NCBI GenBank assembly: GCA_021846565.1
Contig: JAJZWS010000001.1
Span: 19,810 to 83,809 of the forward strand
Direction of reading: 5' to 3'
DNA length: 64,000 bases
From: Bacillota bacterium
GTDB taxonomy: Bacteria > Bacillota > Sulfobacillia > Sulfobacillales > JAIMBI01
In this document: piece after piece, positions 1-64,000 of the stretch
How the letters are laid out: the number at the start of each line of letters is the position of its first letter
How positions within the stretch are numbered: position 1 is the stretch's first letter
Program-made: the position numbers and the translations under genes
The notes under the pieces: model-generated
What the model saw: the letters and a program-made list of their open reading frames with translations, nothing else
Database searches by the model: none
What the model was told of the DNA's origin: nothing

Positions 1-2
1 GG

Positions 3-371
3 GTGGACGGGGAGGCGTACCTCCTCTTGGGGCAGTGCCGCCAGCGTTTGGGAGAAGTCGAAGTAGCGGACGCGTGCTACGAGAAGGCGCGGCTTAAGCA
101 CCCGCACGCGTGGTATCTCTACGGCTTGACGCGGCTTTTGCTGGGCCATGGCCCCGATGCCGTGCACTGTTTTAAGGCAGCCGTGGACGTGGTGCCAGAG
201 GTCGCGCCCCTGTTGGCGTTTTATCCGCGCGTGCGGGGAATTGGCGGCGAGGGGGCTCCGCGGCACCGCCAGGCGGTGCAGTTTGTGAATGCCACCGTCG
301 ATCTCTTTACCCGCGAGAGCCGCGAACTGCTGCGGTCGCTCATGACCGGTGAAGTGGCCAGCGCCCAGTGA
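3..371 (+). CDS. TPR-like protein, probably 5' truncated by window edge
   Basis: This is the 3' part, or possibly all, of a short protein of helical repeats. Segments such as YLLLGQCRQRLGEVEVADAC and WYLYGLTRLLLGHGPDAVHC have the spacing of Leu, Gly, Tyr and Ala typical of tetratricopeptide repeats, which serve as protein-interaction scaffolds. The first visible codon is GTG at base 3, too close to the window edge to tell whether it is a true start. The stop overlaps the extended frame of nadE, so the two are probably cotranscribed. No enzymatic function is suggested. Confidence 0.5.
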   Translation: MDGEAYLLLGQCRQRLGEVEVADACYEKARLKHPHAWYLYGLTRLLLGHGPDAVHCFKAAVDVVPEVAPLLAFYPRVRGIGGEGAPRHRQAVQFVNATVDLFTRESRELLRSLMTGEVASAQ

Positions 372-436
372 TGTTCGGCGATGAGTCAGGGAGGGCCGCC
401 GGGCTGGGAGGGAGTCGGAAAGGGGATGCGGACGGC

Positions 437-2161
<1,725 letters not shown>

Positions 2162-2183
2162 CGCTTCTCTGCCGGTCGTCCGA

Positions 2184-2189
2184 TACAAT
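2184..2189 (+). promoter_or_regulatory. Possible -10 element upstream of yebC
   Basis: TACAAT lies in the 97-base gap between nadE and yebC, about 70 bases before the yebC start. No good -35 hexamer is visible at the usual distance, so this is a weak candidate for the promoter of the yebC-ruvCAB operon. Confidence 0.3.
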
Positions 2190-2258
2190 GGGGCGAAGAG
2201 GGCCATGTGCCAATGGCCCAGGTCCCAGTACATGACGAGCACGCGAAGGGAGGCGCCC

Positions 2259-3002
2259 ATGTCCGGTCACTCGAAGTGGGCCAACATCAAGCGCAAGAAA
2301 GCCAAAGTGGACGAGGCCAAAGGTGCTACGTTTTCGCGACTGACCAAGGAGGTGGCCTCGGCCGCTCGTCAGGGCGGCGGCAACCCGGATACCAATTTCA
2401 AGCTCCGCCTCGCGGTGGCGAAAGCCAAGGAGCAAAACGTACCCACCGCCAACATCGAGCGGGCCATCCTGCGCGCCACCGGCCAGATGCAGGGGGTCAG
2501 CTATGAAGAAGGCATTTATGAGGGCTATGGTCCGGGTGGCACCGCACTGCTGCTGGAAATCCTGACGGACAATCGCAACCGGACCGCCGGGGAGGTGCGG
2601 CACCTGTTCAGCCGGAACGGCGGCACGCTTTCGGAAAGCGGGTCGGTGCTCTGGATGTTTGACCAGAAGGGGCGGCTGTCCGTTCCCAAGAGTGCGGCCC
2701 CCAGCGAGGAGGCGCTCTTGGAGGCGGTCCTGGAGGCGGGGGGCGAGGACTTGGGCGGTGACGACGACGAGTGGGAAATCGTCACGGCGGCCGACCAGCT
2801 GGATGCGGTCCATCGCGCTCTGGAAGAGGCGGGCATCGCCATTGATGCGGCGAGCCTGGTGCGGGTGCCGAGCACCACCGTGGAGGTGGAGGGGGCAGAT
2901 CAAGATCGTCTGCTGCGCCTCATGGATCTGTTGGAGGAGCACGACGACGTCCAACGCGTGTACACCAACGCGCTGTTCGCCGATGACGACGGGGACGCGT
3001 GA
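2259..3002 (+). CDS. yebC: YebC/PmpR family protein
   Basis: A 247-residue member of the YebC/TACO1 family, cytosolic proteins tied to transcriptional control and, in recent work, to translation through difficult sequences such as proline runs. The diagnostic N-terminus MSGHSKWANIKRKKAKVDEA fixes the ATG at 2259 rather than the upstream frame opening, and a GGGAGG-like site precedes it. The family core is complete, including GTALLLEILTDNRNRTAGEV. It sits directly upstream of ruvC with a 4-base overlap, the common bacterial arrangement. Confidence 0.95.
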   Translation: MSGHSKWANIKRKKAKVDEAKGATFSRLTKEVASAARQGGGNPDTNFKLRLAVAKAKEQNVPTANIERAILRATGQMQGVSYEEGIYEGYGPGGTALLLEILTDNRNRTAGEVRHLFSRNGGTLSESGSVLWMFDQKGRLSVPKSAAPSEEALLEAVLEAGGEDLGGDDDEWEIVTAADQLDAVHRALEEAGIAIDAASLVRVPSTTVEVEGADQDRLLRLMDLLEEHDDVQRVYTNALFADDDGDA

Positions 3003-3481
3003 GCCGGGTCTTTGGGATCGACCCGGGGGTGGCCCGCCTGGGCTACGGGGTGCTGGACGAGGCGCCCGGCGGCCGGGTCAGTGTCGTCGTATTTGGTGTC
3101 ATCAGCACGGAGCCGGGCGAGGTAGGTCCGCGGCTCGCGCGGGTGTTTGATGGGCTGGAAGCGTTGCTGGCTGAGACCCGTCCGGACGTGGCGGCGGTGG
3201 AGCAGTTGTTTTTTGGCCAAAACACTACCACGGCGCTTGGGGTCAGCCAGGCACGCGGGGTGGCGCTCTTGGCTTTGGCTCGGGCCGGCGTGCCCATCCG
3301 CGAGGTGACCCCGTCTCAAGTGAAGCAGGCCGTGGCGGGCTGGGGCCGAGCGGACAAGCACCAAGTGCAGGCGATGGTGGCCCGACTGTTGAGCCTCGCA
3401 GCCGTTCCCCAGCCTGATGACGCCGCCGACGCCCTCGCCGTGGCCTGGAGTGCTCTCGGCGCCAGGGACCGGGCCCGATGA
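2999..3481 (+). CDS. ruvC: Holliday junction resolvase RuvC
   Basis: RuvC is the dimeric endonuclease that cuts Holliday junctions bound by RuvAB. The first acidic catalytic residue is in FGIDPGVARLGYG (residue 7), the second in AAVEQLFFGQNTTTALGVSQ, and the C-terminal pair in the DDAADALAVAW motif. The length of 160 residues is normal. The GTG start overlaps the yebC stop (GTGA), and the stop overlaps the ATG of ruvA, so yebC, ruvC, ruvA and ruvB form a translationally coupled set. Confidence 0.95.
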   Translation: MSRVFGIDPGVARLGYGVLDEAPGGRVSVVVFGVISTEPGEVGPRLARVFDGLEALLAETRPDVAAVEQLFFGQNTTTALGVSQARGVALLALARAGVPIREVTPSQVKQAVAGWGRADKHQVQAMVARLLSLAAVPQPDDAADALAVAWSALGARDRAR

Positions 3482-4095
3482 TCCACTACGTGAGGGGAAC
3501 GGTGGCGGCGCGGGAAGCGGGCCGCGTGGTCATCGAGACCAGTGGGGGCTTGGGACTGGATGTCCTGGTGCCGTCATCCACGAGCGCGCGGCTGCCGGAG
3601 CCGGGCCACCCCGTGAAGCTTTATACCCACCTGGCCATCCGGGAGGACAGCTGGCAGCTGGCCGGCTTTCTCACGACCGAGGAGCGCGACGTGTTCCTGG
3701 CGCTATTGGCGGTCAATGGGGTGGGGATGAAGGTGGCGCTAGCGGTGCTGGGACACGTGAAGCCGGGTGGGCTCCGGACGGCCGTGGCCGCCGGCGACTG
3801 GAAGGCGCTCACCGCCGTTGTGGGGGTGGGTCCCAAGCTGGCCCAGCGTCTGGTGGTGGAACTGCGGGGTGTGCTGGCGGACGGGCCCGAAGAGATTCCG
3901 GCCGCCACCGGCCCGACGACCGCGGGGGACGAAGTGGTCGAAGGACTCATGGCGCTCGGCTATACTGGGGCGGAGGCCGCCTGGGCGGTCATGGGGATGG
4001 AGGGCACGGCGGCGGCCCGTCTGCGCGAGGCGTTGCGGCGGTTGGATTCCGGGAGGGGAGTGGGCGCTTCTGATGCCGACGGACGCGACGGGTAA
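3478..4095 (+). CDS. ruvA: Holliday junction branch-migration protein RuvA
   Basis: RuvA is the tetrameric junction-binding subunit that loads RuvB. The N-terminal OB-fold begins [20 protein letters not shown]. Two helix-hairpin-helix DNA-binding motifs follow, [17 protein letters not shown] and [19 protein letters not shown]. The C-terminal RuvB-contact domain ([18 protein letters not shown]) is present. It has 205 residues. The ATGA overlap with ruvC and the overlap of its 3' end with the ruvB start indicate coupling. Confidence 0.95.
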
Positions 4096-5131
4096 CCCTG
4101 AGCGGACGGTGTCCAGCGGCCCCCTGTCGATCGACGAGCCGATGGATCCGACGCTCAGGCCAACTCGCCTTGGGGAATACGTGGGCCAGCGGCAGGTGAC
4201 CGAACGGCTCGGCGTGTTCGTGGAAGCCGCCCTTGCGCGGGGCGAGGCGCTGGACCACGTGCTGTTGTATGGCCCGCCGGGCTTGGGCAAAACCACGCTG
4301 GCGCACATCATCGCCAACGAGTTGGGGGCGGGCATTCGCATCACCAGTGGCCCGGCCATTGAGCGCGCCGGAGACTTGGCGGCGATTCTCACCAATCTGG
4401 ATGAGCGCGACGTACTGTTCATCGACGAGATCCACCGCCTGAACCGGGCCGTGGAAGAGGTATTGTACCCGGCTATGGAGGATTACGCGTTGGATCTGGT
4501 GCTGGGCAAGGGTCCCAGTGCTCGGTCGGTGAGACTGGACCTGCCACGGTTCACGCTGGTGGGGGCCACCACGCGTGCGGGCATGCTCACCTCCCCCTTG
4601 CGGGACCGGTTTGGCGTCATTCTGCATCTGGACTTTTACCCGGTCGACGAGCTGGCGCAGATTGTGGTCCGTACCGGCCGCATCCTGGGGATGGAACTGC
4701 TGCCGGCGTTGGCCCAGGAGGTCGCGCGGCGGAGCCGCGGGACCCCGCGGGTGGCCAACCGGCTGCTGCGGCGGCTGCGCGACTACGCGGAGGTGCGCGC
4801 AGGCGGGGTGTTGACGGCGGCGGTCCTAGACGAGGGACTCACGCTGTTGGAAGTGGACCAGTACGGGCTGGACCTCGTGGATCGGCGAGTGCTGTGGGCG
4901 GTGGCCGACCGTTATGGGGGCGGGCCGGTCGGATTAGAAACGCTGGCGGCCTCCGTGGGCGAGGAGCCCTCGACGTTGGAAGATTTGGTGGAACCGTATT
5001 TGTTGCAGGTGGGTTTGCTGGAACGTACTCCCCGCGGCCGGCAGCTGACGGCCACGGGGCTCAAATATTTGGGCCGGGACCCCCGGGGCCGGGCTCAGCT
5101 GGCGTTGCCGGATCCAGAAGCCCCTTCGTAA
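4073..5131 (+). CDS. ruvB: Holliday junction helicase motor RuvB
   Basis: RuvB is the AAA+ ATPase that pumps DNA through the RuvA-bound junction. Visible motifs are Walker [13 protein letters not shown], Walker [10 protein letters not shown], the sensor/arginine-finger region [16 protein letters not shown], and the C-terminal winged helix ending near [15 protein letters not shown]. The ORF track opens inside ruvA. The ATG at 4073 preceded by GGGAGGGGAG gives 352 residues, close to the family length, with a short nonconserved leader before [23 protein letters not shown]. It is the last gene of the ruv set. Confidence 0.95.
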
Positions 5132-5194
5132 ACTCCTGGCCGCAAATTGCCGCGGGGTTGCGAATCATTGCAAGAGACGGTGAGGTGAACCAGC

Positions 5195-5947
5195 GTGGGC
5201 CTTCACTTCGGCGGCCAGTCGTTAGGCGACGAGATGCTGAGGCGAGCCCGTCAGGGGGACCGCGACGCGCGTGACGCGCTGCTTCGGGACTTCATGCCGT
5301 TCATCTTGCGCGTGGCGAGCCAGGTGGGCGGTCGATACATCCGGACCGGCGAGGATGAGGAGGTCAGCGTGGGCCTCTTGGCGTTCAACGAGGCAATCGA
5401 TGCATACGTGCCCGAGCGGGGTGCGTTTCTGAGTTTTGCTCAAACCGTCATTACCCGCCGACTCATTGACCACTATCGGCGCCGCCGGAGGGAGCCGGAG
5501 GTGCCGCTGTCCGAACTGGAACGTGAGGAAGGCGTCGACCATGGTGGGCCGACGGTGCTGGATTTGGCGGCCAGCGCCGCCTGGCAGGTGCGGGAGGCGG
5601 ACGAGGCGCGCCGCGCCGAGATCGGGGAGTTGTCCAGTGCGCTGGCCGCCTTCGGGATTCAGTTTGACGATTTACCCAAACACTGCCCGCGCCACCGAGA
5701 TGCGCGCGCGCGGGCCATCAAGCTGGCGGCGGCGCTGGCCGCCGACCCCGAGATGGTGCAGCAGCTGTTGGCCATGGGGGTCCTGCCGCTGGCGGCCTTG
5801 GCGAAAGCCACCGGCGCTACGCGCAAAACGCTGGAGCGGCATCGCCGGTATATCATCGCCGTCGCGTTAATTTTCATCCATGAGTGGCCGGAGCTGCAAA
5901 GCTATTTGCGACCTGCAGCGGGAGAAGAACGGGGGAGTCGGCCATGA
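5195..5947 (+). CDS. sigI: RNA polymerase sigma factor SigI
   Basis: A 250-residue sigma-70 family factor of the SigI group, which in Bacillus and clostridia responds to heat, envelope or polysaccharide signals. Region 2 is seen in GLLAFNEAIDAYVPERGAFL and FAQTVITRRLIDHYRRRRRE, and a SigI-type C-terminal region with a helix-turn-helix follows (LAKATGATRKTLERHRRYI). The GTG start sits behind GGTGAGGTG. The stop overlaps the ATG of the rsgI-like anti-sigma gene, the standard SigI arrangement. The 63-base leader could hold an autoregulatory promoter, but no clear consensus was found. Confidence 0.88.
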   Translation: MGLHFGGQSLGDEMLRRARQGDRDARDALLRDFMPFILRVASQVGGRYIRTGEDEEVSVGLLAFNEAIDAYVPERGAFLSFAQTVITRRLIDHYRRRRREPEVPLSELEREEGVDHGGPTVLDLAASAAWQVREADEARRAEIGELSSALAAFGIQFDDLPKHCPRHRDARARAIKLAAALAADPEMVQQLLAMGVLPLAALAKATGATRKTLERHRRYIIAVALIFIHEWPELQSYLRPAAGEERGSRP

Positions 5948-7083
5948 TCCGGCGCGGCGTGGTGTTATCGGTGCGGGGGCGGGTGCTCACGGTCCTGTGC
6001 CCGGGCGGCGAGGTGAAGACGGTCCCCTGGACCGGCCGGATGCCGTCGGTGGGTCAGGAAATTTGTGTCGGGACAGCACACGCCGCGCAGTGGTCGGCAT
6101 GGGGGGCGGCGGCGGCCCTGATGGTGCTCGTGGCGGGGGGGCTCTGGCACGCGCTGCGGCCCCCGGGGGCACCCGTCGTCGCCTCAACGGCCGCCGTGGG
6201 GGTGGTGAGCGTGGACATCAACCCCAGCGTGGAGTTGATGGTGAGCCGCAGCGATCAGGTGGTGGCCGTGCGGGCCTACGACGCTGCGGGCGCGAAGCTG
6301 GTGCAGGCGGAGCCGCATCTCAGGGGGGAGGCGCTGGTGGTGGCGGTGGAAGCCGTGGAGGCGTGGGCGCGGAGCCACGGCTACCTGACGACCGCCCACC
6401 CGGTCGTGATGCTGGCCGGCTGGGCTGCTAGCCCCGAGACGGAGGCCACCGTGGCGGGCGATCTTCGCCAGCTCAAAGTGGCGCTGCAGCGCCGGGCGGT
6501 CCCCGGTTCGGTGCTGGCGCTTCCACTGGCCACGGGATCGGCATTCCACGCGTCGGAGCACGCGGGACTGTCCCTAGGCCGATATCTTTTGGCCGGCATG
6601 CTGGGGAAGACGCCAGCCGCCGTGGCGAACGTGCCTCTGGACAAACTGTTTCAGGCGTGGCCCCCCAAAGCATCCGTGCCCTCCTCGACGCACAAGGACC
6701 ACTCGCCTGCCCACAGTAAAAGTACAAGCTCGTCGGCGGCCGCCAGTCACGGGACGGGGGCTGCCAGCGGAACCACCACGCGACCGAAGCAGAGCAAAAC
6801 GGCGAAAACTGCTGTAGTGCCTCCGCCCCAGGCGCTCAGCACCGTGTCGGGGCAGCTGACGGGTCTGGGCCCCGACGACGTGATGGTGAATGGCCAGGCG
6901 TATCCGCTGGCATCGTCGGTGTCCATCACGATTGACGGGAGGGCGGTGCGGTTTTCCCTGGGTCGGGTGCTGGGCAATCTGCAGGCGTCGGTGGTGCTGA
7001 CCCTGGATAGCGCGGGCCAAGTGGTATCCCTGGCGGTGACCGGCGGTCCCGCTGGGAGCCCGTCGGTGCCGGGCCGCCCTTAA
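5944..7083 (+). CDS. rsgI: RsgI-like membrane anti-sigma factor
   Basis: A 379-residue single-pass membrane protein that should hold SigI inactive. The N-terminal cytosolic domain (MIRRGVVLSVRGRVLTVLCP) matches the SigI-binding anti-sigma domain. One membrane helix follows near residues 55-75 (AAAALMVLVAGGLWHAL), then the typical periplasmic segment SVDINPSVELMVSRSDQVV. The outer part ends in a Ser/Thr/Lys-rich linker and a small beta-rich domain (VSGQLTGLGPDDVMVNGQAY), which is not an obvious carbohydrate-binding module. The start at 5944 overlaps the sigI stop. The track start further upstream lies inside sigI and is rejected. Confidence 0.85.
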   Translation: MIRRGVVLSVRGRVLTVLCPGGEVKTVPWTGRMPSVGQEICVGTAHAAQWSAWGAAAALMVLVAGGLWHALRPPGAPVVASTAAVGVVSVDINPSVELMVSRSDQVVAVRAYDAAGAKLVQAEPHLRGEALVVAVEAVEAWARSHGYLTTAHPVVMLAGWAASPETEATVAGDLRQLKVALQRRAVPGSVLALPLATGSAFHASEHAGLSLGRYLLAGMLGKTPAAVANVPLDKLFQAWPPKASVPSSTHKDHSPAHSKSTSSSAAASHGTGAASGTTTRPKQSKTAKTAVVPPPQALSTVSGQLTGLGPDDVMVNGQAYPLASSVSITIDGRAVRFSLGRVLGNLQASVVLTLDSAGQVVSLAVTGGPAGSPSVPGRP

Positions 7084-7163
7084 CGCTCAAATGCCTGCGT
7101 GCCTTGGACTTCCGGACGCGAGGCCCCTAAACTCCTTCTTGCCGGGTTCGCGGCCCATGCGCC

Positions 7164-7484
7164 GTGCCTCGGGCCAGGATACTCAGCGAGGGCGAGAAGG
7201 AGGGGACGACGACGAGCGCATCATCATCAGGCCAATTTTTATACGTCCTGCTGATTCTTGTCGTGGGCGGCATGATGGCGTTTACGCTCCTGCAGCGGCG
7301 CCAGGCGCAAAGGCAGCGCCAGACGCTGCAGCAAGGCGTGCAGCGGGGCGATCGCGTGGTGACGCTGGGCGGCATCGTGGGCCGGGTGGCTTCCGTGGAC
7401 GGCGACCGAGTGCGGCTCACGGTGGCCGACGGGGTCGACGTGGAGGTGCTGCGATGGGGAATCGGTCAGCGACTGGACCGGTAG
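7164..7484 (+). CDS. yajC: YajC-like preprotein translocase subunit
   Basis: A small membrane protein of up to 106 residues. It has a short N-terminal tail, one membrane helix (FLYVLLILVVGGMMAFTLL), a basic stretch (QRRQAQRQRQTL) and the KOW-like YajC core GDRVVTLGGIVGRVASVDGD. YajC associates with SecDF at the Sec translocon. It usually lies next to the ruv-queA-tgt-secDF group, so its position after ruvB and sigI-rsgI fits a rearranged version of that cluster. The start is uncertain: GTG 7164 has no clear ribosome site, while a strong AAGGAGGGG inside the frame is followed only by ACG codons. Confidence 0.75.
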   Translation: MPRARILSEGEKEGTTTSASSSGQFLYVLLILVVGGMMAFTLLQRRQAQRQRQTLQQGVQRGDRVVTLGGIVGRVASVDGDRVRLTVADGVDVEVLRWGIGQRLDR

Positions 7485-7506
7485 GCCGCGGGCGTGCCGG
7501 GCGCTG

Positions 7507-7515
7507 TGTTATAAT
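7507..7515 (+). promoter_or_regulatory. Extended -10 promoter for the gdh operon
   Basis: The sequence TGTTATAAT is a perfect TATAAT hexamer with an immediately preceding TGn extension, 50 bases before the gdhA start. No -35 hexamer is visible, as expected for extended -10 promoters. Given the overlaps downstream, it probably drives the whole gdhA-to-biotin-carrier operon. Confidence 0.6.
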
Positions 7516-7564
7516 GGCGCCACTTTCCGGGTTCCGGTCCTTAACGTGAAGGAGGACTCAGCGC

Positions 7565-8818
7565 GTGGCGGATGCCAGTCTCAACCCGTACTTGCGTGCA
7601 CAGCAGGCGTTCAAAGAAGCGGTCGATACCCTGGGGTTGGAACCGGGCGTATACGAGCTGTTGAAGCAACCCCTCCGTTTTTATGAAGTGGCGGTGCCCT
7701 TTATTCGCGACGACGGCACATTGCAGGTGTTTCCGGGGTATCGCTCGCATCACAACGATGCGCTGGGCCCCACCAAAGGCGGTTTGCGCTTTCATCCCGA
7801 CGTCAATGCGGACGAGGTGAAGGCGCTTTCGATGTGGATGACCGTGAAGTGTGCCCTCCTGGGTCTGCCGTACGGCGGAGGCAAGGGGGGCATTGCGTGT
7901 GACCCCGAACAGTTGTCGGAGGGCGAGCTGGAACGGTTGTCGCGCGAATACATCCGCGGCATTGCGCTGGTGATCGGACCGGACAAGGATATCCCAGCAC
8001 CGGATGTGTCCACCAACCCGCAGATCATGGCGTGGATGGTGGATGAGTACAGCCGCATCCGTGGCGAGAACAGCTTTGGCATGATCACCGGCAAACCGTT
8101 GGTCATCGGCGGCTCTCAGGGGCGGCTGGAGGCCACCGGCCGCGGGCTCGTGTCGGCCGTGCGGGAGATGGCCCGTCAGGTGAATCTGGACTTCGCCAAG
8201 AGCCGCGTAGCCATTCAGGGTTTTGGCAACGTGGGGTCAGTGGGGGCCGCGACGGCGCACGACATGGGAGCGCGGGTGGTGGCCGTGTCGGACAAAGAGG
8301 GCGGCATCTACAATCCTGAGGGGCTGGATGTGCCCGGCGTGCTGGCGTACAAGCAGGTGCACCGCAACGTGGTGGGCTTTCCGGGGGCCGAGTCGGTGTC
8401 CAACCATGACCTGCTGGAGCTCCCGTGCGACATTCTGCTGCCGGCCGCCTTGGAAAACGTCATCACGGCCGACAACGCGGACCGGATTCAGGCCCGCATC
8501 GTGGGCGAAGGGGCCAACGGGCCCACCACCCCCGAGGCCGATCAAATTTTGTTCGAGAAGGGCGTCATGGTGGTGCCGGACATTCTGGCGAACGCCGGGG
8601 GCGTCACGGTGTCGTACTTCGAGTGGGTGCAAAATCAGAGCCGCTGGTACTGGACTGAGGCCGAGGTGGACGAGCGGCTGCATCAGATGATGGGCTCGGC
8701 GATTGAGGCGATGCATGAGATGCACGAGCGCTATGGGGTGAGTCACCGCCGTGCGGCGTATCTGGTGGCCGTCGATCGGATTGCGTCAGCCATGCGCGTG
8801 CGCGGCTGGCTGAAATGA
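7565..8818 (+). CDS. gdhA: Glutamate dehydrogenase
   Basis: A hexameric-type Glu/Leu/Phe/Val dehydrogenase of 417 residues interconverting glutamate and 2-oxoglutarate plus ammonia. The substrate-binding stretch [20 protein letters not shown], the catalytic Lys region [10 protein letters not shown] and the Asp-containing PAPDVSTN are present, followed by the Rossmann glycine motif [11 protein letters not shown]. The cofactor preference cannot be read safely. The GTG start has a strong site (GAAGGAGGA). The end overlaps the mutase start by 4 bases, placing it first in a catabolic operon. Confidence 0.93.
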
Positions 8819-10419
8819 ACGCGGCCGGACCCGGGGGCACGGTCGGGCCGGCCCGTCCGCCGGCCGAAACGCTTTCCGGCATCCCGGTGGATCTGGTGTA
8901 TCGGCAGCCCGCGGGGGGCGCCCTGGGCGATCCCGGCCGGTTCCCGTTCACGCGGGGCATCTACCCGACGATGTATCGCGGCCGCCTGTGGACTATGCGG
9001 CAGTATGCGGGCTTCGGCACGCCGGCCGAGTCCAATCGGCGCTATCGCTACCTGTTGGAGCAAGGGCAGACGGGCCTCTCTGTCGCGTTTGACCTGCCGA
9101 CCCAGATGGGGTTCGACTCGGATGACCCCGCGGTCGCCGGGGAAGTCGGCAAGGTCGGCGTGGCCATTGACTCGCTGGCAGACATGGAGATTCTGTTGGA
9201 GGGGCTGCCGCTGGACCGGGTGACCGTGTCGATGACCATTAATGCGCCGGCCGCGATTTTGCTCCTGATGGTTCTGGCCGTGGCGGAGCAGCAGGGGGTG
9301 CCCTGGGACCGGGTGTCGGGCACCATCCAGAACGATATTTTGAAAGAGTATGCCGCGCGGGGCACCTATATTTTCCCCCCGCGGCCCTCGATGCGGCTTA
9401 TCACCGACACATTTGGCTGGTGCGCCCGCCATGTGCCGGCATGGAATACCATATCGATCTCGGGCTATCACATCCGGGAGGCCGGCTCCACGGCGGCTCA
9501 GGAAATGGCCTTTACGCTGGCCAACGGCATTGCGTACGTCGAGGCTGCGCTGGCGGCCGGGCTCGGGGTGGACCAAGTGAGCCCCCGCCTGTCGTTTTTC
9601 TTCAATGCGCAGATTGACCTGTTTGAGGAAGTGGCCAAGTTTCGGGCTGCGCGTCGGATGTGGGCGCGGATCATGCGGGACCGCTTCGGTGCCACCGATC
9701 CCCGATCCCAGATGCTGCGGTTTCATACGCAGACAGCGGGGTCGTCACTCACGGCGCAGCAGGTGGACAACAACGTGGTGCGCGTCGCCATCGAAGCGAT
9801 GGCGGCCGTGCTGGGTGGCACGCAGTCGCTGCACACCAACTCGCGGGACGAGGCGCTGGGGCTCCCAACTGAGGCATCGGCCCGGCTGGCCCTTCGCACC
9901 CAGCAAGTGCTGGCATATGAAACCGGGGTGGTCAACACGGTTGATCCGCTGGCGGGCTCGTATTTCGTAGAGGCGCTGACGGATCGGCTGGAGCAGGAAG
10001 CGCAGCGCTATTTGGATGAGGTCGATCGCCGCGGAGGCGCCGTGGCCGCCATCGAGTCGGGTTATGTCCAGAAAGAAATTCAGGATGCGGCGTGGCGGTA
10101 CCAGCAGCAGGTGGAGCGCGGCGAGAAGATCCAGGTGGGGGTCAATCGGTTCCAGGACGACGCGCAGGATCCGGTGCCCGTAGCCGTGGTGGATGCCCAG
10201 GCTGAGACGGTGCAGCGCCAGAGCCTGGCCCGGGTGCGGGACGCACGCGACGCCGCCCGCGTCACGGCGGCGCTGGCGCGGCTGGCCGAGGTGGCCCGGG
10301 GCGACGGCAACCTGCTGCCCCCGCTGCTGGAGGCCGTGCGCGCGTACGCCACTCTGGGGGAGATGGTGGGCACATTGAAAAAACAGTTCGGGCAGTACCG
10401 CCCGCCGGTGGTGCTGTGA
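8815..10419 (+). CDS. Methylmalonyl-CoA mutase, large (catalytic) subunit
   Basis: A 534-residue acyl-CoA mutase TIM-barrel subunit that would convert (R)-methylmalonyl-CoA to succinyl-CoA with adenosylcobalamin. Family motifs include [18 protein letters not shown] near residue 45, [18 protein letters not shown] and the HTQTAGSSL segment with its His. The YPTMY...WTMRQ pattern favours methylmalonyl-CoA over isobutyryl-CoA, though hydroxyisobutyryl-CoA mutases share parts of it. The C-terminal B12-binding domain is absent, as in two-subunit archaeal and Firmicute enzymes, and no separate small subunit is in this window. The ATG overlaps the gdhA stop and the epimerase follows. Confidence 0.88.
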
Positions 10420-10850
10420 GCGGCGACGGCCTGGCTCGAGCCCACGGATGGCCGCTGGACCACATCGGTGTGGCGGTGGCGGATTTGGACGCGGCGGTCG
10501 CACGGTGGGCTTCGTTGGGCTTTGGGCCGGGCCGGATTGAGGACGTGCCGGGCGACCACATTCGCGTGGCCTTTCTTCCCTGGGACGCGGGAGAGCTTGA
10601 GCTTATGGCGCCGGTGGGACCTGACGGGACGGTGGCCCGCTTTTTGGCCAAGCGGGGACCGGGACTGCACCACCTGGCCTTTCGAGTCGACCATCTCGCC
10701 GATGTGCTGCACGGACTAGCGGCAGATGGCGTGCGCCTGGTGGACGAGGTTCCGCGTCCGGGATCCCGCGGCACGCGGGTGGCCTTCCTGCACCCCAGTG
10801 CGTGTGAGGGCGTGCTGACCGAACTGGTGGAGGCGCCCGATGGCCGATAA
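10416..10850 (+). CDS. mce: Methylmalonyl-CoA epimerase
   Basis: A 144-residue vicinal-oxygen-chelate protein that interconverts the R and S forms of methylmalonyl-CoA, joining the carboxylase product to the mutase substrate. The metal-binding motifs appear in order: [16 protein letters not shown] (His near residue 16), [28 protein letters not shown] and LTELVEAP. The GTG start overlaps the mutase stop and the end overlaps the carboxyltransferase start by 11 bases, supporting the assignment within this pathway rather than to another VOC enzyme. Confidence 0.9.
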
Positions 10851-12363
10851 CGAAAAGATTCAGGAGCTGGTGCACCGTGAGGCGCGCATCCGGGCGATGG
10901 GCGGACCCGACCGGGTGGCGCGTCAGCATCAGTTGGGCAAGTGGACGGCTCGTGAACGCTTGGACGCCCTGCTGGACGCGGGGACATTCCAGGAGTTGGG
11001 GGCCCACGTCGTGGCGCGGGTCGGTGAACCCGCCCCGGCGGACGGCGTGGTGACGGGTGTCGGCCAGGTGGCGGGTCGTCCAGTGTATGTGTACGCCCAG
11101 GACTTCACCGTGGTGGGCGGCTCGCTGGGGGAGATGCACGCCCAGAAGATTCAAGCCATGCAGGATTTGGCCCTCAAAGCGGGTTGCCCGATGATTGGCC
11201 TGAACGACTCGGGTGGCGCGCGCATTCAGGAGGGTGTAGATGCCCTGTCTGGGTACGGCGCCATCTTTCGCCGAAACACGCACGCGTCCGGGGTCATCCC
11301 CCAGATCACGGTGATCATGGGGCCCAGCGCCGGCGGTGCGGTGTATTCGCCAGCGCTCACGGACCTGGTGGTAATGGTGCGCGGCACGGCGCAGATGTTT
11401 ATCACTGGCCCGCAGGTGATTCGGGCCGTGACGGGGGAGCAGGTGACTGCCGAACAACTGGGTGGGGCGGACGCCCAACTGACCAAATCCGGCGTGGCCC
11501 ACTTCGCGGTGGACGACGACCGTGCCGCCCTCGCGCTCACCCGCGAGTTGTTGGCGCGGTTTCCCGCCAACAACGTGGAAGACCCGCCGCGGCGGCCCGC
11601 TCGGCCGCCGCGGGCGGTAGACTTGAACGGCCTGGTGCCCAACGACCCCAACAAACCGTATGATGTCCGCCGGGTGATTGCCGGCTTGGTGGACGATGAA
11701 AGTTTTCTGGAGTGCCAGGCGGGGTATGCCGACAACGTGGTGGTGGGCTGGGCGTATGTGGACGGGCAGCCCATGGGCGTTATTGCCAATCAGCCCCGGG
11801 TGCTGGCGGGCACGCTCGACATCGACGGGTCGGACAAGCTGGCGAGGTTTGTGCGGCTTTGTGATGCGTTTAACTTTCCTCTGCTCACGCTGGTGGACAC
11901 CCCCGGCTACCTGCCCGGCACGGCGCAGGAGTACGGCGGCATCATTCGGCACGGGGCGAAAGTGCTGTACGCGTACGCCGAAGCCACTGTGCCGAAAATC
12001 ACCGTGATTGTGCGCAAGGCGTACGGCGGCGCGTATCTGGCGATGTGCAGCCGGTCGCTGGGGGCAGATTTGGCGATAGCCTGGCCCAGTGCCGAGATTG
12101 CCGTCATGGGTCCAGAGCCCGCCGCCAACATCATTTATCGCCGAGACCTGGAAACGGCCGAGGATCCGGCCGCCGCCCGCCGGGAGAAGGTGGCGGAGTA
12201 CCGCGAGCGTTTTGCCAATCCGTACGTGGCCGCGGCCCGCGGGTACGTGGACGCCGTGGTGGAGCCGGCGGAAACCCGGCATGCCTTGGTCCGCATGCTG
12301 TCGAGCCTTCTGTCCAAGCGCGAGGCGCGTCCCAGTAAGAAGCACGGAAACGTGCCGCTGTGA
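10840..12363 (+). CDS. Acyl-CoA carboxyltransferase (propionyl-CoA carboxylase beta / methylmalonyl-CoA decarboxylase alpha type)
   Basis: A 507-residue carboxyltransferase with two crotonase-like halves. It moves a carboxyl group between biotin and an acyl-CoA. Family motifs include KWTARERLDALLD, DFTVVGGSLGEMHAQKI, the oxyanion-hole glycines in GPSAGGAVYSPALTD, and in the second half VRKAYGGAYLAMCS. The neighbours (epimerase, mutase, biotin carrier) point to propionyl-CoA/methylmalonyl-CoA as substrate. Neither a biotin carboxylase nor a membrane beta subunit is here, so carboxylase, decarboxylase or transcarboxylase roles cannot be separated. Confidence 0.88.
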   Translation: MADNEKIQELVHREARIRAMGGPDRVARQHQLGKWTARERLDALLDAGTFQELGAHVVARVGEPAPADGVVTGVGQVAGRPVYVYAQDFTVVGGSLGEMHAQKIQAMQDLALKAGCPMIGLNDSGGARIQEGVDALSGYGAIFRRNTHASGVIPQITVIMGPSAGGAVYSPALTDLVVMVRGTAQMFITGPQVIRAVTGEQVTAEQLGGADAQLTKSGVAHFAVDDDRAALALTRELLARFPANNVEDPPRRPARPPRAVDLNGLVPNDPNKPYDVRRVIAGLVDDESFLECQAGYADNVVVGWAYVDGQPMGVIANQPRVLAGTLDIDGSDKLARFVRLCDAFNFPLLTLVDTPGYLPGTAQEYGGIIRHGAKVLYAYAEATVPKITVIVRKAYGGAYLAMCSRSLGADLAIAWPSAEIAVMGPEPAANIIYRRDLETAEDPAAARREKVAEYRERFANPYVAAARGYVDAVVEPAETRHALVRMLSSLLSKREARPSKKHGNVPL

Positions 12364-12539
12364 CGGGCCCGACGGAACCGACACCGGAGGCGTTGCGGCG
12401 GTTGGCGGCCATCGTCGCCGCGGTGATGGCGTCCGACCAGGGTGCGGTGGTGGTGCGTGTGCGCCCGGTCTGGCCAGACCCGGGGCCGTGGACCTGGTTG
12501 GGGCGTCGTGATGCAATGCAGGGAGGGGGACGGTGGTGA
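12360..12539 (+). CDS. Small carboxylase/decarboxylase subunit-like protein (59 aa, not in ORF track)
   Basis: A GTG at 12360 overlaps the carboxyltransferase stop (GTGA) and opens a 59-codon frame ending at TGA 12537-12539, which overlaps the biotin carrier start. The peptide begins MTGPTEPTPEALRRLAAIVA, has a hydrophobic Ala/Val helix, and ends with WPDPGPWTWLGRRDAMQGG. The helix plus terminal W..LGR..AM pattern resembles the soluble tail of small delta/gamma subunits of biotin-dependent decarboxylases and related Firmicute PCC accessory proteins. The family link is from remembered pattern only; the coupling on both sides strongly supports a real gene. Confidence 0.6.
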   Translation: MTGPTEPTPEALRRLAAIVAAVMASDQGAVVVRVRPVWPDPGPWTWLGRRDAMQGGGRW

Positions 12540-12925
12540 TGCCGAGACGCTTTCAGGTGACGGTGGATGGACACACGTATGAGGTGGAGGTGTCCGAGCT
12601 GACCGACACCCGCTCCGCGGCCGCCCCGGTTGTGAATCCGGCGCCGGCAGCCGAGTCGATGGCGAGAGCTGCGCTGGCGCCGGCCAAGATGGAGACCAAG
12701 GCCTCGGCCATTGGCGGCACCGTGGCCGCCCCCTTGCCCGGGGTGGCTTTGGAGGTGAAGGTGGCGGTGGGGGACCGGGTGTCGCTCGGGGACGTGCTGG
12801 TCATCTTGGAGGCCATGAAAATGGAAAACGAAATTGCCGCCCCCACAGCCGGGGTGGTTCGGACGGTGCATGTGGTGCCGGGTGCCAGCGTGGCGTCCGG
12901 GGACCCGCTGGTCACCCTCGGCTAG
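12533..12925 (+). CDS. Biotin carboxyl carrier protein
   Basis: A 130-residue carrier subunit. An N-terminal beta segment (RRFQVTVDGHTYEVEVSEL) is followed by an Ala/Pro linker and a C-terminal biotinyl domain with the EAMKMENEI motif, whose Lys is biotinylated. It works with the upstream carboxyltransferase. Possible starts are GTG 12533, GTG 12536 and ATG 12539; GTG 12533 has the best spacing to GGAGG, while ATG 12539 overlaps the preceding stop. This is the last gene of the operon, followed by a strong hairpin. Confidence 0.92.
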   Translation: MVMPRRFQVTVDGHTYEVEVSELTDTRSAAAPVVNPAPAAESMARAALAPAKMETKASAIGGTVAAPLPGVALEVKVAVGDRVSLGDVLVILEAMKMENEIAAPTAGVVRTVHVVPGASVASGDPLVTLG

Positions 12926-12945
12926 CGAATTGGGTGTTGAACAGA

Positions 12946-12986
12946 GAGCCCGGCGCGGAGGAGTCCGGCGCCGGGCTCGTTGTTTT
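12946..12986. terminator. Bidirectional rho-independent terminator
   Basis: A perfect 11-base-pair stem, GAGCCCGGCGC with GCGCCGGGCTC, encloses an 11-base loop and is followed on the plus strand by GTTGTTTT. It lies between the convergent biotin-carrier and peroxiredoxin genes and could end both transcripts. Confidence 0.85.
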
Positions 12987-12993
12987 CGTGAGA

Positions 12994-13656
12994 CTACTTG
13001 GGGTTGGTGAGCCGGAGGTACCACTCGCGGTAGTCCAACCCGCGCGCCTTGGCTTCATCGGCCGTTTCGATCTTGTCCAAAGAGGCCGGCGCCGCCACCA
13101 CGACCGGCTCCCCGCGCTGCCAGTCCACCGGCGTCGCGTGGTTGGTGCGCGCCTTGACTTGGAGGCTGTCAAACACGCGCAGCAGCTCATCGACGGAGCG
13201 ACCGGTGGACAGCGGGTAGTACAGCAGTGCCCGCACGACGCCCGCGTCGTCGATGAAAAACACGGCGCGGACGGTCTCCGTGAGGGCATCCCCCGGGTGG
13301 ATCATGCCGTATTTCTTGGAAACGGCCATGTCCACATCCGCGATGATGGGAAACGGGATCGGGCGCCCCAACATCTCGCCCATGTTTTTCATCCAGGCAA
13401 GGTGGGCGGGTACCCCGTCCACGGACAGTCCCAAGAGATCAATGCCCCGCTGCTGGAATTCGTCGTATCGGCGGGCAAACTCCATGATTTCCGTGGAGCA
13501 CACCGGCGTGAAGTCGTTCGGATGGGAAAACAGCATCAGCCAGTGGCCGCGGTACTGCGACAGCGTCACGGGTCCGTGACTGCTTTTGGCCTCGAAGTCG
13601 GGGGCGGGCTCGCCGATGCGGGGCAGGCGCACGGCCACCTCTTCCACATGCTCCAT
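12994..13656 (-). CDS. 1-Cys peroxiredoxin (Prx6/AhpC-TSA type)
   Basis: A 220-residue cytosolic thiol peroxidase reducing peroxides. The peroxidatic Cys is in DFTPVCSTE (residue 53) within the usual FSHPNDFTPVCSTEIMEFAR block, and the Prx6-like C-terminal arm is full length (NHATPVDWQRGEPVVVAAP). No second Cys is visible, so it should work by a 1-Cys mechanism with an external thiol, unlike archaeal Prx6-like enzymes with extra C-terminal Cys residues. The ATG follows GGAGGGAG. It converges on the propionate operon across a shared terminator. Confidence 0.92.
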   Translation of the reverse strand: MEHVEEVAVRLPRIGEPAPDFEAKSSHGPVTLSQYRGHWLMLFSHPNDFTPVCSTEIMEFARRYDEFQQRGIDLLGLSVDGVPAHLAWMKNMGEMLGRPIPFPIIADVDMAVSKKYGMIHPGDALTETVRAVFFIDDAGVVRALLYYPLSTGRSVDELLRVFDSLQVKARTNHATPVDWQRGEPVVVAAPASLDKIETADEAKARGLDYREWYLRLTNPK

Positions 13657-13697
13657 GGGTCACACTCCCTCCGCGCCGTCAACACGGTCGCTCACCC

Positions 13698-13703
13698 ATT
13701 ATA
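13698..13703 (-). promoter_or_regulatory. -10 element for the peroxiredoxin gene
   Basis: On the minus strand this reads TATAAT, 42 bases before the peroxiredoxin start. No convincing -35 sequence was seen about 17 bases upstream. A peroxide- or stress-responsive operator could not be identified. Confidence 0.45.
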
Positions 13704-13712
13704 AGGATCTAG

Positions 13713-14305
13713 ACCGACCGTGGATATCCTATGCTGACCCCGCATGTGCGGCGCCGGCGCCAAGGCGTGACAGTGGGCAGGCCGAACCTGGGACATCCGC
13801 CGCTGAGTGCACAGGAGGGTTTCGGCAGGTTCCCGTGCGGGGCACACGAAAGCACGAGCGCGTCGCGACCGAGACACCGCCGCGGCCACGGCATTTAATT
13901 GCTCGCGCGCGTGAGTGGCCGTGGGCTGGCACCGCCACGGGGGTCCTGGGCCCCAATGGGGTGGGGACACCGACGATCGTGCACCTCCTGCTTGGCCGGT
14001 TGAGGGTACAGGTGGAACGGTGTCGGTCATGGGGCGGAGCTACGGGTTGCGGGCACACGCTCGTCGATGGGGGCCACAGTCCCACTCTGGTGACGGTGAA
14101 CGGCTGCTCACATCGGGGCCCTGTACCCACGCGTGCGCTCCGTAGGCCAGTGCCGAGCCGAAAACGGCGCGGCAACCTCGCCGCGGAAATATATTGGCCG
14201 CGGCACGGCCGAAACAGGAATGATGGCACTCCTTGGAGAAGTCTTACGACAACCGCCGGTGACCACGGCCCGTTGGTGGTGAGCCGGTCCAAGGGGGAAA
14301 ACAGC
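13713..14305. other. Gene-poor stretch with a relic of an ABC ATPase
   Basis: About 590 bases without an intact gene, although one frame stays open into the downstream acyl-CoA synthetase. The only recognisable part is about 13930-14030, where that frame reads GVLGPNGVGTPTIVHLLLGR, close to the Walker A region of ABC ATPases (LGPNGAGKTT...) but with the essential Lys-Thr changed to Thr-Pro. No further ABC motif follows. An AT-rich patch AAATATATTGG at about 14187 could hold a promoter for the synthetase. The upstream in-frame codons are not credible as part of the synthetase. Confidence 0.4.
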
Positions 14306-15982
14306 ATGACCATCCGTGACGCCGATGACGACTCCGGGTTGCCGGGACTCATGATGGATGACCTGCCACTCACCACTAATTGGATTCTGCGCCGCGCCGC
14401 GACGGTGTTTGGGGACCGCCCGGTGGTTACGCGGACACCGGACGGCGGGCGCCACCGCTACACGTATCGCGGCATGGCCGAGCGCGCGCGCCGGCTGAGC
14501 GGGGGATTGCGTCAACTGGGCATCCGAAGCGGCGACCGGGTGGCCACGCTGGCGATGAACCACCATCAGCATCTTGAGGCGTATTTTGGTGTTCCGGGGA
14601 TGGGCGCGGTGCTGCATACGGTGAACCCGCGGCTTCACGCCCAGGACCTCATTCATATTGTCACGGAGGCAGCGGACCGGGTTATGATTGTGGACCAGGC
14701 GCTGTGGCCGGTCTGGGCGGCCATTCGGGACCAGGTCTCGGTGGCTGTGACGGTGGTGGTGGAGGATGGGACGGGACCGGTGCCGGCCGGAACGCTGCCG
14801 TACGAACAGCTGGTGGCAGCGGGGGACGACTCCCCGCTGGACGATGTGGTGGGCCACGACCGGCAGGCGGCGGCACTGTGCTACACCTCGGGCACCACTG
14901 GGCAGCCCAAGGGGGTGATGTACTCCCACCGGAGTTTGGTGTTGCACGCCCTGGCCGAGGCGGGAGCGGACTCCATCGCGCTGTCCGCCCGGGATGTCGT
15001 GTTGCCGGTAGTGCCGATGTTTCACGTCAACGCGTGGGGGCTGCCGTACGGGGCAGCTCTCCATGGCAGCGGACTGGTGCTGCCGGGTCACGACCTCACA
15101 CCTGTGGGCCTCCTGACGCTGATGTCAGAAACCGGTACCACCCTCACGGCTGGGGTGCCCACCATCTGGATGGGGATTTTGGCGGAGTTGGATGCGCATC
15201 CCGACCGCTATGACTTGTCTCGGCTCCATACCATGCTGGTGGGGGGCGCGGCCGTGCCGGCCGCCGTGCTCCAGGGGTATCGAGACCGCCATGGACTCCG
15301 TGTGCTGCATGCGTGGGGCATGACGGAAACCACCCCACTGGGGTCGGTGGCGCATGTGCCTGCCGGCGTTGACGGCGGACCCGGGCCCGAAGGAGATTAC
15401 TATCGGCTGTCTCAGGGGCGTCCCGCGGCACTGGTGGAGGTGCGGGCGCGCGGCGAATCGGGCCTGGTCCCGTGGGACGGGAGCACCGCCGGCGAGCTGG
15501 AAGTGCGCGGTCCCTGGGTGGCCGCGCACTACTACGGCGGCGATGACGACGGGAAGTTCACGCCCGATGGGTGGTTCCGGACGGGTGACGTGGTGACCAT
15601 CGATCCCCTCGGCTATCTGGTCATGCGGGACCGGACAAAGGACTTGGTGAAGTCCGGCGGGGAGTGGATCAGCTCGGTGGCGCTGGAAAATGCGCTGATG
15701 AGCCATCCGGCGGTGGCCGAGGCCGCCGTCATTGCGGTGCCCCATCCCCAATGGCAGGAGCGGCCGGTGGCCGTGCTGGTGGCTCGGGGCGCCGAGCGTC
15801 CGCCGGACGAGGAGCTGGCGGCCCTTCTCACGCCGCAGTTCGCGAGCTGGTGGCTGCCGGATGCATACCGTTGGGTGGAGGCCATTCCGCGGACGGCCAC
15901 CGGAAAATTTCTCAAGGCGGCCCTGCGGGAGCAGTTTCGCGACACGCTGGGCGGCGCCGAGGAAACTGGGGAGGTGCGGTGA
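14306..15982 (+). CDS. Fatty acyl-CoA synthetase (AMP-forming)
   Basis: A 558-residue ANL-superfamily ligase that activates medium- or long-chain fatty acids with ATP and CoA. The AMP-binding P-loop YTSGTTGQPKGVMYSH lies near residue 195, followed by AWGMTETTPLGS and the hinge region with TGDVVTIDPLGYLVMRDRTK; the C-terminal catalytic Lys is in PRTATGKFLK. The ATG at 14306 behind AAGGGGGAAAA gives the normal N-terminus (LPLTTNWILRRAATVFGDRP). The track frame starts 240 codons earlier and is rejected. Coupling to an SDR suggests a beta-oxidation pair. Confidence 0.88.
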   Translation: MTIRDADDDSGLPGLMMDDLPLTTNWILRRAATVFGDRPVVTRTPDGGRHRYTYRGMAERARRLSGGLRQLGIRSGDRVATLAMNHHQHLEAYFGVPGMGAVLHTVNPRLHAQDLIHIVTEAADRVMIVDQALWPVWAAIRDQVSVAVTVVVEDGTGPVPAGTLPYEQLVAAGDDSPLDDVVGHDRQAAALCYTSGTTGQPKGVMYSHRSLVLHALAEAGADSIALSARDVVLPVVPMFHVNAWGLPYGAALHGSGLVLPGHDLTPVGLLTLMSETGTTLTAGVPTIWMGILAELDAHPDRYDLSRLHTMLVGGAAVPAAVLQGYRDRHGLRVLHAWGMTETTPLGSVAHVPAGVDGGPGPEGDYYRLSQGRPAALVEVRARGESGLVPWDGSTAGELEVRGPWVAAHYYGGDDDGKFTPDGWFRTGDVVTIDPLGYLVMRDRTKDLVKSGGEWISSVALENALMSHPAVAEAAVIAVPHPQWQERPVAVLVARGAERPPDEELAALLTPQFASWWLPDAYRWVEAIPRTATGKFLKAALREQFRDTLGGAEETGEVR

Positions 15983-16773
15983 TGGCGGACGAGCGGGCCC
16001 TGGCGGTGGACTGGACCGACGCCCCCGTGATGGTGTTTGGCGGGGGCTCCGGGTTGGGGGAGGCCAGCGTCGCGAGCCTGGCTCGCCTGGGAGCCCGAGT
16101 CGCCGTGGTGGACGTCAACCCGGCCGCGGCCCGGCGGGTCGCCGCGCCGCTTGGGGGGCGCGGCCTCGCGCTGGAGGCGGATGTCACGGCGGCCGAGCCG
16201 GTGGCGGCGGCGGTGGCGGCGGTCACCGCTCGCTGGGGGGCGGTCCGGGGCGTGGTGCACACGGCGGGCATCGCGATAGCTGAGCGCATCCTAGGCAAAG
16301 GCGGCCCGCATGACCTCGAGCGGTTTTCCCGTGTGGTGTCGGTGAACCTGGTGGGAACCTTCAACGTGCTGCGTCTGACCGCCCGCGCGATGACCGCCAA
16401 TGTGCCGGATGACGAGGGCCAGCGCGGGGTCATCGTGGTGACGACGTCGGTCGCGGCGTTCGAGGGGCAGGTGGGCCAGGCAGCCTACGCGGCGTCCAAG
16501 GGCGGTGTGGCGGCCCTGGTGTTGCCGGCGGCGCGGGAACTGGCGCGGGACGGCATTCGGGTGGTGGGCATTGCGCCGGGGATCTTTGAAACCCCCATGA
16601 TGGCGGGCCTGCCCGAAGCGGCGCGTCAGTCCTTGGGCCAGCAGGTGCCATTTCCCCCGCGCCTCGGGCGGCCGGCCGAATACGCGGATCTGGTGACCCA
16701 CATTTTTTCGAACCCGATGCTGAACGGCACGGTGATCCGCTTGGACGGGGCGATTCGCATGGCCCCGCGTTAG
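15982..16773 (+). CDS. SDR oxidoreductase, 3-hydroxyacyl-CoA dehydrogenase type II-like
   Basis: A 263-residue short-chain dehydrogenase. The nucleotide-binding motif is GGGSGLGEASVASLARLGAR, the active-site Ser lies in VVTTSVAAFEGQVGQ and the Tyr/Lys pair in AAYAASKGGVAAL. The long NVPDDEGQRGVIVV loop and GIAPGIFETPMMAGLP tail resemble type 2 (HSD10-like) 3-hydroxyacyl-CoA dehydrogenases, so it may oxidise 3-hydroxyacyl-CoA after the upstream synthetase. The ATG overlaps the synthetase stop (TGATG). Substrate specificity is inferred, not read directly. Confidence 0.8.
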   Translation: MADERALAVDWTDAPVMVFGGGSGLGEASVASLARLGARVAVVDVNPAAARRVAAPLGGRGLALEADVTAAEPVAAAVAAVTARWGAVRGVVHTAGIAIAERILGKGGPHDLERFSRVVSVNLVGTFNVLRLTARAMTANVPDDEGQRGVIVVTTSVAAFEGQVGQAAYAASKGGVAALVLPAARELARDGIRVVGIAPGIFETPMMAGLPEAARQSLGQQVPFPPRLGRPAEYADLVTHIFSNPMLNGTVIRLDGAIRMAPR

Positions 16774-16798
16774 CCCCCGGGCAGCAGGGAGGTGCGCG

Positions 16799-17845
16799 AT
16801 GCGCGACGCCGAGTCGGTCCTGATGGTGTTCCTCACGAGCTACCGGGACATTGTGGGGGCCGAGCACCTGGAACACAAGCTGTCCGCCATCGCCGGCGCG
16901 CTGGTGCGGGCTGGCCTGTTTCGGCGCGCGGCGGTGCAGGTGTATGGGTCGGTTTATGGAGAAAAGCTTTTCGGCTTGGCGGGGCTGACGCCCGAAGAAG
17001 AAGACTGGATCCGCACGCACGACGTGCTCCCGGAACAGGAGTACGCGCGCATGCAGGAACATGGCATTCGCATTGAAGAAGTCTATTTCGTGCCGCACGA
17101 CCGCCTCCGGCGCGTGTTGCCCAATGTGGACGACATTTTGCTGTCGGACACCTCCCGAGACCCTGACGACTGGAAGGCTGGGCAATGGCATCCCGACGAC
17201 ATGTTGTACATGCCCCTCATAGCGTCGAACGGATACCCGCTGGGCAACATCACCGCCGATGCGCCGTTTGACAACCGGGTTCCCGACCTCGCGACCGCTG
17301 CGTTGCTGGCCCCGTTCGTGGCGATGGCGGCGGGCACCATCGAGCAGGAGCTCAACCGGCGGCGCGACTACCTAACCCAGTGCTTCAACGGACAGTTTTT
17401 TCGCGACGAGGTGAGCCGCCGCCTGGGTGTACCGGGCCGCCCCCTGGGGCTGGCGTTTGTTGATATGAACGGGTTGAAGGCGGTCAACGACCGCCTGGGG
17501 CATGAGGCGGGCGACCGCGCCATTCAGGCCACAGCCGACGCGCTGCGCAAGCTGGTGGCTGACCTGACGCGCATGGTGTTTCGCGACCCCGTGGTGTGCC
17601 GCCTGTACGGCGACGAATTTGGCGTCCTGTTCCACCCAGATTCGGCGGTCACCCCCGAGGCAGTGGCCCGCGCGATGCTGGCAGCCTGGCCAGCAGAGGT
17701 GCCGGCAGCCGCCATTGGGGTGGCAGTTCGGCAGCCCGATGACGACCCGCGCAGTTTGGTGCGGCGGGCCGAAGAGCGCATGTACGCGGCCAAGCGGGCC
17801 ATGCGCCCGCCAGGCGCCAGCGAGGCGCGGCGTGCCACGGAGTAG
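16799..17845 (+). CDS. GAF-GGDEF domain protein with YGDEF motif
   Basis: A 348-residue cytosolic protein. The first half (about 1-180) looks like a GAF sensor domain ending in MPLIASNGYPLGNITADAPF. The second half is a diguanylate-cyclase fold with DMNGLKAVNDRLGHEAGDRA and the signature RLYGDEFGVLF. The first Gly of GGDEF is Tyr here, so cyclase activity is uncertain; it may be a weak enzyme or a c-di-GMP/GTP-responsive regulator. No EAL or HD-GYP domain is attached. The ATG follows GCAGGGAGGTG. It lies between a fatty-acid pair and an ABC transporter and might control either. Confidence 0.8.
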   Translation: MRDAESVLMVFLTSYRDIVGAEHLEHKLSAIAGALVRAGLFRRAAVQVYGSVYGEKLFGLAGLTPEEEDWIRTHDVLPEQEYARMQEHGIRIEEVYFVPHDRLRRVLPNVDDILLSDTSRDPDDWKAGQWHPDDMLYMPLIASNGYPLGNITADAPFDNRVPDLATAALLAPFVAMAAGTIEQELNRRRDYLTQCFNGQFFRDEVSRRLGVPGRPLGLAFVDMNGLKAVNDRLGHEAGDRAIQATADALRKLVADLTRMVFRDPVVCRLYGDEFGVLFHPDSAVTPEAVARAMLAAWPAEVPAAAIGVAVRQPDDDPRSLVRRAEERMYAAKRAMRPPGASEARRATE

Positions 17846-17916
17846 GGCGAAACGCTCGTTTTGTCGTATCCTCAGCATATGGGGGATGGCGAGGAAGACG
17901 GCTCCGAAGGCGAGGC

Positions 17917-18846
17917 GTGTCACCGGTGTCATGGCTCAACGGCAGCGTGTCAAATGGCATCAGCGCTGTGGGGGATTTTTCCGGGATCCACTTGGAGGAT
18001 GTCACGGTGCAGGTGGACGGCTTGTCCCGTCCGGCGCTGGACCGGGTGTCCCTCCGCCAGGGGGCGGGGTGCCTGACAGTGCTGGGGCCACGCGGGTGTG
18101 GCAAATCAACCCTGTTGAACGTGGTCGCGTCCCGGGTGGCCCCCTCCCAGGGGACGGCACGCGTGGGCGGGGCGGACGTGGCCCAGGATCCGCTGGCGGT
18201 CCGCCGCCTGGTGGGGTACGTCCCCGAGACGGTGACGGTGCCGGACGATCTTACGCTTTTCGAATACTTGCTGGAGCTGGCACGCCTTGACGGGTTGGGA
18301 AGGGAATCCCGCGACCGTGTCGAGGCGGCGATGGCTGCGGTGCACTTGGCAACAGCCTCCCAGCGCCGCCTAAAGGCATTTTCCGGGGGCATGAAGCGGC
18401 GGGCACTGCTGGCGCAGGCGCTCATGAAGGATCCGGCGGTGCTGGTTGTGGAAACCCCGACCGCCGGGCTTGATCCGTACGAGCAGCTCATGACGCTCGA
18501 CCTTGTGCGGTCGCTGGCGGAAGATCGGCCCGTCCTGTTGTCCACCACGGTGGTGGACGACGTACAAGATTTGGGTGGGCACGTGGCGGTACTGGACCGC
18601 GGTCGTCTCATCCGTCGCCTACCCGCAAGGGAGCTCGCCCTCATGGCGCGGGGCCTGGTGTGGGAATTGCCCTGGAGCTTTCGCGCCCGCATGGAGGGCT
18701 TGGTCTTTCCCGGTCCGCGGCCCGACACGGTCGCGGTGCTGGCCGATGCGTCCCCCCACCAGGTGGCCCGTCCCGTGGATCCCACGCCCGAGTATGGCTA
18801 CCTCGTGCTTTTGTGGAACAGTCGACGGGAGCGCCAAAGCGCGTGA
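17917..18846 (+). CDS. ABC transporter ATPase with degenerate catalytic residues (NBD1)
   Basis: An ABC-2 type ATP-binding subunit of up to 309 residues. Walker A is GPRGCGKST near residue 57 and the signature FSGGMKRRALLAQ near 155 is canonical. The Walker B end reads VLVVETPTAGLDP, where families have LLLDEPTAGLDP, so the catalytic Glu is Thr. The Q-loop reads GYVPE instead of GYLPQ, and the switch His is Thr (LLSTTVVDD). It should bind ATP but hydrolyse it poorly. The start is uncertain; GTG 17917 is the track choice and a later GTG near 18006 follows GGAGG. The next ATPase gene overlaps it. Confidence 0.85.
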   Translation: MSPVSWLNGSVSNGISAVGDFSGIHLEDVTVQVDGLSRPALDRVSLRQGAGCLTVLGPRGCGKSTLLNVVASRVAPSQGTARVGGADVAQDPLAVRRLVGYVPETVTVPDDLTLFEYLLELARLDGLGRESRDRVEAAMAAVHLATASQRRLKAFSGGMKRRALLAQALMKDPAVLVVETPTAGLDPYEQLMTLDLVRSLAEDRPVLLSTTVVDDVQDLGGHVAVLDRGRLIRRLPARELALMARGLVWELPWSFRARMEGLVFPGPRPDTVAVLADASPHQVARPVDPTPEYGYLVLLWNSRRERQSA

Positions 18847-19763
18847 GCGACGTGGCGATGAAAGTGCGGGGGCTGGTTCAGTACGGTCACGGCGTGGAGG
18901 CGTCGGAGATTTTGCACGAGGTGACGCTGGACCTGCGCACCGGGCTGACGGCCTTGGTGGGCCCGAACGGCGCTGGCAAAACGACGCTCCTGCGGTCTCT
19001 GGCCGGTATCCTGCCCTTGGAGGAAGGACACATCGAGGTGGGGGACGTGGCCATGCAGGACCGCCCAACCGCGGTGCGCCGCCGCGTGGGGTACCTGCCT
19101 CAGTTTCCCGGGGTTTACCGCCGGCTCACCGTCTGGGAGCACGTGTGGCGACAGCAGGCGTGGCTGTTGGGTCATGCACCGGAGCAGGAGGACATCCGGA
19201 CCGCGCTCCGGCACTTTGGCCTGCTGCACCGGGCAGACTGGAGCGCGGGGAGGCTCTCCGCCTCGGAGCGCCGCTGGCTGGCGCTGGCTATGCTGTGGGC
19301 CCGCCGTGTGCCCGTGATGCTGCTGGATGAGCCCACGGCCGGGCTGGATCTGGAGGAGCGTCTCGCGTTGTGGGATGTGCTGGCAGCACTGCTTCACGAG
19401 CCGGATGGTCCCCGGGCCATCTTGGTCACAACCCACCTGCTCGACGAAGTGGCGCGGTTTTGCAGTGACGCCATGATGCTGGTGCAGGGGCGCATGGTGT
19501 ACCAGGGACCCGTGGCCGGTCTGGCTGGCCGCGCCCAGGGGCGAACGTGGTATGTGCCGCGGGGTGTCCCGGTCGCGGACGCGGTAGAGGTGGGCGTGGA
19601 CTTGGCGGAGGACCGGCGGCTCGTGGTGTCGGTCGGCGAGCGGGCCGAGGGGGGCGCGCCGTTTACGCCCCGCGCCCCTCGGCTGCTGGATGGCTATCTG
19701 GTGGTGGAGCGGCAGTGGCTGGAAGGGAGGTGGGCCGATGGCCGTCGGGCCCCCCGACGTTAG
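18843..19763 (+). CDS. ABC transporter ATPase with degenerate signature motif (NBD2)
   Basis: A 306-residue ABC-2 type ATPase coupled to NBD1 by a GTGA overlap. Walker A GPNGAGKTTLLRSLAG (about 40), Q-loop GYLPQFPGV, Walker B VMLLDEPTAGLDLEE (about 160) and switch His in TTHLLDEVARF are all consensus. The signature loop is LSASERRW instead of LSGGQ. Its deviations complement those of NBD1, implying an asymmetric heterodimer with one working site. A C-terminal extension of about 80 residues follows. The 3' end overlaps the start of the large permease. Confidence 0.88.
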   Translation: MSDVAMKVRGLVQYGHGVEASEILHEVTLDLRTGLTALVGPNGAGKTTLLRSLAGILPLEEGHIEVGDVAMQDRPTAVRRRVGYLPQFPGVYRRLTVWEHVWRQQAWLLGHAPEQEDIRTALRHFGLLHRADWSAGRLSASERRWLALAMLWARRVPVMLLDEPTAGLDLEERLALWDVLAALLHEPDGPRAILVTTHLLDEVARFCSDAMMLVQGRMVYQGPVAGLAGRAQGRTWYVPRGVPVADAVEVGVDLAEDRRLVVSVGERAEGGAPFTPRAPRLLDGYLVVERQWLEGRWADGRRAPRR

Positions 19764-21909
19764 GCCGTCCGGGGCGGGTCTCCCGCGAGGCACGGCGGTC
19801 TGGGTGCTGGCGGGCGACACCTGGCGCCAGAGCTGGCGAGAAGTGGTGGTGCGCACCGAACTGGTCGCCCTGCTGTTCCTGTCCCTGATTGCGGGTGTGG
19901 CTGCGGTGGGGTCGCCCACCGCAGGGGCTGGCGCCATTCAGATGCTGGCGATATGCCTGATGCTGGTGCCGTTTGCCGTGGTGCTGGCTGCAGGGCAGGT
20001 GTGGCGCAGCCCGGAGGCCGAGGTGGCGGTGTTCGCCCGCCCCGTCACGGCGGCGGGATACGTGCTGGGCCGCACTCTGGGGCTCGTGGCCGTTGGGGCG
20101 GCCATGCTGTTGGCGGTGAACGTGCTGGGCTCGCTGGCCCTGTTTGGCATCGCCCGGCTGCCATTGGGGTCTTCGATCGCGTGGAATACGGCCTGGTCCG
20201 TCTTGGCGGTGGGACCGAGCCTGGTGCTGACGGCTTCAGCGGCGGTCTGGCTGGTGGGGCGAACCGGGGGCGGAGCGCGCTACTTCACCCTGGGCATCCT
20301 GGGGAGTCTCGTGGTGGCTTTTGTGGAGTACAAGTGGACGGCCTTGGCGGCGGCGCTGGACCCGCACCTGGTGCTCTGGAGTCCGTTCCCGGGTCTGCTG
20401 ACCCTGGGACTGGCGCTGCCGCCCGAACTGCTGGGACCCACGCCCGGCTGGCTGTGGGCCAACCGGGCCGTTTGGCTGGTCGTGGCGGTCATCCTACTGT
20501 TGGCGGCCATTCGGGAGCGGGACCGGGGCCGTGCCACGCCGTCCGCGAGCCCGTCGCGGGACCGGCAGCTGTACCGGAGCGCGGTGGTGGCCCTGGGGAT
20601 GGTGATGGTATGGTTGGAGGCGGGCGCGCTGTCCTTGTCGCCGGGGGTGCTTCCGACGGGGGCAGCCGCTACGGCAGCTCGCAGCACGGGCCTCCGGGCG
20701 GCCGGACCGCTCGCGCTCTCCGTGGCCGTCAATCAGGCCAGCGGGGTGGTTGACGGGACGGCCACCGTGCACGTGGTCACCACGGCCCGGTCGTCGCAGC
20801 TGTTGTGGTTTTGGCTGAATCGGGGTCTCGTGGTTCAGAGAGCCACGTGGAACGGCCAGTCCGCCGCCATTGCCCACGCAGGCGGGCGGGTGTTGGCCGG
20901 CACGGCCGCCCGCCTGGTGGCGGTCCGGGTGCCCGGCGGCTCCGGCACCCTGGGACTGACGTACGCCGGCCGGCTGCTTCCCTTGGCGACGTGGCTGCCC
21001 ACCCCCCCGTTTGGACCCGGAAGCAACGCCGCCACGGCCTACGCCGGGGGTGGGCGGGTGTTCTGGTCAGGCGCGGGGGCCTGGTATCCGCGGCTACTCG
21101 CTGCGCGTGGTGCGGGCGCGCCGATCTTTACGCCCACCTCCCTGTCGTGGCACCTGACGGGAACGGGACCCCGCGTGTCCGCGTGGAGTGGTCTTCCCCG
21201 CCCTAATGCCACCGGGATGCTGCCGTCCGTCCTGTGGCTCCAGGGACCTTATCACCAGACGGTGGTGGATGGCGTGAGCGTATACACCCGCCGCGGCGTC
21301 GGGCCCGTGCAACAGGCGTCGCTGTCGGCGTACGCGGCCGCACTCAAGGTGCTGGGGCGGTGGCTGCCGGGGGAGACGGGCACCGTGCCGGTGATGGTGG
21401 TGGACCCCCTCCTGACCCATCCCGCGATGACGCCCGCGTTTGTGGCGCTGCCCGGCAATCAGCCGTACTGCATCCCGGCCGACCCCGTGGTGGGAGCATG
21501 CACGACATCGGAGCCCACGTCCCCAGCGCCGTGGCTGCGCCTGGCGGCGTTGGGCTGGGAGAATGCCCTCGGCCTCGCTCCAGGAGGGTCGCGAGTCACG
21601 ACCCCGGCGTGGCCCGCAGGCGACCAGCGCGAGCAACTTGTAGGCGTGCTGGCCGCCGCCACCGTCATGCGGGCCGATGCCGGCGGCCCGGTGGCCCGTG
21701 CCGTCGCCCTGGCGGGCTATCAGCGGCGATCCACGCTTCCGGTGGTGGGGCGCCTGTCCGCCGCGCGGGCGGCGGAGTTGAAGCAGTTGGCGGGTTGGGC
21801 GGCCAGCGCGAGCGCCAGCCAGTGGGCGGGAATGGTGGCGCGGGTCGTCGGCACGGCGGCGCACGGCGCTTTGTCGTGGTCCAACGTCGCGGCGGCCGAA
21901 TCGTCCTAA
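19738..21909 (+). CDS. ABC-2 type permease fused to a large extracellular domain
   Basis: A 723-residue membrane protein. The first 320 or so residues hold about seven or eight hydrophobic helices (AIQMLAICLMLVPFAVVLAA, LGLVAVGAAMLLAVNVLGSL, AVWLVVAVILLLAAI). The rest is a Gly/Ala-rich outer domain with ARLVAVRVPGGSGTLGLTYA and PVMVVDPLLTHPAMTPAFVA, reminiscent of permease-aminopeptidase (M1-like) fusions, but no HExxH zinc motif is present. The ATG at 19738 behind GGAAGGGAGG is chosen. It overlaps NBD2 and is the likely membrane partner of the ATPases. The cargo is unknown. Confidence 0.7.
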   Translation: MAVGPPDVRPSGAGLPRGTAVWVLAGDTWRQSWREVVVRTELVALLFLSLIAGVAAVGSPTAGAGAIQMLAICLMLVPFAVVLAAGQVWRSPEAEVAVFARPVTAAGYVLGRTLGLVAVGAAMLLAVNVLGSLALFGIARLPLGSSIAWNTAWSVLAVGPSLVLTASAAVWLVGRTGGGARYFTLGILGSLVVAFVEYKWTALAAALDPHLVLWSPFPGLLTLGLALPPELLGPTPGWLWANRAVWLVVAVILLLAAIRERDRGRATPSASPSRDRQLYRSAVVALGMVMVWLEAGALSLSPGVLPTGAAATAARSTGLRAAGPLALSVAVNQASGVVDGTATVHVVTTARSSQLLWFWLNRGLVVQRATWNGQSAAIAHAGGRVLAGTAARLVAVRVPGGSGTLGLTYAGRLLPLATWLPTPPFGPGSNAATAYAGGGRVFWSGAGAWYPRLLAARGAGAPIFTPTSLSWHLTGTGPRVSAWSGLPRPNATGMLPSVLWLQGPYHQTVVDGVSVYTRRGVGPVQQASLSAYAAALKVLGRWLPGETGTVPVMVVDPLLTHPAMTPAFVALPGNQPYCIPADPVVGACTTSEPTSPAPWLRLAALGWENALGLAPGGSRVTTPAWPAGDQREQLVGVLAAATVMRADAGGPVARAVALAGYQRRSTLPVVGRLSAARAAELKQLAGWAASASASQWAGMVARVVGTAAHGALSWSNVAAAESS

Positions 21910-21928
21910 ACGGGAGAGGGAGGAAATC

Positions 21929-22645
21929 ATGGCACGCAGCGAGGACCGCCGTCTGGCGGGCAGACGGCCCCGGTCACTTAGAATCCAGCGTCTCAGGCTG
22001 GAATTCAAACTGGCGGGCGGGGCACCCTGGATCCTCGTGCCGATCGGCCTCTTGGTGCTCACGGTCATGCACACCGGGCTTGGGGGCGGCGCAGTCGAGT
22101 GGGCTCCCCATTGGGCCGAGAATTGTGAGGCGTTCCTTCCGATCGGCTTTGGGATTGGCTCGGCCTCGCTGCTACTGGTGGAACACGACGAAGGGATGCT
22201 GGAGATGGCATCAGCCCTGCCACTTCCTCGGCTGGCACGGACACGGACCCTGGCGCTGGTGGGGGGAGCTTGGCTTTTGGTGCTGGTGTGGCTCCTGCTC
22301 CTCCGGGTCCTGTTCGGTCCGGTGCCGTTTTGGACCGGTGTGTGGGTCGCGCTGGGCCCGGGGCTGTTCCTCGGTGGGGGGTCGGCGCTGGTGGCCAGTT
22401 GGTCCGGACGGGTGGCGCTCGGATATCTGGTGGCCATCGGGGTGCCAGTGATGGACTTGGTGCTGCAGCTGCTCGGGGTGTTTTACCGCCTGTGGCCGCT
22501 GCAGTTGGTGAATGTGTTTGCGTACCGCTGGGCCACGCCCGAGCCTGGATGGGCAGTCGTGAAAATTGTGATGGGGCTTATGGGCTTGTGGCTGTATCAA
22601 CGGGCCATCCGGGGATGGCGGGATGCGGGCGCAAACCTGCTGTAG
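21929..22645 (+). CDS. ABC transporter membrane subunit (ABC-2 like)
   Basis: A 238-residue polytopic protein with about six hydrophobic segments, including APWILVPIGLLVLTVMHTGL, GAWLLVLVWLLLLRVLFG and LGYLVAIGVPVMDLVLQLLG. A basic N-terminal tail (RSEDRRLAGRRPRSLRIQRL) precedes the first helix. It begins 19 bases after the large permease behind GGGAGAGGGAGG. Its place after two ATPases and a permease suggests the second transmembrane subunit of the same transporter. No family-specific motif fixes its substrate. Confidence 0.65.
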   Translation: MARSEDRRLAGRRPRSLRIQRLRLEFKLAGGAPWILVPIGLLVLTVMHTGLGGGAVEWAPHWAENCEAFLPIGFGIGSASLLLVEHDEGMLEMASALPLPRLARTRTLALVGGAWLLVLVWLLLLRVLFGPVPFWTGVWVALGPGLFLGGGSALVASWSGRVALGYLVAIGVPVMDLVLQLLGVFYRLWPLQLVNVFAYRWATPEPGWAVVKIVMGLMGLWLYQRAIRGWRDAGANLL

Positions 22646-22738
22646 CTGAAGCCGGGCGCCGAGAAGACAGGGGGCGAGTTCACGAACGAGCGGCCAGGAT
22701 GGCGGGCGGGCGCCGGGAGCAGGACGGCTGTCGACCGG

Positions 22739-23794
22739 TTGGACACCCCCGCCGTGGTGGTGGACCGAAGGATCGTCGAGGTCAATCTCGAGCGCATGGC
22801 CGCCCGGGTCAGTGCCCGCCGCCAAGCACTGTGGCCGCATATGACCCACAAAAGCCTCGCGTGGGCACAGCGGCAGATGGACCTAGGGGCTCGGGGGCTC
22901 ATGGTGGCCAAGTTGGAGGAGGCGGGCCCGCTCGCGCGGCATGGGATGGAGGCGGTGTACGTGGGTTACCCGCTCGTGGGCCCGGGGCCGACCCGCCGGC
23001 TCGAGCAACTGGTCGCGGCGGGCGTCCGGGTGCGTGTGGCCATGGACTCGCTCGCCGGCGTGGCATGCCGGGCACAGGTGGTGCAAGCCACTGGCGCCCC
23101 TATCACGGCGCTCGTGGAGGTGGACACCGGCTTTCACCGGTGTGGCGTCATAGCCGTCGAGGAGCCGACCGGGCTCGCGGAGGCGCTCACGGCCGCCGGC
23201 GTCTTGTATCAAGGGATCACGTGCTTCGGGGGGCACATCACGTGGCGTCTCTCCGAGGACGAGCGGCGGGCCGCGGTCGTGGCGGAGAACCTGCAGCTGG
23301 CCCAGTGGTCCCATGACCTGGACGCCCGCGGGTGGGCCCCGCAGGTGGTGTCGCAGGGGAGGGGACCGTGCCGACGGGATGCCTTGAGCTTTTGACGGCC
23401 GCTACGGAACTTCGACCAGGGACGTATATTTACAACGACGCGGCCACGGTGTGGGCCGGGGCCGCTCGATGGGCTTGGGTGTGGACCACTGTGGTGAGCA
23501 TGCCCACGCCCGATCGGGCGGTGGTGGACGCCGGCAGCAAAACACTGGCCGGTGGCCGGATCGTTTGGACATCTCCGCAAGCGTTCGGACCTTGTGGTGG
23601 CGTCGCTGTCCGAGGAGCACGGCGTGATTCGCGCGCGCGATGGCGGGCGCACCGGACTGCAGGTGGGCGACCGCCTGTCGGTCGTTCCCAACCACGTGTG
23701 CACCATGATCAACTTGCACGACGCCGTGCATTTGGTAGAGGGCCGATGGGTGGTAGGGTCGCTCGCGGTCGACCTTCGGGGAGCGGTCCACTGA
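22739..23794 (+). pseudogene. Frameshifted D-threonine aldolase / D-serine dehydratase-like gene
   Basis: Three frames together give one alanine-racemase-fold PLP protein: TTG 22739 DTPAVVVDRRIVEVNLERMA..., then a second frame ELRPGTYIYNDAATVWAG with PDRAVVDAGSKTLA, then a third LVVASLSEEHGVI...PNHVCTMINLHDAVH. The shifts fall near 23355-23370 and 23550-23560. The PLP-lysine region reads LWPHMTHKS where the family has RPH.KTHK, as if one Lys codon had been deleted in frame. Frameshifts alone could be sequencing errors, but the missing Lys suggests real decay. It follows the ABC operon by 93 bases. Confidence 0.75.
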
Positions 23795-23814
23795 CCGCTG
23801 GACGACATCGAAGC

Positions 23815-23843
23815 GGGGCGGGCCGCACAGGGTGGCCCGCCCC
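23815..23843. terminator. Hairpin terminator between the aldolase relic and codY
   Basis: A perfect 10-base-pair stem, GGGGCGGGCC with GGCCCGCCCC, closes a 9-base loop in the short gap between the convergent pseudogene and codY. There is no good T-run on either strand, so termination efficiency is uncertain. Confidence 0.55.
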
Positions 23844-23859
23844 CGTCGACAAAGGCGTG

Positions 23860-24501
23860 CTACAGCGTCAGGTTTTCGAAGGCGTGTCGCAACTGGTCGT
23901 TCAGCACGCGGATATGGGTGCCCTTCATGCCGAGTGATCGGGTCTGGATGACCCCCGCGCTCTCCAGCTTGCGGAGCGCATTCACGATCACCGACCGGGT
24001 GATGCCCATCTCATCCGCCACGTGGGACGTGACCACCAGGCCTTGATTGTCGTCGATTTCGGAAAATAGGCGCTGGGCTGCCATGAGCTCCGAGTACGAC
24101 AGGGCCTCGATAGCCGCCGAAACCTGGTTGCGCTCGCGGTCGCGCTGCGCGGACCGCACCTCACGCGCCCGGCCCATCACCAGCGAGATGATGGTGGCGC
24201 CGTATTCAGCCAACAGCCAATCGTCTGCGGTGAGGCCCGACTCGGGCCGATGCAGAGTCAAGATGCCGGCGGGGCCGGATGGGCCCTGCAGGACCATCTT
24301 GGTGTTGGGCGTGGCCACACGTCCGGTGCCAGCTCCCGAGCCCCCCGCGCTCAGAGGGGTTTCGCCCAAAGGGGCCGTCACTTCCACCGCGCAACCCAGC
24401 GCTGAAGCCAGTTCCTCCATAAACGGCCGTAGGTCGTAGTTCTCGGGTACCCCGCGCCACAGCGCATCCGTCAGGTGCCGGAATGCATCCAGCACAGCCA
24501 T
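23860..24501 (-). CDS. codY: CodY-type GTP/branched-chain amino acid responsive regulator
   Basis: A 213-residue global nutritional regulator. The C-terminal winged-helix region is clearly CodY: ALSYSELMAAQRLFSEIDDN, then GLVVTSHVADEMGITRSVIV and NALRKLESAGVIQTRSLGMK. The N-terminal GAF-like ligand domain is shorter than in Bacillus CodY (about 259 residues in total). The track start lies on the ribosome site itself (TTGGAGGGGG), so the ATG at 24501 is preferred. CodY represses amino-acid uptake and catabolic genes in rich conditions, and the divergent pxp operon is a reasonable target. Confidence 0.87.
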   Translation of the reverse strand: MAVLDAFRHLTDALWRGVPENYDLRPFMEELASALGCAVEVTAPLGETPLSAGGSGAGTGRVATPNTKMVLQGPSGPAGILTLHRPESGLTADDWLLAEYGATIISLVMGRAREVRSAQRDRERNQVSAAIEALSYSELMAAQRLFSEIDDNQGLVVTSHVADEMGITRSVIVNALRKLESAGVIQTRSLGMKGTHIRVLNDQLRHAFENLTL

Positions 24502-24519
24502 CGTGTCGTCCCCCTCCAA

Positions 24520-24865
24520 TTAGTCGCTCATCGGACTTAGCCTCGGATGCAGCTCTTCGCGGTCCGCTTCCTGGTTCGCTGCGCTGGGCCTCGCGCCGTC
24601 CCGAATCCCCTCTGTCGCGCTCGCCTCCACATTGATTCGCACAATCACGACATTTTGAGGTATTGCTCCCGATCCACTGTGCCTGGGTGCCTACCAGGCC
24701 TAGTCATGGCACGTGGTCCTACCAGATGACATGTTACCATGAAGTTGTGGACCGGTAAGCGGCCGGCGGGGAATTGGCGCGTGTTCGCCTTGTGGGTGCC
24801 GCCGTCTGACGTGATCGGTATTCCGCGATGGGACGGGGGTGAGGCAAGTTCCAGGAGGGGGCGGC
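24520..24865. other. Intergenic control region between codY and pxpBCA
   Basis: About 350 bases between divergent genes, less GC-rich than the surroundings in its middle. The stretch around CACGACATTTTGAGGTATTG (near 24646) matches the published CodY box AATTTTCWGAAAATT at only about 9 of 15 positions and is a weak candidate site. No clear paired -35/-10 promoter could be fixed. Short frames here show no coding character. Confidence 0.35.
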
Positions 24866-25633
24866 ATGATGGCGGGCGGCGAGAAGCCGTGGTTGGCAAG
24901 CCCGACCGGCCTGCGGGCCAGCTGGCCGCCGGTTCCTGCGGAGGGATGGCATGCTGTGGTGCCCATGGGGGAAGGGGCCCTCCTCTTGCAGTGGGACAGT
25001 GGTGTGGACCGATCGCAGAATCGGCGGATCCATCGGCTCGCTGGTGCGGTGGTAGCGGCGGCGGCCGGGAACGAAGGCTTGTTGGGGGCGGTTGCCGGGT
25101 TCGACACCCTGCTGGTGGAGTTTGATCCCGACCGCCTCACGCCGGCCGAGGTGCTGTCCCGCATTCGGTGGGCGGCGTGGGCCACGCACGCCCCTGTGGC
25201 CCCGCGCCGGGTGGAGGTGCCCGTCTGCTACGGCGGGGCCTGGGGTCCGGACCTCGAGGCATTGGCCCGCCACGCGGGGCTCCACCCGGATACCGTGGTC
25301 CGTCTGCATGCGAATCGACCCTACCAGGTGTACTGCCTGGGTTTTCAGGCGGGGTTTCCCTATGCGGGCCCCCTGCCCGACGTGCTGGTCATTCCGCGCC
25401 GCGACCGACCGGTGGCTCGCGTGGCGTCGGGTTCGGTGGCCGTGGCCGGCCGGCAGACCGGGGTGTACACGCGGGCGGGACCGGGGGGGTGGCACGTCAT
25501 AGGCACGACGCCTCTGAACCTGTTTGATCCCGCCTTAGACCCGCCGACACCGTATCGCCCTGGCGACGAGCTGTGGTTTCGGCCGGTGTCGCCCGAGGAG
25601 TTTGGCACCCTGGCCGAATCCGGGAGCGCTTAG
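24866..25633 (+). CDS. pxpB: 5-oxoprolinase subunit PxpB (KipI family)
   Basis: A 255-residue subunit of the ATP-dependent 5-oxoprolinase that returns 5-oxoproline to glutamate. KipI-family hallmarks are GFDTLLVEFDPDRLTPAEVL, VPVCYGGAWGPDLE, and the conserved YQVYCLGFQAGFPYAGPLP and GRQTGVYTRAGPGGWHVIG segments. ATG 24866, or 24869 directly after it, follows AGGAGGGGGCGGC and is preferred over the track opening at 24839. pxpC begins immediately after its stop. Confidence 0.9.
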   Translation: MMAGGEKPWLASPTGLRASWPPVPAEGWHAVVPMGEGALLLQWDSGVDRSQNRRIHRLAGAVVAAAAGNEGLLGAVAGFDTLLVEFDPDRLTPAEVLSRIRWAAWATHAPVAPRRVEVPVCYGGAWGPDLEALARHAGLHPDTVVRLHANRPYQVYCLGFQAGFPYAGPLPDVLVIPRRDRPVARVASGSVAVAGRQTGVYTRAGPGGWHVIGTTPLNLFDPALDPPTPYRPGDELWFRPVSPEEFGTLAESGSA

Positions 25634-26593
25634 GTGGGACGCGTCGTCGAGGTGCTTGACGGGGGGTTGGCCACCACGATTCAGGACCAGGGCCGTCCGG
25701 CCGGTCCCGCCCTCGGGGTCGCGCCGGGGGGAGTCATGGATCCCTGGGCGGCCGCGTGGGCGAATGCGTTGGTGGGAAATCGCCGCGGGGCCGCCGTGCT
25801 CGAGGCCACGTTGCTGGGACCCACGCTCCGGTTTCTCGACGGGGCCACGGTGGCGCTCGCGGGTGCCGACATGGGAGTCACGCTCGATGGCGTGGCGGTG
25901 CCTCCCGGGCGGGCTGTGTGGGTTCCCCCGGGCGGGGAATTGGCGGCCGGATCCGCCCGTGCGGGCGTGCGCCTGTACTTGGCCGTGGACGGTGGGATCG
26001 ACAGTGCCTGCTGGATGGGAAGCCGGTCGGCCGATCCCGCGGCAGGCTTCGGGCGTCCTCTGCAACGGGGCGACCGATTGCCGCTGGGCACGGCGCACAG
26101 CCGGGTGGCCCGGGAGGACAACTCCGTGAATACATGCCTGGTCCGGGACGTGGTGCGTGTCACAGCGGGACCGTCCGCAGGTGGGGGCCTGTTGGAATGG
26201 CTTACCGCGGAACGATTCCACGTGTCCGTGCGGTCGGACCGGGTGGGCGTCCGCCTCGACCCCCCAGACGCCGCCCGCCGCACCCTGGGCCTGGTGTGGC
26301 CGGCCGACTGGGACCGCCACCTGTCCATTCCCATGGTGACGGGTGCGGTGCAGCTCACGCCGGACGGGACGTGTCTCGTGCTAATGGCGGGGCGCGGTGT
26401 GCTGGGGGGTTATCCGGTCCCGGCCGTGGTGGCGGCCGCAGACCGGTCGGTGCTGGCGCAGGCGGTGCCCGGGGCTTCGCTGCGGATGGTGGTGGTGTCT
26501 CGCGGGGAGGCTCGCGAGGCGTGGGCGGCCCTGCAGGCGGAGGTGCCGTGGAGCGAACGGAACAGCCAGGGAGGGTGTGTGTCATGTGGATGA
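25634..26593 (+). CDS. pxpC: 5-oxoprolinase subunit PxpC (KipA family)
   Basis: A 319-residue partner of PxpB. The N-terminus (VEVLDGGLATTIQDQGRPAG, APGGVMDPWAAAWANALVGN) is typical of the biotin-dependent-carboxylase-like KipA/PxpC family, which together with PxpB forms the kinase part of the oxoprolinase. The family RSDRVGVRLD region is also present. The GTG start directly abuts the pxpB stop, and the 3' end overlaps pxpA by 10 bases, so the complex is probably made in fixed ratio. Confidence 0.9.
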   Translation: MGRVVEVLDGGLATTIQDQGRPAGPALGVAPGGVMDPWAAAWANALVGNRRGAAVLEATLLGPTLRFLDGATVALAGADMGVTLDGVAVPPGRAVWVPPGGELAAGSARAGVRLYLAVDGGIDSACWMGSRSADPAAGFGRPLQRGDRLPLGTAHSRVAREDNSVNTCLVRDVVRVTAGPSAGGGLLEWLTAERFHVSVRSDRVGVRLDPPDAARRTLGLVWPADWDRHLSIPMVTGAVQLTPDGTCLVLMAGRGVLGGYPVPAVVAAADRSVLAQAVPGASLRMVVVSRGEAREAWAALQAEVPWSERNSQGGCVSCG

Positions 26594-27354
26594 GCCTCAC
26601 GGCGGACTTGGGGGAAAGCTTCGGCCGCTGGCGCATGGGGGATGACGACGCCCTGCTGGACGTGGTGACCTCGGCCAGCGTGGCGTGCGGCTTTCATGCG
26701 GGCGACCCGATGGTGATGGACCGCACTGTGCGGATGGCCTGCGCACGCGGCGTGGGCGTGGGGGCGCACCCGGGCTACCACGACCTGGAGGGGTTTGGCC
26801 GGCGGGATCTCGTGCTGTCTGGCGACGAGATGCGCACCGCCGTGCTGTACCAGGTGGGGGCGTTGGCGGCGTTCTGCCGGGCGGCGGGTATACCGCTGGA
26901 GCACGTCAAACCCCATGGGCAGCTGTACAACCGGGCACTCGTCGACGAGGCGGTGGCGCGCGCCGTGGTGGCGGGCGTGGCCGCATGGGACGGGTGCCTG
27001 CCGGTCGTCGCGGCGGGAGGGGCGTTGGCGGACGCCGCGCGGGCCGTGGGCCTGCCCGTGGCGGTCGAAGCGTACCTAGACCGTCGCTATGCGCCCGACG
27101 GCACGCTGGTGCCTCGCGGGCACGCTGGGGCCGTCCTGACCGATCCGGCAGAGGTGGTGGCCCAGGCGTGCGCGCTCGCCTGCGAGGGACGCGTCCAGAC
27201 GGCGGGGGGACAGTGGTTGGCGGTGGCGCCCGACACATTGGTGGTGCACGGCGATACCCCGGGTGCGGCCCAACTGGCGGGTCTGGTGAAAGAAACCCTG
27301 GCCGCAGCTGGCATCCGCTGGGGTTCGCTGGCAAGGGTGCTGGCGGCGCGGTGA
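26584..27354 (+). CDS. pxpA: 5-oxoprolinase subunit PxpA (LamB/YcsF family)
   Basis: A 256-residue deacetylase-fold subunit that opens the oxoproline ring. Family motifs are TADLGESFGRW, SVACGFHAGDPMVMDRTVRM, GVGAHPGYHDLEGFGRRDL, EHVKPHGQLYNRAL and the C-terminal LVVHGDTPGA. ATG 26584 follows CAGGGAGGGTGTG; ATG 26590 is an alternative. The order pxpB-pxpC-pxpA is complete, so the pathway should work. A CodY link is plausible because codY is divergently adjacent. Confidence 0.92.
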   Translation: MWMSLTADLGESFGRWRMGDDDALLDVVTSASVACGFHAGDPMVMDRTVRMACARGVGVGAHPGYHDLEGFGRRDLVLSGDEMRTAVLYQVGALAAFCRAAGIPLEHVKPHGQLYNRALVDEAVARAVVAGVAAWDGCLPVVAAGGALADAARAVGLPVAVEAYLDRRYAPDGTLVPRGHAGAVLTDPAEVVAQACALACEGRVQTAGGQWLAVAPDTLVVHGDTPGAAQLAGLVKETLAAAGIRWGSLARVLAAR

Positions 27355-27415
27355 ATCCAGAACCGCGGCGGAAGCGTTAACGTAGCGGAGGCGTTGGGAG
27401 GCAGGGGGGACAGCG

Positions 27416-29191
27416 GTGGCAGCCAGGACGCGGTGGGTCGTGCGGGCCGTGATGCTGGCGTGCGTGGCCGCCGGTGTTGCGGGATGCCGATGGGCTGCCC
27501 TCGGCCCGACCCCGAGGGTTCCACCCTTTCCCTCCCATCCGAGGGTGCTTCGGGGCGAGCAGCTGCCTACGGTCTGGCCCGGGCCGGCGCCGGGGCCGTT
27601 GGCCTTGCGGCGCGTGGTGGTGATGAACCGACAAACGTTGTGGGGGGTCACCAACGGGCCGGGGACGGGCAGCGGCCTGTTGGAGACCGTGAACGGCGGC
27701 CGTGCCTGGCGGGAGCATTATCGGACGGGGCTGCCTGTGACGGATCTGCAATTCGTCAGTGCGCGAGAGGGCTACGCCGTCGAAAATGGGTGCGGCGTCG
27801 GGCAGTGCTTGACGTCGGCGTTGCTGCGCACGCGCGACGGCGGACGGCGGTGGTCCACCAGCTATGCCACCCACCAGCGGGAGCTGGCCAGCCTGTCGTT
27901 TGTGTCAGCGGAGTGGGGGTACCGCGTGACCGGCGGGGGGGGCCAGCCGTGGGCGTTGGCGTTCAGCGCGGATGGAGGGGCCACCTGGATTGCCCGGGCC
28001 TTTCCCTGTCCGTCCGAGACCGGGTCCGTCGCGGTCAGCTTCGTGACGCGGGCCCAGGGCTATCTGGCGTGTGGGCCGCCGGCGGCCGCCCCCACTGGGG
28101 GGATCACCACCGTGTGGGTGACGCACGACGGGGGAGGGGCGTGGACGGTCGCGGGCGTGACGGCGTCAGGGGAGGTCACCGGCCTCACCTTTTTAGACGG
28201 CTCGGTCGGCTACCTGGGAACGCGGACGGGTCTTAGGGTCACGCGGGATGGCGGGCGTCACTGGCGTTTGGACCGTCCGCCGCAGATTGCGGCCGGGCAT
28301 GCCGTGTTCTCGCTGGGGCGCATCAGGAACCAGGTGTATTTCTTGTCGGCGGGCCGTGCGTGGACCGTGGGCGCCCACGGCGGTTGGTCCTCGCTGTATC
28401 CGCTGCCCAAGCCCCATACCGCTGTCGTGTGGCCCAGCGCGCAGCGAAGCTACGGGGTGGGCGAGGCGGGGGCACCGACTGCGGTGATGGCGGGTGCCCC
28501 GGGGCCACGCGGATGGACCACGGTGGGGTATCTGCCCGGGCCCGCCAGCATCCTGGTTTCTGCGTCGCCCCGCACGCTTTGGGCGGTGAATCCGCGCTGG
28601 TACGTCAGTCGCGACGGGGGGAGAACGTGGCAGACGCCGACACTGCCGGGTTCGACACCAACCACCGATGCGTCGGCCTGCGGGCGCTATGGCTTTGTGT
28701 TGGTGGGCCGGCGCACCGTGCGTGTCACCACCAACGGCGGGACGAGCGTGGGGCGGGCGCATGGGCTGCCCTTTGATGCGACCAGCGTCGCGTGTCAAAC
28801 GCCGGGGGTGGGGTTCGCGCTGGGACGGCCGCAGGGCGCGACGGTGCAAGGCCCGGGCGGAAAACGGATGCATGTGGCGCCGGGCACTGTGTACCTGTGG
28901 CGGACGGCCGACGGGGGTGCCACCTGGGTGCCCTTCGCGCTGCCGCCGGTGCTGAATATGGCAGCGCCCACCATGATGCGGTTCTTGGGACCGCGACTGG
29001 CCTGGATGTGGTCGGCCAATGGCTACTGGCTCACGCGAGATGGCGGACAAAGTTGGGTGGCGCGGGCCATGCCGCCTGGCGTGGTGATTCGGTCGCTGGC
29101 CTTTGACAGCCCTGCCGCAGCCGTGGTCGTGGTGAACACGGGCGTTTACACCACGTCCAACGGGGGCCGCACGTGGGTGCCTGTGCCGTGA
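27416..29191 (+). CDS. Lipoprotein with BNR/sialidase-like repeats
   Basis: A 591-residue exported lipoprotein. The N-terminal signal (VVRAVMLACVAAGVAGC) ends in a lipobox with Cys near residue 24. At least eight Asp-box-like motifs recur through the chain (RDGGRRW, SADGGATW, THDGGGAW, TRDGGRHW, SRDGGRTW, TADGGATW, TRDGGQSW, SNGGRTW), the mark of BNR/Vps10-type beta-propellers. No sialidase catalytic Arg triad could be assigned, so it is more likely a surface binding or assembly protein. The GTG start has GGGAGG upstream. The 3' end overlaps the BrkB gene. Confidence 0.78.
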   Translation: MAARTRWVVRAVMLACVAAGVAGCRWAALGPTPRVPPFPSHPRVLRGEQLPTVWPGPAPGPLALRRVVVMNRQTLWGVTNGPGTGSGLLETVNGGRAWREHYRTGLPVTDLQFVSAREGYAVENGCGVGQCLTSALLRTRDGGRRWSTSYATHQRELASLSFVSAEWGYRVTGGGGQPWALAFSADGGATWIARAFPCPSETGSVAVSFVTRAQGYLACGPPAAAPTGGITTVWVTHDGGGAWTVAGVTASGEVTGLTFLDGSVGYLGTRTGLRVTRDGGRHWRLDRPPQIAAGHAVFSLGRIRNQVYFLSAGRAWTVGAHGGWSSLYPLPKPHTAVVWPSAQRSYGVGEAGAPTAVMAGAPGPRGWTTVGYLPGPASILVSASPRTLWAVNPRWYVSRDGGRTWQTPTLPGSTPTTDASACGRYGFVLVGRRTVRVTTNGGTSVGRAHGLPFDATSVACQTPGVGFALGRPQGATVQGPGGKRMHVAPGTVYLWRTADGGATWVPFALPPVLNMAAPTMMRFLGPRLAWMWSANGYWLTRDGGQSWVARAMPPGVVIRSLAFDSPAAAVVVVNTGVYTTSNGGRTWVPVP

Positions 29192-30063
29192 AGGAGTCGT
29201 GGGCCTATCTGAAGCGGCTGGCCCACCGGGTGGCGCGCGACGATGTCGGCGCCTACGCGGCGGCGCTTTCGTATAATTTTTCGTTTGCCCTCCTGCCATT
29301 GCTGCTGTTTGCCACGGCATTGCTCGCTTTCTTGCGCTTCCGAGACCCCGTCCAGGTCCTGACCGCTCCGCTGGCGGGGGTGGTGCCCAAAAACGTGCTG
29401 GCCCTCGTGTCCCAGGCCCTCGTGGGCGTCGTGCGCCACAAAAGCCCGACAGTGCTGTCGTTGGGGTTCCTGGGATTCGTGTGGGGCATGTCCGGCGCGT
29501 TTCGTCAAATCATCGATGCAATGAACCACGCGTACGAGTTTCGGTTTCCGTTTCGACGACGGTCCTGGGAACTTTACGGCTTGTCCGTACTTTTGGGAGT
29601 GACCGTCGGATCGCTGTTGGTAGCGGGGTTGGCCTTGTCGGTGCTGGGGCCTAATGCCATCAGCGGACTGGCCACTAGTGTCGTGGGCCGTCCCCCGGCG
29701 CGCTTCGCGCTGGCGGCCTTGCACTGGGGCCTGTTGGCCGCCATGTTGTGGCTTGGGCTCTCGATTCTGTACGCCGCCGCCCCGGATCGGCCGCAGGGCT
29801 TTCGCCTGTACACGCCCGGCACTGTGGTGGCACTGGTGGCGTGGGCCATCCTGTCCATCGCGTTCCGGCAGTACACCACCCGGGTCAACACCTTTGGGGT
29901 GTATGGCACGCTGGGCGCGATGATCCTGTTGCTGTTGTATCTTTATCTCTTTGGCTTTCTCCTGTTGGTGGGGGCGGAGGTCAATGCGCTGGCGGAGGCA
30001 CCCTCGAACCCGGAAGCGGGGGAGGGCGGTGGGCCGCCCTCCCCCGGCTCCCTCACTCCGTGA
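29188..30063 (+). CDS. YihY/BrkB family membrane protein
   Basis: A 291-residue inner-membrane protein of the BrkB/YihY (UPF0761) family. It has the conserved DDVGAYAAALSYNFSFALLP N-terminal motif, about six membrane helices, and the family segment FRQYTTRVNTFGVYGTLGA before the last helix. Its biochemical role is not established. GTG 29188, which overlaps the lipoprotein stop, gives a better N-terminus than the track GTG at 29173. The 3' end overlaps the convergent slipin gene by 11 bases. Confidence 0.85.
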   Translation: MKESWAYLKRLAHRVARDDVGAYAAALSYNFSFALLPLLLFATALLAFLRFRDPVQVLTAPLAGVVPKNVLALVSQALVGVVRHKSPTVLSLGFLGFVWGMSGAFRQIIDAMNHAYEFRFPFRRRSWELYGLSVLLGVTVGSLLVAGLALSVLGPNAISGLATSVVGRPPARFALAALHWGLLAAMLWLGLSILYAAAPDRPQGFRLYTPGTVVALVAWAILSIAFRQYTTRVNTFGVYGTLGAMILLLLYLYLFGFLLLVGAEVNALAEAPSNPEAGEGGGPPSPGSLTP

Positions 30064-30853
30064 TGGCAGCCTCCGCCGCCCCGGAGGGGGGCGGCGGAGG
30101 CTCGGACGCATCGGTGGGGCTGATGCCCTTCAGCATATCGGTGAGCTCGGTGGGTATAAACAGGAGCGTGTTTTGCTCCGACTTGACCGCCTCCAACAGG
30201 ACATTCAGGCCGCGAAGCCGAAAGGCGGTCGTCGAGTGCTCGTACAGACGGGCGGCCTTCACGAACTCCTCGGCCGCAATCACCTCGGCCTCGCCGTAAA
30301 TGCGCCGCGCCTCTTTCTCTGCCTGAGCCTGCGCCTTGCGGGACAGCACATCCTGCAGGGAGGCGGGAATCTCGATGTCGCGAATCTCCACGTTTTGGAC
30401 CGCGATGCCCCAGGACTCGGCGCGCTCCCGAATCTGCTCGGCAATGCGTTCGTCGATCTGGCGCTGATCCGACAGCAATTGCTCCAGGTCGCTGCGGCTC
30501 ACGATGTCGCGCAGCGTCGTCTGCGCCGCGAGGTCGATGGTGGCCTGGTAGTTCTTTACTTCCAGCGCGGCGCGCGTGACGTCGGCCACCCGCCAAAACA
30601 ACACCGCCAGCAGCGTCACCGGCACCTTGTCTTTCGATAGGGTGCCCTCCGTGCGGAACTCGGTGGTGGTGATGCGCTTGTCGATGATCATGGCGCGCTG
30701 AAACCCGAACAACACGAACCGAATGCCGGGGCCGCGGTTGCCGATGTAGCGGCCCAGCGTGAACACCAGCATCTCGTCCCACTGCTTGATGATTTTGAGG
30801 GACAGGAGCCCCCAGAGGACCACGATGATAAGGACCACGTAAAGCCCGTTCAT
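30053..30853 (-). CDS. SPFH/slipin (stomatin-like) protein
   Basis: A 266-residue membrane-anchored scaffold. One N-terminal helix (LYVVLIIVVLWGLLSLKIIK) leads into a complete SPFH domain (DEMLVFTLGRYIGNRGPGIR, DKVPVTLLAVLFWRVAD, IRDIEIPASLQDVLSRKAQA) and a coiled C-terminal stretch (AEKEARRIYGEAEVIAAEEF). The tail is Pro-rich (EPPPPPSGAAEAAITE). Slipins organise membrane microdomains and often pair with an NfeD protein, which is not seen here. The ATG at 30853 behind AAAGGAG is preferred. It follows the PBP2 gene by 83 bases on the same strand. Confidence 0.88.
   Translation of the reverse strand: MNGLYVVLIIVVLWGLLSLKIIKQWDEMLVFTLGRYIGNRGPGIRFVLFGFQRAMIIDKRITTTEFRTEGTLSKDKVPVTLLAVLFWRVADVTRAALEVKNYQATIDLAAQTTLRDIVSRSDLEQLLSDQRQIDERIAEQIRERAESWGIAVQNVEIRDIEIPASLQDVLSRKAQAQAEKEARRIYGEAEVIAAEEFVKAARLYEHSTTAFRLRGLNVLLEAVKSEQNTLLFIPTELTDMLKGISPTDASEPPPPPSGAAEAAITE
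30069..30101. repeat. Perfect 14-bp hairpin inside the slipin 3' end
   Basis: GCCTCCGCCGCCCC pairs perfectly with GGGGCGGCGGAGGC around a 5-base loop. It starts 6 bases after the brkB stop and lies within the codons for the Pro-rich slipin tail. It may slow or end brkB transcription, but there is no T-run. Confidence 0.6.
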
Positions 30854-30936
30854 GTCCGGTGCTCCTTTGCGGGTCGTGTGGCGGCCGCTTGGTGGCAAGC
30901 CGTCGCCTCAGCATAGCACCGGAGCCCCCCGGCGCA

Positions 30937-32865
30937 TCAGTTCATAGGCTTGCCGGTCCAGCTGAAGGGCCAGGGATAGTTGGCGCCGTACACCGTGTCA
31001 AACCAGGTTTTGGCGTACGGGTCTTTGAGGTGGAAGTACTGGTCGTAGATGGCCCGCGCCACGAACCCGGAGTAGGCGCCAAACACGCCGTCATGGATAT
31101 ACACGAGAATTTCCAGCTTCGGCGTGGGCAGCGGGCCGCTGGCGTTGTACGATGCCGCGGGAGCGAACGACTCGAAAAACGCGTTGTTGACCGGGCTGTT
31201 GATCCGCTGGGCCGTACCGGTTTTGGTGCCGACGTACATGGGAATGCCTTTCATCGCCCCGTACCCGGTGCCCAAGGGACGTTGGGCGGAGCGCTCCATG
31301 CCCACGTGAATCACATGATAGTCGGCGCGGGTGATGGGGAGCTTCTGCTGGACCACCGGCGTGAAGCGTTCGATCACCTTGCCGCTGGGAGACGTCACAT
31401 ACGACAGGAAGTGTGGCTGGTACAGCGTGCCCCCGTTGACCACCGCGGCTTCGGCACGGGCGAGGCCAATCAGCGTGTAGTCCGAGATGCCCTGTCCAAT
31501 CGCCGTGTTGAGGTTCTGGCCCCACGTCCAGGGCTGGCCCTCCAGTTGTTGGTATCTCTGCGGGGTAGGCATCTGACTCGCCACCTCGCCGGGGATGTCC
31601 AACCCGGTGGTGGAGTTCAAGCCGTACAGCGACAGATAATGATCCATGCGCTGGATTCCCATCCAGTAACCCACCCAGTAAAAATACGTGTCGTCCGACA
31701 CCTCGAGGGCCCGCTCCAGGTTGACCGGACCAAAGCCGGGCGCGTACCAGTTCTTGAAGGTTGGGTCCAAGGGGAAGTACCCGTGGTCCACGACGATGGT
31801 GCTGGGCGTGATGACGCCCGACGCCAGTGCGCCGCCGGCGATGATGGGCTTGAACACGGATCCCGGGGCGTACTGGCCCTGGTACACCCGGTTCACCCAG
31901 CCGCCGGTGGCGTTTAGCTGGTTCACGTACTGGGTGGTGGCGGGGTCAAGCAAGCTCGGGCTGTAGCTGGGCAGGCTCACGGCGGCCAAGACCGCGCCGT
32001 TTTCGGGGTTGAGCACGATGACCGCGCCTTTGTTGGCGCTGGGCGAGTGGGGAGACCCCGGGCTGGTTTGCATGGCGTTCATGACAAACTGCAGCGCCTG
32101 GGTGGCCACTTTTTCCATCTGCCCGTTGATGGTGAGATGGATCGTGTTGCCCGGGACCGGGGGCTTGGACCCATAAATCTTCAGGAACTGGCCCGCCGAG
32201 TTGACCTGCACCAACTGCTGACCGGGCTGGCCGCGCAACAGGCTTTGATATTCCGCCTCCAGGCCTTGCTGGCCAAACAACGAGGCAGCAGTGTAGCCCT
32301 GCTGAGGGTGGGCTTTCAGCTCCGCGCTGTTGATCTGGCTCACGTAGCCCACGAAGTTGCCAAAAAGACTCCCCTGCGGATACGAGCGCTTGGCGGTGAC
32401 AAAAAGGTGGATGTCCGGATACTGGGCGCGGTTCTCCTGATAATGCGTGATGGCGGTGGGCGAGAGCCCCTGACCCGGGTCAAGCACCACGGGGTAGAAG
32501 GGGGGATTTAAAAACTCTTGCTTCTTCACGAGGGTGTTGAGCTGGTTCACGCTTTCGCCCAGCAGCGCGGCGAGCCGCACCGCTTCGCCGTGCGGCAGCG
32601 CACCCTGGGACGGGTTCATCCACTCGATTTCCCAAGCGGGCTGGTTGCTCGCGAGCACCATGCCGTCGCTGGTGACAATCTGGCCGCGGGGCGCCGACAC
32701 CGGAATGGTGCGCAGGTAGTCCTGCTGGCCCAGTGACTGGTAGTAGGCCGCGTGCGCGACCTGAAGGCTTTCCAACCGCGCGGCGATGGCCCCCAGCGCC
32801 AGCAACAGCACGCCCCCCATGACCCAGACCCGCCGGACCACCCGCTTTTGTTCCCGTTCAATCAT
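30937..32865 (-). CDS. mrdA: Penicillin-binding protein 2 (class B transpeptidase)
   Basis: A 642-residue division/elongation transpeptidase with one N-terminal membrane helix (VWVMGGVLLLALGAIAARL), a dimerisation domain (TIPVSAPRGQIVTSDGMVL) and a transpeptidase domain. The active-site Ser-x-x-Lys is GSVFKP near residue 335, the second motif is SDD near 389 (the SxD form seen in PBP2 proteins), and KTGT lies near 548. It crosslinks peptidoglycan, probably with a SEDS partner elsewhere. The ATG at 32865 follows GGTGGGGGGCACGAC; the track frame opens 27 codons earlier. Confidence 0.9.
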   Translation of the reverse strand: MIEREQKRVVRRVWVMGGVLLLALGAIAARLESLQVAHAAYYQSLGQQDYLRTIPVSAPRGQIVTSDGMVLASNQPAWEIEWMNPSQGALPHGEAVRLAALLGESVNQLNTLVKKQEFLNPPFYPVVLDPGQGLSPTAITHYQENRAQYPDIHLFVTAKRSYPQGSLFGNFVGYVSQINSAELKAHPQQGYTAASLFGQQGLEAEYQSLLRGQPGQQLVQVNSAGQFLKIYGSKPPVPGNTIHLTINGQMEKVATQALQFVMNAMQTSPGSPHSPSANKGAVIVLNPENGAVLAAVSLPSYSPSLLDPATTQYVNQLNATGGWVNRVYQGQYAPGSVFKPIIAGGALASGVITPSTIVVDHGYFPLDPTFKNWYAPGFGPVNLERALEVSDDTYFYWVGYWMGIQRMDHYLSLYGLNSTTGLDIPGEVASQMPTPQRYQQLEGQPWTWGQNLNTAIGQGISDYTLIGLARAEAAVVNGGTLYQPHFLSYVTSPSGKVIERFTPVVQQKLPITRADYHVIHVGMERSAQRPLGTGYGAMKGIPMYVGTKTGTAQRINSPVNNAFFESFAPAASYNASGPLPTPKLEILVYIHDGVFGAYSGFVARAIYDQYFHLKDPYAKTWFDTVYGANYPWPFSWTGKPMN

Positions 32866-32957
32866 GTCGTGCCCCCCACCGTCAAACGCCGCGCCCGCGC
32901 CCGGAGTTGGTCCGGCTCGCGACCTCGATTGATGAAACCGCTGCAAACATTGCGGCC

Positions 32958-32963
32958 ATTATA
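32958..32963 (-). promoter_or_regulatory. -10 element for the PBP2/slipin genes
   Basis: The minus strand reads TATAAT here, 92 bases before the PBP2 start. A matching -35 hexamer was not seen. It is the only AT-rich promoter-like patch before the gene. Confidence 0.45.
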
Positions 32964-33012
32964 GTGCCCCCGCCCTGCCGAACGCCAGGTGCGGGGGCCG
33001 CCGGGCCCCGTA

Positions 33013-33190
33013 ACGGCAGCGTCGAGTCGTCCAAGCGCTTTGGCCGAGAATCGGCCGTCGGGGTTCCCAAAAGGTGATGGTGCACCGACGAGGACGGGGT
33101 CGAAGCCACGGAACGCGGAGGAGTGTGGCGGCGGCCGCGGCGGAGGTGAGATCCGCTCGCCCGCCGGGGCCCGTCCCATTCAGCGGCCCC
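33013..33190 (+). repeat. Dispersed repeat A, copy 1
   Basis: About 175 bases that match 36772-36950 in direct orientation. Both copies carry GGCAACG/GGCAGCG...GTTTGGCCGAGAA.CGGCC, then GGGGTCGA.G..(A)CGGAACGCGG-like sequence, and end in GATCCGCTCGCCCGCCGG. Identity looks like roughly 70 percent by eye, with small indels. Neither copy has a convincing reading frame, so this is an old duplicated non-coding unit or a decayed mobile-element end. Confidence 0.65.
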
Positions 33191-33259
33191 ATCCACCATC
33201 GTCAGCGCACCTCGTCGGCGAGCCCACGGCCGCCGAGGCAGTCGTGGCGGACCCTGAGG

Positions 33260-33358
33260 GCAAGGCACCGTTGCGCGGCGGGCGCCATTAGGGATCGCCA
33301 CGGTGTCCAGCATGACTGGTTCGGTGTGCAGGGCGTCAGCGGACTACATCGAGCCTCA
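33260..33358 (+). repeat. Dispersed repeat B, copy 1
   Basis: About 95 bases whose reverse complement occurs at 37188-37285. The core GGTTCGGTGTGCAGGGCGTC followed by a near-identical CGGACTACATCGAGCCTCAG is shared almost exactly. Because repeat A is in direct orientation while B is inverted, the two units were rearranged relative to each other. Confidence 0.7.
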
Positions 33359-33599
33359 GCGGTTCGAGCCGTGCGACCACCCCTGGCCGCCTCTCAGTCC
33401 TTTCTCCCGTGACGGGGCTTTGGCACTTCCTCGTAGCGGGTGGGCCTACGTTCGCAGACGTTGGGAATCATCCAACGGGCCGTGCGGCCGTCTTTTGGCC
33501 GCCCGGCTCACCCCAGAAGGATGGTGGTCAAACGTTGTCCACATGTCTGATCGTGCGCATGATGGCCGGGGATGCGGGTGGGTTTGGCGACGGGAGGAC

Positions 33600-33782
33600 A
33601 TGCCGGGGAGGCTGCCGATGCCGATTCTGCCGGCAGGAGACCTGAGGCGCCGTCCCGCTCGGCTGCCGGACGACGTGGACACGGCGCGGCCCTGGTCCCC
33701 GGACGTCGACACGTTGGGGCTGTCCGAACGACCCGGCACTGCGCCGATGTCGCTCAGCCAGGTGGAGGGGATGTATCAATAG
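33600..33782 (+). CDS. Small unknown protein (60 aa)
   Basis: An ATG behind GACGGGAGGAC opens a 60-codon frame, MPGRLPMPILPAGDLRRRPA ... PMSLSQVEGMYQ, with mostly G/C third positions, as in the real genes nearby. The track shows it only as the 3' part of a longer frame (33303-33782) that starts inside repeat B. No family is recognised. It lies 24 bases before another small gene that also has a good ribosome site, so the two may form a pair. It could be an intact accessory protein or part of a lost mobile element. Confidence 0.4.
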   Translation: MPGRLPMPILPAGDLRRRPARLPDDVDTARPWSPDVDTLGLSERPGTAPMSLSQVEGMYQ

Positions 33783-33806
33783 TGGGAGGCACCCGGAGGA
33801 GGCCGC

Positions 33807-34053
33807 ATGATTGAAATGTACGATGAGGGCGCCGCCGGAGAGCCGTGGTGGGCCGATGGCGACGTGATGCTGTCGTCACACGCTGCCCATCGTGATTGGC
33901 GGCCGCGTGCTGGCATTGCCCGTCGAACGCGCCCCCGAGCTGGACCGGCCTGATCTCCGGACTAAGCAAATCTGGGCATTGAACCTCGCTAGCCGGCGCC
34001 TCTTTCAGTCGGCGGGTTTCTTACTGGACTCCACGGACGTTGATGGACGTTGA
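33807..34053 (+). pseudogene. Small unknown gene with a frameshift
   Basis: An ATG behind CGGAGGAGGCCGC starts MIEMYDEGAAGEPWWADGDV and runs out of frame near 33880. The +1 frame then continues with good codon use as LPIVIGGRVLALPVERAPEL ... LNLASRRLFQSAGFLLDST until TGA 34051-34053. One extra base near 33878-33884 explains both halves and would restore a protein of about 80 residues. No family is recognised. The 3' end runs into three tandem copies of a 10-base unit. Confidence 0.45.
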
Positions 34054-34065
34054 TGGACGTTGATG
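34036..34065 (+). repeat. Three tandem copies of a 10-base unit
   Basis: GACGTTGATG occurs three times in a row at the end of the frameshifted small gene. The 10-base period is not a multiple of three, so changes in copy number would shift any reading frame across it. Confidence 0.85.
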
Positions 34066-34405
34066 AAGCTGGTCTGCCCTGTGAACGATATCGGTTGGAC
34101 CTGCGCCGCTCAGCCACCCTTTGACCACAAGCAGGTAGAGGCTGCCTACCTCGGCGGGGTGGCCATGCATAAACCCCGAGGCTGCACCTTTCGGCACGGT
34201 GCGTGCTGACCCGGCCGGCCACCTGGGGCCACGGCTCCGCCGTACGGGGTAGCGTCCCTCCCGCGGGCGCGGCTGGGCGCCACGACCGTCCTCGCGTGCC
34301 GCGCATCGCCCTCTGGTCAATCCCGTCCGGATGGTAGAGGATATCGGAACAGGGGCCCACCGTTCACGCGCGTGGCGGGCACAACCGAGAGAGAGAAGGC
34401 ACAGC
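34066..34405. other. Gene-free leader before the FAD oxidoreductase
   Basis: About 340 bases with no credible gene. Short frames on both strands (for example, GFMHGHPAEVGSLYLLVVKG on the minus strand) hint at decayed coding DNA but match no family I can name. The ribosome site GAGAGAGAAGG of the following gene is at the right end. Confidence 0.4.
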
Positions 34406-35554
34406 ATGACCGAACAGCATGACGTCGTCGTTATCGGAGCCGGGTTGGTGGGTTTGTCGGTGGCCTATCATCTGGCGAAGAGAGGTATCCGCGACGTCGT
34501 GGTCCTGGAGCGCGAAGCCGCGCACGCGCAAGGCTCGTCGGGCCGCAGTGCCGGCGGGGTCAGGCTGGAGTTTTCCCACCCCAGCAGCGTCCGCTTTTCG
34601 CAATATGGCCTCCACGTGCTGGAGCACTTCGAGGACGAATTTGGCATCTCGCCGCAATTTCGTGCCTGCGGCTACCTGTTTGTCACCAGCGATCCGTCGC
34701 AGTGGGTTGCCCTGCAAGAGTCGGCGGTTATGCAGCGCGATCTCGGCGTGGCGGTGGAGACGCTGGCCGCTGCCGACATCCGTGGGAGTTTTGCCTACAT
34801 CAACTTGCCCGACTTGGTGGGGGGCATTTATGGTCCCCGCGACGGCGTCGGCGACCCCGCCAGCGTGGCCTACGGCTACATTCGGCGGGCGCGCCAGTTG
34901 GGGGTCGAGGTTCGCTTTCACGTTAATGTCGAAGGCATCACTGCGTCGGCGGGTCGGGTCACAGGCGTCCGCACCGCGTCCGGGCTCATCAGCACGTCTA
35001 CCGTCGTCAACGCGGCCGGGCCTCAGGCACGCGCGATTGGCCAAATGGCCGGCGTCGACATTCCCGTGCATCCCTATCGTCGGTCCATCTATGTTACCGG
35101 TCCCTTTGACGGGCTGCCGGAGAATTTGCCCATGACCTTGAATTTGGACAACACGTCTTACATTCGCCGAGAAGGCCGGTCGATATTGCTGGGCATGTCG
35201 GACCCGGACGAGCCCAGCTCTGAACTTGTCGAAACGGATCCGGCGGCGTTGGAGAAAATTATTGCGACGATTCTGCCGTGGATTCCGAGTCTCGAGCACG
35301 CAACCATTATGCGGGGCTGGGCCGGGCTTTACGAGATATCGCCCGACCAGTCGGCCATCATTGGCCCAACGGACGATCTCGCAGGCTTTTACTGCGCGAA
35401 CGGGTTCAGCGGCCACGGCTTTATGCACGCCCCGGCCACAGGTCGGGTTATTGCCGAGCTGATTGCCGGTGAGCCCCCGTTTGTGGACATCACGCCTTTT
35501 TATCTAAGCCGCTTCGCTCATCAGCAAACGGCCAGGGAAAACCTGGTCATATGA
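34406..35554 (+). CDS. FAD-dependent amino acid oxidoreductase (DadA/sarcosine-oxidase-like)
   Basis: A 382-residue flavoenzyme of the DAO superfamily. The FAD-binding Rossmann motif is DVVVIGAGLVGLSVAYHLAK (residues 6-25), followed by the GSSGRSAGGVRLEF segment typical of sarcosine, glycine or dimethylglycine oxidase relatives. The C-terminal YEISPDQSAIIGPTDDLAGF and ANGFSGHGFMHAPATGRVIA motifs are intact. The substrate is probably an N-methyl or small amino acid but cannot be fixed. It is the only intact large gene in a 4.7-kb decayed stretch, and its codons look less GC-biased than those of neighbours, suggesting later arrival. Confidence 0.85.
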   Translation: MTEQHDVVVIGAGLVGLSVAYHLAKRGIRDVVVLEREAAHAQGSSGRSAGGVRLEFSHPSSVRFSQYGLHVLEHFEDEFGISPQFRACGYLFVTSDPSQWVALQESAVMQRDLGVAVETLAAADIRGSFAYINLPDLVGGIYGPRDGVGDPASVAYGYIRRARQLGVEVRFHVNVEGITASAGRVTGVRTASGLISTSTVVNAAGPQARAIGQMAGVDIPVHPYRRSIYVTGPFDGLPENLPMTLNLDNTSYIRREGRSILLGMSDPDEPSSELVETDPAALEKIIATILPWIPSLEHATIMRGWAGLYEISPDQSAIIGPTDDLAGFYCANGFSGHGFMHAPATGRVIAELIAGEPPFVDITPFYLSRFAHQQTARENLVI

Positions 35555-35610
35555 CAGGCGATGGCGAGACTCGGGACGTTCGGGAAGGCCGCCCGGACAT
35601 GACACAAACC

Positions 35611-35632
35611 GTCATCCAGTCGGGATGACTTT
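35611..35632 (+). terminator. Weak hairpin terminator after the FAD oxidoreductase
   Basis: GTCATCC and GGATGAC form a perfect 7-base-pair stem with loop AGTCG, followed by TTT, 57 bases after the oxidoreductase stop. Short, but correctly placed. Confidence 0.5.
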
Positions 35633-35639
35633 GGCCCAG

Positions 35640-36771
35640 AGATTTTGGCCATCGGTCCATGGCGGCAAACGCCCACGGGCGATCGAGCGGCTCATCGCCC
35701 CGCGGCCAAAGATAAAGTCCCCCATGCAGCGGGGGAAGCACCTTCCCCACATCCAGCGTGTCCATAGGCGGGGGAGGAAGCGGAATCCGCAGCGGGGTCC
35801 GCCATTCCTGCCGGGGACGGCGGACCCCCCGGCCACATCGGCGACCTCGGCGTGCTGAACGGTGGCCCTCCGCACCGGTCGCTGAGTGGATCCGCGTAAC
35901 GCTCCCGCACCGCGTGATAGAAAAACATCAGGAACCCTCCGAGGCAGTACAGCGGCTCACCGAAGGATCACTCGCCGAGCCGCCGGACGAAGCGGCCCCG
36001 AAGCCAGCCATCGCGGTCGACAGAGCGCCCGACTGTCAGAACTGACGACGGCCGCCTTGCCTTGCTGGACACGTTGAGGATTCCTGCCCCCACTGAGGGT
36101 TGGTTCCCGCTCAGGGCTTGGAGATCCGGTTGAACTTGGGACCCCGCTCCTCAAGGCGGGACTTCCGGCAGCGCGTGAGCTCCCGCAGTGCACGCGCCAC
36201 TCCGTCGGTGAACGACTGCCGACCCGGCGCTGGGTTTCGTGTCGAGCGGCCTCGCGACGGCTAGGGGCGCGTGGCGCGCATCACCGGGGATGCGGTTTCG
36301 CGTGCGAAGCCGAGGGTCCCCGACGGGACGAGGCGCTCACGGCGCCTCGGGTCAAGCGGGGTACGGTCGGGCAAGACGCAGACGGGCGGACCCGGTCACG
36401 GACATCGGACGGACCCGTGGCCACAGTCGTTCCGAACGCAGTCTGCTCAGGCGGCGCCCGGTGGGTTTTCGTCATGTGTCAGAGTGCGCGACGTCGGCGC
36501 GACCGCTTGGGGCAGCGGGTGCCACGTGGCCAGGCCGCCTCGAAGCCGGCTTGCGCCGCCGCATAGCGGAGGTGGAACCGTTGCGGGCGTGAGACGGTCC
36601 CTGCACGGTCCCCGGGTCGGCCGCCACCGTGCATGGCCATCACGTGGGCGCTACACGCTTTCGCACCGGGAGCACCTCCGTGCGTTGACCTTGGCGGTCA
36701 ACGAATGGGAGGTGTTGCCGCCTGTCTGACCCGGCCTCATTCCTTGAGTGTTTGCCCTGAGCCACCCGGCA
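35640..36771. other. Decayed DNA without an intact gene
   Basis: About 1.1 kb in which frames are short and mutually exclusive. On the minus strand, fragments such as LYCLGGFLMFFYHAVRERYA (near 35900) and KVLPPLHGGLYLWPRGDEPL (near 35730), in different frames, look like parts of one decayed protein. Two adjoining stem-loops occur at 35719-35748: CCCCC/GGGGG and GGGGAAG-CAC-CTTCCCC. Nothing could be assigned to a known transposase family. Confidence 0.4.
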
Positions 36772-36950
36772 ACGGCAACGTCGGGCCGTTCACGAGCGGT
36801 TTGGCCGAGAACCGGCCAGCCACGTGGCCATCCCGAGATGAGGCACCGAACCGCATGGGGTCGAGGCTCGGGAACGCGGCGGAGCGTGGTGTCGGTCGCA
36901 GCGGAGGTCAGATCCGCTCGCCCGCCGGCGGTTTTGCCGCGCGACGGGGC
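36772..36950 (+). repeat. Dispersed repeat A, copy 2
   Basis: Direct copy of 33013-33190, about 3.7 kb away. Shared blocks include TTTGGCCGAGAA, GGGAACGCGG/GGAACGCGG and the near-identical GATCCGCTCGCCCGCCGG at the right end. No intact gene overlaps it. Confidence 0.65.
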
Positions 36951-37187
36951 GCCGTCGAGGGTATGACGGGGCGGTCCCTGCGGCACCTCTGGTCCAGAAA
37001 CGGCCACTGGAGATTGGCGTGGCTCGGGTCCTGGTTCGCGCCCCGCGGTCCACCGGGAGGACCGTAGGGGGAACTCTCCGCAGGGTCACGGGCCGTCACG
37101 GCCACTTGCACCGTCCGGGGATTTCCTTGGGCGGTCCGGGGTCCGGGCACCTGCTTCTCGGCGACGAGATGCCGGCTGGACCGCTGA

Positions 37188-37285
37188 GGCTCGATGTAGT
37201 CCGGTGACGCCCTGCACACCGAACCGGCCATGCTGGACGCTGTGGCGGTTCCTGATGGGGCCGCCGCTTGACGGCGCGCTTGTAC
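37188..37285 (-). repeat. Dispersed repeat B, copy 2 (inverted)
   Basis: Reverse complement of the unit at 33260-33358. On the minus strand it reads CGTCCAGCATGGCCGGTTCG GTGTGCAGGGCGTC and continues through CTACATCGAGCCTCAG. The spacing from repeat A differs from copy 1, and the orientation is opposite. Confidence 0.7.
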
Positions 37286-37325
37286 TCGGCGCGGGGCCGG
37301 CGCAACCACTGGCTGGGCGCGTTGA

Positions 37326-37685
37326 CCAAGTGAACCGGGCCGGCCCGGGTGCAACCAAACCCGACGAGCGTCGCAACTCACAGACTGGATCGATCCGTTC
37401 GGCGTGGCAGGCCGCGTGGTCCCCGTCGATGCCTTCTCTGCTCAGACGGAGGCCGTACGACAACTCCCTGCCGCCTCTCAATTCCATCGATTCTGGCGGG
37501 CCCTTTCCGGCACCATCGAGGCCCATGGCCAGCACTCGCGATCGGTGTCGAGAAAAATCGTGGACGAGATCCCATAAGTCGCCATAAAAGGTGGTCTCCC
37601 CATGGCACAGTTGCTCGAGAATGCGTGCGGCGTTGGGGAGCATTCCGCCACCGGGCGAATGGTGCAGGAGGGCGGTGGATGGTAA
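37326..37685 (+). pseudogene. Coding remnant with internal stop upstream of the DUF4012 gene
   Basis: One plus-strand frame reads TDWIDPFGVAGRVVPVDAFS, then QLPAASQFHRFWRALSGTIE and HSRSVSRKIVDEIP, before TAA at 37575. After the stop the same frame continues VAIKGGLPMAQLLENACGVG and ends at TAA 37683-37685, overlapping the DUF4012 start. Amino-acid composition and G/C third positions look like real coding sequence. No family is recognised. It may be the tail of a former glycan-locus gene cut off by the rearranged repeats to its left, or a short ORF starting at ATG 37602 may survive. Confidence 0.35.
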
Positions 37686-39466
37686 TGGGGCGAATCGGGC
37701 GACCGCGCACGATCTGCGCGGCGGCGCTGATGGCGGTCCTGGTGTGGCCGGGTGGGCCGCTCATCGTCCTGGCATGGTCGCTCCACAGCGCGGCTGGCAC
37801 AACCGCCCAGGTCATGCGGGAGCGGACCGCTGCCGAAGCGGCGCTGGTCGCGAGCGCGTCCGACGGATTCACTGTCAGGGCTGTGAGCGCGCAGCTCACG
37901 CAGTTGAATCGCGAGTTGGGGCGGGCTGCATGGGCCCTAGGATGGCTGGGGGGCCAACGCAGTGGGTCCGTGATGGGACCCGAGGAAGGCACGGTGACGG
38001 CGGCGGTGCGGGGAGCGGCGCTGTTGGCCCGTGCAGCGGCGGAGGTGTGGCGCGTCCGGGTGGAAGGCAGCGTGCTGGGACCCCGAGGGATTCGCGCCGC
38101 GCTGGACGCTCTGCCCGCCGGCGCGGCGGGTATCCAGGATGTGCGTCAGGCTGCCCGCTCCCTCCCGGTGCCGCAGGCGTGGAGGCGCGCGTTGGCGGGC
38201 GCGGCGCCGCTGGTGGGCCGGCTGGCGGCCATGCGTCGGCCGCTCGCCGCCGCCCTGGGATTTCCCCGGCCGGCTCGCTATCTGGTGCTGTTTCAGGACG
38301 GGGCGGAACTGCGCGCCACTGGCGGCCTCTTGGTGGCGTACGGCTGGCTGACCATGGACCAGGGCCGCGCAGCGCTGCGCTATGGCGGCGGTATTTTGCC
38401 ACTGTCGCGCCGGGCGACGGCCCAGGTGCCCGCGGGATCGGTGCTGCACCATTTCTTTGGCGAATCAACGCTGAGCTTGCTGAATGCCAACGACCGGCTG
38501 GGCGGGCCGGCCAGTACCGCCGCCATCCTTCGCCTGTATCGCTCGGTGCCTGAGGCACCCCCCGTGGTGGGCGTCGTGCTGGTCAATTCGTGGTGGATTG
38601 CCGGCCTGTTTGGTCTCTCAGGCCCGGTCGCCGTCCCCTCGCCTCAAGGGCGCGTGGTGCTCACCACCGCCACGGCGCCGCGGCAGTTGGAGCAGCTGGC
38701 CGAGCGCGACCAGGTTCCCGGGCTGCCCCGCATGGCGTTTTTGGGCCCGGTGGTCGATGCGCTGGCGGCGCGCCTGATGCCGCACGGCGTGCCCAGCGCG
38801 GCCCTGCTGGGGGCAGTGTGCGTCGGGGTCCAGTCAGGAGGCGTGCTGTGGGAGCCGGACGGGTCCGGGCTCGCGCGCCTGGTCGGCTCCTTGGGGTGGA
38901 GCGGGGCGCTGTGGCCTCCGCCAGCGCATGACAACTACCTGATGCTGGTGAACCAAAACTTTGGCGGGTTAAAGGACAATCTGTACCTCACACAGCAGAT
39001 GCAGGTCACGGTGGCGGGCCGCCGGGAGCAGATGCGTCTCGCGCTCACACTGCCGCATCGCGTGACAACCCAGACGACGTGGCTGTTGGGATCGTACGAG
39101 GGGTATGTGTCGGTGGTCGTGCCGCGCGGCACCCGGCTGGTCCGCGCCACCGGATTCGTGTCGCCGGTCGTGGTCGGCTCCCAGACCGCGCCGCCAGCCA
39201 CCGTCGTGGGAGGGGCGGTCACGGTGCCGGTTCACTTGGGGGCGCCGTCGAGTGCCGCCGCCGTGAGCCTGACCCTGCAGCTGCCGTCGACGGTCGCGCC
39301 GGACGCTCCGCTCGTGGTGCAGGCCCAGCCCGGGTGGCGGCCGGGGTCCACCGGGTTCAGGATCACCGTGGGGCGCTACAGCGTCCACTGGCAGGACCCC
39401 CGAGGGGCCGTTTTGGCGCATGCCAGCGCGCACCGCCTCGGGTTGACACCGCTGGGGGCGCCGTGA
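37679..39466 (+). CDS. DUF4012 family exported protein
   Basis: A 595-residue protein with an N-terminal membrane or signal segment (ICAAALMAVLVWPGGPLIVLA). The DUF4012 core is recognised by RYLVLFQDGAELRATGGLLV followed by the glycine- and Leu-rich domain. DUF4012 proteins are large extracytoplasmic proteins, commonly found beside exopolysaccharide genes, with no proven reaction. ATG 37679 (or 37685) follows AGGAGGGCGG. The track frame begins 110 codons earlier in decayed DNA. The stop overlaps the flippase start (GTGA), tying it to the glycan locus. Confidence 0.82.
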   Translation: MVMGRIGRPRTICAAALMAVLVWPGGPLIVLAWSLHSAAGTTAQVMRERTAAEAALVASASDGFTVRAVSAQLTQLNRELGRAAWALGWLGGQRSGSVMGPEEGTVTAAVRGAALLARAAAEVWRVRVEGSVLGPRGIRAALDALPAGAAGIQDVRQAARSLPVPQAWRRALAGAAPLVGRLAAMRRPLAAALGFPRPARYLVLFQDGAELRATGGLLVAYGWLTMDQGRAALRYGGGILPLSRRATAQVPAGSVLHHFFGESTLSLLNANDRLGGPASTAAILRLYRSVPEAPPVVGVVLVNSWWIAGLFGLSGPVAVPSPQGRVVLTTATAPRQLEQLAERDQVPGLPRMAFLGPVVDALAARLMPHGVPSAALLGAVCVGVQSGGVLWEPDGSGLARLVGSLGWSGALWPPPAHDNYLMLVNQNFGGLKDNLYLTQQMQVTVAGRREQMRLALTLPHRVTTQTTWLLGSYEGYVSVVVPRGTRLVRATGFVSPVVVGSQTAPPATVVGGAVTVPVHLGAPSSAAAVSLTLQLPSTVAPDAPLVVQAQPGWRPGSTGFRITVGRYSVHWQDPRGAVLAHASAHRLGLTPLGAP

Positions 39467-41013
39467 GCGGCGCCGTCGGGGCGCCTGACGCAGGCCGCGA
39501 GGTGGCGCGCCTGCCTCGCGATGTGCTGCGGTACCTGCCGGCGTCGGTCGTGCCGGCGCTGTGTGCGGTGGCCGGAGCCGCCCTGTTTACCCGGGTGTTC
39601 TCGCCCACGGCCTACGGGTTGTTCAGCTTGGTGGTGTCGGTCACCGGCCCAATCAGCACGGTGCTGGGACAGCCCACCGGACAGGCGGCCAGCCGCTTCT
39701 ACTCCGAGTACCGCGCTCGCGGCCAGGAATTGTTGTATCGGGGGGTCATGACGGCGCTGGCAGCTGCGACAGCCTCTGGGGCGCTGGTTCTCAGCGCCCT
39801 GGGGCTGGCGGTCTGGGCGTTCTCGGGGGGAGCACCAGCCAGCCGGCTCGCGCTTGTCGGCGCCGCCGGTCTATTGGTCCTGGGGTCCGCAGTGAGCACC
39901 ACGCTGCTGCCGGTGCTGGCAGCCCGCTTTCGCCCGCGGCCGTACGCCGCGGCCGTGATGGCCGCGGCGGTGCTGTCCGTGGCCGTGTCGGGAGCTCTCG
40001 TGCTGTGGGCGGGCCCCCACGTCGTGTACCTGGTGCTGGGTCCGGCCGTGGCAGCGCTGGTGGTATTGCCGCTGGTGGTACGCTACGCCGGCTTGGTGAG
40101 TCCCCGCCAGCTGCGGCTCATGATGCAGGGACCCGCCCCACGGCAGGTGCTGGCACGATTTGTCCGGTATGGCGTACCGCTCGCGAGCTGGTTCCTCGCG
40201 ATGTCACTGCTGAACAGCGGGGATCGGTACATTCTGGCGTGGTTTGCGGGCACGCGGGCGGTGGGGGTGTACAGCGTGAACTACAACCTGGCCAGCCAAT
40301 CGGTGGGCCTGCTGAACATGCCCATGGTGACCGCCGCCTGGCCCGTGATTGCGCGGCAGTGGGCAGGAGAGCGGCGGGCAGCCATGGCTCAGAGCCTGAC
40401 CGCGGTCTCCACGTTTTACCTGACGCTGTCGCTGGGCGTGGCCGCGGTGGTGTGGGCGGCCAGCCACCCCCTGGTCACTCTGCTGCTGGGACCCGCCTTT
40501 CGGGGGGGGGCCGTGGTGTTTGGTCCCATCCTGGCCGCCATGATCCTGTGGGGGCTGGCCCGCGTCGGTCAGAAGAGCCTGGAGCTGCATGAGCGCACGG
40601 GTTGGATGGTCAAAGACGCGGCTGTCGCCGCGGGCCTCTCCCTGCTGCTCACCGCGCTCCTGGTGCCGCACTGGTCGTACCTGGGAGCGGCGTGGGCGAC
40701 GGTGGCTGGGTATGCCGTGTACACGGCGCTCATTTGGCGGGACGCGCGGCGGTGCGTGCCCTGGACCTTGGAGGCGCCTTTGGGGCTGTCGACCGTAGCC
40801 ATCGCCGGAGCCGCCGCCATGGTGGTGCTTTTAGGACTGCCGCAGCCGAGTGCAGCCGTGTGGGCCGTGCCACTGGATGCTAGCGTGGCGGCCGTGCTTT
40901 ACGTGGCGGGTTTGGCAGGGCGGGAGTGGCTGCGTTTCCGGGGACGGCGGGACCCTCCCAGCGAGATATGGAAAAAAAAGTTTGCGGGATTGTTTCAGAT
41001 CAAGGGGATGTAA
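39463..41013 (+). CDS. Wzx-type oligosaccharide flippase
   Basis: A 516-residue MATE/MOP-superfamily protein with about 12-14 membrane helices. It starts LPRDVLRYLPASVVPALCAV and contains the flippase-like ALFTRVFSPTAYGLFSLVVS and DRYILAWFAGTRAVGVYSVN segments. Such proteins flip lipid-linked glycan units across the membrane. The GTG start overlaps the DUF4012 stop; the 128 codons added by the track are out-of-frame DUF4012 sequence. The TAA stop sits inside the promoter-like region of hddC. Confidence 0.87.
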   Translation: MSGAVGAPDAGREVARLPRDVLRYLPASVVPALCAVAGAALFTRVFSPTAYGLFSLVVSVTGPISTVLGQPTGQAASRFYSEYRARGQELLYRGVMTALAAATASGALVLSALGLAVWAFSGGAPASRLALVGAAGLLVLGSAVSTTLLPVLAARFRPRPYAAAVMAAAVLSVAVSGALVLWAGPHVVYLVLGPAVAALVVLPLVVRYAGLVSPRQLRLMMQGPAPRQVLARFVRYGVPLASWFLAMSLLNSGDRYILAWFAGTRAVGVYSVNYNLASQSVGLLNMPMVTAAWPVIARQWAGERRAAMAQSLTAVSTFYLTLSLGVAAVVWAASHPLVTLLLGPAFRGGAVVFGPILAAMILWGLARVGQKSLELHERTGWMVKDAAVAAGLSLLLTALLVPHWSYLGAAWATVAGYAVYTALIWRDARRCVPWTLEAPLGLSTVAIAGAAAMVVLLGLPQPSAAVWAVPLDASVAAVLYVAGLAGREWLRFRGRRDPPSEIWKKKFAGLFQIKGM

Positions 41014-41019
41014 TATACT
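40990..41019 (+). promoter_or_regulatory. Promoter for the heptose operon
   Basis: TTGTTT and TATACT are separated by 18 bases, at the end of the flippase gene and 28 bases before the hddC start. The stretch GATGTAATATACTG is strikingly AT-rich for this genome. It would let the heptose genes be transcribed apart from the flippase. Confidence 0.5.
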
Positions 41020-41046
41020 GCTGGAAAAGGTGAAAGGTGGGTTGTT

Positions 41047-41739
41047 GTGGATGCGGTGGTGCTGGCGGGAGGACAGGGTCGTCGAATCCGCCCCGTGACA
41101 CAGGGACCGAAGTGCCTTCTGCCGATTGGGGGGGCGGCCGTGCTGGACCATGTGATTGGGTGGCTGTGCGCCGGTGGGGGCATCGATCGGGTGTGGGTGG
41201 CGGCCGGGTACCAGGGAGACCGGGTTCGTCAGCACGTCGCGGCGCGCTATCCCGCATCCCAAGTGCGGGTGGAGGTGGAGCCCGAACCCGCCGGGACGGG
41301 CGGCGCGCTGGCGCGGCTGCGCGGCAGCTCGAGCGACCCTTTGAGCGATCCGCTGGTGGTGGCAAATGGCGACACCATGCTGGTGGGTGACCTCGCGGGG
41401 CTCTTGCGGTGCCATGGGTCGTCCGCCGCGTGGGTCACGACGGCCGTGATTCCGCGGGGACGCCGCGATGCCGATGGCATGGCGGTGCCGGCCCTGCCCG
41501 GTCCGGTGCGGCGAATGGGCCGTGGCCTCTCCGGGCCCGGGACGGTGGTGAGCGCCGGCCTCTCGGTCATGAGCGGCGCCGCGCTGGACCGCGCGACCTG
41601 TCCGGGATCGCTGGAGGGGCTCTTGGCCAGCCTCGTCGCCGAGTGCCGCGGGTGGGTCTGGGCTTACCCCTGGCAGGCCGCGGTGGATGTGGGGACGCCG
41701 GCGCGCTACCGGGCGGCGGCAGTGCAGCATGGTGGCTGA
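41047..41739 (+). CDS. hddC: D-glycero-alpha-D-manno-heptose 1-phosphate guanylyltransferase-like nucleotidyltransferase
   Basis: A 230-residue sugar nucleotidyltransferase. The signature AVVLAGGQGRRIRPVTQGPK CLLPIGG lies at the N-terminus, and the conserved VVANGDTMLV and AVDVGTPARY are present. It would transfer GMP from GTP to heptose 1-phosphate, the last step to GDP-heptose. The family alone does not fix the sugar, but the next genes encode the kinase, isomerase and phosphatase of that pathway. GTG start after GAAAGGTGGG. The 3' end overlaps hddA by 11 bases. Confidence 0.78.
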   Translation: MDAVVLAGGQGRRIRPVTQGPKCLLPIGGAAVLDHVIGWLCAGGGIDRVWVAAGYQGDRVRQHVAARYPASQVRVEVEPEPAGTGGALARLRGSSSDPLSDPLVVANGDTMLVGDLAGLLRCHGSSAAWVTTAVIPRGRRDADGMAVPALPGPVRRMGRGLSGPGTVVSAGLSVMSGAALDRATCPGSLEGLLASLVAECRGWVWAYPWQAAVDVGTPARYRAAAVQHGG

Positions 41740-42823
41740 CACGACGGGGGACGGGGGCTGGCCCGTCGTCGCGGTGCGGAGCCGCGTGCCGCTCCGCGTG
41801 AGCTTCGGCGGCGGGGGCACGGACGTGGCTCCGTACGCCGAACAGGAGGGAGGCGTTGCGTTGTCGGCCACCATCGCCCGGTACGTGGTGGCGACGGTGG
41901 CGCCGCAGAGCACGTCGGAAGTGGCGGTACATTCCGTGGACTATCGCACAACCACCACCTTCAGCATTCACGGTGACCCGCTCTACGACGGCAACCTGGA
42001 TTTGGTGAAAGCGGTCGTACACCGCGTGGACCCGTCGTGGCGGTGCGGGCTGTCTGTGCAGCTGGAGTCCGACGCCATTGCGGGGTCCGGCCTTGGGGCC
42101 TCGTCGGCGGTGGTCGTGGCCACGATCTTGGCGGTGGCCCGGGTGTTGGGCGTACAGGTGGAGTGGGAGCAGGCGGCGCGGCTGGCGTATCGGGTGGAGC
42201 GGGAGGACCTGGGCATTGCGGGCGGGTATCAGGACCAGTACGCCGCTGCCCTGGGCGGGCTCAACTGGATGGAATTTGGTCCGGGCCCGGAGGTTCATGT
42301 CGAACCGGTGGCCGTGGCACGCGATGTCCTGGAAGAGTTGGAGTGCCGGCTCGTGCTGTGGTATGTGGGCAAGACCCATGTGTCGGGGGGCATTCTGGAG
42401 CGGCAGATCGAAAACCTTCGGGCCGGGCAGGGCGAGACCAGAGCCGCTTTGGACCGCGCGAAGTCGGTCGCCTATGACCTTAGGCGCGCACTGGTTCAGG
42501 GACGGCTCAACGACTTTGGCGCACTGTTGCACGAGGGGTGGGTTGCCAAGCGCCAATTTGCGACGGGGGTGACCGATCCCCAGATTGACGCGCTGTACGG
42601 GGCGGCGCGCGACGCCGGTGCGCTGGGAGGAAAAATTCTGGGCGCTGGCGGTGGCGGCTTTCTCTTGGTGTACGTGCCCGACAGCGAGCGGTCCCAGGTG
42701 CTCGGGACGCTGGAGCGGGTGGGCGGTGCCCGGGCTCCGAACTTGTTGTTTGATCAGCGAGGGCCCCGGACGTGGTGGGCCGGACGGACGGCGACAGCTC
42801 ATCCGCGGGGCTTCATTGCCTAG
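41729..42823 (+). CDS. hddA: D-glycero-alpha-D-manno-heptose 7-phosphate kinase
   Basis: A 364-residue GHMP-family sugar kinase that would make heptose 1,7-bisphosphate. Family motifs are PLRVSFGGGGTDVAPYAEQE near residue 25, the ATP-binding AIAGSGLGASSAVVVA near 112 and GGKILGAGGGGFLLVYVP near the C-terminus. These are typical of the HddA group of capsule and S-layer loci. ATG 41729, overlapping hddC, is preferred to the track start. Related GHMP kinases acting on fucose or galactose are less likely, given gmhA and gmhB downstream. Confidence 0.85.
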   Translation: MVADTTGDGGWPVVAVRSRVPLRVSFGGGGTDVAPYAEQEGGVALSATIARYVVATVAPQSTSEVAVHSVDYRTTTTFSIHGDPLYDGNLDLVKAVVHRVDPSWRCGLSVQLESDAIAGSGLGASSAVVVATILAVARVLGVQVEWEQAARLAYRVEREDLGIAGGYQDQYAAALGGLNWMEFGPGPEVHVEPVAVARDVLEELECRLVLWYVGKTHVSGGILERQIENLRAGQGETRAALDRAKSVAYDLRRALVQGRLNDFGALLHEGWVAKRQFATGVTDPQIDALYGAARDAGALGGKILGAGGGGFLLVYVPDSERSQVLGTLERVGGARAPNLLFDQRGPRTWWAGRTATAHPRGFIA

Positions 42824-42865
42824 ACGGGAAGACGCCCGGCCGAATTCCGGAGGAGGCGAGCGAAG

Positions 42866-43486
42866 GTGGGTGTGATGTCCGAGCCAGTAGGTGGGGAAGG
42901 TGGACGGTGGGCGCTCTTGGCCCGCCAGCGCGTGGCCGAAAGCCTCGCCGTCAAGCAGCGCATGCTTGCGGATCCCTGGTGGGACGACGCGGTGGATCGG
43001 GCGCTCGCGTTGGTGGCCGACGCCGCACGGTCAGGCCACAAGCTTATGATGTGTGGCAACGGCGGCAGTGCCTGTGACGCGCAGCACATGGCCGAAGAAC
43101 TGCTGGGGCGGTTCCGCCGCGAACGCGACGCCTGGCCAGCGCTGTGCCTCGGGGCCAACATGGGCGCGATGACGGCCATTGCCAACGACTACGGCTACGA
43201 CTGGGTGTTCAGCCGGGAGCTCGCGGCATTCGGACAACGCGGCGATGTGCTGGTGGCTCTGTCCACCTCGGGGCGCTCGCCCAGCATCTTGCGGGCGGCC
43301 GAGACGGCGCGCGCCATGGGAATAAGCGTGGTGGCGCTTACAGGCGAAGGGGGCGGCCCCCTGGCGCGGATGGCGGACGCCGCCCTGTGCATGCCGTCCG
43401 ACGACACGGCACACATTCAGGAAGCGCACATGACGTTTGGCCACGTACTGGCTGAGGTGGTGGAGCTGGTCCTGGCGGGCGCATGA
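42866..43486 (+). CDS. gmhA: Phosphoheptose isomerase
   Basis: A 206-residue SIS-domain enzyme that turns sedoheptulose 7-phosphate into D-glycero-D-manno-heptose 7-phosphate, the entry step of heptose synthesis. Diagnostic segments are MCGNGGSACDAQHMAEELLG, ANDYGYDWVFSREL, STSGRSPSILRA and DDTAHIQEAHMTFGHVLAEV. GTG 42866 lies behind GGAGGAGG; ATG 42875 is an alternative. Its stop overlaps the gmhB start. Order and identity fit the GDP-heptose branch used for S-layer glycans in Gram-positives. Confidence 0.92.
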   Translation: MGVMSEPVGGEGGRWALLARQRVAESLAVKQRMLADPWWDDAVDRALALVADAARSGHKLMMCGNGGSACDAQHMAEELLGRFRRERDAWPALCLGANMGAMTAIANDYGYDWVFSRELAAFGQRGDVLVALSTSGRSPSILRAAETARAMGISVVALTGEGGGPLARMADAALCMPSDDTAHIQEAHMTFGHVLAEVVELVLAGA

Positions 43487-44124
43487 AACGAGCCGCCGTC
43501 TTCCTAGACCGCGACGGCACGCTGGTCCACGAACGCGGTCCGGTGGCGGCGTTTTCGATCGATTGGCTTTATCCCTACAGCATTCCGACGTTGTTGCGGC
43601 TCCAGGCCATGGGGTTTCTGCTCTTCGTGGTCACCAACCAGGCAGCGGTGGCGCGGGGCTTGGTCACGGCGGATGAGGTGGACGCGGTCCACCGCGGGCT
43701 GGTGGCCGCGCTGGCTGCCGGAGGGGTCCTCCTGCAGGGCATTCGCTACTGTCCGCACCATCCGGACGGCATCGTGCCCCACTACCGCCGCCCGTGCGCC
43801 GGGCGAAAGCCCGCGGCGGGATTGCTGCGGCAGCTGGCTGGCGTGTTTGATGTGGACCTGAGTCGCTCGTGGATGGTTGGCGATCACGCAACCGATGTGC
43901 AGGCCGGGCAGGCGGCCGGCACACGCACCTGTTTGGTCGATACCGGGCATGGAGCCACCTGGGCCGCGTGGGCTGGGGGAATGCCGTCGGTCGCTCGCGC
44001 CTCGACGCTGGCCGACGTGCCGCGCGTGATCGCGCAAAAAAAAGTTCACCACCCCCCGGGAGAACGGCAGGACTTGACAATAAAGATAGAGAATGGGTCT
44101 ACCGAGTGGACGAAATATGCCTAG
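43483..44124 (+). CDS. gmhB: D-glycero-D-manno-heptose 1,7-bisphosphate 7-phosphatase
   Basis: A 213-residue HAD phosphatase removing the 7-phosphate to leave heptose 1-phosphate for HddC. The nucleophile motif is VFLDRDGTLVHE, with VVTNQAAVARG, CRKP-like CAGRKPAAG and GDHATDVQAGQAAG following. The usual zinc loop has C-x-H and C-x-C; here CPHHPDGIVPHYRRPCAG keeps the first three ligands but replaces the last Cys by Gly. About 30 C-terminal residues (KVHHPPGERQDLTIKIENGS) are not conserved. The ATG overlaps the gmhA stop. Confidence 0.85.
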   Translation: MKRAAVFLDRDGTLVHERGPVAAFSIDWLYPYSIPTLLRLQAMGFLLFVVTNQAAVARGLVTADEVDAVHRGLVAALAAGGVLLQGIRYCPHHPDGIVPHYRRPCAGRKPAAGLLRQLAGVFDVDLSRSWMVGDHATDVQAGQAAGTRTCLVDTGHGATWAAWAGGMPSVARASTLADVPRVIAQKKVHHPPGERQDLTIKIENGSTEWTKYA

Positions 44125-44130
44125 GGTGGG

Positions 44131-45165
44131 ATGGGTGTGGGGCGTGGAGAGGGTGCCGGGGCCGCGGATCGCGTCTCGGCCGATGCGGGCAGTGTGTCGG
44201 CCTGGAGCAGTCCGAACCACGTGGCTTCGCCTCAGTCGGGCATCGTGGTGGCGGTCATTCCGGCTCACAATGAAGAGCGCTTCATCGGAAGCGTGGTGTT
44301 GGCGAGTCGGCGCTGCGCCGCCGCCGTGGTGGTGGTGGACGACGGATCGACGGACCGAACCGCTCGGCTGGCTGAGGATGCCGGGGCCGTAGTCGTGCGG
44401 CAGGGGACTCAGGGCGGCAAGGCGCGCGCGCTGACCGTGGGGTTTCAGGAGGCGCGCCGCCGAGGGGCCGACGTCGTGGTGATGCTGGACGGCGATGCGC
44501 AGCATGACCCCGACGACATTCCGCGCCTAGCGGCGCCGATTCTGTCCGGTGAGGCGGAGGTCGTGATTGGCTCCCGCTTTCTGGACGCCTCGAGTGACAC
44601 GCCCGGGTGGCGCCGGGCCGGGCAGCGAGCTTTGACCGTGGCCACCAATGTCGCGAGCGGGCTGGCGGTGACCGATTCGCAATCCGGCTTCCGGGCGTTG
44701 TCGGGGCGCTTGGCGGCCGACATGCTGCTCACGAGCCGTGGACTGGGCGCCGAATCCGAAATGCAGTGGTGGCTGGCTCATGCGGCCCGGGATGCTCGGG
44801 TGGTGGAGGTAGCCATCACCGTGCGGTACCGCGATCCCATGAAGCGGAACCCCGTGCGGCACGGCTTGTTGGTGGTGGACACCCTGCTGCAGCTGGTGGA
44901 GCGCCGCCATCCGCTCCTGCTGCTCACGCTGCCGGGGATGCTGGCGGGGTTTATGGGAAGCTGGATCGGGGTGGGCTTGTTGCACGCGGCCCTGGTGGGG
45001 CGTGAGGTGTCGCCGCTTTATGGTGCGGTGGCGTTCCTGCTGTTCATCGCCGGGCTCCTGCTGGCGGTCACGGGCGCGCTGATGCACCGGCTCGAGGAGT
45101 TTCAAACGGTAATCCGTGAGCTCATCACCCGCGGGACGGCTGCCGGGCCGGGAGGGACGGCGTGA
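44131..45165 (+). CDS. Family 2 glycosyltransferase (polyprenyl-phosphate sugar synthase type)
   Basis: A 344-residue GT2 enzyme with two C-terminal membrane helices. The nucleotide-sugar motifs IPAHNEERFIGSVV, VVVDDGSTDRTARLAEDAGA and VVMLDGDAQHDPDDIP are clear, followed by IGSRFLDASSDTPGWRRAGQ, the pattern of DPM1-like synthases that load a sugar onto polyprenyl phosphate. The GDP-heptose made by the preceding genes is an attractive donor, but that is inference. The start is uncertain in the first 35 residues. A perfect TTGACA lies 52 bases upstream without a clear -10. Confidence 0.83.
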   Translation: MGVGRGEGAGAADRVSADAGSVSAWSSPNHVASPQSGIVVAVIPAHNEERFIGSVVLASRRCAAAVVVVDDGSTDRTARLAEDAGAVVVRQGTQGGKARALTVGFQEARRRGADVVVMLDGDAQHDPDDIPRLAAPILSGEAEVVIGSRFLDASSDTPGWRRAGQRALTVATNVASGLAVTDSQSGFRALSGRLAADMLLTSRGLGAESEMQWWLAHAARDARVVEVAITVRYRDPMKRNPVRHGLLVVDTLLQLVERRHPLLLLTLPGMLAGFMGSWIGVGLLHAALVGREVSPLYGAVAFLLFIAGLLLAVTGALMHRLEEFQTVIRELITRGTAAGPGGTA

Positions 45166-46190
45166 CGGCGCCCGACGTCACCGTGGTGATTGTCGTTTAT
45201 CACCAGCGGCGTGACCTGGAGCGGCTGTTGCCCACCCTGGCCCAGGCTTCCCGCGACCCACTCGAGGTGCTGGTGTTGGATAATGGCGCGCGGACCGCGT
45301 CCGGCGAGGACACCCGGGCATGGCTGGCCGAGGCCCACCCGGCGGTGCGCCTCCTCGCGTTGGACGCGAACGTCGGGTACGGGGCGGCAAACAATTTGGG
45401 AGTACTGGAAGCCCGGGGCGAATTCGTGCTGCTGCTGAATCCGGACACCGAAGTCCACCCCGGCGCCATCGACCGACTGCGGGGGGCACTCCCGCCCCAG
45501 TCCTTCGTGAATCCGTGTCTCCTGCTGCCCGACGGGCGCGTCAACGCCCTGGGTCTGGCAGTGAGCCCGGGAGGCATTGCGACGTGCGACGGCCTGTACG
45601 GGCCCGCGCCCACGGGCACGTCCCTCCGGGCGGTGGCGGCCCTGTCGGGAGCGGCCATCTTCGGGCGGCGGGAGGACTGGCTCAAGGTGGGGGGGTTCGT
45701 TCCTGAGTACTTTTTGTATGGAGAAGATGTGGAGTGGTCGATGAGGGCGCTTGCGCGCGGGTTTTCCCTGTTCTGCGTGCCTGACGCTCTCGTGGTGCAC
45801 CATTATCGGGCCTCGTTGCCGCCCCACAAGTGGTTTTATCTGGCCCGCAACCGGCGGCTCACGTTTTATTTGGCGCTCGAGGAGTCCACCCGGCGTCGGA
45901 TGCGGGCCGCGTGGACTCTCACCAATGTCGCCTTGCTGTTGTACGCGGCCGGGCGAGGCCCGCGGTACGTCTGGGCCGACGTGGCGGCGATGGTGTGGGT
46001 CTGGCACCGCCGCCGCTGGGTGGCGGATCTGGCGAGGCGTCTCGCGGCGCGGCGCATCGTCCCCGACCGCGAGGTGCTCCAACGGTGGGGTCACGGCGCC
46101 TCGCCGCGGGCGACCGAGCGATCCGGAGGCGGGTGGGGCGGCCGCCTCTACGACCATCTCGTGCGGCGACTGGCCGCCCGGGCGTCATGA
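45162..46190 (+). CDS. Family 2 glycosyltransferase (rhamnosyltransferase-like)
   Basis: A 342-residue GT2 enzyme of the WbbL/rhamnosyltransferase type. Key parts are VTVVIVVYHQRRDLERLLPT, LDANVGYGAANNLGV, the metal-binding LLLNPDTEVHPGA and the acceptor region FLYGEDVEWSMRALARGFSL. It should add a sugar to a lipid-linked intermediate on the cytosolic face. The GTG overlaps the upstream stop (GTGA) and the stop overlaps the next ATG, so it is part of a coupled run of glycan genes. Confidence 0.85.
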   Translation: MTAPDVTVVIVVYHQRRDLERLLPTLAQASRDPLEVLVLDNGARTASGEDTRAWLAEAHPAVRLLALDANVGYGAANNLGVLEARGEFVLLLNPDTEVHPGAIDRLRGALPPQSFVNPCLLLPDGRVNALGLAVSPGGIATCDGLYGPAPTGTSLRAVAALSGAAIFGRREDWLKVGGFVPEYFLYGEDVEWSMRALARGFSLFCVPDALVVHHYRASLPPHKWFYLARNRRLTFYLALEESTRRRMRAAWTLTNVALLLYAAGRGPRYVWADVAAMVWVWHRRRWVADLARRLAARRIVPDREVLQRWGHGASPRATERSGGGWGGRLYDHLVRRLAARAS

Positions 46191-47341
46191 ACATTGGGGT
46201 GGTGACCGCCACGTTTCCCCCTTATCGCGGGGGCACGGGGCACGTGGCGTTCCACAACGCCCGGACGCTCGCGGAACGCGGACATCAGGTGACCGTGTGG
46301 ACGCGGGCCACCGCCGCGGGACCCGGTGGGGCCTCCGATGGGGAGGGGCTGCCATTCCGCGTGATGCGGCTGCCGCCACTGGCCGCCGTGGGCAACGCAG
46401 CATGGCTGCCCCACCTGTCGTCACGACTTGCGGGCTACGAGGTGGTCCACGTCCACTATCCCGACATCTGGGGAGCTATTGCTGCCGCTCGAGCCACTGC
46501 GAGGAGCCGCGGGCGCCTGGTGCTGACGCTGCACAACCGTCTGGTGGATGGGGCGCCGACGGCTGCCGCCTGGGCCAAGGCGGCGGTGTTTAGGGGCTAT
46601 GAGGCATGGGTGACCCCGTGGCTCTTCCACCGGGCCCAGGCCCTGGTCGTAATGTCGACCGACCACTTTGCGACGTGGGGCCGCCCCCACGCGTCCGTCG
46701 CCGTCATTCCCCATGGCGTGGACGGCGGGCTGTTTTGCCCCCAGCCGCAAAGGCAGGCGCGCCAGCACCTGGGACTCCCCGAGCGCGGGGTCGTGCTGTT
46801 GTTCGTGGGGGCATTGGACGCGGCGCACCGCTTCAAGAATGTGCCGCTGCTGCTGGCCGCGCTGCGGCACCTGGACCCGGCCGTGCGGCTGGTGGTGGCG
46901 GGGGACGGCAACCGGCGGGTGGCGCTGGAGCACGAGGCGACCCGTCTGGGCGTCCGCCGGCAGGTGTGGTTTGTGGGCGCGCAGACGCCCAGCCGCCTGC
47001 CGGCGTGGTACGCCGCCGCCGACGCCACGGTGCTGCCCTCCGTGTCGACGGAGTCGTTCGGACTGGTCCTGCTTGAGTCGCTGGCCACCGAGACGCCGGT
47101 GGTGGCGACGGCGCTGCCGGGGGTGCGGACCGTGGTGCGAACCGGGCAGGACGGGCTCCTGGTGGAGCCGGGGCGTCTGGATGCACTGGTCCGCGCACTG
47201 CGCGTTCTCGTCCAGCGGCCCGCGTGGCGCCGGACGCTGGGTCGGCACGGACGGCGGCGCGTCGTGGAGCAGTACTCGTGGGGTCGAGCCGGAGAACAAC
47301 TCGAGGCGCTCTTTTCAGAACTGAGGACGGGTGGTGAGTGA
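46187..47341 (+). CDS. Family 4 glycosyltransferase
   Basis: A 384-residue GT-B enzyme. The N-terminal loop ATFPPYRGGTGHVAFHNART and the C-terminal donor site STESFGLVLLESLATETPVV are typical of retaining GT4 enzymes; VIPHGVDGGLF and the FKNVPLLLAALRHL segment also fit. The donor and acceptor cannot be read. ATG 46187 overlaps the preceding stop by four bases, while the track frame begins 119 codons earlier inside that gene. It is followed by an unknown coupled gene. Confidence 0.87.
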   Translation: MNIGVVTATFPPYRGGTGHVAFHNARTLAERGHQVTVWTRATAAGPGGASDGEGLPFRVMRLPPLAAVGNAAWLPHLSSRLAGYEVVHVHYPDIWGAIAAARATARSRGRLVLTLHNRLVDGAPTAAAWAKAAVFRGYEAWVTPWLFHRAQALVVMSTDHFATWGRPHASVAVIPHGVDGGLFCPQPQRQARQHLGLPERGVVLLFVGALDAAHRFKNVPLLLAALRHLDPAVRLVVAGDGNRRVALEHEATRLGVRRQVWFVGAQTPSRLPAWYAAADATVLPSVSTESFGLVLLESLATETPVVATALPGVRTVVRTGQDGLLVEPGRLDALVRALRVLVQRPAWRRTLGRHGRRRVVEQYSWGRAGEQLEALFSELRTGGE

Positions 47342-47864
47342 GGTGGCCCTGTCGCTGGTGGTGAAGCCCCAAGGGTTGCCGGGGCATTCCGGAGGGCATG
47401 AGCGCGCGTGGCGGATCGCGCTGGATGCGCTCTTCATGGACCTGCAGACCGCCGGGGTGGGCCGCCTGCAGTGCGTATTGGGGCTGCCCGGTGCTGCGGA
47501 GGGCGTGCGGGAGCGGGCGGCGCTCAGCTTAGCCAAGGGGCCGGGGGCGGCGGTGGCGTGGCTGGGCGTTCCACCCGATGCCGACCCGTGGACTCACGTG
47601 GAGCGCGTGTATGTGCTCCAATATCGCCGGCACTTTTGGGCCCGGCGACCCCCCCACGACGCTACCTGGCATCTGGAGTGGGAGCGGGTGATCTATCTGC
47701 CCACCACGCGTGCCCTGGGGGCGGGCATGTGGGTGACGGGCCGCTTGGGCGTGGCGCCGTGGCACGACCGCTTCTTTCGCAGCCTGCCACGGCACTTCGC
47801 AGCGGCGGGCGGGCCGGCGCACTATGCGGTCCAGGCGTGGGCGCCAGGCGCGGGGCGCTCGTGA
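47331..47864 (+). CDS. Hypothetical protein in the glycan locus
   Basis: A 177-residue protein with no family I recognise. It has no signal peptide or membrane helix and is rich in Trp and Arg in its second half (VYVLQYRRHFWARRPPHDAT, HLEWERVIYLPTT). GTG 47331 or GTG 47334 overlaps the preceding glycosyltransferase stop, and its own stop overlaps the next gene (GTGA). The tight coupling on both sides argues for a role in glycan synthesis, possibly as a partner of the flanking enzymes. Confidence 0.6.
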   Translation: MVSEVALSLVVKPQGLPGHSGGHERAWRIALDALFMDLQTAGVGRLQCVLGLPGAAEGVRERAALSLAKGPGAAVAWLGVPPDADPWTHVERVYVLQYRRHFWARRPPHDATWHLEWERVIYLPTTRALGAGMWVTGRLGVAPWHDRFFRSLPRHFAAAGGPAHYAVQAWAPGAGRS

Positions 47865-49111
47865 GCACGATGGACTTGGTGGTGGCCAACCTGGACGCCT
47901 GGCTGGCCACGATGCGCCAGACGGGCGGATATGGTGGGCCTGTCCCCCATTGGTGGGAGTCGGGCTTTCGCTATGCGGGGCCGGGCAGGGATTGGCGGTA
48001 CGAAGGCCTCTTGGCGGGGTATGCCGCGCTGTACCGTCGCACCGGTGCGGCCCATTGGCAGCACCGCCTCGCGATGGCGGCAGCGGACGTGCTGGCGGCC
48101 CAGCGGCCCGACGGATCCCTGGCCGCCTCGCGGTTCGAGGCGAATCCAGGCAGTTTGGGGACGCCGCACGAGGCGGCGGCGGCAGCCGGGCTTCTGGCGG
48201 CGCACCGTGTGTGGCCCCATCCCACCTGGCTGGCGGCCGCAGGTCGCATCCTGGACAACCAGATCGGACACCTGTGGGACCCCGCCACCCAGGGGTTCAA
48301 TGACCGACCCGAGCAATTTGGCCGCGTGCCCAACAAGCTCGCGACGCTGGCTGAAGCCTGCCTACTTTACGCGGCCGACACGGGTGACACACGCTATCTC
48401 ACCTATGCCGCCGCGGCCCTAGCCGACGTGTTGCACCTGCAGGTGAACGTGCGGGGCCGTCCGGAGAGTGGGGCGGTGCACCAACAGGCGGCGCCCGGTG
48501 GTGGGGATCGGCGCTTCTTTCCCTTTTACAATGCCCGCATCGTACCGGCGCTGTTGCTGGCCGCAGAGATGCTGGGCGAGGACCGGTATCGGACGGCCGC
48601 CCAGCGGATCGGCGAGTTCCTGAGTCGGGTGCAGAACCCCGACGGCAGCTATCCACAAGTAGTGTATGCGGGTGGCGCGCGGGCGGAGGGGCCCCGCTGG
48701 CTCGCAGGAACCGCCGAGGTGCTGCGGGCACAAATGCTGCTGGGGCGGACGGTCCCGGCCGTGGTCCAACACCGCCTGCTGGCGGGTCAGCTCCCCACCG
48801 GCGGCTTTCGGACCGGGGAGGGATTCTCGGGGGCGTCGGGGGTGGACTTTCGGGATGTGACGCCGGCCGTCGGGTGGAATGACAAAGTGCTCCGATGGCT
48901 GGCCGAGAGTGGGGTGGTCCCCGCCGCGCCGCCACCGCCCACGGTGCGGCCGGCCAGCATGTTGGTGACCGTACGCGGCCGCCCCGCCATTTGGCGGGAA
49001 ACGTCGGAGGCCATCACGATGGTGAGCGGGGGAGCGGACCGTGCGCTCTGGTACCGGTGGAACAAGCGCGAGCCATGGGCCAGCGGTGTGTGGGAGGTGT
49101 TGGCGGGATGA
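47861..49111 (+). CDS. Alpha/alpha-toroid protein, putative glycan-active enzyme
   Basis: A 417-residue soluble protein built of helical hairpins, with repeating segments such as WRYEGLLAGYAALYRRTGAA, LAMAAADVLAAQRPDGSLAA and RIGEFLSRVQNPDGSYPQVV. This is the pattern of six- or seven-hairpin toroids found in glycoside hydrolases, lyases and epimerases. No known catalytic motif can be assigned. GTG 47861 overlaps the upstream stop; ATG 47870 is also possible. Its stop overlaps a glycosyltransferase start, placing it in the coupled glycan operon. No export signal is visible. Confidence 0.6.
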   Translation: MSTMDLVVANLDAWLATMRQTGGYGGPVPHWWESGFRYAGPGRDWRYEGLLAGYAALYRRTGAAHWQHRLAMAAADVLAAQRPDGSLAASRFEANPGSLGTPHEAAAAAGLLAAHRVWPHPTWLAAAGRILDNQIGHLWDPATQGFNDRPEQFGRVPNKLATLAEACLLYAADTGDTRYLTYAAAALADVLHLQVNVRGRPESGAVHQQAAPGGGDRRFFPFYNARIVPALLLAAEMLGEDRYRTAAQRIGEFLSRVQNPDGSYPQVVYAGGARAEGPRWLAGTAEVLRAQMLLGRTVPAVVQHRLLAGQLPTGGFRTGEGFSGASGVDFRDVTPAVGWNDKVLRWLAESGVVPAAPPPPTVRPASMLVTVRGRPAIWRETSEAITMVSGGADRALWYRWNKREPWASGVWEVLAG

Positions 49112-50085
49112 GGCATGGCGAAGGGCCGACACGGGTGACGTGGCTGGTGGCTGGGTGGCACGTGGCCGCCGAACTGGGATCGTTTTTGGCCGCGTACCAA
49201 AAGCTCACCGACACGGCGGATGAACTGGTGTTGGCGGTGGGGGGGACGGATGGGAGTTTGGCGGCCGCGCGGGCCTTCCAACAGGCCCATCCGGAGGTTG
49301 GGCTCAAGGTGGTGGAGCAAGTGCCCAGCATGGGCAAGCAGGGGGCACTGGCCGCTGCCTGGCCACAGGTTACGGGCGATATCATCTACCTGACGGATAT
49401 GGACTGTCGACCCACGGACAGCGTGGCGCGCCCGCTGCTGGCGTGGATTCAGCGCGGGTGTGACGCGGTGACCGGTCCCATCCGTCCCCTGCCGGCCCAG
49501 GAGACGATGCCACTGGTCCGCGTGCAGTGGGCCGTGCTCCGCGCTCGGGATCGGGGTGGCGCGAGTCCCAGCCGTGGATTGACCGGGGCCAACACCGCCA
49601 TCACCCGCGCCATGATTGAACGGGTGGGTGCGTTTGACTGGGATGCGCCCACGGGGACGGACTATACCCTGGCCAAGCACGTGCTGGCCGCCGGCGGCTC
49701 GATCTGGCGCGAACCGGCGAGTGAGATGCCGGCGCGGTTTCCCGAGCGGGGGGGCCACTATGTGGCCAAGCAGGCGCGCTGGCTGGGGACCGTATGGCGA
49801 CACGGTTGGCGATACGGGGCATGGGACGAAGTGCGGGCGGTGAGTTGCACGCTGGCCATGCCCTGGGTGGCGCTTCTGCTCCTGGCAGCGGGGTGGTGGT
49901 GGCCGGGCGCCTGGGGGGGGTTGTTGCTGCTGGTCGCCGAAGCGCTTCGACGGCGGGCGCACTACACCGACTGGGCGGGCGTTCCCGTGGGGACGGCGAC
50001 CCTCATCGCGTCCGTGTTGGTGGACTTTTTGGCGGCCCTGGAAGCGACGCGCCGGGTCGCGGTTCGGAGGGGCCAGTGGACCTAG
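49108..50085 (+). CDS. Family 2 glycosyltransferase with C-terminal membrane helices
   Basis: A 325-residue GT2-like protein. The nucleotide-binding half shows ELVLAVGGTDGSLAAARAFQ, and the metal-binding DxD is in IIYLTDMDCRPTDSV; the acceptor region ANTAITRAMIERVGAFD follows. Hydrophobic helices near the end (MPWVALLLLAAGWWWPGAWG, VGTATLIASVLVDFLAALEA) anchor it in the membrane. ATG 49108 overlaps the previous stop by four bases. The sugar is unknown. Confidence 0.78.
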   Translation: MRHGEGPTRVTWLVAGWHVAAELGSFLAAYQKLTDTADELVLAVGGTDGSLAAARAFQQAHPEVGLKVVEQVPSMGKQGALAAAWPQVTGDIIYLTDMDCRPTDSVARPLLAWIQRGCDAVTGPIRPLPAQETMPLVRVQWAVLRARDRGGASPSRGLTGANTAITRAMIERVGAFDWDAPTGTDYTLAKHVLAAGGSIWREPASEMPARFPERGGHYVAKQARWLGTVWRHGWRYGAWDEVRAVSCTLAMPWVALLLLAAGWWWPGAWGGLLLLVAEALRRRAHYTDWAGVPVGTATLIASVLVDFLAALEATRRVAVRRGQWT

Positions 50086-52538
50086 GGAAGGGGCGCTGGG
50101 TTGCGGGGGCGGGGGCCGCGGCGGCAATGACGCTGATGGGATGGCCGGGGCAGACGCTGGCCGCGGCCTCCCCGCCGCACCCGGTCGTGGACACGCGCTT
50201 CGTCTCGCTGACCGGGGCAACCTGGCCAGAGCTGGCCGCGGGGGCGGCCGGCCAGGCGGTCATCGAATACTACCTGCGGTCTCGCGGGCCGAACCACCCG
50301 AGCCTGGTGGTGTGGCTCAGAGACGATGGGCGCGCCAGCCTCGCCCGGGTTTACGAGGCCCCGCCGGGGCGCACGTGGGTGCCCATCAATGGGAGTCGGC
50401 CGCTCGCGCCGCAACTGTCGCGATTAAAGCCCATTATGGTGGTGGCGGCACCAGAGGGCTGGTGGTCCCGCGGAGGTTTGCCTGACTTCAACGTGACGGT
50501 CGACGTGTTTGGACCCGTCTATACGATGTGGGGAGGCAAACCCGGCCCCGCGTCGTATCTGTCCCGGATTCGGCCAGGGCCGCTGGCGTTTGTGGTGTAC
50601 CTGCACGGCAGCGCCCCCGGCATCCCCACCTGGGATGACCGGCGGCTCATTCCGCCGCTCGCGGGCGCCAACTACATCCGCGCCAGCTACGCTCAGACCA
50701 AGTGTCCCACCCCGCGCACCTGGGTGCCGGGACCCAGCCCGCTCTGGCCCTACGTGGCTTATGGAGGGCATTTCCTTCAAGGCATGGGGACCGAAACGCC
50801 CCCCATCGTGATGAATTGGGCGACAGGCCTCATGGCCAAGTTCAGCGAAGTCGTGAGTCTCAGAAACCAGAGTTGCAGCTATGGCTTTTATTCGACAGCG
50901 CCGGTAGTGCCCGGGCCCCTGAACCATCCGTCCTTCGAGTCACCCTGGGGCTTCTATACCCTGGATCCCAAAGCTACCGGCCTGCCCAACCTCGTCATCC
51001 GGGTCAACTGGCAGCCGACGCACACGCTCGGACAGCTGGGGCTGCATCAGCTCACGCCTCTGGCGCTTCCCGCCCTGGCGCGGTCCAGCGAGACCGTGCG
51101 GTACTCGTGGGCAGACCACCCGGGCAACCAGGAATTCAACTACAAGGTGGACATGCTGGGGTTTCAGACCATTAACACCCATACGCGCATCATGGGAGGC
51201 CAGGAGACGATCGTGGCCCCCGGCTATGCGGGGTATCCGGCACGCCTCATAGATGAGCGGTGGCCGGTCACCACCTTTATCGATCAAAACGCGCGGCCCT
51301 ATCTGACCAGCGAGGGGTTGTACGCGTGGCCCGCGGGCCTGGTGGGGGATGCGTTCCTGTTTGGGGAGCATGGCAGCCCGAACCTGACCGCCTACGATAC
51401 CCTGCCCGCCGGAACGCGGGGGGAATACCGGACGGGACCGGCCGCGCGGCCGTGGCTCTACGCAAGTCCCATCGACGGAAAACTGCACCTGTTGGGCGCC
51501 CAGGCCGGGTTGTGGCAGGTCACGGCCACGAGCCAGCTGGTGGAGCGCAATCTGGGACCTGGTCCATACATCAACGACTGGCGCCTATTCACCAAGGGCG
51601 CGGCCGGCTACCGCCCGGTATCTCGCCTGGATGCGCTGGACGGGCGGGTGTGGCTGTACGCCGGTCCCCACGGTGTGGCCGTGTTGCTGGCCCCGTTTAC
51701 GGCATCCGTGTTCCAAGTGCTTCCTCCCACAACAGACACGTCCTGGCAGCAATTTGTTCAGCAGGTGGCGCCGTACCAACAGGGCAAAAGCCCACAGCAT
51801 TTGTTCCAGTGGCTGCCCGCCCGCGCCGTCGCTGCCCTGACCGCGGCGGCCGGGCAGGTGAGTGCCGTGGTGCCGACGTCCAGCGGCTTTCAGGCCATGA
51901 TCGCTGTGGGGCCGGGAGGGGCTCGCTCGCAGCTGCCAGGTGTGGCGCCGGACGTCGCGGCGGGGCGCTATGCGCTGTCTTACACGCGCGCCACCGACCG
52001 CTTCCGGCTGGTGCCGGCTCCTCGCGGGTCTGGCCACCTCGCGATTCGTGGCACGTTGGCTCCCGCCCATCCGGGGCAGCCCGACCCGCTGGCTCTCACC
52101 GTCCGCAACGCGGGGCCGGGTCCCTGGCGCGGAACCGTCCGGGTCCGTGCCGGACTCCACCAGACGGCGCTCACCGCGGCGATCCCGGCGAGGGGGACCT
52201 GGCGGGCGGACACCACGGTGACCGTGGGCACCGCTCGGACGCTGGTGGTCCGCGTGGTGGCTCACCATCAGTCCGCGGCTTTCCGGTCCCCGGTGGGCCG
52301 GACTCGTCGCCCGTCGGTCGGCCGTCTGGCGGCGTTGTCGTTTGACAGCCCGCCCGCCGTCGCGGCGTTTCTGGCGGGGCTCCTGCTGATGGCGGGCCTG
52401 TCCGGTGCGGTGTGGCGGCGTCACGCGCCCTCACCTGTCCTTCCCACCGCGCGAGTGGCCGGCCGGTCCTCCGGAAGACCGGGGTCTCAGGCGTCGGCGA
52501 AAACAGCCCGGGCGAAGGAGGGGCCGCATGAACGCTGA
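50076..52538 (+). CDS. Large secreted, membrane-anchored protein of unknown family
   Basis: An 820-residue protein. The N-terminus (WVAGAGAAAAMTLMGWPGQT LAAAS) looks like a signal peptide, and a C-terminal membrane helix (AAFLAGLLLMAGLSGAVW) with a basic tail anchors the chain outside the cell. The body is rich in Gly, Pro, Trp and Tyr, and the last 200 residues read like an Ig-like or CARDB-like beta domain (PDPLALTVRNAGPGPWRGTV). No catalytic motif is recognised. GTG 50076 behind GGAGGGG overlaps the glycosyltransferase stop and its own end overlaps the next gene. Confidence 0.6.
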   Translation: MDLGKGRWVAGAGAAAAMTLMGWPGQTLAAASPPHPVVDTRFVSLTGATWPELAAGAAGQAVIEYYLRSRGPNHPSLVVWLRDDGRASLARVYEAPPGRTWVPINGSRPLAPQLSRLKPIMVVAAPEGWWSRGGLPDFNVTVDVFGPVYTMWGGKPGPASYLSRIRPGPLAFVVYLHGSAPGIPTWDDRRLIPPLAGANYIRASYAQTKCPTPRTWVPGPSPLWPYVAYGGHFLQGMGTETPPIVMNWATGLMAKFSEVVSLRNQSCSYGFYSTAPVVPGPLNHPSFESPWGFYTLDPKATGLPNLVIRVNWQPTHTLGQLGLHQLTPLALPALARSSETVRYSWADHPGNQEFNYKVDMLGFQTINTHTRIMGGQETIVAPGYAGYPARLIDERWPVTTFIDQNARPYLTSEGLYAWPAGLVGDAFLFGEHGSPNLTAYDTLPAGTRGEYRTGPAARPWLYASPIDGKLHLLGAQAGLWQVTATSQLVERNLGPGPYINDWRLFTKGAAGYRPVSRLDALDGRVWLYAGPHGVAVLLAPFTASVFQVLPPTTDTSWQQFVQQVAPYQQGKSPQHLFQWLPARAVAALTAAAGQVSAVVPTSSGFQAMIAVGPGGARSQLPGVAPDVAAGRYALSYTRATDRFRLVPAPRGSGHLAIRGTLAPAHPGQPDPLALTVRNAGPGPWRGTVRVRAGLHQTALTAAIPARGTWRADTTVTVGTARTLVVRVVAHHQSAAFRSPVGRTRRPSVGRLAALSFDSPPAVAAFLAGLLLMAGLSGAVWRRHAPSPVLPTARVAGRSSGRPGSQASAKTARAKEGPHER

Positions 52539-54114
52539 CCACCAGGCGGCGACGCGCCGCCTGGTGCTGATGCTGGCGGCGGGACTGGGCTACGCGTTCT
52601 TGTTTGTGGTGCGCTACCGGGGATTGTGGGTCGAAAACGACACCGCGTTTTTCACGCGGGACGCGGTGCTGACGGTCCAGCGGCACTCCGTGTTGTTTGC
52701 CGGCGACTATCCCCATGGCTTTCTGTACACGGCCTGGCTCGCGTCGTTCCAGTGGCTGGCCGGCGTGTCGCCGCCCGTATTCAATACGGTTGTAGCCCCG
52801 TTCGTGGGCATCACGCTGATGCTGGGGGCCGCGTACCTGTGCTATCGGGTGCTGACCCACTCTGAGCGTACGGCCACCTTGGCTGCCTGGATGCTGTTGG
52901 CCGTACCCGAGGTGGTGTTTTCCGCGGTGCGCGGCAATCATGAGAAATTTAACATCGCCATCCTGCTGCTGGGGCTGTGGGCGCTGGCGGCGAGCGTCCC
53001 GCGTGGGCCGGCCGCCGTGACGAGCGCAGAGCGCGTTCGGCAGTTCACCTGGCTTGCGCTGTTTCTTCTCCTCATGCTGATGAATGCCGTGACCAACGAC
53101 TATTTCGCCTCCACGCTGGCCACCGCCGGCCTGCTGGCCGCCGGCTTCATGGTGGCCGCCCGGCCACGGCTTACACGGTCCGCCGCGGACGTCCGACCGC
53201 TGGCCGCGCGACTGGCCGTTGGCATGGCGGCGGCGGGTGGGGTGGTGGTATGGGTGATGCTGGGAGTGTACCCCCCGGCGTCCCAGGATTTCACCCTGCT
53301 GTCCACGGCGGCCATCAAGCTGTGGCACCTGCTGCGCACCGGACGCGTCCACTCCAACCCCTATGCGGCGCCGGCCGCTCAATGGGCGGGAAGTTTTTCG
53401 TATCTGTTGGTGGCTTCTTTCCGATGGATTATGTTTGCCGCCTCGCTGGTGGTTTTCGTCGCCTTTGGACGCCGCCTCTGGCAACGACGGCGGGTTCCCG
53501 CGCACGTCCTGATGCTGCTGGCGATGTATCTGGCCCTGGGGCTGTTGGTGGCCGTGGCCATTCCCCTGGATTTTACGGGACTGGCCGCTGGGAGCAACCT
53601 TGAGGTGCGCAACTTCACCTACTTTGCGTTGCTGGCGACTCCCCTGGCCGCCATGGGGCTGTTCGCCGTGTGGCGGCATCCCCTCGTGCGGCGGAAGGCG
53701 CAGAGGGTGGCGGGGTGGTCGGCGGTGATGGTGGCCGCGTTCCTGGCGGCGGGCGTGGTCAAGGTGACGCTGGATCCGCTGGTGTCCAACGAGTGGATTT
53801 TCTACACGCCGGCGGAGCGGCAGGCCGTGGGCTTCTTTGTTGCGCACGCCCACAGCATGGGGCTTTGGACGGGTCCCGACAACCGCCTGGTGTACATGGC
53901 GCAAAGTCTCTGGCCGGTGACCCCGCACGACAATGTGGTGATGGGTTTCAAGCCGCTGCCGCTCACGGCGGACTTCCTGTGGTCACCAGTGGTGGTGGCC
54001 AATACGGAGGCTCAGCACGGGTGGCTGCCCCCATACGCGGCGCAGAACCGGGTGTACGACGACGGCGGGGCCGCGATTTATCAAACGGTGCCGGAGAGCC
54101 CGTTTCAGCGGTGA
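52528..54114 (+). CDS. Polytopic membrane protein, possible GT-C glycosyltransferase
   Basis: A 528-residue protein with about 10-12 membrane helices (LVLMLAAGLGYAFLFVVRYR, LALFLLLMLMNAVTND, MLLAMYLALGLLVAVAIPLD). An acidic outer loop after the first helix (GLWVENDTAFFTRDAVLTVQ) resembles the position of the catalytic loop in GT-C enzymes such as GT39/GT83 members, but no clear signature is present. It starts at an ATG behind GAAGGAGGGG that overlaps the large secreted protein, and ends in a 10-base overlap with a convergent glycosyltransferase. Confidence 0.6.
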   Translation: MNADHQAATRRLVLMLAAGLGYAFLFVVRYRGLWVENDTAFFTRDAVLTVQRHSVLFAGDYPHGFLYTAWLASFQWLAGVSPPVFNTVVAPFVGITLMLGAAYLCYRVLTHSERTATLAAWMLLAVPEVVFSAVRGNHEKFNIAILLLGLWALAASVPRGPAAVTSAERVRQFTWLALFLLLMLMNAVTNDYFASTLATAGLLAAGFMVAARPRLTRSAADVRPLAARLAVGMAAAGGVVVWVMLGVYPPASQDFTLLSTAAIKLWHLLRTGRVHSNPYAAPAAQWAGSFSYLLVASFRWIMFAASLVVFVAFGRRLWQRRRVPAHVLMLLAMYLALGLLVAVAIPLDFTGLAAGSNLEVRNFTYFALLATPLAAMGLFAVWRHPLVRRKAQRVAGWSAVMVAAFLAAGVVKVTLDPLVSNEWIFYTPAERQAVGFFVAHAHSMGLWTGPDNRLVYMAQSLWPVTPHDNVVMGFKPLPLTADFLWSPVVVANTEAQHGWLPPYAAQNRVYDDGGAAIYQTVPESPFQR

Positions 54115-55262
54115 GCCGATGCCCGAGCGCGGGGCACCGCCCGGTCGTAGACCCGGAGGGTGTCGCGGGCGGTCTGGGCCCAACTGAAGGGACAGGCGTG
54201 GGAAGGACCCTGGCGCCCCAGTTCCTGTCGCCAGCCCGGATCTTCCAACAGGAGTAAAAGCGCTCGCGTCATCTCGTCTACGGATTCGGGATTGACCAGC
54301 AACGCCACGCCGCGCCCCACTGTGGACATGGGTGGGCGATTGCTGGTTACCACCGCGACGCCGGAGGCCATGGCTTCCAGGAGGGGCAGACCGAATCCCT
54401 CATCCAGGGAGGGGAACACCAGCGCAAGCGCGTTGGCGTACAGGCCGGGCAAATCGGCATCCGGGACATAACCCAGAAATTCTACCCGATCGGCGAGACC
54501 GAGGGCCCGCGCACGATCCCGCATCGGCTCCAGCCGGCCCGGTGGCCACGACCCGGCCACGATGAGGGACCACGGCGGGATGCGGTCCAGCCGCGCCGCG
54601 GCGGCCAGGACGCCGCCGAGGTTTTTGTTGGGCGCCCCGCCGCCCACGAACAACAGGTATGGGCGGTGCAGAGCAAAGCGGCCGCGGCCGCGCTCGGATG
54701 GAGAGAAGCGGGAGTCCACCCCGGGGCGAACCACGGTCACGCAGTCGGGTGGCAGGTTGAGCCGCGCCAGCGCTGCGTCGCGCACCGCCTCGCTGACCGC
54801 AATGACTTGGTGGGCGCGCGGCAGCCGGTGGCGGTAGTACACCTGCCAGCGCCATTGGCTGGCGCGGGCCGACAGGCCTCCGTCCGGCGGATGGTCCAGC
54901 GGCATGAGGTCATGCAGGGTGACCACGGTGGCCGTGCCGGGGTGGGTGGCCACGCCATTGAAGTCGGGGGCGTGAAAGACGCGGGGCCGGCCCCGGAGGA
55001 GCGCCGCGCGCAGGAAGGCTTCGTTGTATAGCCAGTACGCCTGCGCGGGCCAGTGGGCACGCCATCCATACACCGCATGGGCGGCCACCTCCTCCGGGAG
55101 CCACTGGCGCCCCACGGTACTGGCGAGACAGGTGATCCGGTCGGGCGCCAACCGGAGCAGGGCGCGCGTGAGCTCGCGGGTATACGTCCCCACGCCGCGC
55201 AGCCGGTGGCCGGACTGCAACGGGGTGGCATCGATCAGAATGTCCCACCCGTCCCGCCTCAT
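54105..55262 (-). CDS. Family 4 glycosyltransferase
   Basis: A 385-residue GT4 enzyme. The acceptor-side loop is ATPLQSGHRLRGVGTYTREL, the linker VAVSEAVRDAALARL-like sequence precedes VVRPGVDSRFSP, and the donor site is FPSLDEGFGLPLLEAMASGV with the catalytic Glu pair. It is the second gene of a two-gene minus-strand unit, sharing one base with the stop of its upstream partner (TGATG). It points towards the plus-strand glycan operon and probably serves the same glycan. Confidence 0.87.
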   Translation of the reverse strand: MRRDGWDILIDATPLQSGHRLRGVGTYTRELTRALLRLAPDRITCLASTVGRQWLPEEVAAHAVYGWRAHWPAQAYWLYNEAFLRAALLRGRPRVFHAPDFNGVATHPGTATVVTLHDLMPLDHPPDGGLSARASQWRWQVYYRHRLPRAHQVIAVSEAVRDAALARLNLPPDCVTVVRPGVDSRFSPSERGRGRFALHRPYLLFVGGGAPNKNLGGVLAAAARLDRIPPWSLIVAGSWPPGRLEPMRDRARALGLADRVEFLGYVPDADLPGLYANALALVFPSLDEGFGLPLLEAMASGVAVVTSNRPPMSTVGRGVALLVNPESVDEMTRALLLLLEDPGWRQELGRQGPSHACPFSWAQTARDTLRVYDRAVPRARASAHR

Positions 55263-56416
55263 CAGCCCACCAGCGCCCGGTACAGGTTAAGGATTGTGGC
55301 CGCTGTGGCGTCCCAGCTAAATCGCTCGGCGCGCCGGCGCCCCTGGACCGCAAGTCGCTGGGCCAGCCCGTGGTCGGTCAACACGCGGACCATGGCCCTG
55401 GCGAGGGCGTCGACGTCTTCCGGGTTGACCAGGAGCGCCGCGTCCCCGGTGAGCTCGGGCAACGATGAGCGGTTGGAGGTCACGACCGGCACCCCGTGGG
55501 CCATCCCCTCGAGGGCGGGCTGTCCAAACCCTTCGTAGAGAGAGGGAAACACCACTCCCGCGGCACCGGCGTACACGGTAGCCAGCTGGGCATCGGGAAG
55601 GTACCCGAAGTGGTGTACCCCATCGGGAGTTCCTGCCGCCAGTGCGCTGCGACGGCCCCAGGTGTCCGGGCCGGCCAGCACCAGCGCCACGTCGGGCTGG
55701 CCGGTCCGCACTTGGCGAAACGCGGCGAACAGACGCGCTGTGTTCTTGCGCGGGTCTTGGTTGCCCACGGCCAGCAGATAGCGCGCCGGCAACTCCCCGG
55801 CCCCCTTGGCCCGCTCGGCGTCGGCCCGACGCATCGCGAGCTCGCCGTCGGACGGCCAACGGGTGCCGGGGGGCGCCACCACCAGCCGGGAGGCCAGCCC
55901 GGCGATGTGGTGCACCAAGTCGCGTTGCGCAGAGCGGCTGGTCGTGAGCACGGCGTCGGTTGTGTACGGGCTCCAGGCCACCAGCGTGCGAAAAACGAGG
56001 CGGGTCAGCACGGGGTGCCACTGGGGGGCGACCAGTGGGATGGCGTCATGCACCGTGAGCACGCGGTGGACGCCATGCCGGAGAGACAGAAAGGGCCCTA
56101 CCCCGCAGGGGTCGTGCACGATGTCCAGTTGCAGGGCGTGCGCCGCCCGGGCCAGTTCGGTGTGGCCGCGCGTCAAGACCCCGGGCAGCGTGGCGACACC
56201 CGACAGGCGTCGGTTGGAGAAATCTGCAAACCAGGGCATGGCGGTGTCGGGATACGGGTTGAGCAGCCACAACTCGAGCGTCGGATCGGTCCGGCGGAGG
56301 GCGTAGCATAGCTCGGAGGCGTAGCGGCCAATGCCCGTGGTGTAGCGGCCCATTCCGTACGTGAACATTCCGACGCGGAGTGGGCGCCGTCGACCGGAGG
56401 CGGTTGATGTGGTCAT
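55262..56416 (-). CDS. Family 4 glycosyltransferase
   Basis: A 384-residue GT4 enzyme, a likely paralogue of its neighbour. Motifs are YTTGIGRYASELCYALRRTD near the N-terminus, YLLAVGNQDPRKNTARLFAA, and the donor site FPSLYEGFGQPALEGMAHGV. The QDPRKN segment is typical of mannosyltransferase-like GT4 enzymes, though the donor is not proven. The ATG at 56416 opens a two-gene unit that runs into the next GT4. Confidence 0.88.
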   Translation of the reverse strand: MTTSTASGRRRPLRVGMFTYGMGRYTTGIGRYASELCYALRRTDPTLELWLLNPYPDTAMPWFADFSNRRLSGVATLPGVLTRGHTELARAAHALQLDIVHDPCGVGPFLSLRHGVHRVLTVHDAIPLVAPQWHPVLTRLVFRTLVAWSPYTTDAVLTTSRSAQRDLVHHIAGLASRLVVAPPGTRWPSDGELAMRRADAERAKGAGELPARYLLAVGNQDPRKNTARLFAAFRQVRTGQPDVALVLAGPDTWGRRSALAAGTPDGVHHFGYLPDAQLATVYAGAAGVVFPSLYEGFGQPALEGMAHGVPVVTSNRSSLPELTGDAALLVNPEDVDALARAMVRVLTDHGLAQRLAVQGRRRAERFSWDATAATILNLYRALVG

Positions 56417-56462
56417 GAACCCAGAATACCAGAATCTGCATACAGTGCCAAGTCGCCCCGGG

Positions 56463-57296
56463 TCATCCGACGCGGTAGTGGAGCACCAGGTGGCGAGTCA
56501 GGGCCGGCTCGCCGGGGTCCGCCAGCTTCAGGCGCCACGTGGCCGTGCCGTATCCGGTCGAAGGCAGGGGGACTAGATAATGGCACGTTCGGTGGGGCGG
56601 GCAACGGAGCGTTCGGATCCACACCGTCGTCCCATTCACAGCGGCGGTCGCGTGGTAGGCAAGGAGCGCGCGCTCCGGATTGCTGATGTAGAGCGCTATC
56701 ACGCCGTGGGTTGCCCCGGCGGCGGACGGGGCGCTGGGGAAGCCCTGGGGGCCCACGATCCAAGCTGCCGGCGCGGTGGCCTGCCAGGCGGGCGCCACCA
56801 CGAGCGCGGTGGCCAGGGCCATGACCGCCACTAATACCAGCCCGCCGCCCACGGTCGGATGGAGGTGCACGCGCAGCAGATAGGGTTCGTTCCGCCCCAG
56901 GGCGTGGCGGCGGACCAGCGCCACGAAACTCAACGTGCCGGTGAGCGCCAAGAGCGACAGCACATCGGTCGCGGTGGTGGCCGGGATGCCCACCCGGGAC
57001 AGGCCATAGACGATGCCGCCGGTGGCGGCGATGCTCAGGATGAGCGACAGCACCCCGCGCTCAACGTCGTCCAGGTCCTGACGGCGGGGAAACAGGCATA
57101 ACGCGGCGGTGTAGCCGGGGACCACAAGCCCGAAGGGGATGCCGATGGCGGCCCGCGCGACGCCGCTCGCGTGGGGCCACAGCAGATCGAGTCCCAGCAC
57201 CGCCATCCCGGCAATCCACACCAGTGCCAGATCCCACCACGCGAAAGGGGTCGGCTGGACCCGGATGGGCACCAATGATTCAGAAATGTGATACAT
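56463..57296 (-). CDS. DUF1616 membrane protein
   Basis: About 277 residues with four or five membrane helices (WWDLALVWIAGMAVLGLDLL, IGIPFGLVVPGYTAALCLFP, VLSLILSIAATGGIVYGLSR) followed by an outer beta-rich domain that contains a Cys pair (RTLRCPPHRTCHYLVPL). The GIPFGLVVPGY motif is typical of DUF1616 proteins, often found beside glycan or archaellum/pilin glycosylation genes. ATG 57296, 36 bases inside the track frame, lies behind GGAAGGGAC. The 46-base gap to the glycosyltransferase suggests one transcript. Confidence 0.7.
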   Translation of the reverse strand: MYHISESLVPIRVQPTPFAWWDLALVWIAGMAVLGLDLLWPHASGVARAAIGIPFGLVVPGYTAALCLFPRRQDLDDVERGVLSLILSIAATGGIVYGLSRVGIPATTATDVLSLLALTGTLSFVALVRRHALGRNEPYLLRVHLHPTVGGGLVLVAVMALATALVVAPAWQATAPAAWIVGPQGFPSAPSAAGATHGVIALYISNPERALLAYHATAAVNGTTVWIRTLRCPPHRTCHYLVPLPSTGYGTATWRLKLADPGEPALTRHLVLHYRVG

Positions 57297-57401
57297 TCCC
57301 ACGAGTCCCTTCCGACGCGATTCGAGCCGCATCGCCGGCCCGCTGGGTCACAATACTGCGAGACCCAGTTTATGTCAATCGCAAGAGAGGTGATGAAGCC
57401 G

Positions 57402-58001
57402 ATGGCCGCCGTGAGGCTGTGCAGAGCCGCCGTACCCTTGGACACGGCGGGCGCCGCAGTCGTGTGGCGTAAAATTTTTATTATGGGGCCGCCAGCCAGT
57501 GGAAAAAGCTTTTGGGCGCGGCGCGTGTCGGAGGCCACGGGGATTGGGTGGTATGAACTGGACGAGTGGTTTTTGAAGGATGAAGACGACCCCGAACGCG
57601 CCCGGTGGCAGAGAAGCCTGCTGGCGCTGGATGCATGGATCATTGAGGGCATCTATCCTTGGACCGATGCGATGGCCCAGGCGGATGCCGTCCTCGTGTT
57701 GCGCCCGCCCTGGTGGGTGCGGGACTTTAGGATTCTCTGGCACCGGTACCTGTGGCCGGGTGCGAGCAAAGTGGGGCAGACGGCTTGGCGCATTGCCGTG
57801 ACGCTCAGGACCAGCCATGGTTACGCCGGTGACCATGATGTGCGGATGGCGTCGTCGGCCCAACGTCTGGGCATTCAGGTCATGGAGGTGCCGACAGGCG
57901 AACGACTCATGGCGGAGGTGCTGTCGCATGCCACGTCGGATGCCAGGTCGCAGGCAAGCTCTACAGGCGATACTGGCCCGCCCACGCCAACGCATGCTTG
58001 A
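57402..58001 (+). CDS. P-loop nucleoside-kinase-like protein (FlaR/topology-modulation type)
   Basis: About 199 residues with a Walker A motif IFIMGPPASGKSFWARRV and the ISE of a small adenylate-kinase-like fold (ELDEWFLKDEDDPERARWQR, DAWIIEGIYPW). This is the pattern of proteins annotated as DNA topology modulation protein FlaR, whose real substrate is not known. The first 25 residues are poorly conserved; ATG 57402 is used, but ATG 57393, next to GAGAGGTG, or GTG 57459 just before the P-loop are possible. Its end overlaps a convergent gene by 41 bases. Confidence 0.68.
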   Translation: MAAVRLCRAAVPLDTAGAAVVWRKIFIMGPPASGKSFWARRVSEATGIGWYELDEWFLKDEDDPERARWQRSLLALDAWIIEGIYPWTDAMAQADAVLVLRPPWWVRDFRILWHRYLWPGASKVGQTAWRIAVTLRTSHGYAGDHDVRMASSAQRLGIQVMEVPTGERLMAEVLSHATSDARSQASSTGDTGPPTPTHA

Positions 58002-58683
58002 TGGCCCGTTTGGCCACGGGGTCGCCGTAGCGGGGACCCAGGCTCGAGCGTCCGGCCACGTCGGGCAGGGGCAGCAAGGGGGGCGGTTGGAGCGGAGCCA
58101 AGGCGCGGGCATACGCCTGACCCAGAGCCCAGCGCTCGCCGACCGCCTCGGGAACTTCGGTCACCTCCTCGTAGGCACGAATCAGGTGGCGCTCGAAGCA
58201 GCAGCGGTCGACCTTGAAAAAGCGTGTGTCGGCCCACCCGGCCTGTCCCAGGAACCGGCGGCAGAACGCGCGCGGATGGCGGCGGGCGTGGCGTTCGATG
58301 CGGTCGAAGTTCGCAACGGTGAGGCGGCCGGTCACCTTGTAGAAGCCCGGCGCGCCCCTGAGGATGCGGCTCTCCCGGACGGCGCGCTCCATGAGGCGGC
58401 CCTCGCCAAACCCTTTGCCCCGCTCCACCCCGGCCAGATTGTCCGCCCAGCTCAGTATCTCCAGGGGGATGCCGCGCCGGGCCGCCGCGTCTTGGATGGG
58501 TGGGTACGGGGCGGCATAGCCGCTGTTGTCGCAAAACACCACCCCGGACAAGCCCGGGCGCGCGAGCCAGAACTGCAGCGCGGACGCGTATTGGGCCCAG
58601 CGCAGCGCGGGATTCTGCAGGGGCATGCGGGGAACCGCCACCGGGGCAATGGTGGCGGTCATCAAGAGGGGCCACGCGGACAA
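57961..58683 (-). CDS. Hypothetical protein, possible glycan-related
   Basis: About 240 residues with no confident family. Conserved-looking blocks are NPALRWAQYASALQFWLARP, GLSGVVFCDNSGYAAPYPPI, GVERGKGFGEGRLMERAVRE and GFYKVTGRLTVANFDRIERH. The GKGFGEG stretch and FYKVTGR block recall uncharacterised proteins of capsule and LPS loci, but this is only a resemblance. The likely start is TTG 58683 behind GAGGTGAG, or ATG 58662. The track frame runs 270 codons further upstream across the NUDIX gene and is rejected. Confidence 0.55.
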   Translation of the reverse strand: MSAWPLLMTATIAPVAVPRMPLQNPALRWAQYASALQFWLARPGLSGVVFCDNSGYAAPYPPIQDAAARRGIPLEILSWADNLAGVERGKGFGEGRLMERAVRESRILRGAPGFYKVTGRLTVANFDRIERHARRHPRAFCRRFLGQAGWADTRFFKVDRCCFERHLIRAYEEVTEVPEAVGERWALGQAYARALAPLQPPPLLPLPDVAGRSSLGPRYGDPVAKRAIKHALAWAGQYRL

Positions 58684-58860
58684 CGCCTCACCTCTCGAAC
58701 AGAATACCAAACCCTGTCGGACAGCGGTGTCCAGGGATTGGGCCGAGACGTCCCTTGAGCCACGGCCTTGCCAGCGAACCTTGCAACGGGTGCTGGACGA
58801 GGCTCGCGCCACACGGCAAGATAGAGGGCAGGACAATCGGGTGAGTAAAGGGGAGAGGGC

Positions 58861-59595
58861 GTGGCAGGCACGGCGAGTGCGCCATCCTCGCGGTGGCGCG
58901 ACGCGGCCACGGTGGTGGCCTGGGTCACGGCCCCGGGCGGGCGAGTGCGTGTCCTGATGATTGAGCGACCCGCCACGCAGCCCGGGTGGCCGGGCCAGTG
59001 GGTGTTTCCTGGGGGCGGCGTCGGCGACGCGGACCGTCGGTGGGCCGAACGGCACCCCGGAGCGGGGCTTTCCACGTTGCAGCCAGCGCCCATCAACCAG
59101 AGCGACTTCATGCATTGGGCCCGGCCCTGGTTCCTTCGGCACCTGGGGTACATGCCAGAAGACGCGTGGCCGGCATGGGACCGCGATCCGCTCGCTAATC
59201 GCGCCGCGGAGGCCACGGCCGCCCGGGAGTTGTGGGAGGAGGCCGGCCTCTGGCTGGGGCCGGCGGTGGACGTGCCCGCGGTGCCGCGCACGGAGCGGAC
59301 GGCTGGTGATCTCGGCTTGCCGGTGGAGCATCTGTCCGTCCTGCGCTATTGGGGCCGCCTGGCCACCCCGCCGCACGAACCTCGCCGATTTGACTGCCGG
59401 TTCTTTGGGCTGGACTGCTCCCGGGCCCCGTGGCCAGCAGCGCGGGGCGCCCCCGCCGAGGTGAAGCGCCTTGCCTGGCGGGATCCCGAGGACGTGCTGC
59501 ACGGGGACGACAGTCCGCTGCCCACGCGCTATGTCCTAGAGCATCTGAGGGCCCTGATCGCTGGGCCAAGGACCGATGACCCCGATAAGGAGTGA
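58861..59595 (+). CDS. NUDIX hydrolase (NUDT19-like)
   Basis: A 244-residue pyrophosphohydrolase. The NUDIX box is split by an insertion: it begins VFPGGGVGDADR, and after about 70 residues the core AAARELWEEAGLWLG follows with the metal-binding Glu residues. Such an insertion between the Gly end and the REUxEE core is typical of the NUDT19/RP2p-like group that acts on CoA derivatives. It ends by overlapping the AIM24-like gene (GTGA), so the two are coupled. A short intergenic region separates it from a divergent unknown gene. Confidence 0.78.
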   Translation: MAGTASAPSSRWRDAATVVAWVTAPGGRVRVLMIERPATQPGWPGQWVFPGGGVGDADRRWAERHPGAGLSTLQPAPINQSDFMHWARPWFLRHLGYMPEDAWPAWDRDPLANRAAEATAARELWEEAGLWLGPAVDVPAVPRTERTAGDLGLPVEHLSVLRYWGRLATPPHEPRRFDCRFFGLDCSRAPWPAARGAPAEVKRLAWRDPEDVLHGDDSPLPTRYVLEHLRALIAGPRTDDPDKE

Positions 59596-60290
59596 CGGCA
59601 TTGGACATGCGACACGTCCCCACGCATACCGATGATCAAGCGGCGACGATGCCGCACCGCATCAGCGGGGAGCTGGTGCCTGTGCTGGAGTTTGAGCTGA
59701 GTGAGGCCCGAAGCGTCTACTTCGAACACTATATTCTGCTGTACAAGTCGCCTTCCGTTCGGCTGGCGGCTGCCATGCCCCGCGGCGCCTTAAAGCGCCT
59801 GTTGGGCAAAATGCCGGTGTTTTTGACCCGGGCCGAGGGGGACGGCCTGCTGGCGGTCAGCCGGGACGGTCCCGGCCAAGTGTTCGGGGTGCACATTCCC
59901 GCCGGGGGAGCGCTGGAGGTGCGCGAGCATCAGTTTCTGGCCGCCTCGGGCAACCTGGGATACGGATTCTCGCGGGTCCGAGGCGTGGCCAATCTGCTGT
60001 TGGGCGGGTCCGGCTTCTTCGTCGATCGGTTCACCGCCTCCCGGGAGCCCGGGACGCTGTGGCTTCATGCCTACGGCAATCTGGTGGAAGTGGAGCTCGG
60101 CCCGGGCGAGGCGTTTGATGTGGAGCCCGGGGCATGGTGCTACAAGGACGCGGACGTGCGCATGCAGCTGGTGCCGATCAATGTGGCGGCCGGACTGCTC
60201 TCGAGCCACCACCTGCTCTTGAATCGCTTTACCGGACCGGGTCGGGTGGGTATTCAAAGTATGAGCGTCTACTTGCCGTCCGACGAATGA
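59592..60290 (+). CDS. AIM24/TIGR00266 family protein
   Basis: A 232-residue beta-rich protein of the AIM24 family (double-stranded beta-helix-like fold). Recognisable parts are VPVLEFELSEARSVYFEHYI, LLYKSPSVRLAAAMPRGALK, GPGQVFGVHIPAGGALEVRE and EAFDVEPGAWCYKDADV. Function is not known in bacteria. The GTG at 59592 overlaps the NUDIX stop; TTG 59601 or ATG 59607 has better spacing to AAGGAG. It is probably made with the NUDIX enzyme. Confidence 0.8.
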   Translation: MTALDMRHVPTHTDDQAATMPHRISGELVPVLEFELSEARSVYFEHYILLYKSPSVRLAAAMPRGALKRLLGKMPVFLTRAEGDGLLAVSRDGPGQVFGVHIPAGGALEVREHQFLAASGNLGYGFSRVRGVANLLLGGSGFFVDRFTASREPGTLWLHAYGNLVEVELGPGEAFDVEPGAWCYKDADVRMQLVPINVAAGLLSSHHLLLNRFTGPGRVGIQSMSVYLPSDE

Positions 60291-60360
60291 GGTCAAGAAC
60301 GGCACAGCGGCTGCGAATGCTGTGTCACAGACAGATAGGGTAGGGAAGGAGGGGCATCCA

Positions 60361-60873
60361 ATGACCCCCGAGGAGGCGCGGCGGGTGCTGGGGCTCTCGA
60401 GCCCGCGCAACACCGTGGCCGATATCGAAAGTGCGTTCCGACGATCCGCCAAACACCACCACCCGGACGTGCAGCGGGACGCACTGGCGCGGCATGCCGC
60501 CGAGGAGCGGTTTCGGCGGGTGTTGGAAGCACGCCGGACGCTCCGAGCCGTGACCGCGGCTGGACTGCCGAGTTCACCGCCCGGAGGCCGGGCCGCCCCC
60601 CGCCCGGTCCCTCGGGCCGGGCGGGGGCGGCGCGCCTCCCTCGACCGCTCCCTGTTGGGATATGGCGGGTGGATCATAGCGGGCTGGGCGGCCCTGGGCT
60701 TGTTTTCACCGTGGTGGCTGTTGGGGCCCATCGTGGTCACGGTGCTGTGGGCACGACGTCGCGGGGCGTGGTCACGTGGGCGCCTGCAGGCGGCGGCCAT
60801 CGACGTGGGGCGAGCCATGACCGTGGCCGCTGTGGCCGCGGCGGTGGCGATCACGCTCGCGAGCGTTCTGTAG
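60361..60873 (+). CDS. Membrane-anchored J-domain protein
   Basis: A 170-residue protein. The first 65 residues are a DnaJ-type J domain (MTPEEARRVLGLSSPRNTVA, FRRSAKHHHPDVQRDA) with the essential HPD motif, so it should stimulate an Hsp70. A Pro/Arg-rich linker follows, then two membrane helices (GWIIAGWAALGLFSPWWLLG, AMTVAAVAAAVAITLASVL). Its membrane location suggests a local co-chaperone. ATG 60361 follows GGAAGGAGGGG; the track start lies before that site and is rejected. A strong hairpin follows. Confidence 0.8.
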   Translation: MTPEEARRVLGLSSPRNTVADIESAFRRSAKHHHPDVQRDALARHAAEERFRRVLEARRTLRAVTAAGLPSSPPGGRAAPRPVPRAGRGRRASLDRSLLGYGGWIIAGWAALGLFSPWWLLGPIVVTVLWARRRGAWSRGRLQAAAIDVGRAMTVAAVAAAVAITLASVL

Positions 60874-60881
60874 CACCAGCA

Positions 60882-60914
60882 CCCACCCGCCCGTGCCAAG
60901 CACGGGCGGGTGGG
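60882..60914. terminator. Strong bidirectional hairpin terminator
   Basis: CCCACCCGCCCGTGC pairs perfectly over 15 bases with GCACGGGCGGGTGGG around a 3-base loop, between the convergent J-domain and Bax-inhibitor genes. T-runs are missing, but stem strength and position suit a shared terminator. Confidence 0.75.
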
Positions 60915-60924
60915 GCCGTGTGGG

Positions 60925-61677
60925 CTAGCGGCGGCGCGCTCCGCCCAGGAACAGCATCAGGAAGTACATGAACAGGTTGACCACGTCCAGCGCCAGTCCC
61001 AGTCCCAAATAGGCCGCAAGACCGTCGTTGGGGCCGTACGCCATCGCCTGGCGCATGCGGGAGAGGTCCACCACCAAGTACAGTTCAAAGACGCCAATGC
61101 CAATCAGGGACCACAGCGGCGACGTCACGAGCCCGGTGGCGGAGCCGATGAACATGGCCAGCACCTGCGTGATCAAGAGGCCCATGAGGGCAACGAACGC
61201 CAGTCCCGAAAGCTTGCTCAAGTCCCAGGGGCTCACGTACGCGATGGCCGCCGTCACCACCAGCGACCCGGCCACCGCCACCACCGCCGACAGTACCGCG
61301 GGCGGCGAGATGCTGAGCCCGTAAGCAAGCGCCAGGCCCAAAAATGGGCTCACCATGAGCATCATGAGACCGCCCAGCAACAGTTCCTTCTTGACGTTGC
61401 CGATGGCTCGGTTCAGCGCCGCCGACAGTACGAACACCAGCACCAGCATGGGCAGCCAGGCAATCGACCCGGAGCGGGCCATCACGGCGTCAAAGCCGGT
61501 GGCCAGCGTGGCGAACGCCCCAAAGGCCGCCACCAGCAGATATAGAGCCATGTACAGCAGGGTGGAACCCATCAGGCTGCCCGTGAGCGTCCACGACGAC
61601 CCATTCTGCGCGAAATAGTAGCCTCGCGCCTGACTGGGGCTCATGGAGCGGGAGCGGCCCGGTGTCCTCCATGCCAT
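60925..61677 (-). CDS. Bax inhibitor-1/YccA family membrane protein
   Basis: A 250-residue protein with about seven membrane helices (LGLALAYGLSISPPAVLSAV, LSGLAFVALMGLLITQVLAM, VFELYLVVDLSRMRQAMA) and the acidic GPNDGLAAYLGLGLALDVVN ending that marks the BI-1/TMBIM family, linked to proton-sensitive calcium leak and membrane stress. ATG 61677 behind GGGGAGG is clear. The track frame begins 237 codons earlier in the amidohydrolase. A -35/-10-like pair lies upstream, so it has its own promoter. Confidence 0.87.
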   Translation of the reverse strand: MAWRTPGRSRSMSPSQARGYYFAQNGSSWTLTGSLMGSTLLYMALYLLVAAFGAFATLATGFDAVMARSGSIAWLPMLVLVFVLSAALNRAIGNVKKELLLGGLMMLMVSPFLGLALAYGLSISPPAVLSAVVAVAGSLVVTAAIAYVSPWDLSKLSGLAFVALMGLLITQVLAMFIGSATGLVTSPLWSLIGIGVFELYLVVDLSRMRQAMAYGPNDGLAAYLGLGLALDVVNLFMYFLMLFLGGARRR

Positions 61678-61716
61678 GTCCAATCGCCTCCCCAAATCGG
61701 TCACGTTCTGATGTTC

Positions 61717-61743
61717 ACTATACCACCCATGGGACGCGATCAA
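61717..61743 (-). promoter_or_regulatory. Promoter for the Bax-inhibitor gene
   Basis: On the minus strand TTGATC and TATAGT are separated by 15 bases, 40 bases before the gene start. The spacer is two bases short of ideal. It fits the 94-base gap after the amidohydrolase. Confidence 0.45.
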
Positions 61744-61771
61744 CCGCGCGCCCGCTGGGAGTCCGCTGAGA

Positions 61772-62647
61772 CTATGCCCCGTCGGCACCCCACAACAACT
61801 CGGCGGCGTTGTCCACCAGCACACGGCGACGGACCGCCGGGGGTAGGTCGAGGACGTCAAAGTCATTGAGCTGCCGGCCCAGGTCAAACATGGGAAAGTC
61901 CGTGCCAAACAGAAACTGCTGCGAAAGGCGTCCACGCAATTCGCGCAACACCTCGTCGGGAAGGTATTTATAGCGCCATCCCGAGATGTCAATATATACG
62001 TTGGTTTTGTGCAGCGCCATGGCCAGCGCTTCCAGGTGCCAGGGCCAGCCGACATGGGCCAGGATGAAGCACAGACCCGGGAAGCGCGCGGCCCAGCCAT
62101 CCAGGCGCATGGGCCGCGCGGCGTCCAAGGGCAGCCCCTGGCCCCCGGGCGTCCCGGCACCCACGCCGCTGGTGCCGGTGTGCACCACGATAGGGAAGCC
62201 CAGTTCAGCGGCCGTCCCAAAAAAAGGCTCCCACCGTTCCTCGTCGGGGAGAAAGCCCTGCATCGTGGGGTGGAGCTTGAGCCCCTTAAGGCCCAGCCGC
62301 GCCATTTGATGGAGCCGCGCCACGCCATCCGGCCGCGCCGGGTCAACACTCCCGAATCCCGTGAACACGTCGGAGTGGTGCGCAGCAATCTCCGCCACCC
62401 GCTCGTTGGTCAGCGGGGGGCGGCCTGTGAATCGTTCGGCATCCCAGGCCAGCAACAGCCCGTGGACGCGGGCCGCCCGGTACGTGTCTACCATGGCGTC
62501 CAAGGAACCGGCCGCCATGGTGGTGCGAAAGTAGCGCTCCACAGAGGCCTGGTAAGGTCCCATGGATTCGGTCAGCCACTCGTGGGTGGCGAGGTGCACA
62601 TGCGCGTCAATCGCGCGGATGTTTTCCAGGTCGATTGGGGGTTTCAC
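61772..62647 (-). CDS. Amidohydrolase (ACMSD-like, amidohydrolase-2 family)
   Basis: A 291-residue TIM-barrel metal-dependent hydrolase or decarboxylase. The first metal motif is AIDAHVHLATHEWL, further ligands are in GLKGLKLHPTMQGF, ILAHVGWPWHLEAL and the active-site Asp in FLFGTDFPMFDL. This pattern covers decarboxylases such as 2-amino-3-carboxymuconate semialdehyde decarboxylase and related enzymes; the substrate cannot be fixed. The GTG start follows GAGGAGG, 43 bases after the aldehyde dehydrogenase stop, suggesting a two-gene catabolic unit. Confidence 0.83.
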   Translation of the reverse strand: MKPPIDLENIRAIDAHVHLATHEWLTESMGPYQASVERYFRTTMAAGSLDAMVDTYRAARVHGLLLAWDAERFTGRPPLTNERVAEIAAHHSDVFTGFGSVDPARPDGVARLHQMARLGLKGLKLHPTMQGFLPDEERWEPFFGTAAELGFPIVVHTGTSGVGAGTPGGQGLPLDAARPMRLDGWAARFPGLCFILAHVGWPWHLEALAMALHKTNVYIDISGWRYKYLPDEVLRELRGRLSQQFLFGTDFPMFDLGRQLNDFDVLDLPPAVRRRVLVDNAAELLWGADGA

Positions 62648-62690
62648 GGTTGCCTCCTCTGCTGCCCTTGCCAGCTGTCGCCGACGGTGC

Positions 62691-64000
62691 TTATTCCAGG
62701 TTGAACACGGCCATGCGCAACTCGGTCATCTCCTCCACGGCAAAGCGGGGGCCCTCGCGGCCCTGACCGCTCTGGCCCACGCCTCCGTAGGGCATGAGAT
62801 CGGCCCGGTAGCTCGAGGTGTCGTTGATGATGACGCCTCCCACCCGAAGGTGCTTGACGGCGTACCAGGCCCGATTCACGTCGCGGGTGAACACGCCCGC
62901 CTGCAGGCCGTACTCGGACTGGTTGACCGAATCCACCGCGTCTTCAAAGCGGTCGTAAGGCACCAGCACGGCCACCGGGCCAAACACTTCGTCGCACACC
63001 ACCCGCATGGCGGGCGTGACGCGGGTCAGGAGGGTGGGGGCCATCAGCGCCCCGGTGCGACCGCCGCCCAAAACCACCTCGGCACCCGCCTGAACCGCCT
63101 CGTCGACCCACTCCTCGACGCGTTCGGCCTCCGCCTTGCTGATAAGTGGCCCCACGTCCGTCGTGGGGTCCAGGGGGTTGCCAACCACCAAGCGTTCGGT
63201 GGCGGACGTGATGAGTTCCAAAAACGCATCAAAGACCGAGGCCTGCACGTAGATGCGCTGCACCGAGATGCAGGACTGGCCCGCCTGGGAAAATGCGCGG
63301 CGCGCCAGCAGGTTCGCGGCCGTCGCAAGGTCGGCGTCGCTGTGCACGATGTTGCCCGAGTTGTTGCCCAGCTCGAGCGTCACGCGGGCGCGCCCTGACG
63401 CCGCCTTGATGCCGAATCCCACCGGCGGGCTGCCGGTAAACGTGATGAAGTTGACGCCGGGATGGCGCACCAGCGCGTCTCCCACCTCCGCTCCTGACCC
63501 CACCACCAGGTTTAGAAAGCCCGCCGGCAAGCCAGACGCGGCCAGCAGCTCCACCAGCCGCACGGACGAGAGCGGGGTGGACGTGGCCGGCTTGAGCACC
63601 ACGGCGTTGCCGGCCGCAATCGCCGGGGCCACCTTGTGGCACACCAGGTTCAGCGGAAAGTTAAACGGTGTGATGGCTGCCACGACGCCGACTGGCACCC
63701 GGACGTAGAGGCCCACCCGCTGCTCTCCACCTGGGGAGGCGTCGAGGGGAACCGTCTCGCCGTGAAGCGACAGCGCCGCGCGGGCGGACAGCACCAAGGT
63801 TTCCACCGCCCGGTCCACTTCAGCCCGCGCGTCCTTCCAGGGCTTGCCGCCTTCCTGGACGATGACACGAGCCCAGTCGTCGGCCTGGGCCCGGAGGCTC
63901 GAGGCCGCCGCCTCGAGGATGGCGGCCCGCTGTCGGGGCGGGATGGGGTGGGCCGCGGCCGCCTGGGCCGCCGCGACCGCCCGTCCGACGTCCTCTCCGC
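62691..64000 (-). CDS. Aldehyde dehydrogenase, 5' truncated by window edge
   Basis: The last 436 or so residues of an NAD(P)-dependent aldehyde dehydrogenase. The frame stays open from the window edge (EDVGRAVAAAQAAAAHPIPP). Motifs are the catalytic-loop TPFNFPLNLVCHKVAPAIAA GNAVVLKP, TLELGNNSGNIVHSDAD with the general-base Glu, and the nucleophile AGQSCISVQRIYV. ELGNN replaces the usual ELGGN. The sequence is closest in style to lactaldehyde or succinate-semialdehyde dehydrogenases. The internal GTG used by the track is not the true start. It likely works with the amidohydrolase downstream. Confidence 0.87.
   Translation of the reverse strand, partial: GEDVGRAVAAAQAAAAHPIPPRQRAAILEAAASSLRAQADDWARVIVQEGGKPWKDARAEVDRAVETLVLSARAALSLHGETVPLDASPGGEQRVGLYVRVPVGVVAAITPFNFPLNLVCHKVAPAIAAGNAVVLKPATSTPLSSVRLVELLAASGLPAGFLNLVVGSGAEVGDALVRHPGVNFITFTGSPPVGFGIKAASGRARVTLELGNNSGNIVHSDADLATAANLLARRAFSQAGQSCISVQRIYVQASVFDAFLELITSATERLVVGNPLDPTTDVGPLISKAEAERVEEWVDEAVQAGAEVVLGGGRTGALMAPTLLTRVTPAMRVVCDEVFGPVAVLVPYDRFEDAVDSVNQSEYGLQAGVFTRDVNRAWYAVKHLRVGGVIINDTSSYRADLMPYGGVGQSGQGREGPRFAVEEMTELRMAVFNLE

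Follow-up and report, generated by a model that had tools for sequence, protein, structure and literature searches.

The window, a 64 kb stretch of DNA analysed as a whole, comes from an uncultured, high-GC member of the Bacillota and contains four consecutive forward-strand genes in the order hddC-hddA-gmhA-gmhB, preceded by a possible promoter element:

41014-41019, +, possible -10 hexamer TATACT ahead of hddC
41047-41739, +, hddC, GTG start
41729-42823, +, hddA, with the ATG at 41729 as its most likely start
42866-43486, +, gmhA
43483-44124, +, gmhB

The original prediction had placed a coupled cassette of this order in this interval, and both statements hold: all four open reading frames are found on the forward strand, and they overlap or nearly do so. 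Reading of the sequence puts the hddA start inside the end of hddC (11 nt overlap), and gmhA and gmhB share an ATGA. Comparison with three congeneric genomes revealed purifying selection on all four genes (dN/dS 0.10-0.32) without stops. A search of the window against Rfam gave no match.

The cassette lies within a larger group of genes, the recognisable members of which are as follows:

37679-39466, +, DUF4012 membrane protein (PF13196), first gene of the conserved cluster
39517-41013, +, Wzx/MOP-type polysaccharide flippase (PF01943, 63 bits)
44131-45165, +, family-2 glycosyltransferase (PF00535) with C-terminal membrane helices read from the sequence
45162-46190, +, family-2 glycosyltransferase (PF00535)
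46187-47341, +, family-4 glycosyltransferase (PF00534, PF13439)
49135-50085, +, family-2 glycosyltransferase (PF13641)
52528-54114, +, polytopic membrane protein that may be a GT-C glycosyltransferase or a polymerase; no Pfam match, conserved in relatives
54105-55262, -, family-4 glycosyltransferase (PF00534)
55262-56416, -, family-4 glycosyltransferase (PF00534)

The cassette thus sits between a flippase and six glycosyltransferases, as had been proposed, with four of the six on the forward strand, two on the reverse strand and other genes interspersed. After gmhB the order is two family-2 glycosyltransferases, one of family 4, proteins of 177 and 413 amino acids that both belong to no known family, a further family-2 enzyme, two large proteins without a Pfam match and the two reverse-strand family-4 enzymes. 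An AlphaFold model of the 52528-54114 membrane protein, built from 3 alignment rows, reached a pLDDT of 35 and was too poor for a structure search. The 413-amino-acid protein (47870-49111) is 85-91% identical in relatives and has neither a Pfam nor a PDB match; its sequence gives the impression of an alpha/alpha-barrel glycan-active enzyme. At the left edge of the cluster the DUF4012 gene adjoins the flippase gene in three relatives as well. About 4.7 kb (32947-37650) separate it from a PBP2/MrdA gene (30937-32946, reverse strand) and encode a DAO-family FAD oxidoreductase alongside roughly 2 kb without a coding signature; this segment is absent from the related genomes G003 and G004, where the PBP2/MrdA and DUF4012 genes are about 0.3 kb apart.

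An AT-rich promoter belonging to the cassette had also been suggested, and the region before hddC lends this weak support. The hexamer TATACT, or TATAAT, occurs about 30 nt before the hddC start at the same place in three of four relatives, so a weak promoter is possible there. Against this, it has no good -35 element, a scan for the sigma-70 consensus upstream of hddC found no full site, and the run of A residues before hddC is the 3' coding end of the flippase gene, which is largely kept in relatives. TATACT is one of nine TATANT sequences on the forward strand of the 64 kb.

The original prediction had every step from sedoheptulose 7-phosphate to GDP-heptose covered by these four genes. For HddA, GmhA and GmhB this is borne out by family and motifs; the assignment of HddC is weaker. 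Substrates are assigned by family membership throughout, and none of HddA, GmhA and GmhB reaches the curated equivalog cut-off, nor does HddC reach that of its model. The gmhA product scores 182 bits with TIGR00441 (curated cut-off 209), its top PDB matches comprise only phosphoheptose isomerases and DiaA, with the phosphoheptose isomerases first, and its residues H74, E78, Q185 and H193 match the zinc-ligand pattern of Neisseria gonorrhoeae GmhA (H61, E65, Q175, H183). It is thus a predicted sedoheptulose-7-phosphate isomerase. Two further SIS proteins that the genome encodes on contig C24 were considered as spare GmhAs and rejected, both being PRK02947-type phosphosugar isomerase-domain proteins; at 10888-12386 of locus L037 on this contig, two tandem PRK02947-type genes adjoin an N-acetylglucosamine-kinase-like gene. 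The gmhB product (131 bits with PRK08942; best PDB match 2gmw, E. coli GmhB) retains intact HAD motifs at D9-R-D-G-T13, T51, K109 and G133-D-H-A-T-D138, as given for GmhB in PMC8204981, and is predicted to be a heptose-1,7-bisphosphate 7-phosphatase of the HAD family. Its C-terminal tail past about residue 186 is not conserved. The fourth cysteine of the zinc loop (43795-43803) is replaced by glycine here and in two relatives and by asparagine in a third. Loss of this ligand was dropped as a peculiarity of the window GmhB, as the GmhBs linked to HddA in other Bacillota (L044, L047, L048 and L051) lack it as well.

The kinase is, as judged from its sequence, clearly a predicted heptose-7-phosphate 1-kinase, HddA. 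It scores 212 bits (E 1e-62) with the HddA model NF049969, below the curated cut-off of 600, versus 98 bits with a bifunctional fucokinase model, and its closest PDB structures are the heptose kinases 3k85, 4usk (WcbL) and 4n3o. The clustering with fucokinases that the original prediction had named as evidence against itself was therefore not seen. In WcbL, the R13A, D22A, Q162L, D163A and triple-serine mutants are all without activity (PMC4691232). R13, D22, Q162 and D163 correspond to R23, D32, Q168 and D169 of the window HddA, such that four of the five essential sites are kept, and S118-S120 correspond to A-S-S. The genome contains this one hddA. No HldE-type kinase (RfaE domain I) scored above cut-off in the genome, where the best sugar-kinase match reached 53.7 bits versus 345.

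HddC is the least certain of the four enzyme assignments. It belongs to the nucleotidyltransferase fold family. Its score with the HddC model is 45.6 bits, short of the cut-off of 300, compared to 63 bits with a mannose-1-phosphate guanylyltransferase model. Residues E78-A87, EPEPAGTGGA, align with YpHddC (6jq8) as the guanine-binding motif EXEPxGTGGA, and the G003 homologue has the exact EXEPLGTGGA (EPEPLGTGGA), a motif reported to be unique to HddC homologues and in which the first glutamate contacts guanine (PMC6981941). At this position the alignment shows glutamine in RmlA, GalF and GlmU, and also in the RmlA of this genome. The motif makes a predicted guanylyltransferase activity well supported, and we infer specificity for GTP; heptose as the sugar is supported by gene linkage. 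An HddC-like match on C13 was rejected as a second HddC, as it is RmlA (436 bits). The AlphaFold model of HddC (pLDDT 39, from 4 alignment rows) was too poor for use, and a fold search with it, in which MurU, GMPP and HddC were mixed at a TM of about 0.3, was set aside.

These scores raise the question of whether HddC might instead be a guanylyltransferase for mannose 1-phosphate (or another sugar) that happens to lie beside a heptose kinase, in which case the cassette would yield heptose phosphates while a different sugar is activated. Both the best profile and the best PDB matches of HddC are mannose-1-phosphate guanylyltransferases, a grouping forced with GMPPB is not rejected by the AU test (p=0.109), and the two activities are close, as YpHddC itself has been assayed with mannose 1-phosphate. 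We nevertheless consider this improbable: hddC directly overlaps hddA, in a pairing repeated in other Bacillota, HddC carries GTGGA versus GTAGP in GMPPB, and no phosphomannomutase gene was seen within the cluster. Moreover, when the homologue from G006, a genome of another genus in the same family, was added to the tree, HddC joined the hddA-linked nucleotidyltransferases and Yersinia HddC on a starred branch (98/94), separate from both RmlA and GMPPB. Of the groupings that the original prediction had named for its checks, that with RmlA is thus contradicted by the tree and that with the mannose-1-phosphate enzymes probably does not apply, although the AU test does not reject it. A pathway ending in ADP-, CDP- or UDP-heptose appears highly improbable. 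The ADP-heptose branch also uses GmhA and GmhB, and GmhB scores higher with models that bear the name of the beta-anomer (131 and 105 bits) than with one that bears that of the alpha-anomer (64 bits), these names being annotations; the kinase, however, is of the GHMP type, the genome lacks an HldE-type enzyme over cut-off, and the nucleotidyltransferase has the guanine-binding glutamate.

Taken together, the cassette very probably produces GDP-heptose for the downstream glycosyltransferases, with proposed export by the flippase to a surface glycan. One strong transketolase (800 bits) is encoded in the genome and is available for supply of the heptose precursor. After isomerization by GmhA, HddA would phosphorylate C1 with ATP to give the alpha-1,7-bisphosphate, GmhB would take off the 7-phosphate and HddC would join GMP derived from GTP to the alpha-1-phosphate. 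The downstream enzymes would then draw on the GDP-heptose for glycosyl transfer, and the lipid-linked unit, once complete, would leave via the upstream flippase to become part of a surface polysaccharide or a protein-linked glycan; this export route and a heptose-containing surface glycan as its product we infer from the gene content of the cluster. The family-2 glycosyltransferase directly after gmhB (44131-45165), which scores 133 bits with the haloarchaeal AglJ model and has dolichyl-phosphate-mannose synthase (5mlz) as its best PDB match, may be a user of GDP-heptose. By analogy with the GDP-mannose-using synthase it resembles, this enzyme could load heptose from GDP-heptose onto undecaprenyl phosphate, and the resulting polyprenyl-phosphate heptose could serve membrane-embedded glycosyltransferases acting outside the cell, a tentative idea that we regard as unlikely. 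We know of no description of a lipid-linked heptose donor of the polyprenyl-phosphate type.

Where the glycan goes is a separate matter, and an S-layer destination is compatible with GDP-heptose synthesis as set out above. The original prediction had drawn a parallel with the S-layer glycans of Aneurinibacillus, which would send the heptose to an S-layer glycoprotein glycan as in A. thermoaerophilus. The AglJ/dolichyl-phosphate-mannose-synthase-like enzyme within the cluster is in keeping with such a destination, as is the listing of many Bacillota with S-layer glycoproteins (PMC2943079). However, the SLH domain (PF00395) has no match in the 95.7% complete genome, leaving the S-layer parallel unsupported, no S-layer protein gene was recognised in the cluster, and an exopolysaccharide or wall polysaccharide fits a flippase with many glycosyltransferases equally well. 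An S-layer anchored by other means would be compatible with the missing domain, yet on balance an S-layer destination is unlikely. Elsewhere in the genome there are three genes for phosphoglycosyl-transferases and three of the Wzy type.

The congeneric genome G002 has the whole cluster, and so does G003 up to the contig limit; in G004 the left part is present until the contig stops. G006 has the cassette alone, with its gene order unchanged and unrelated genes after it. Across a sample of 399 Bacillota genomes, an HddA-like kinase (E <= 1e-40) was counted in 25, and at several of these loci the kinase gene is accompanied by gmhA, gmhB and an HddC-like gene. Two of them, L041 (G153) and L045 (G411), share the identical order hddC-hddA-gmhA-gmhB but are only about 46% identical in HddA and 30-32% in HddC. 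The rarity implied by the original prediction was therefore overstated, as the cassette recurs across the Bacillota and had already been described (in PMC4221730 and, according to PMC10680097 and PMC8204981, by Kneidinger 2001).

In Aneurinibacillus, for which the GDP-heptose pathway was reconstructed according to citations of Kneidinger 2001, the same four enzymes occur in a Gram-positive-type host and a surface-glycan setting, whereas the window host is uncultured and high in GC, with no S-layer (SLH) protein evident. Acholeplasma oculi has the four genes side by side as well (Aocu_04590-620; PMC4221730), although listed in the order hddA-gmhA-hddC-gmhB and in a wall-less host. The capsular heptose genes of Campylobacter jejuni (Cj1423-Cj1425 and Cj1152; PMC10680097) cover the same HddC, GmhA, HddA and GmhB reactions, but there GmhB is encoded elsewhere and further enzymes modify GDP-heptose, none of which was recognised in the window. 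As the four-gene set is known from other Gram-positive bacteria, the window cassette is a sound but ordinary further example, which for specialists adds a data point and leaves the picture unchanged. It adds predicted GDP-heptose synthesis in a lineage of uncultured Bacillota for which the closest relatives in collections are metagenome-assembled genomes. The cassette is stable within the genus and common to another genus of the family, and the locus contributes a compact, divergent HddC together with an adjoining family-2 glycosyltransferase that may use its product.
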